From the IMG/VR virus record IMGVR_UViG_3300021137_000121, positions 1-20,968 of that record: a stretch of DNA of 20,968 nucleotides, one strand, 5' to 3'. Positions 1 to 20,968 of the stretch are shown piece after piece. The stretch is from a virus. Position 1 is the stretch's first letter. Every line of letters starts with the position of its first letter. A model generated the notes under the pieces. That model was not told where the DNA came from. It searched no databases and was given only the letters and a program-made list of their open reading frames with translations. Position numbers and translations under genes: made by a program.

Positions 1-2661
1 GCGCAGACCAATCAACTCAAAGAGTCCCCTAGCGCGGTCACAGGCAAAAGCAACGGCCCGAATAAAACTATACCCCAATTACCAAAAAATGCAACAGAAA
101 AAGACAGTCCCAAAGAAGGCGAGCGCAACGCCGAGGGCTTGGTGTTCCATGATGGGCGCTGGCATAGGGAAGGCGATAATGCGGATAAGAGCGCAAGATT
201 CCATGCAGACATTAAAGCTCTGAAAGAAACAAATTTTAAATACAAAGCAGGTGATAAGGTAATTGACAAAGAATCTGGTAAAAAATATATGGTGTTAAGC
301 TCATATATTCAAGATGGACAGGTTAGATATACTGTTTATCCTCCAGGCAAAAAATCATCTGTTGGCCACCATATTTGGATTAAAGAGTCTGACTTGGTTA
401 ATAGTGGGAATGATGAAGCCAAAAAACCAGCCAAGGTTGTTTCTATCAAAGAGGTTGCTCGTAAGCCTGAAGCTGAAAAATTAGCGGATGAAGACAATCC
501 CAATAGCCCTAACTATCGATTCCGTGATACTGGCTATATAGGCGGCAGTCGTAAAGAAGATGCGGCGTTAATGATTAGGTCTGCGGCTAAAGGCGGGGTT
601 TTAGTCAGATCAACAGCCATTGACTGGGACGAGATAGAAAAAAATCCACGGGAAGCGCATCAGTTAATCACTAAATCAAATTTGTTCGGCAAAGTAGATT
701 GGGATAGTTTAAAAGTAGAGGGTATGGAGCCTAGCGCCGGATTTTTAGTTGATAGAGTCTATGCTAGCGTCGCTAAAGAACCGGAAGATAATGCGCCTAT
801 GCGTAAGGATTATGCAGTGGGTATAGAAACTCTGCGTGATCGCATGGAGGCATGCAAAACACCTGATGAAGTCGTTAAGGTGCTTGCTGAGATTAGGGGC
901 GAATATGAAGGCACTATGCTTTCTGCTACTGAGTCAGAGGAATATCAAAAGGCCAATGATGAAGTAAACAGGCTTCGTGGCATATTAATAGCGGCTAATG
1001 ATGAAAAAGATGTTTTTTTTCAGAGATGGTATAGCGCTCAGATTAATGCCAACAAGGTTGGCTATGAGCAAGAAGCTAGAAAAAGACGCAAGTGGAAGCC
1101 TAGTCCTGAGCTAGATGCGCGCTATGCTGAATTAAGAGGTATTGAATCTCAATATAAAAAAGATTATATGGATTATTTAAGCGCACACCCAGAGCTTAAG
1201 TCAGTTCCAAGGAACAAGATTGATGGCATCTATATGAATTTTGACAATGAACTTGAGCATAATTTGCGACAAGCAAGAGGCAGGGCTAATACTATTCTTA
1301 ACTCAGCTAAAGCTAAAAACCTCTATGAAAATCCAGTAACAAGAGCGTGGATTTCTCTTGGGCCTAAGTTTCATGCGGTTCTTAATTATCGTCAATACAA
1401 AGGTTCTGGCGCTTTTGGTGGTCATGTGACTAGCGCAAAGACTGGAAAAATAAATGATTGGTCATGGGCAGAATCAAGCGGCGCTACAAAAGCCCCTAGA
1501 TCTACTGAAGCACAGGTTAAATTCCAGCTTAAAGTGGCTGATAGCTATGATCGAATCGGTGGGGCGGATATTAGTAGTGACTCAACAAGCTCGCTTAAAG
1601 ACATGTTTAATTTACGTGATGTGCAGTCGGGTAATTGGGTATTAAAAGACATTAATTCAGCTAAATTTCATGTGCAAAGATCGGCAGAGGCTTTTAGTGA
1701 TTTAGCTGATATCCTTGGCTCAGACAAAGAAAAAGTGTCCATGAATGGCAGGCTTGCTATGGCATTTGGTGCGCGTGGCAAAGGTAATGCTGGCTTTGGT
1801 GGTGCAGCAGCTGCTCATTACGAGCCTGTGCAGAGAATTATCAATCTAACCAAGATGGGCGGAGGCGGATCTCTAGCGCATGAGTGGTTTCATGCTATGG
1901 ATAATATGACCAGTGCCGCTGTCAATGGAGTTGATGGCAGTGCTAAAGACTTTGTATCTGAAAACTTAGACTTGTTGCCGCAGGGTGAGTTGCGCAATGC
2001 TTGGGGCAATCTTATGCAGGCCATAAGCCATGGCGATCATTATGCCACCAAGAAAATTGCCTATACAGATAAAGACTATAGGCTAGCAATACATAATATT
2101 GATCGTCCATCACCAGGTAAATTAGCCGCAATGATTAAGGATGCGCCAGATGTCCATGCCGCTGTTAGGGCTGTTGAGAGTTATTTAGGTGACTCAACTA
2201 GCAAAAGAAGCATCAAGAACATGAATGATTGGATAAAAGTTGCCGCTGCGTATCATGATAAGAATGCGGCCGGTGGAAGTGCTTTTGTAAAAGCCGGTGC
2301 GCCTATGTCTTCATTTGCTGCTGAAGCTAGGTCTTTAGATGGTGGCGTTGCTGGTAAGTTTTGGTCGCAGTCGGCAGAAATGGCGGCTAGAGCTTTTCAA
2401 GCCTATGTTGAAGATAAGCTTCAATCTATGGATAGAAAGAATGACTATCTATCAGCATTTGCCGATAACAAATATTATAAAGATCCTATATTTGGCGATA
2501 CCTATCCCTTCCCAGAGGGTGAAGAGCGTAAGGCTATTAATGCATCATTTGATGGCCTTATGGCGGCTATGAAAAAAGAAAATGTCTTGGCAAAGGCGGC
2601 AAATGCTTTTTCTAAACCCATGATCTTACTCAATGTCAGAGTTAGGCGGGCAGTTGCGTAA
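1..2661 (+). CDS. Large polyvalent-type phage protein with HExxH peptidase-like domain (5' end missing)
   Basis: The frame is open from the first base of the window, so the true start lies upstream. The in-frame TTG at 139 is not needed as a start. About 886 residues are visible. The segment around nt 505-560 (YRFRDTGYIGGSRKEDAA) resembles the large polyvalent protein-associated domain LPD5. A later block reads AFSDLADILG, then LAMAFGARGKGNAG, then AHYEP, then RIINLTKMGGGGSLAHEW, and resembles LPD1. It contains HEWFH (nt 1879-1893), a zinc-metallopeptidase-type HExxH motif. Polyvalent proteins are known as multi-domain effectors of phages and conjugative elements, often thought to be delivered with the DNA. 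Role here: inferred, possibly an injected protein that processes a host or phage target. The middle (nt 820-1320) is charged and helical. It is the only gene of the upstream block visible. The domain class is fairly secure; the function is not. Confidence 0.8.
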   Translation, partial: AQTNQLKESPSAVTGKSNGPNKTIPQLPKNATEKDSPKEGERNAEGLVFHDGRWHREGDNADKSARFHADIKALKETNFKYKAGDKVIDKESGKKYMVLSSYIQDGQVRYTVYPPGKKSSVGHHIWIKESDLVNSGNDEAKKPAKVVSIKEVARKPEAEKLADEDNPNSPNYRFRDTGYIGGSRKEDAALMIRSAAKGGVLVRSTAIDWDEIEKNPREAHQLITKSNLFGKVDWDSLKVEGMEPSAGFLVDRVYASVAKEPEDNAPMRKDYAVGIETLRDRMEACKTPDEVVKVLAEIRGEYEGTMLSATESEEYQKANDEVNRLRGILIAANDEKDVFFQRWYSAQINANKVGYEQEARKRRKWKPSPELDARYAELRGIESQYKKDYMDYLSAHPELKSVPRNKIDGIYMNFDNELEHNLRQARGRANTILNSAKAKNLYENPVTRAWISLGPKFHAVLNYRQYKGSGAFGGHVTSAKTGKINDWSWAESSGATKAPRSTEAQVKFQLKVADSYDRIGGADISSDSTSSLKDMFNLRDVQSGNWVLKDINSAKFHVQRSAEAFSDLADILGSDKEKVSMNGRLAMAFGARGKGNAGFGGAAAAHYEPVQRIINLTKMGGGGSLAHEWFHAMDNMTSAAVNGVDGSAKDFVSENLDLLPQGELRNAWGNLMQAISHGDHYATKKIAYTDKDYRLAIHNIDRPSPGKLAAMIKDAPDVHAAVRAVESYLGDSTSKRSIKNMNDWIKVAAAYHDKNAAGGSAFVKAGAPMSSFAAEARSLDGGVAGKFWSQSAEMAARAFQAYVEDKLQSMDRKNDYLSAFADNKYYKDPIFGDTYPFPEGEERKAINASFDGLMAAMKKENVLAKAANAFSKPMILLNVRVRRAVA

Positions 2662-2664
2662 TTT

Positions 2665-3126
2665 TTAATCATCAGGCAGCCAGTCGGTAGAAAGTACATC
2701 ATCGATAGACCACGGGCAGTTTTGCGGAAAGTTGTCTAGGTTGGTTTCTTTTTCTGCAAGCAATCTTCCGTCTAGGTAAGCATCATCAAAGCGATCTTCT
2801 TCAATGAAGAAAGCCTTAAGGCTGGGCGTTCTTTTAAGTCTGAGCTGTATGCGCTTTCGTTGTTCTTTTATGGTCAGTGTCCAACTGCTTGATCTGCGTT
2901 CAGGTTGATACTGGTATTTCAACAAATGGCCGATGAGTACGGCCATTCTGTTCTCAAGTTCTCTTGCTTCACTTTTTCCCACGTCGTTTATTTCATCCGC
3001 TATATGTTCTAGGTCGAGCAGGTCAAAACGCCCTGCGCGGATAAGGTCAGCTTGCTCTCTAGCCCAAGCAACAATGTCTTGCTGATAGGTAGCTAAGGAT
3101 TGTTTGTCAAAAGCTATGGTAGACAT
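2665..3126 (-). CDS. DUF29 family protein
   Basis: A 153-residue soluble protein with the DUF29 pattern: N-terminal YQQDIVAWAREQADLIRAG, then DLEHIADEINDVGKSEARELENRM, then LIGHLLKYQYQPERRSSSW, and a C-terminal CPWSIDDVLSTDWLPDD. Its length fits the family, whose function is unknown. The start is placed at the ATG complementary to 3126-3124, preceded on its strand by GGAG about 11 bases upstream. An upstream ATG would add 20 unconserved residues (MFLLGYNQYIKYELI...). It is the only reverse-strand gene in the window and sits between phage late genes. It converges on the polyvalent gene with a 3-base gap and is divergent from the tail operon, so it must have its own promoter. This looks like an accessory (moron-type) gene. 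What it does for the phage or host is not known. Confidence 0.85.
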   Translation of the reverse strand: MSTIAFDKQSLATYQQDIVAWAREQADLIRAGRFDLLDLEHIADEINDVGKSEARELENRMAVLIGHLLKYQYQPERRSSSWTLTIKEQRKRIQLRLKRTPSLKAFFIEEDRFDDAYLDGRLLAEKETNLDNFPQNCPWSIDDVLSTDWLPDD

Positions 3127-3227
3127 GATTATGCTTACTCCAATTAATTCATATTTAATGTATTGATTGTACCCCAAAAGAAACAAATTACAGGCAGTGT
3201 TTAATTAATTAATTTAACACTCAAAAT

Positions 3228-3240
3228 GGTCGTGACAGCA
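3228..3240 (+). repeat. Copy 1 of intergenic 13-mer GGTCGTGACAGCA
   Basis: This is an exact match to positions 12543-12555. Both copies lie in the only non-coding gaps of the forward tail series. An AATTTAA lies 10 bases upstream here (3211-3217) and 13 bases upstream of the second copy. This copy ends 43 bases before the tube gene start. Its function is unknown; an operator, a late promoter element or an RNA leader element are all possible. Confidence 0.6.
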
Positions 3241-3246
3241 CCCTTT

Positions 3247-3267
3247 AGACGTTCCTTTTTAACGTCT
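3247..3267 (+). other. Leader hairpin before tail tube gene
   Basis: AGACGTT (3247-3253) pairs with AACGTCT (3261-3267) around the loop CCTTTTT. CAC (3239-3241) and GTG (3271-3273) can extend it past an internal loop. It lies just upstream of the GGAG ribosome-binding site, so it could act as a 5' leader stem-loop. It has only a weak T tail (TTA) and is unlikely to be an efficient terminator. Confidence 0.5.
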
Positions 3268-3283
3268 TTAGTGGAGTTGTACG

Positions 3284-3709
3284 ATGTCCTCAATAAATCT
3301 CAAAGCCAGAACTGGCAATAGAGTTATCGTCAAATTTGATGGTATGCAAATTGGTTTAATTCAATCAGTAAGACAGTCTGATGAGTATGGTTTGGAGCCA
3401 GCCAGCGGTATAGGGGATATTCATGTCGTCGAATATGTCCCATCGATGGCTAGGCACAGTATTTCTGTATCTTCAATGGTTTTATTTGTAGGAGCTATGC
3501 GAGAGGCTGGTATTACAGCTCTTAATGGTGACGATGTATTGCAAGGCAAGGTCTTTGATATTGTTGTTCAGTCTAAAGACGATGGCTCTGAGCTTCGTAA
3601 GTATGTGGGCTGTTCTTTTGCATCAGGTGATATTGATATTCAAAAGCATGGCATTATCGTTTCTAACGCTCAATTCAATGCGTTAGACGTTACTGGCTCA
3701 GGTCTATAG
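3284..3709 (+). CDS. Probable phage tail tube protein
   Basis: A 141-residue protein, rich in beta-strand and lacking membrane segments. It has the look of tail tube proteins of contractile and siphophage tails: N-terminal GNRVIVKFDGMQIGLIQSVR, a central DIHVVEYVPSMARHSISVSS strand, an insertion, then FDIVVQSKDDGSELRKY and a C-terminal VSNAQFNALDVTGSGL. Tube proteins form stacked hexamers through which DNA passes. It has a good ribosome-binding site (GGAG, 7 bases before ATG) and is the first gene of the forward operon. In myophages the sheath gene usually lies just upstream; here it is absent and the reverse DUF29 gene and polyvalent gene lie there instead. The assignment rests on pattern and context, so a related tube-fold protein such as a tube initiator or terminator is possible. 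Confidence 0.65.
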   Translation: MSSINLKARTGNRVIVKFDGMQIGLIQSVRQSDEYGLEPASGIGDIHVVEYVPSMARHSISVSSMVLFVGAMREAGITALNGDDVLQGKVFDIVVQSKDDGSELRKYVGCSFASGDIDIQKHGIIVSNAQFNALDVTGSGL

Positions 3710-3711
3710 TT

Positions 3712-4017
3712 ATGATGCCTAATTTCCGCAGAGGCTTTATTGCTGATTCAAGGTTATGGGTGTTATTAATTCCTGCGCTCGGCATATTGGCTGCAGATAT
3801 TCCTGTCATGCTGACCTTGCTCTATTCGCTATCAGCAATGATGGTTGTATTGGCGATGACACACTTCATGCGTCGTATTTTAATGCACTACATTGATCTT
3901 GAAGAAATGGCTGACATTGCTGCTGATACGCCTTTAGGGGCTGGATTAGTCTTTTGTGGCGTTTGCTTAATTATTTCTGCCATTGTATTAGCTACGGCAA
4001 TCTGGATAGCAAAATGA
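3712..4017 (+). CDS. Putative holin, three transmembrane segments
   Basis: A 101-residue membrane protein with three hydrophobic segments, roughly residues 14-28, 30-50 and 76-99. A basic loop (HFMRRILMHY) and an acidic loop (DLEEMADIAADTP) lie between the second and third. The pattern ADSRLWVLLIPALG, then RRIL, then YIDLE, then PLGAGLVFCGVCLI resembles a known putative phage holin family (possibly Phage_holin_8). Holins accumulate in the inner membrane and at a set time open holes that release or activate the endolysin. The next gene, overlapping by ATGA, encodes the muralytic enzyme, which supports this role. The gene starts 2 bases after the tube stop, with consecutive ATGATG codons; the first is used here. 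Confidence 0.75.
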   Translation: MMPNFRRGFIADSRLWVLLIPALGILAADIPVMLTLLYSLSAMMVVLAMTHFMRRILMHYIDLEEMADIAADTPLGAGLVFCGVCLIISAIVLATAIWIAK

Positions 4018-4622
4018 TTCCGGCTCTTGCAAAGCTATACATTCCTGTTCTTGCATCAGTATTGACGACCATGTGGCCGTCTATGCCCGATAAGCCTTTG
4101 TTTGCTGCGCAAGTTGAACAGGAAACTTGTGTATCTTTGACTGGCAAGGGCTGCTGGAATCCAAAGACAGAGTTAAAAACAAGTAGAGAGTATGGGTTTG
4201 GGCTTTCTCAGTTAACCATAACCAAACAGTTTAATAATTTTACTGCCGCTAAGGGTTGGGATAAATCATTAGCAAATTGGCAATGGTCTGATCGTTATGA
4301 TCCAGAGATGCAGTTAAGATCCTTGGTTGCTTATGACCGCAACTTGTTTGAGCAAATTAAGTTTGGTGCAACTGATGTGGATAGGCTGGCATTTATGTTT
4401 TCTGCCTATAACGGCGGTCTTGGTGGTGTGCTTAAAGATCGTCACATGTGCAGAACTATTAGTGGCTGTGATCCTGACAAGTGGTTTGGGAATGTTGAGA
4501 AATATTCTTTTAGATCACGAACAGCTGTAAAAGGTTATGGGCAGTCATTTTTTGATGTTAATCGTGGTTATGTAAAAAACATCATGATCGAAAGGGTTGA
4601 GAAGTACAGGGGTTTGCTGTGA
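4014..4622 (+). CDS. Phage lytic transglycosylase (SLT-type endolysin)
   Basis: A 202-residue protein. The start is the ATG overlapping the holin stop (ATGA); an upstream GTG/TTG-type extension has no support. Lytic transglycosylases cleave the beta-1,4 bond between MurNAc and GlcNAc, giving anhydro-MurNAc. Motifs: AAQVEQETC at residues 31-39 with Glu37 as the likely catalytic acid (the family usually has ES; here ET), GFGLSQLT at 61-68, and FMFSAYNGGLGG at 128-138 carrying the YNGG motif. An N-terminal hydrophobic stretch (residues 5-19, LAKLYIPVLASVLTT) could act as a signal or signal-anchor sequence and bypass full holin dependence; this is inferred. Several Cys residues (39, 47, 146, 152) could form disulfides in the periplasm. 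Confidence 0.85.
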   Translation: MIPALAKLYIPVLASVLTTMWPSMPDKPLFAAQVEQETCVSLTGKGCWNPKTELKTSREYGFGLSQLTITKQFNNFTAAKGWDKSLANWQWSDRYDPEMQLRSLVAYDRNLFEQIKFGATDVDRLAFMFSAYNGGLGGVLKDRHMCRTISGCDPDKWFGNVEKYSFRSRTAVKGYGQSFFDVNRGYVKNIMIERVEKYRGLL

Positions 4623-5266
4623 TCTCATGGGTGTTTGGGAAATTGATAGGCTTCTCTGCTGGGTTTACAAGCCCGTTTGCATTAAAAGTCATATTTTTGG
4701 GTGTGTTTATAGTCGGTATTTTTATTGGAGGCTGGGTCGTTAAGGGTGATTTTGATAATGCAACAATCATTAATCTTAAGGCTGAGCAAGAAAAACAATT
4801 GTCTGACATAAGAGCGCAAGAAGAGGCCGACCGAAAGGCGGTTAATGACGCTGTTGCTGCAAAAATAGCGGCTTCAGAAGCAGCTGGCAGAGTGCAAGTA
4901 TCGATCCTAACTGAGCAATTGCAAAAGAAACGCAAGGCTGCTCAAAACATTCAAATGGAGATTTCCCATGAAGAAAAAATTAATCCTAATCCTGTGCTCC
5001 CTAATAATGAGCTTACTAATGACTGGGTGCGCATCTACAACGAAGCCTTGCGAGGCGACGGTATTAGCTATGAACCCACCTCAAGAATTAATGATGAAAG
5101 CGGACGAACCAACATATCTGTCAGCTCCGGCCTTTCTCAGTGGGACGCCCTCCGCGTCCACACTATTAATGCCGAAAGTTTTTCCGCGTGCAGGGCGCAA
5201 TTAAACGCCTTAATCGATTTCATTAATTTACAGGCCAAGACTAGCTCAGTGGTCAATGAGAAATAA
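4619..5266 (+). CDS. Rz: Inner-membrane spanin (Rz-like)
   Basis: A 215-residue protein starting at GTG 4619, which overlaps the transglycosylase stop (GTGA). A single N-terminal transmembrane segment spans about residues 20-41 (ALKVIFLGVFIVGIFIGGWV). A long charged alpha-helical coiled-coil region follows (about 48-112, rich in A, E, K and Q), then a periplasmic tail. This is the architecture of an i-spanin, which joins an outer-membrane lipoprotein to fuse the two membranes in the last step of lysis of Gram-negative hosts. The decisive evidence is a lipoprotein gene nested in another frame at 4968-5204, the hallmark Rz/Rz1 arrangement. It is longer than lambda Rz (about 153 residues) because of a C-terminal extension, part of which overlaps the nested gene. 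Confidence 0.85.
   Translation: MISWVFGKLIGFSAGFTSPFALKVIFLGVFIVGIFIGGWVVKGDFDNATIINLKAEQEKQLSDIRAQEEADRKAVNDAVAAKIAASEAAGRVQVSILTEQLQKKRKAAQNIQMEISHEEKINPNPVLPNNELTNDWVRIYNEALRGDGISYEPTSRINDESGRTNISVSSGLSQWDALRVHTINAESFSACRAQLNALIDFINLQAKTSSVVNEK
4968..5204 (+). CDS. Rz1: Outer-membrane spanin lipoprotein (Rz1-like), nested in Rz
   Basis: A 78-residue protein encoded entirely inside the i-spanin gene in the +1 frame. The N-terminus is a lipoprotein signal peptide: KKK, then the hydrophobic LILILCSLIMSLL, then the lipobox LMTGC with Cys21 as the lipidated residue. The mature part is 58 residues with several prolines (PP at 37-38, and others), as in other o-spanins. It has its own ribosome-binding site GGAGA about 8 bases before ATG. 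With the Rz-like protein it should form the spanin complex that bridges the periplasm. An outer-membrane lipoprotein in the lysis cassette is the best evidence in the window for a Gram-negative host. Confidence 0.88.
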   Translation: MKKKLILILCSLIMSLLMTGCASTTKPCEATVLAMNPPQELMMKADEPTYLSAPAFLSGTPSASTLLMPKVFPRAGRN

Positions 5267-5268
5267 TT

Positions 5269-5820
5269 ATGTTACCAGAAGCTATACAGAGTATGCCTAC
5301 AGGTGGCGATCCTTTCCTTGATGTTCTCAAGTGGATAGTTGTTGCCGTTACTTTAATCGTTGTTTCGGGATCTACAATCATATCTTACATTAAAAGTGCA
5401 AAAGGTAATGATTCAGTAGAGGTTGCCAAAGATGAGGCTGAAATATTGCTTTATAGCCAACTTCAAGAACAGCTTAGAAGAATGGATGAGGATGTACAAG
5501 AGCTTACTCATCAAAAGAATAGATTGTTTGAAGAGTGGGCTACTTTAAAAGTTAGGTCAGAGTATCAAGAAAAAAAGCTTAATGAGCTATCAAAATCAGA
5601 TGCAATTATTTGTAAGTTACGCGAAACATTGGTTGAAAAAGATAAAGATATTGCCTTAAGAGATAAGGAAAACAAAAAGTTGATGCGCGATATTTTAGAT
5701 ATGAAAGATCGTATTTATCACCTTGAAATGCGTCTTGCTGAAGACGAAAAAAAGTTTTGTAACAATTGTCCTACTCTTAAAAAGAAAAAGCAGGCTCTGG
5801 AAAAAATACAACCGGAATAA
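5269..5820 (+). CDS. Membrane-anchored coiled-coil protein, function unknown
   Basis: A 183-residue protein starting 2 bases after the i-spanin stop. One N-terminal transmembrane segment spans about residues 20-42 (LKWIVVAVTLIVVSGSTI). A long charged helix follows (about 55-165) with heptad-like spacing, for example LQEQLRRMDEDVQELTHQ and LRETLVEKDKDIALRDKE. The tail holds a CNNC pair and a lysine-rich stretch. This is the topology of small membrane proteins found beside phage lysis and tail genes, such as the Mu-like DUF2730 class, but no family can be assigned with confidence. The position after the spanins suggests a lysis-linked or envelope role; a superinfection-exclusion protein is another option. 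The ribosome-binding site is weak (GAGA). Confidence 0.65.
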   Translation: MLPEAIQSMPTGGDPFLDVLKWIVVAVTLIVVSGSTIISYIKSAKGNDSVEVAKDEAEILLYSQLQEQLRRMDEDVQELTHQKNRLFEEWATLKVRSEYQEKKLNELSKSDAIICKLRETLVEKDKDIALRDKENKKLMRDILDMKDRIYHLEMRLAEDEKKFCNNCPTLKKKKQALEKIQPE

Positions 5821-5826
5821 TGGATT

Positions 5827-6054
5827 ATGGAAAGGTATGCAGATGAAATAGATCGAGCATCTGCGCTTGAGGAAGCTGAGCGCAGACACTTAATAAACAA
5901 AGCAAAAAATAGTACAACCATATTCATTAAATCAACAGGGTTTTGTCATAACTGCAATAGTGAGTTACGACATCCATTACTTTTTTGTGATGATGAATGT
6001 GCAGAAGATTATGAGTATTTGACGGCATGTCGCCGTCGTAATGGGGATAGATAA
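5827..6054 (+). CDS. Small C4 zinc-finger protein (DksA/TraR-like or phage Zn ribbon)
   Basis: A 75-residue protein with four cysteines in the spacing C-x2-C-x10-C-x3-C (Cys40, 43, 54, 58), which should bind one zinc. The N-terminal helix MERYADEIDRASALEEAERR resembles the start of the short TraR/DksA family, whose members bind RNA polymerase through the secondary channel. However, the C-terminal part (FCDDECAEDYEYLTACRRRNG) looks like another set of small phage zinc-ribbon proteins. If TraR-like, it could modulate host transcription; if not, it may be a tail or assembly accessory. It follows the coiled-coil gene by 6 bases and is co-transcribed with it. The zinc finger is clear; the function is not. 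Confidence 0.7.
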   Translation: MERYADEIDRASALEEAERRHLINKAKNSTTIFIKSTGFCHNCNSELRHPLLFCDDECAEDYEYLTACRRRNGDR

Positions 6055-6065
6055 AGAGGCATTAA

Positions 6066-6413
6066 ATGCGTACTGCGAAAGAGAGTGATTTTTTTATTGA
6101 GCTGACAGGAGTTGGCTTTTTTCGTTTTGGTCGCCGCACTTATGGTGATCGTTTAAAGATAAGGTCTGAGTATTTAAGGCTGGTTCGTGAATTTGGTGAT
6201 GATGATCCTGATTTGTCAATGTATGCGGCTATGATTTCTTCTCATACGGTTTTGTGTGTTGAAGCGCCTAAAGGCTGGGAAAACTTAGCAGATATTGATC
6301 TTATTGCTGATGATGGAGCAGAAGATAAGATTTATGAGCTTTATCAATTATTGAAAACACAGGAAGAGTTTTTTCGTCAAGGCCATACCCAAGCAGGCCA
6401 AACGAAAGGGTAA
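6066..6413 (+). CDS. Tail assembly chaperone, short form (gpG-like)
   Basis: A 115-residue acidic protein located directly upstream of the tape measure gene, the constant position of tail assembly chaperones. The ribosome-binding site AGAGG lies 7 bases before ATG. The N-terminal MRTAKESDFFIELTGVGFFRFGRRTYGD and central SEYLRLVREFGDDDPDLSMYAAM fit chaperone N-domains seen in phages. These proteins coat the tape measure protein before tail polymerisation and are not part of the virion. Its 3' end overlaps a second open frame (6355-6657) with no good start codon of its own, so a minority of ribosomes probably change frame before the TAA at 6411 to make a longer G-T form of about 197 residues. 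Confidence 0.75.
   Translation: MRTAKESDFFIELTGVGFFRFGRRTYGDRLKIRSEYLRLVREFGDDDPDLSMYAAMISSHTVLCVEAPKGWENLADIDLIADDGAEDKIYELYQLLKTQEEFFRQGHTQAGQTKG
6369..6374 (+). promoter_or_regulatory. Candidate slippery site for +1/-2 frameshift
   Basis: Six consecutive T lie in the upstream frame as GAG TTT TTT CGT. Phe-tRNA on the first TTT can move +1 to another TTT and then read TTC. Equally, Phe-tRNA on the second TTT can move back two bases. Both enter the frame of the chaperone extension. The alternative site GGG TAA A (6408-6414) would let Gly-tRNA move +1 from GGG to GGT at a stop codon. The choice between them is inference. Confidence 0.4.
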
Positions 6414-6657
6414 AGAACTACATGATACGTATTCATTTTGGTTTAGGCGTAAGTATAACTTGTCTCCTTTAGATCCTAGGTTTCTTGAATTGACTTCAGA
6501 AGATGTTGAGGCTGAGTTCTGGGCTTATTACTATGTAGATAAGCCGCCAGGTGAAGAATTTGAAGATGATGATTTTGATATTCAGGCCATTATGGATGAT
6601 TTGAATGGTGGTGATATAAATGATGATGAATGGGAAGAATTGATCAATGACCGTTAA
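6373..6657 (+). CDS. Tail assembly chaperone extension (T part of gpG-T), frameshift-translated
   Basis: This frame is open from the stop at 6352-6354 to TAA 6655-6657. It lies +1 (equivalently -2) relative to the 6066 gene. It has no ATG or GTG; the first possible start is TTG 6460, inside the recognisable motif FWFRRKYNLSPLDPRFLELT, which begins upstream of that codon. Coding character continues back through a basic stretch (KAIPKQAKRKGKEL) to about 6373. This is the classic G/GT layout in which a ribosomal frameshift adds a C-terminal domain that binds the tape measure protein. Candidate slip sites are the six-T run at 6369-6374 and GGG-TAA at 6408-6413. It ends 11 bases inside the tape measure gene. 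The exact slip site is not proven. Confidence 0.7.
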   Translation, partial: FVKAIPKQAKRKGKELHDTYSFWFRRKYNLSPLDPRFLELTSEDVEAEFWAYYYVDKPPGEEFEDDDFDIQAIMDDLNGGDINDDEWEELINDR

Positions 6658-9600
6658 AATTAATGTCTCTGCTGATGTATCTGATGTTCAATCTGGACTA
6701 AAGAAAGTCCAAGATTCGGCTGATAAAATCAATAAGTCTTTATCAGGTGAGGTTGATTTTGATTTTAAGCAGGGTAAGGATGATCTAGCTGAATTAGCTG
6801 CCAATGCTAAAAAACTGACTGATCTTTTAGAAAAAGCCAAAAAAAATGGCTCTGATTTATCTGGCGTTGATTTTGATGCGGTCTCTAAAGTATTTGAGGA
6901 AGCAGCCAAATCTGCCGAGGAACTTGATAGGGCACTTGAGTACCTAGGAAAATCTGATGGGTTGTCTAAGGTCGTAAAGAGCTCAAAAGATCTGACTGAA
7001 AACATCAAAAAAGCAACCAGAGAACAAAAGACCTTAAGGGAAGAAAATAGAAAATACATTACTGACCAAGAAAAGTACGATAGAGCAAGAAACTCAGGTG
7101 CTGCAGGATCTAGGCCTTTTAGAAATATTTTACATGAAGATATTTTGGGCGGTGGTTGGCGTAAAGTCGATGTTGATGAAGCAGCAGCAAAGCGTAAAAC
7201 AAGGAATTTTTTTGATTTTGCTGGAATAAAAGTTCCCAAGGATTTATTTGGCAATGGTGATTCTGAAAAAGAAAGGGTAGATGCTGAAAAACAGGCTGAG
7301 AAAGAGCGCATATCTGCTGAGCAAAAAGCTGATAGAGAGCGTCAATCTGCTGCGCAAAGTAATGCTCGAAGAATAGCTGCTGTAGCAGGAGCTGTAGGAA
7401 GCTATGCGGGCAGCATGGGGCAGGGTGGCGGGATAATGGGTTCAGCAGGGCGATTAGCTGGCTCTGGTATTGGTGCTGCTGCTGGAGCAGTGGCTGGTTC
7501 ACTTATCCCTATTCCTGTTGTTGGCTCTATGATTGGTGCAGGCGTTGGTGCTTTTGCAGGAAAGTTACTAGGTGGCGCTGGTTCTGCTGTTGATAGCAAG
7601 GCTGATGATGTTACTGCAGAAGGTGCAATGTATACGGATTTGCGTCATTCATTAGGCGCAACATCCATAGACTTTGAGATGTTGCGCGGTTCAGTTCGTC
7701 ATTTTTCAGAAGGCTTAGGCTTGGCTTATAACGAGTCAGCCAAGTTGGCTAAAGAGTTTGCGCATACCGCTAACCTTAATGGTGAAGACGGCATGAAGGT
7801 TGGCAAGGAGGTGGGCTCTGCTGTCGCTTTTGGTCGCGGCTATGGAATTTCACCTGATCAGTCTGTGCAGTTTATCGCAACTATGCGTCAAATGGGTGTT
7901 ACTCAAGATGATAAGGGTAATCGTAAGCTTGCATTACAAATAGCTGAGTCTGTCAAAAGTGGTGGCACATCGGCAAAAATGGATGAGGTATTAGCTTCAT
8001 TGCAATCTTATGTGCAGACATCGACAAGGCAATCCTTAACTTCTGCTGATGCAGGCGCTTACGCGTCTTTTATGGCTTTGCTGACTGGATCGTCAGTGCC
8101 AGGCATGAAGGGCGATCCTCGCAATGCAGCCGCCACTATGAATGCGGCAGATGAGGCTATGCGACAGGGCGGCGCTCATGGTGAAGCTTCAAAAAATGTT
8201 AGTCTAGCAGCTTATCAGCAGCTATTTGGCAACAACTTTAATGCGTATGATGCTAAATTTGTCAATGAACAAGGTGCATTTAACGATCTTGGTAAATCGT
8301 TTGATAATGTTATTTCTGTGGCTGAGGATCGAGGTGATAAAGGTGAGGCTGATCGATATAGAGAAATGGCTAAGGCCGGTAGGGGCAAGACTGCTTTATC
8401 AGTCAATATGGATTTTCTTGAGAAAGAGTTTGGGCATCAGCCGCTTGGTGAGTTTATTGGTTCTGGTGCAAATCATTTTGGCATGGGTGTTAATCAATTT
8501 TCAGCGCTTAATACTGCCATTAATAAGGTTGGCGGCACAAATAATTTAGAAAAAACTTTATCTGATGCTGGTGTTGATATGAGCAACATGAGTATGGATA
8601 AGGTTTCTTCGCTTGCGGCGCTAGCAACGGGAAGCAAAGATGAATTAAAGGCGCAGGCTAAGAGATTGCAGGGGCTAACTGGTGAAAATAAATTATCAGA
8701 TCCAGAGAGAAGCGCACTAAAGCAAGGGCTGGATGAAGATAACGAAGATAAGATACGTAAATCAGTGCTTAATTTATCATCTAAGCACAATGCATTAGGC
8801 GATAGCGGTGAGAAAGGAAGGCAATTACAAGCCACCGCAGACAATCTTTTACAAGAAATGGCAACAAAACTTGTGCCTTATACGCAAGCAATTAAAGAAG
8901 GCATTACTGAGTTAGTGCGCAATGCTGCGCCTGATTCAGAGTTTGTTAAGCAAATGGATGCTGAGAAGGAAAAGCAAAAGAAGGATGCTGAAAAAGCAAG
9001 TTATTTGGATGCGCAAATTGAAGAAAGAAAAAAGATGGTTGATGATCCGAGTAGATCAAGGGATCATGAAGGTGATATTAATCTTTATAATCATCTTGTT
9101 AAAAAGCGTAAAGAAATTGGTATTCCAACTGAATACAGTGAAATAGATGCGCCTACGCCTTGGGGAAATAAAAAAGACTATACTCAGTATGGGGATAGTA
9201 AGACAAAAGATTCATCTCCTCTTGCCAAAAATCAGTCTGATTTTATAGAAAAAACTAAGTCAGCTGCGGAGCGTGCGGCGACAAAAATTAACAAAGATAC
9301 CGGCTCATCAATTTCAGCATCTGATATACAAGCTCAATGGGGTCTTGAGACTGGATGGGGTAAGTCAGTTCTTTCTGGAACTAATAATCTTGGCAATATT
9401 AAAGCCGGAAATGATTATAAAGGTCGCCATAAAATATTTAATGTAAATGAGGTTGATAAGGATGGTAAGCCTTATAAAACTGATCAGTCTTTTAGGGCTT
9501 ATGATTCATTAGATGATTCTGCTGATGATTATGCTGATTTAATATCAAGAAAATATCTAAATGGAAAGCCAGCTGCTAATGGGGCAGAATTTGCAAAAAG

Positions 9601-10195
9601 GTTAAAGCAGGGTGGTTATGCAACTGATCCAGACTATGAAAGCAAGCTTAGATCTGCAGCTAATAAAATAAATAGTAATAGCAGTATAGCTATTGCTTCC
9701 GAAGACAATAAATCTGCCAAGCCAGAAACAAAAGAAGAGAAGCAGAAAATTGTTAAGGAAGCTGTTAAGGGCAATGATGCTATAAAAAAAATACCCCCCC
9801 AAGAAAAGTTGGCTGATGCGATAGCTATGCCAGAATCTGCCAAGGCCGGCCCTAATGATCCTTATGATATTAATCAGACATTTCCATCTAATGAAGTAGA
9901 CAAGGCTTTAGATCCAAATCGTACATTTGAAAGAAATCAGATTGATGATGCGCTTGATCCTAATAGAAATTTTGAGCGTAATCAGATTGATGATGCACTT
10001 GGTAAATCAGCTGACTCAGATGGAAAGCTTCCGAAAGGCACTGTAATGGGCTCTTCAGGACAGCCTATTGCTCAAACGATTACCCATAAAATGGAAGGCA
10101 AGGTAACTCTTTATGATCCTTCTGGAAATCAAGTAGCAGATCCCGTATTAATGGCATCGGTTGGAATGCCTGTGGCCTCAGGTATGCCAAGATGA
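6647..10195 (+). CDS. Tail tape measure protein with GH73-like glucosaminidase domain
   Basis: A 1182-residue protein, the longest in the window, following the chaperone pair and overlapping it by 11 bases. GGGAAG lies about 9 bases before ATG. It sets tail length and is ejected during infection. Layout: residues 1-240 are helical and charged; 244-315 are a glycine/alanine-rich hydrophobic stretch (GSGIGAAAGAVAGSLIPIP...) of the kind thought to enter the membrane; a long helical middle follows. About 855-1003 forms a FlgJ/GH73-type glucosaminidase: SASDIQAQWGLETGWGKS with Glu901 as the likely catalytic acid, NLGNIKAG, FRAYDSLDDSADDYADLI and RLKQGGYATDPDYESKL. Near the C-terminus (1071-1118) are three short repeats, consensus DPNRxFERNQIDDAL. 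The muralytic domain would locally open the peptidoglycan during DNA entry. Confidence 0.9.
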   Translation: MTVKINVSADVSDVQSGLKKVQDSADKINKSLSGEVDFDFKQGKDDLAELAANAKKLTDLLEKAKKNGSDLSGVDFDAVSKVFEEAAKSAEELDRALEYLGKSDGLSKVVKSSKDLTENIKKATREQKTLREENRKYITDQEKYDRARNSGAAGSRPFRNILHEDILGGGWRKVDVDEAAAKRKTRNFFDFAGIKVPKDLFGNGDSEKERVDAEKQAEKERISAEQKADRERQSAAQSNARRIAAVAGAVGSYAGSMGQGGGIMGSAGRLAGSGIGAAAGAVAGSLIPIPVVGSMIGAGVGAFAGKLLGGAGSAVDSKADDVTAEGAMYTDLRHSLGATSIDFEMLRGSVRHFSEGLGLAYNESAKLAKEFAHTANLNGEDGMKVGKEVGSAVAFGRGYGISPDQSVQFIATMRQMGVTQDDKGNRKLALQIAESVKSGGTSAKMDEVLASLQSYVQTSTRQSLTSADAGAYASFMALLTGSSVPGMKGDPRNAAATMNAADEAMRQGGAHGEASKNVSLAAYQQLFGNNFNAYDAKFVNEQGAFNDLGKSFDNVISVAEDRGDKGEADRYREMAKAGRGKTALSVNMDFLEKEFGHQPLGEFIGSGANHFGMGVNQFSALNTAINKVGGTNNLEKTLSDAGVDMSNMSMDKVSSLAALATGSKDELKAQAKRLQGLTGENKLSDPERSALKQGLDEDNEDKIRKSVLNLSSKHNALGDSGEKGRQLQATADNLLQEMATKLVPYTQAIKEGITELVRNAAPDSEFVKQMDAEKEKQKKDAEKASYLDAQIEERKKMVDDPSRSRDHEGDINLYNHLVKKRKEIGIPTEYSEIDAPTPWGNKKDYTQYGDSKTKDSSPLAKNQSDFIEKTKSAAERAATKINKDTGSSISASDIQAQWGLETGWGKSVLSGTNNLGNIKAGNDYKGRHKIFNVNEVDKDGKPYKTDQSFRAYDSLDDSADDYADLISRKYLNGKPAANGAEFAKRLKQGGYATDPDYESKLRSAANKINSNSSIAIASEDNKSAKPETKEEKQKIVKEAVKGNDAIKKIPPQEKLADAIAMPESAKAGPNDPYDINQTFPSNEVDKALDPNRTFERNQIDDALDPNRNFERNQIDDALGKSADSDGKLPKGTVMGSSGQPIAQTITHKMEGKVTLYDPSGNQVADPVLMASVGMPVASGMPR
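9857..10000 (+). repeat. Three tandem coding repeats in tape measure C-terminus
   Basis: The units are 9857-9910 (DPYDINQTFPSNEVDKAL, diverged, 18 codons), 9911-9955 (DPNRTFERNQIDDAL) and 9956-10000 (DPNRNFERNQIDDAL). The last two are 15 codons each and differ by one residue, but they differ at several third codon positions, so the duplication is not very recent and the protein sequence appears conserved. Confidence 0.85.
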
Positions 10196-11682
10196 GAGTC
10201 TATGAGCCAAAGGTAGAAGTGAGGCTAGTAAAAGCCATAAATAGAAAAGAAATTATTCCGACTGTTCCTGTTGTTGCAAAGCGCTACGGCGATTCTTTAA
10301 AAGCTATCGATTTAACACCTTATCTAGGTGAGAATGGGGGCGTACATATATCTAAAGGCATTCGTGAGCCTGCAGGTGCTTGGTCTGTTACTATTTGTGA
10401 TAAGCCTCATGCAGTTAGCGATAAGAGTCAAAAGTCCTTATTTGAAACGATTTATGCCTTAGTAGAGCCTATGGATTTAATCGAGATTCGTATGGCGCAT
10501 GATCCTTATACTTACCGTGATGATGTGAAGCATACCACGGGTCTGCCTGTAGTTATGCGCGGCTTTGTGTCAATGGTAACGCGCAATGAAATTATGTCAG
10601 GTGGTAAGCCTACCAGGACAGTGACTATTTCTGGTCAGGATTTTGGTAAGATTCTTCAAATAATTCAGATTTTTTATTTAAACAACTCAATGGTTGGTGA
10701 CAACATTTTAAGTGAGTTTGCTTTTTTTCAAAAATATGGGGTTGATGCAAAGATTAAGCCGGCTATTGATTTTGTTGCTGATGTCCTTAATGGTATTCTT
10801 AACCCTTATTTGGCAAAATTAACAGCACTTGCTAATGGGAAAAGCATTGGTGCGGATGTTGTCAATGTCATTACGCCTAATGTCACTATAGAGGGCTCTA
10901 TATCTCCTAAAGTAGTTTCTAGTAAAGTTAATGTGTCTTTATATCAGCTATTGGTCTCTGTGCTAGATATAGGCGCATTCAATGAGTTATTTATTGAAGA
11001 TACCGATGGTGGCATAGCCTTAACCGTTCGTCCTGCGCCCTTTTTAGATGTAGATGGCAATCCTATTCAAGGTCATGCGCCCGACTCTATTCAAATTGAT
11101 TCTACGGATATAGTTGCCATCAATGTATCAAGGTCTGATGCGGGTGTAGCCAATTACTATTGGGCTCAATGTGCGCCTTGGGCATTAACCAGCAATGAAG
11201 ATCAAAAGGCGGCAGCCTCGGTGGGCGATAAGTCTACGTTCATTTTGTATGATTACCTAAACTGTATGCAAGCTTATTATGGTGTTAGGAAAATGGAGGT
11301 TGAAATATCACTAGGTCCGCCTTCTTATTCATGGTCTGATGCAATAAGAGCAACGCAAGCAGATTCGCAAACTTCATCATTGTCAGCTTGGATAGTTAGT
11401 AGGCGGAAAATCTTATCATCGATTAATAAAGATAATGTGATATTTGAAAGTGGCTCATTACGCCTTAGAGGCAATGAGCGCATTAAGGCAGGGATGCAAT
11501 TAAATATAAGTCGTGGAAATAAAATGTATTCCAGCTATTACGTTACCAAAGTAGATCATGAGTTTGTGCCTTTTCAGGGTTTTTATACTACTGTTACGGT
11601 TGAAAGAGGTACGAGTTTTATAACGCGCTCCCAAAGTGATCAGCTTACTTATTTTTTAGAAATTGATGGCAAGGGGGTGTGA
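10192..11682 (+). CDS. Baseplate hub protein (gp27 / late control gpD-like)
   Basis: A 496-residue protein starting at the ATG that overlaps the tape measure stop (ATGA). Hub proteins (T4 gp27, P2 gpD, Mu gp44) form a trimer at the tail tip between tube and spike. Sequence support: the N-terminal beta region has TPYLGENGGVHISKGIREPAG, ICDKP and LVEPMDLIEIRMAHDPY. It is followed by GFVSMVTRNEIMSGGKPTRT and VTISGQDFGKILQ, the latter typical of hub first domains. The C-terminal part has GSLRLRGNERIKAGMQLNI and YYVTKVDHEFVPFQGFYTTVTVERG, as in the closing barrel of hub proteins. The next gene encodes the spike, the usual partner. The order tape measure, hub, spike is the standard myophage order. 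Confidence 0.82.
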   Translation: MRVYEPKVEVRLVKAINRKEIIPTVPVVAKRYGDSLKAIDLTPYLGENGGVHISKGIREPAGAWSVTICDKPHAVSDKSQKSLFETIYALVEPMDLIEIRMAHDPYTYRDDVKHTTGLPVVMRGFVSMVTRNEIMSGGKPTRTVTISGQDFGKILQIIQIFYLNNSMVGDNILSEFAFFQKYGVDAKIKPAIDFVADVLNGILNPYLAKLTALANGKSIGADVVNVITPNVTIEGSISPKVVSSKVNVSLYQLLVSVLDIGAFNELFIEDTDGGIALTVRPAPFLDVDGNPIQGHAPDSIQIDSTDIVAINVSRSDAGVANYYWAQCAPWALTSNEDQKAAASVGDKSTFILYDYLNCMQAYYGVRKMEVEISLGPPSYSWSDAIRATQADSQTSSLSAWIVSRRKILSSINKDNVIFESGSLRLRGNERIKAGMQLNISRGNKMYSSYYVTKVDHEFVPFQGFYTTVTVERGTSFITRSQSDQLTYFLEIDGKGV

Positions 11683-12503
11683 TGTTTTCTTTAGCAAGAG
11701 TGGTTAATATTCATCCAGAGTCTAATTCAGTTGATGTTGAGTTTATGGATGATGGCAGGCGTGTTTCTGGTGTTCAATGTATGGCTAATACTGCAGGTAC
11801 AGATTTTGGCAATGCTGATTTATCAATGCCCGACTCAGTTGGTTATGGAACTCCAATAAGCAAAACCAGAAATATTATTGCCGTAGTTGGCTTTGTAAAT
11901 AGCTTTCCTATTGTTATGGGTTTCTTGTTTCCCGAAGTGACTCAGTGTCTATTTAGTGACATTAATCGCAAGATATATCGTCATGCCTCTGATGTTTATT
12001 ATTCAATTGATGGGGCTGGAAATACTGAGTTTGTGCATCCATCGGGGGCGTTTGTGCGCTTTGGTGTCACACCTGCACATGAGGATTTAACCGGTAAAGA
12101 TTATGATAATCTTTGGAAAATAAGCCGAAACACCGATAAAGCAGTTCATATACATATAGAGCAAGCGGCAGGAAAGGCTTCTATAGATATTGATCCAGCT
12201 GGTAATATCTCAATCGCTAATGCAGGCAATTCAACGATTGCTACGACTGGTGATATATCAATGTCAGCAGGTGGCAATATATCCTTGGCCGCTAAAGGAA
12301 GCTTGTCTATATCAGCAAAAGGCGGCATTTCATCAACAGCTTCAGGAAGCATGGCCATAAAAGCAGCCGCCATTGAAACAACAAGTTCTATGCACATCAC
12401 TGGAGGCATTACTTCTGATGCCGATGTTGTGGCGGGTGGCATTAGTTTAATGAAACATACGCATGGTGATGCTCAAGGTGGCAGGACAAGCCTGCCATCA
12501 TAA
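11682..12503 (+). CDS. Baseplate spike protein (gpV / gp45-like) with beta-helix and His-x-His tip
   Basis: A 273-residue protein. Start ATG 11682 is chosen because AAGGGGG (11671-11677) is 4 bases upstream; the GTG just before it (11679) is also in frame. An N-terminal OB-like domain (about residues 1-90) runs from SLARVVNIHPESNSVDVEFMDDG to a VVGFVNSFPIVMGFL strand. From about 140 to 250 lies a regular series of short strands (GNISIANAG, GDISMSAGGNISLAAKG, GSLSISAKGG) as in triple-stranded beta-helix spikes. The end, MKHTHGDAQGGRTSLP, carries His259 and His261, the HxH pattern by which Mu gp45 and P2 gpV bind an iron ion at the membrane-piercing tip. The protein forms a trimer on the hub. 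Confidence 0.9.
   Translation: MFSLARVVNIHPESNSVDVEFMDDGRRVSGVQCMANTAGTDFGNADLSMPDSVGYGTPISKTRNIIAVVGFVNSFPIVMGFLFPEVTQCLFSDINRKIYRHASDVYYSIDGAGNTEFVHPSGAFVRFGVTPAHEDLTGKDYDNLWKISRNTDKAVHIHIEQAAGKASIDIDPAGNISIANAGNSTIATTGDISMSAGGNISLAAKGSLSISAKGGISSTASGSMAIKAAAIETTSSMHITGGITSDADVVAGGISLMKHTHGDAQGGRTSLPS
12479..12497 (+). other. GC-rich hairpin at end of spike gene
   Basis: TGGCAGG (12479-12485) pairs with CCTGCCA (12491-12497) around the loop ACAAG. It lies over the last codons of the spike gene and is followed by TCATAATTGATT rather than a T-run. It might pause or partly terminate transcription at this gene boundary, but an efficient intrinsic terminator is not supported. Confidence 0.35.
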
Positions 12504-12565
12504 TTGATTAATCAAAATACAAAATTTAAGTTCCATGTCATAGGTCGTGACAGCATAGTCACTCT
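12504..12565. promoter_or_regulatory. Intergenic leader inside the baseplate block
   Basis: A 62-base gap in an otherwise gapless block. It holds the palindrome TTGATTAATCAA (12504-12515), AATTTAA (12523-12529), and the 13-mer GGTCGTGACAGCA shared with 3228-3240. No Shine-Dalgarno sequence is visible before ATG 12566. A second promoter or a translational control site is inferred from this; no convincing -35/-10 pair was found. Confidence 0.45.
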
Positions 12566-12571
12566 ATGACA
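12536..12571 (+). other. Hairpin that encloses the start codon of the 12566 gene
   Basis: TGTCATAG (12536-12543) pairs with CTATGACA (12564-12571). Inside, after a GTC bulge, GTGAC (12547-12551) pairs with GTCAC (12558-12562) around the loop AGCATA. The start codon ATG (12566-12568) lies in the outer stem and the shared 13-mer forms the 5' half of the inner stem. The fold suggests translation of the next gene could be limited unless the stem is opened; this is inference. Confidence 0.5.
12543..12555 (+). repeat. Copy 2 of intergenic 13-mer GGTCGTGACAGCA
   Basis: Identical to positions 3228-3240. It ends 10 bases before ATG 12566, closer than copy 1 is to its gene. A 12-of-13 match also occurs inside coding sequence at 17381-17393. 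Confidence 0.6.
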
Positions 12572-13720
12572 ACGCCACAGCAAAAATCTTCTGATCGCCC
12601 TATAAGCTTTATTCTTCATAATATGGCTAAGGGTACTGAGCCTGTTGAAATGAGGCTGGTTATTCGCCCTGAGGACTTGACGCGAACAGATCAGTCACGT
12701 CTTACAACAACTCAAACATTAGGAGGCGCTTGGGGTGATAATTTTGGTCGTGGTATCCCTACTGTGCAATTATCAGGCACAACAGGCTGGGGCTCTGGAG
12801 GACTTCCAGACGGCTTAGTAATATTTCAAGCCCTGTATGAACAAATTTTTATGCAATGGCATGCTCAGCGTGAAGAGGCGCTTAAAATTGCACTTGATCC
12901 GGATAAAGTTAAATTAATCTTTGCTGATTATTTGGATAATTTTATTTATGTAGTTGCTCCGCAAAACTTTGTATTACGTCGCAATAAATCTAGGCCGTTA
13001 TTATCTCAGTATCAAATTAATTTGACTTGGTTGTCTGATGATGTGGCAGAAACAATGAAAGCTGTGGCTGCTTCTTCATCATCTGGGGCAATGAGTGATA
13101 TTGAGAAAAGTGCTTTAGATTCTATCCTTAGCTCTATTGATGATATTAGTTCGTTTATTTCATCTAATATTTCCTCGGTTCTTGGCACAATAAAAGGAGT
13201 ATTTGACGGCTTGGTTGCTATTGCTGCTAAAGCTCTTAATGCTGTTCAAAGAGTTTTAAAAGCAGGGATGGGTATTGTTAATGCAGTAACATCTGGCTTA
13301 TTAGGTATTGCCAGCAGTCTTATGAGGGCTGCGGCTAATGTCACCTCTATGATTCGTTCTGTTATGAGCTTTCCTCAAGTAGTTATGGCTCAATTTCAGC
13401 GCCTAACTGCAGCATTTGAAAACGCTTTTTGTGTTTTAACCAATGTTTTTACGCCTAGAAAATTCTTACCTAATTATAGTGGGCTATATGGATCATCTAA
13501 CTGTTCTTCAACGGCAGGTGGATCTCCAATATCAATTTACAATACTGAAAATCCATTTCCTACCTTGTTCCCGGTTAAAGCATCTGCTTATAGCATGTCT
13601 ACGCCAGCCAGCGCTTCATTGGGGCGACTTACAACTATTGATCCCGTTCTAAATCCAATGCCTATTACTCGACTGAGTGGTGACATGAAGGCTGTTGGCG
13701 GCATAACGATAAACGCATGA
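12566..13720 (+). CDS. Tail/baseplate protein between spike and gp25-like genes
   Basis: A 384-residue protein. The N-terminal 165 residues are a beta-rich domain: PISFILHNMAKGTEPVEMRLVI, then PEDLTRTDQSRLTTTQTLGG, then GRGIPTVQLSGTTGWG, and later DYLDNFIYVVAPQNFVLRRN. It resembles the tube-associated N-domain of XkdP/LysM-type baseplate proteins. Residues about 185-300 are long hydrophobic-amphipathic helices (IKGVFDGLVAIAAKALNAVQRVL and following). The last 80 residues hold three cysteines and are Pro/Ser-rich. No true LysM is seen here; a LysM-like domain is in the next gene, overlapping by ATGA. It probably sits at the tube-baseplate junction. No clear ribosome-binding site precedes its ATG, which lies in a hairpin, so it may be translated in a regulated way. 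Confidence 0.65.
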   Translation: MTTPQQKSSDRPISFILHNMAKGTEPVEMRLVIRPEDLTRTDQSRLTTTQTLGGAWGDNFGRGIPTVQLSGTTGWGSGGLPDGLVIFQALYEQIFMQWHAQREEALKIALDPDKVKLIFADYLDNFIYVVAPQNFVLRRNKSRPLLSQYQINLTWLSDDVAETMKAVAASSSSGAMSDIEKSALDSILSSIDDISSFISSNISSVLGTIKGVFDGLVAIAAKALNAVQRVLKAGMGIVNAVTSGLLGIASSLMRAAANVTSMIRSVMSFPQVVMAQFQRLTAAFENAFCVLTNVFTPRKFLPNYSGLYGSSNCSSTAGGSPISIYNTENPFPTLFPVKASAYSMSTPASASLGRLTTIDPVLNPMPITRLSGDMKAVGGITINA

Positions 13721-14316
13721 CCTTAGTAGCTGCGCCTAATGTTCGCTATGTCACTATAAATTATGGTGACGATCTTAGACAAATATCTTTGCGTGAGCTA
13801 GGGGACGCCTCTAATTGGGTGTCTTTGGTCGTTATTAATGACCTTAAGCCGCCTTATATTTCTGACAAAGCAAGCAATGGAGTTCTTGCTTATGGTGATG
13901 CAATTAAGATTCCTGCGCCTTCATCTTATATTGATGCGAGCGCAGATCCTATTGCTGTTTTTAGCATCGATATTTTTGCTTCAAAAAAGAAACTATCAGC
14001 CGTTAATGGTGATTTAGCGGTGGTCAGTGGTCTGGCTAATTTATACCAGGCATTAGCTTTGCATGTTGATGTAGATAAAAAAGAACTGGGTTTTCATCCA
14101 GAGTTTGGTTGTTATGTGCGCTCCGTTATGGGTGCAATGAATGGCCCTATGGCGGGTCAATTAGCTGCATTTTATGTGAAGTCTGCGCTTATTGAAGATT
14201 CTCGCGTTGATTATGTTTCTGCGTGCACTGCAACAGTGATAGGCGATGTCATTAATGTGAGTGCAACGGTTGTGCCCATATCTGGGAAGCCTATTGATTT
14301 ATTACTGGTGATATAA
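13717..14316 (+). CDS. Baseplate wedge protein: LysM-like (gpX) plus gp25/gpW fusion
   Basis: A 199-residue protein. Residues about 8-68 (VRYVTINYGDDLRQISLREL, NWVSLVVINDLKPPYI, AYGDAIKIPAP) match the LysM-like fold of tail protein X. Residues about 82-199 are gp25-like: GDLAVVSGLANLYQALALHV, then GFHPEFGCYVRSVMGA, then YVKSALIEDSRVDYVSA and a final beta pair. The gp25 (P2 gpW, Mu gp46) protein belongs to the wedge that links hub and sheath and is needed to start sheath assembly. It overlaps the upstream gene by ATGA and is directly followed by baseplate J, its usual neighbour. The fusion order suggests the gpX-like part holds the wedge to the hub or tube. Confidence 0.82.
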   Translation: MTLVAAPNVRYVTINYGDDLRQISLRELGDASNWVSLVVINDLKPPYISDKASNGVLAYGDAIKIPAPSSYIDASADPIAVFSIDIFASKKKLSAVNGDLAVVSGLANLYQALALHVDVDKKELGFHPEFGCYVRSVMGAMNGPMAGQLAAFYVKSALIEDSRVDYVSACTATVIGDVINVSATVVPISGKPIDLLLVI

Positions 14317-15423
14317 ATGTTTCAGCTTAAGGACATGATTTCTATTAGCGCAGGTATGATAAACCGCGCTAAAGCAACACAGGCAAAGATAACTGATTTT
14401 AATATAGGCTCTGTTGCAAGGACGATGCTTGAATCGTCGGCGATTGAAGTTGAACAGTTTTATCAGCGTATGTTTTACGGAATCCTTGAAGCTATTCCGA
14501 CAGCCATTTATTTAGGCTTTAATTTTACAATGATTCAGCCTACTGAGGCTCAGGGTCTAGTTACCATTAATTTTGCTGGACCTATAGTAAGTGCCTTTAC
14601 TATTCCGGCTGGAACTATTTTTGTAAATTCATCTAATGCTGTTACTTATTTATCAGTTCAAGATACCTCTGTTGGGCTGGGCGTCACTACCATTAACGTA
14701 CTAGTTCAATGCTCTCAAGCAGGCTCGGCAGGCAATGCGCCTTATGGGGCTATTGATTCAACTCAAAACTATAGCCTGCCAGTTGGTGCAGTAATTATTG
14801 GGAATGCTATTAGTTCGGGTGGAGATGGCGAAACAGACCTAGAGAGACAAGCTCGATTTGCGCAATATATTCAAACTTTAGCAAGAGGCACAAATAGTGC
14901 GGTTGAGTATGGTGCGCGTATGGCGCAAATATTTTCAGCAGATGGCAGTCTTATTGACTATGTAAGTAGGGTGGGGTTTTCAGAAGTACCAGGCACTATG
15001 AGTGTTTATATCTATGGCTCAAACGGCCTTGCCTCACCTGCATTGGTAGCTGATGCTCAAAAAATTATTGATGGTTATTGGGATGCTGCAAGCCAAACTT
15101 TTATAGCAGGATGGAGACCGGTAGGTATACAGGTAATTGTTTTCCCCATGATACAGCAGCCAGTTGATGCTATTTTTACGATAGTGATGTTTTCTGGCGT
15201 GGCCTTAGATACCGCTGTTAAAAATAACATTATGACTGCAATTTCAGCTCAAATTACCTCTGTTTTGCCTAGTTTTGTTTTATATGTTGAAAATATTGAT
15301 GATGCTATTTTAACAGTTGCTGGTGTTCAATCTGTTAGAAACAATATGACTTCTAATATTACTTGTCCATTCAATACTGCATTAGTGATGGGTAATATTG
15401 AAATAATTGAGGGGACTAGCTAA
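14317..15423 (+). CDS. Baseplate assembly protein J-like (gp6/gp47)
   Basis: A 368-residue protein beginning directly after the previous stop (TAA then ATG). The motifs are those of baseplate J: ITDFNIGSVARTMLESSAIEVEQFYQRM near the N-terminus, then QGLVTINFAGP, FTIPAGTIFVNSSNAVTYLS, SAGNAPYGAI, SSGGDGETDLERQARFAQYIQTLARGT, then VEIIEGTS-type C-terminal strands after VLPSFVLYVENIDDAILTVAGVQ. J forms the wedge core that encircles the hub and transmits the contraction signal. Length is in the normal range (about 300-390). Its stop overlaps the next start as TAATG. Confidence 0.9.
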   Translation: MFQLKDMISISAGMINRAKATQAKITDFNIGSVARTMLESSAIEVEQFYQRMFYGILEAIPTAIYLGFNFTMIQPTEAQGLVTINFAGPIVSAFTIPAGTIFVNSSNAVTYLSVQDTSVGLGVTTINVLVQCSQAGSAGNAPYGAIDSTQNYSLPVGAVIIGNAISSGGDGETDLERQARFAQYIQTLARGTNSAVEYGARMAQIFSADGSLIDYVSRVGFSEVPGTMSVYIYGSNGLASPALVADAQKIIDGYWDAASQTFIAGWRPVGIQVIVFPMIQQPVDAIFTIVMFSGVALDTAVKNNIMTAISAQITSVLPSFVLYVENIDDAILTVAGVQSVRNNMTSNITCPFNTALVMGNIEIIEGTS

Positions 15424-17525
15424 TGGTAGCAACTCGCGAAAGGCTGATAGACAATCTATATAGCGGCCTTGATCCTTCTCCTGATGAAGAAATAGTTTTA
15501 CGGATAGGGCAGGGAGGCAAGCTATCGTGGACGGTTTCTAATGATGTTTTAACTGTAATGGGCGCTAATGGCGCCTTATCTGCATTTAAGCTTAGCAATA
15601 CGACTATTGGTGAGTTAGCTAATTCACTGTCCGATTCATCAATTGATGTTAAGTATATCAATAATGATTTTTTAACGATTAGTGCGGCTGCCATTATTGA
15701 TGGTAGTGGCACTGAGTCAGAAACTAATGGTGATGCGCTTTCTGCTTTTACATCTATTTTATGGGCGTTTATGGACGCCTATGCTGTTGAGCTTGATGCG
15801 GCAAATAGTAATATAGATGAGGCTATTGCTGATCTTTATATCAATAGCGCTACAGGGGAAATTCTTGATATTTGGGGTAAATATTTTGGTGATCCACGTA
15901 ATCTTGGTGAGTCAGATTCAGATTATAGCAAGCGGATTATTATTGATACCTTGCGCCCAAAATCAAATAAATATGCATTAATCAATGCCGCTGATGCGCT
16001 ATCGGGCTCTAAAATTGATATTTATGAGCCTTGGACTGATTTGTTTTTCTTGTCTCAATCTAATCTTGATGATCAACATACTTATGATGGCGATATGTGG
16101 TCGCCTTACGTATTTAGACCTCAGCTCAGAGCGCAGCAAAATATCAAATGGGCTGCTATCACGGCCTTATTTGAAAAGCTTCGTCCTGCAGCTGTTTTTC
16201 AATTGCCTCCAGAGTTTATTCCTGATACCAGAGGCAATGAGGTTAGTGTTAAAGGCTTAGGTATCTCGCAAACTGATGATGTTTTTGTGGGCGCTAGATA
16301 CGCCGACAAAATGAATCTTGATGATTATCATCTGGGTGATCCAGTCATCAATAATTATCGTATGTCAGTTTATGACATCTATGGCATGGGTTTATATAAG
16401 TTAATGCCGATTGGTTGGAATAGCGCCCAAGATCAGCAAGATTATTACTGGAATGGCTCTTGGGATAGCCGTGCATGGGACATATTAGCTTTAGAAAATG
16501 GCTGGAACGGTTTATGGGATGGTCATGAATGGTTTGGAGCTCTTCCGGCTAATGGTTGGGACAATAGGTCATGGAATGATTTATATCCCAGCATAGGGAC
16601 GCCTATTCCAGAGCTGCCTTTAGAATTACATGCAAGGCGCTTATTTGTTCATGCTGATATTGTTTTATCTGATATGGATGAGGGCTTTGGTCATGAACGC
16701 TTTATGTTTACAGGCGGTTGCCAAGTAACGAGAAATGTTCCTGTATTAGATGATTTTCTTTTGTCTGATTTTGATATGGGAACGACTTATGAAGAATTTG
16801 AAGACGTTTATTTAGAAAGTCATATTTTAGGCAATGATGGCACTCAGATGCCTTATTCATTAGGAATAAATGTAAGCAATGAAATAGCTTTGTCAGCTAC
16901 GGTCATAGGCTCTTTAGATTGGAATGGCGCATGGTCTTCGGCATCATGGGACGCTGTAATAGCTGATATTGGCATAACTCATGAAATAGGTTTGTCGGTC
17001 ACGGCTAATGCTATGGCTATTCATGAGCCTTTATATTGGAACAACTTATGGTCGTCTGATACCTGGAGCACTACAACATTATCACATGATTTATTTTGGA
17101 ATGGTTCTTGGTCTACAAGTTCTTGGAATTCAAATGCTTTTAGTTACGGTTTTAATATAGGTTCTTACGATACTTATAGTCTGCAAGGGGCATTTAACAG
17201 CGGCTCAGGGATTAACAGTATTAGTAGTTTTGCTTCTGGCGTTTCCGTTTCAATGTCTCCTGAATACATTAATGCTATGTCAATAGATTATGACTATATT
17301 GAGGATGATTATGTGCTGCCTGATTATACGGTCGGTTACTTTCAGTCAATGAGTTTAGTGCCTTCTGTTGTTGCTGAAACGGTCGTGACAACAGAATACA
17401 TAGAAGTTAATCCAACTAATGGGGCTGTTAGCTTAATGTGGGCTGACAATTGGTCGGTTTATTCTTGGGATTATAGCTCAACCTATTCTGGCATCTGTAT
17501 TACTGTTCAAACGGAGAACAACTAA
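15423..17525 (+). CDS. gpI-like baseplate/tail protein with C-terminal tryptophan repeat extension
   Basis: A 700-residue protein. Residues about 100-285 match the tail protein I/wedge type: FTSILWAFMDAYAVELDAANSNIDEA, GEILDIWGKYFGDPRNLGESDSDYSKRI, LRPKSNKYALINAADAL, YVFRPQL and ALFEKLRPAAVFQLPPEF. Family members normally end near there (about 180-300 residues). Here about 400 more residues follow with at least seven copies of a W-rich motif, consensus W-N-G-x-W-S-x-x-x-W (about residues 341-390, 499-512, 537-575 and 672-684). GpI links the baseplate to fibres, so the extension may itself be a fibre or fibre-attachment region; that is inferred. Composition is low in basic residues and rich in Ser, Trp, Asp and Asn. 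Gene order after J supports gpI. Confidence 0.8.
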   Translation: MVATRERLIDNLYSGLDPSPDEEIVLRIGQGGKLSWTVSNDVLTVMGANGALSAFKLSNTTIGELANSLSDSSIDVKYINNDFLTISAAAIIDGSGTESETNGDALSAFTSILWAFMDAYAVELDAANSNIDEAIADLYINSATGEILDIWGKYFGDPRNLGESDSDYSKRIIIDTLRPKSNKYALINAADALSGSKIDIYEPWTDLFFLSQSNLDDQHTYDGDMWSPYVFRPQLRAQQNIKWAAITALFEKLRPAAVFQLPPEFIPDTRGNEVSVKGLGISQTDDVFVGARYADKMNLDDYHLGDPVINNYRMSVYDIYGMGLYKLMPIGWNSAQDQQDYYWNGSWDSRAWDILALENGWNGLWDGHEWFGALPANGWDNRSWNDLYPSIGTPIPELPLELHARRLFVHADIVLSDMDEGFGHERFMFTGGCQVTRNVPVLDDFLLSDFDMGTTYEEFEDVYLESHILGNDGTQMPYSLGINVSNEIALSATVIGSLDWNGAWSSASWDAVIADIGITHEIGLSVTANAMAIHEPLYWNNLWSSDTWSTTTLSHDLFWNGSWSTSSWNSNAFSYGFNIGSYDTYSLQGAFNSGSGINSISSFASGVSVSMSPEYINAMSIDYDYIEDDYVLPDYTVGYFQSMSLVPSVVAETVVTTEYIEVNPTNGAVSLMWADNWSVYSWDYSSTYSGICITVQTENN
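16446..17480 (+). repeat. Dispersed coding repeats WNGxWSSxxW
   Basis: Copies in order: YYWNGSWDSRAWDIL, NGWNGLWDGHEWFGAL, NGWDNRSWNDL (three in a row near 16446-16590), LDWNGAWSSASWDAV (about 16917), LYWNNLWSSDTWSTT and LFWNGSWSTSSWNSN (about 17034-17135), and MWADNWSVYSWDYSS (about 17437). Three tryptophans at fixed spacing recur, with Asn/Gly turns between them. Other phage tail proteins carry repeats such as xDGxxxLDG in similar places; this looks like an aromatic version of that. Confidence 0.8.
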
Positions 17526-18041
17526 ATGGCAATTTTAACCGCATCCGGTCGCACCGCTATAGCGGCATCAATAGCGGCTCAACCTATACATTTTGCATGG
17601 GGGTCTGGAAGTCCTAGTTGGGATGTTACTCATGTTGCTGAAGATTTTAATGCAACAGGCTTGGTGACTGAAATAGGTCGTCGTCTTGCAACCAGTGTGC
17701 AATATGTTAATCCTGATAATTCGGGCAGCATTGTTGTTCCCGTATTCAATGACGCTTCAGGCAATAGTATCTCTAAAAGCTTTTCGCTTTCAACCGTGCC
17801 TACGCCAAACTTATACATGCGTTTTAATTTTGACTTTACTGATGCGCCTATAGCTACCATTCGTGAAGTAGCTATTTTTGTTGGCACTATAGTAGCTACA
17901 GGTCTTCCGGTAGGTCAGCTTTATTTTACGCCCGATCAACTGGTAAGCTATGGGACTTTATTAGCGCTTGAAAATTTAATAGAGAACATTCAAAGATCAC
18001 CTAACTCAAGACAGTCTTTTGAGTTTGTTCTAACCATATAA
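17526..18041 (+). CDS. Small conserved tail protein, function unknown
   Basis: A 171-residue protein directly after the gpI-like stop, with GGAG 11 bases upstream. The N-terminus (MAILTASGRTAIAASIAAQPIHFAWGSGSPSWD) and the later YMRFNFDFTDAPIATIREVAIFVG followed by GQLYFTPDQL are typical of a short phage tail protein that occurs between gpI-like and fibre genes. It is beta-rich, without membrane segments or cysteines. Its place suggests a fibre adapter or small baseplate-peripheral protein; no enzymatic motif is present. It is followed after 12 bases by the DUF4815 gene. Confidence 0.65.
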   Translation: MAILTASGRTAIAASIAAQPIHFAWGSGSPSWDVTHVAEDFNATGLVTEIGRRLATSVQYVNPDNSGSIVVPVFNDASGNSISKSFSLSTVPTPNLYMRFNFDFTDAPIATIREVAIFVGTIVATGLPVGQLYFTPDQLVSYGTLLALENLIENIQRSPNSRQSFEFVLTI

Positions 18042-18053
18042 TCTGGGGCAATT

Positions 18054-20024
18054 ATGACTAATACAACAATGCCTTATGGTTATTATGATCGATTTGATAT
18101 ATCAAAAGGCTATGAGAAAAATTTATTTGTAGCCGGTGCTGGCCTGCAATCAGCAGAGCTTAATGAGATTCAAGATTACGCAACTCATCAGATTCAAAGT
18201 ATTGGCAATGCAATGTTTCATGATGGCAATGTTATAAAAGATGCGGCCATTATTGTTAATCCTACTACGGGTGTAGTGACTGCTGAAGCTGGCATGATCT
18301 ATATTATGGGCGCTGTAAGAGGCGTTGCGGCGGCTTCATTTACTATTCCTACTGTTGGAGAGATAGCCATTGGTCTTTATTTGCAAGAGACAGTTGTTAC
18401 TGCGCTTGATGATCTGGCTTTACGTGATCCAGCTTCTGGTACTCGAAACTATCAGCAGCCTGGCGCTTCTCGTTTAAAGCGTCAAGTAGTGTGGGGATTT
18501 GTTGGCGACAATCAGTCGGGTGAATTTTATCCTGTTTACACCGTTGTCGATGGCGTGCAAATTTCTAAAATTTCTCCGCCCAATGTCGATCCTATTACAC
18601 AATCTATCGCTAAGTATGATCGTGACTTATCAGGTGGTGACTACATTGTGACTGGCTTTAGCGTCACTATTCAGCCAGATGATAATAATAAACAAAATTA
18701 TTCTATAGCAGCAGGTCGTGCTCGTGTAAATGGTTATGCCGTTGAGCTTAGCACTTCATCGCGCATGGTGTTTGATGCGCAGGCTGATGAGATGTATGTT
18801 GATTCAGAGCCTTATGCCTCTACAACACTGGCTGCACAGCGTATTACTTTGGCACAAGCACCGATTGCCAATATCACTAAAGTGGGTATTACCTCTCAAA
18901 AAACAGCAACCATGACTCATGGTGCTTATAACGGTGCACTTGATCCTCTGCCAGATAATTCAGTTTTAACACTGGTTTCTGTTGTCCAAGGGACTACGAC
19001 CTATGTAGCTGGTACTGATTACAAATTAACTGCCGGTAAAGTAGATTGGTCTTTAACAGGCGCAGAGCCTGCTACTGGATCAACCTATTCTGTCACCTAT
19101 CAATATATGACTTCAGTAGTGCCTACTCTAGTAGATGCTACAGGCTTAACAGTGACAGGAGCTGTTACAGGCTCTTTAATTCTTGTTAGTTATAACTTTT
19201 ATTTGCCTCGTTTTGATCGTATTGCTTTGGCGTCTGATGGCTCTTTTGTCTGGGTTAAGGGCGTTGCTGCTGAATGGAATCCGCAGCCGCCCGCCATATC
19301 AAATTCATTGCTTCCTATTTGCACCATTGCTCAAACTTGGGATGCTAACCGTTCTATCGTCAACGATGGTGTGCGTGTAGTGCCTATGAATGACATTGTG
19401 GCTATGAATGAACGCATTAGTTATGTGCTTGGGCTTGTTGCTCAGCAAGAATTAACAATGGGTATTCATACTCGTGAGGCAGGTGCTAAAAAAGGTTTAT
19501 TTGTTGATCCATTTTTGGATGACTCACAACGAGATGCTGGCACACCGCAAACAGCTGCTGTTATTAACGGCACTTTGAATTTGCCGATATTAGCTGTTGC
19601 TAATAATACAGTTGGAGACATTACTTCCGCAAAATCTTTACCCGCTATTCAGACTGTCGATTTATCCCAAGCTCTAAAAACATCATTTATGCCGGTTAAT
19701 CCGTATATGTCATTTGCTGTGACGCCTGCGGTGATTACATTAACGCCTGCTATTGATGTTTGGACTGAGGTAACGACAAGCTGGGCAGCTCCAGTGACTA
19801 ATTATGTCTATGACAATCATGGTTGGTGGTGGTGGTGGTGGGGCTGGTATGGCTGGGGCTGGCAGACAGTGTCAACAGCAACCAATACGTTGTCTAGCAC
19901 TAGCACGCCCGCACAAACTTTGCGTCAAATTGATATTGATTTTTCAATCTCTGGCTTTGAGGCTAATGAAAACTTAATAGTGACGACTTTTGATGGCATC
20001 ACTATCACGCCTGTAGCGCAGTAG
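18054..20024 (+). CDS. DUF4815 tail protein with poly-tryptophan segment
   Basis: A 656-residue protein with GGGGC before ATG. The N-terminus YYDRFDISKGYEKNLFVAGAGLQSAELNEIQDY, then FHDGNVIKDAAIIVNP and GMIYIMGAVRGV, is diagnostic of DUF4815, a domain of large phage virion proteins at the tail periphery. The middle alternates beta-rich segments. A region near residue 440 (VVPMNDIVAMNERISYVLGLVAQQELTMGIHTREAGAKKGLFVDPF) matches the conserved core. The C-terminal part holds an exceptional aromatic stretch at 591-603: six tryptophans in a row followed by GWYGWGW (nt 19824-19862). Function: fibre base or adhesin support is inferred from position; no experimental role is known to me for this domain. 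Confidence 0.82.
   Translation: MTNTTMPYGYYDRFDISKGYEKNLFVAGAGLQSAELNEIQDYATHQIQSIGNAMFHDGNVIKDAAIIVNPTTGVVTAEAGMIYIMGAVRGVAAASFTIPTVGEIAIGLYLQETVVTALDDLALRDPASGTRNYQQPGASRLKRQVVWGFVGDNQSGEFYPVYTVVDGVQISKISPPNVDPITQSIAKYDRDLSGGDYIVTGFSVTIQPDDNNKQNYSIAAGRARVNGYAVELSTSSRMVFDAQADEMYVDSEPYASTTLAAQRITLAQAPIANITKVGITSQKTATMTHGAYNGALDPLPDNSVLTLVSVVQGTTTYVAGTDYKLTAGKVDWSLTGAEPATGSTYSVTYQYMTSVVPTLVDATGLTVTGAVTGSLILVSYNFYLPRFDRIALASDGSFVWVKGVAAEWNPQPPAISNSLLPICTIAQTWDANRSIVNDGVRVVPMNDIVAMNERISYVLGLVAQQELTMGIHTREAGAKKGLFVDPFLDDSQRDAGTPQTAAVINGTLNLPILAVANNTVGDITSAKSLPAIQTVDLSQALKTSFMPVNPYMSFAVTPAVITLTPAIDVWTEVTTSWAAPVTNYVYDNHGWWWWWWGWYGWGWQTVSTATNTLSSTSTPAQTLRQIDIDFSISGFEANENLIVTTFDGITITPVAQ
19824..19841 (+). 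repeat. TGG triplet run (six Trp codons)
   Basis: Six TGG codons in a row, preceded by GGT and followed by GGC TGG TAT GGC TGG GGC TGG. Each slippage event of three bases would add or remove one tryptophan without a frameshift. Confidence 0.95.
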
Positions 20025-20036
20025 GAGATTATATAA

Positions 20037-20968
20037 ATGACACTTAAAGCAAATTCATTAGGCGCTGTCAGCGGAAAATTTACCATTCCAGCAGGCGTGC
20101 CATCGGGGAATAAGTTAGTTGCCTTTACAGGTGATAAAGGTTCTCATGGCCAGGCCATTTTTACAGGGGAGGGTACCTTAGTCTCTCAAACTTTGCAGCT
20201 TGTGACTACATTAAGCGAAAACTACTGGTGGTGGTATTACGACCCTCTAGCTCAGACCTTTATGGTTAATGCGGATGGTCAATACTCTGCTGTTGAGTTA
20301 TTGGTAGGTGCTGTCGGGAGTTCTGATGTAACTGTGCAAATTCGTACTTGCCAATTAGGATTTCCAACGCAAACTATTTTAGCGACCTCGCGTTTACCTG
20401 CTTCTAGTTTGCTGACGAACGGTGCTTTCACTCAATTCAATTTTGATGCGCCTGTATATCTTACGCAGAATACCGAATATGCCATTGTTGTGCTTTGTGA
20501 TGATGCAACTACAGCTATTGGTGTTGCTGAAATGGGTAAATATGATGTGACTCATGGTCAGTGGGTTACTTCTCAACCTTATACGGTTGGGGTGTTGCTA
20601 TCATCATCTAATGCCTGTACATGGACTGCAAGTCAAGATGTAGATCTTACCTTTAAATTGATTAAATCTAGCTATACGACAACGTCGGCTGATATTGCTT
20701 TAGGTTCAGTTGCACTAGATCATGCGACTGATTTAATGGTTGTTGGTATGGCAACACAACCGACCTCCGCTACAAAAGTCAGCTATAAGTTAACTATGCC
20801 AGATGGCACAGCTTCGGTTGTTTCATCAGGTCAGCCCATACAATTGGCTAATCAAACTAGTGGCTCAATGAAAGTTGATGCCATGATTTTGGGTGATGCT
20901 AATGCTTCGCCTGTTGTTTACCCTGGTGTACAAGTTATTGCTGGCATGGTCATGAGCACAGCCGATTA
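20037..20968 (+). CDS. Tail fibre / peripheral tail protein, 3' end beyond window
   Basis: The frame is open from ATG 20037 to the last base; at least 310 residues are visible. The ribosome-binding site is AGGAG (20023-20027), 9 bases before ATG, overlapping the previous stop region. The protein is beta-rich: an N-terminal GAVSGKFTIPAGVPSGNKLVAFTG strand pair, then ENYWWWYYDPLAQTF with three adjacent tryptophans (residues 64-66). A jelly-roll-like block follows: DVTVQIRTCQLGFPTQTILATS, FNFDAPVYLTQNTEYAIVVLC and SNACTWTASQDVDLTFKL. This pattern is common in proteins encoded right after DUF4815 genes in large phages, and may be carbohydrate-binding. A role in host binding is inferred. Total length and C-terminal receptor-binding part cannot be seen. 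Confidence 0.75.
   Translation, partial: MTLKANSLGAVSGKFTIPAGVPSGNKLVAFTGDKGSHGQAIFTGEGTLVSQTLQLVTTLSENYWWWYYDPLAQTFMVNADGQYSAVELLVGAVGSSDVTVQIRTCQLGFPTQTILATSRLPASSLLTNGAFTQFNFDAPVYLTQNTEYAIVVLCDDATTAIGVAEMGKYDVTHGQWVTSQPYTVGVLLSSSNACTWTASQDVDLTFKLIKSSYTTTSADIALGSVALDHATDLMVVGMATQPTSATKVSYKLTMPDGTASVVSSGQPIQLANQTSGSMKVDAMILGDANASPVVYPGVQVIAGMVMSTAD

Follow-up and report, generated by a model that had tools for sequence, protein, structure and literature searches.

A fixed tryptophan run in a hypervariable loop of a DUF4815 phage baseplate protein, and its possible role as an exposed aromatic patch

The fragmentary virus record IMGVR_UViG_3300021137_000121 of IMG/VR (positions 1 to 20,968, the 20,968 nucleotides of which are referred to here as the window) encodes a baseplate protein of the DUF4815 family, in which a run of six tryptophans forms part of an insert in the most variable loop of the family. 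This insert is tentatively interpreted as an exposed aromatic patch with a predicted contact to the envelope, while the repeat in the DNA is best explained as a by-product of tryptophan having a single codon, with the tryptophan content being selected at the level of the protein. The run is real and unusual, and in the functional account given by the first-pass annotation, the sticky patch is plausible, whereas its tuning by slippage is unsupported. The protein itself belongs to a known baseplate family, and the poly-tryptophan insert is a new variant within it.

The baseplate protein and its gene neighbourhood

The insert is found in a protein of 656 amino acids (18054–20024, on the plus strand, as are all the features of the window described below, except where stated), which had been annotated as a tail protein, a correct assignment that can be narrowed to a DUF4815 baseplate component, homologous along its length to the baseplate protein of the Staphylococcus phage phi812 (PDB 9euf, 9eui, and 9euj; “ORF65”). 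It matches Pfam PF16075 (DUF4815) at 609.9 bits, against a cut-off of 30, over residues 11–577 and positions 3–570 of the 570 of the profile, and the 9euf chain in a profile comparison (E 8e-89), while its AF2 model retrieves the phi812 chains by fold (9eui/9euf, in Foldseek). A profile built from 37 naturally fused homologues matches the entire 9euf chain (E 3.5e-148), with the domains in the same order.

The 656-residue protein corresponds to the N-terminal half of what many relatives have as a single chain, and phrog_877 spans it and the product of the next gene as one polypeptide. This second-half gene (20037–20966) is cut by the end of the window (its complete ORF has 404 amino acids in the relatives), and encodes an Ig-like start followed by a domain that begins at a DPLAQTF motif, corresponding to the second half of phrog_877 and to residues 730–960 of 9euf (E 1.5e-23). 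The phi812 protein is one chain of 1152 amino acids with no poly-tryptophan, whereas that of the window phage is split into 656 and 404 amino acids.

Upstream of the DUF4815 gene are the genes of BW3TFN (baseplate wedge 3/tail fibre network connector, of the A511 gp105 type; 17526–18041; PF25691, 155 bits; name from PMC10811340), a gp48/gpI-like wedge protein, and a J-like protein, which together identify a contractile-tail baseplate cluster. The same order, that is, J-like, gpI/wedge, BW3TFN or its equivalent, and DUF4815, is present in ST4, Dolphis, and L190. The window also encodes a probable tape measure protein of 1182 amino acids (6647–10195), with a glucosaminidase domain (PF01832) in its C-terminal half, and a DUF29 gene (PF01724; 2668–3186, minus strand), which is inverted with respect to its neighbours and is a possible cargo gene.

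The closest gene cluster is that of the IMG/VR records 3300020709_000044 and 3300027712_000360 (L190/L192 and L191), which has the same order, with 54% identity in the 656-residue protein. In the Wolbachia phage WO (VrlC.1/VrlC-type), as in the window, the DUF4815 half and the second half are two adjacent genes, the first of which is 41–43% identical. The large tail-fibre-network proteins of the Listeria phage A511 (gp106) and the Bacillus phages Deep-Blue (Gp176) and Vp4 (Gp120), known as “tail fiber/VrlC”, are encoded beside a BW3TFN gene of the gp105 type, as in the window, but are single chains in phages of Gram-positive hosts, and the likeness of A511 gp106 to the window protein rests on family and gene position. 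In A511, gp106 builds pyramids that, following the binding of the fibre, are reoriented towards the cell wall, and the C-terminal part of its homologues has carbohydrate-binding folds (PMC9863714, PMC11406892).

The tryptophan run

Six consecutive TGG codons (19824–19841) encode W591–W596, preceded by GGT at codon 590 and followed by GGC TGG TAT GGC TGG GGC TGG, which gives WWWWWWGWYGWGW at residues 591–603 (19824–19862), with nine tryptophans in 13 residues. The first-pass annotation had reported six TGG codons and this density of tryptophan, and its account is exact to the base, with all the coordinates correct. The run lies in a 21-residue insert, NYVYDNHGWWWWWWGWYGWGW (residues 583–603; 19800–19862), which contains no charged residue except for one Asp. 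Across the whole window, this is the sole perfect trinucleotide run of at least four units, and in 20,000 shuffles of the residues of the protein, the longest tryptophan run was of four, reached in five shuffles. As the shuffles never exceed four, the run is not a product of chance at the protein level.

Two further contigs, 3300000439_000158 (L023, G001) and 3300022602_000312 (L024, G002), were compared with the window over positions 14554–20968, where one of them has 2 and the other 11 substitutions, with no indels in 6.4 kb. In the 656-residue protein, the amino-acid differences among these near-identical phages are restricted to residue 103. Both contigs also have six TGG units, and a scan of all the viral contigs for the flanks of the repeat, with a spacer of 0–30 bases, matched just these two. 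A repeat of 18 bases is short in relation to the usual read length. As the run is present in two further IMG/VR records, a sequencing or assembly artefact was rejected as its source. The first gene of the window encodes a large protein with an LPD1 domain and an HEWFH motif, and it is within this gene, at 64–406, that the window and the G001 contig diverge, while they are 99.8% identical in the rest.

A hypervariable loop across the family

In an alignment of 167 homologues, 98 of which are non-redundant, residues ~580–620 form the most length-variable region of the family, with a standard deviation of 8.8 residues in the top 20-residue stretch, in comparison with 2.5 or less outside it. The loop ranges from 7 to 87 residues among the homologues, with other low-complexity contents being Ser/Thr or Gly-rich. 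In the 98 non-redundant homologues, with the conserved tryptophan columns excluded, tryptophan makes up 2.3% of the loop, but 0.30% of the sequence before it and 0.23% of that after it, and is thus 7–8 times commoner in the loop than in the rest of the protein; the value in the loop is still 2.0% once the group of the window is taken out.

Several other lineages have independently acquired Trp-rich loops. In distant phages, for example, the loop is RGWWGWSYWGWRGRNWRRTRWNRWGWNN in L062 (nine tryptophans), RGWWRVRQRVWNSRTRTWNWVWRRGWN in L139 (eight), YRYGWRWWKYYYRYGWNY in L143 (four), and RIWDWQW in L013 (three), with seven, eight, and four Arg or Lys residues, respectively, in the first three. 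In all four loops, TGG is mixed with Gly, Arg, Asn, and Tyr codons, with no pure run, which indicates that the recurring property is the aromatic content, rather than the TGG repeat. The tip of the loop is GWGN in many relatives where others have GSGN, and the phi812 loop at the equivalent position (~620–670) is another long insert, which includes W and Y. The loop of the VrlC-type protein of Wolbachia phage WO is among the shortest of the family (22 residues), and has no tryptophan.

The AF2 model of the 656-residue protein has a long predicted helix (residues 445–479; 19386–19490) before its beta-rich C-terminal part, and the loop at residues 589–603 has a pLDDT of less than 50, so the model provides no conformation for it. 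In the model of the fused homologue L043, the loop (572–602, between the strands at 566–574 and 599–604) is also disordered. These models are of monomers, whereas A511 gp106 is a trimer. A search of the literature on DUF4815 and on Trp-rich loops of phage tails found nothing specific.

A second tryptophan loop and the gpI-like protein

The next gene has three TGG codons (20226–20234), correctly pointed out by the first-pass annotation, which encode W64–W66 of its ORF (NYWWWYY), in the loop that precedes the DPLAQTF motif. In the L043 model, residues 689–702, directly before D703 of this motif, have a pLDDT of less than 50, and form the site that corresponds to the WWWYY of the window. Aromatic or Trp residues recur at this loop in the relatives, and the WWW loop may be a patch related to the tryptophan run, a relationship that is supported, or at least allowed, by the evidence.

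Aromatic enrichment had also been claimed to extend to a third protein, the gpI/gp48-like wedge protein (15423–17525; Mu gp48 below the threshold, phrog_7378 baseplate). This protein is indeed rich in tryptophan (27 residues, 3.9%), but its tryptophans lie in a spaced motif, W-x3-W-x4-W, and not in TGG runs, which means that the “shared” enrichment refers to three different things. The C-terminal half has six copies of the motif, in comparison with a mean of 0.036 and a maximum of two in shuffled sequences, and the repeat takes the form [LFY]WNGxWSSxxW. The existence of a single aromatic module in the three proteins was rejected, given that the motif is spaced differently, that the half that bears it matched nothing in the phage collection, and that three copies are retained in the nearest relative, L190, in which the other two features are missing.

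Variation in the downstream fibre locus

The two sister contigs match each other until approximately 220 bases beyond the second-half gene, inside a fibre gene and near its start, and then diverge, at a locus that the window stops short of. In 3300000439_000158 (1113–4625, minus strand), a fibre with an Lcl_C (DUF1566-type) end is accompanied by an Avd-like gene, a template repeat (~2213–2314), and a reverse transcriptase. The template differs from the variable repeat (~2916–3017; 102 bases) by 14 mismatches, and given that all 14 are located at template adenines, the locus has the signature of a diversity-generating retroelement. In 3300022602_000312 (11242–12387, plus strand), the corresponding position holds another fibre, which has a Peptidase_S74 chaperone at its end.

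The receptor-binding variation of this phage group lies just downstream of the second-half gene, where one fibre gene has been exchanged for another and where one of the contigs carries a retroelement. The constancy of the tryptophan run in phages with different fibres tends to argue against the run acting as a host-range dial. In the sister lineage, L191 and L192 (~95% identical) likewise part from each other in the fibre region, close to the same position beyond the second-half gene, which suggests that the replacement of the fibre there is recurrent.

Interpretation of the loop

The first-pass annotation had proposed that the TGG units expand and contract by slippage, in frame, adjusting adhesion, and that the units be counted across strains. 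While the perfect, in-frame repeat of 18 bases is unique of its kind in the window, the count is constant at six in the three assembled genomes (3/3, from three assemblies only), with no difference in repeat number among them. In the nearest relatives (L190/L192 and L191), all 21 residues of the insert are missing, and there is no shortened run, which points to the gain or loss of an insert, and not to a change in the number of units. These relatives also lack the WWW of the next gene, but retain the W-x3-W-x4-W motif of the gpI-like protein. The interspersed TGG codons of the independently Trp-rich loops in other phages also speak against slippage. As tryptophan has a single codon, a run of this residue is automatically a TGG repeat, and its purity does not represent independent evidence of slippage. 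The Gly codons that flank the run differ (GGT and GGC), and the purity of the repeat does not exceed that forced by the amino-acid run, whereas such an excess would mark a contingency microsatellite. As no difference in length was seen and the run is forced by the codon, slippage tuning, which is highly improbable, was dropped; the other half of the proposal, that of a probable exposed aromatic patch at the baseplate, is supported or remains compatible with the findings.

In the tentatively preferred reading, the TGG run encodes the tip of an insert that is specific to this lineage and lies in the hypervariable DUF4815 loop. This loop joins two beta strands in the domain that follows the long helix, and adjoins the second half of the protein, in which another Trp loop precedes the DPLAQTF domain. 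The loop would face the host rather than another subunit, and several copies per baseplate may display an exposed, sticky aromatic surface. The downstream fibre would bind first, with the gp106-like units then swinging towards the cell, where the aromatic surface may help to hold the baseplate to the envelope, through the LPS, the membrane interface, or sugars. The variability in length, the enrichment in tryptophan, the disorder in both models, and the separate recurrence of Trp-rich loops all favour this reading. Against it stand the near absence of charge from the insert of the window, in comparison with the cationic loops found in L062, L139, and L143, and the ability of the nearest relatives to manage without the insert. 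A broader proposal, which is rather doubtful, is that this loop of the DUF4815 proteins has evolved repeatedly into a Trp(/Arg)-rich element through which contractile-tail baseplates contact the envelope. Different phages would independently have filled it with aromatic, and often cationic, residues, in parallel with the second Trp loop, and it would anchor the baseplate non-specifically to the membrane or LPS, apart from the variable receptor-binding fibre.

In the main rival reading, the two loops may instead pack against each other, or around the axis of the trimer, stabilising a protein made of two chains, a possible arrangement, although one to be viewed with some reserve. All three loops with at least eight tryptophans (those of the window, L062, and L139) come from split genes and have two or three tryptophans before DPLAQTF, loops with at least three tryptophans are associated with at least two at this second site (Fisher p 0.0035, uncorrected for relatedness), the nearest relative, L190, lacks both the Trp insert and the WWW, and no other disordered segment of the L043 model is as long as either of these loops. 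However, the independent nearest pairs include six concordant and two discordant cases, which is not significant, and the coupling of the loops is therefore retained only as a rival explanation; in addition, L143 and L013 have Trp-rich loops but no tryptophan in the second loop, and the length and composition of the loop vary freely, unlike those of a packed core. It is also conceivable, but quite unlikely, that the insert is a tolerated, near-neutral surface insertion with no specific role, its repeat having grown by chance duplication and been fixed by drift, as the wide range of loop lengths, the other low-complexity contents, and the absence of the insert from the nearest relatives would allow. 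The recurrence of the enrichment at this loop in unrelated phages, at 7–8 fold, argues against this, as do the costs and the tendency to aggregate that are expected of exposed tryptophan runs.

Significance

The analysis flags a single loop, present in the solved homologue of phi812, as a hot spot for aromatic patches in the baseplates of unrelated phages, and provides a concrete range of residues in which to inspect what the baseplates touch after the binding of the fibre. It also sets a fixed, protein-driven tryptophan run apart from true hypervariation, which, in this phage group, is located in the downstream fibre locus.
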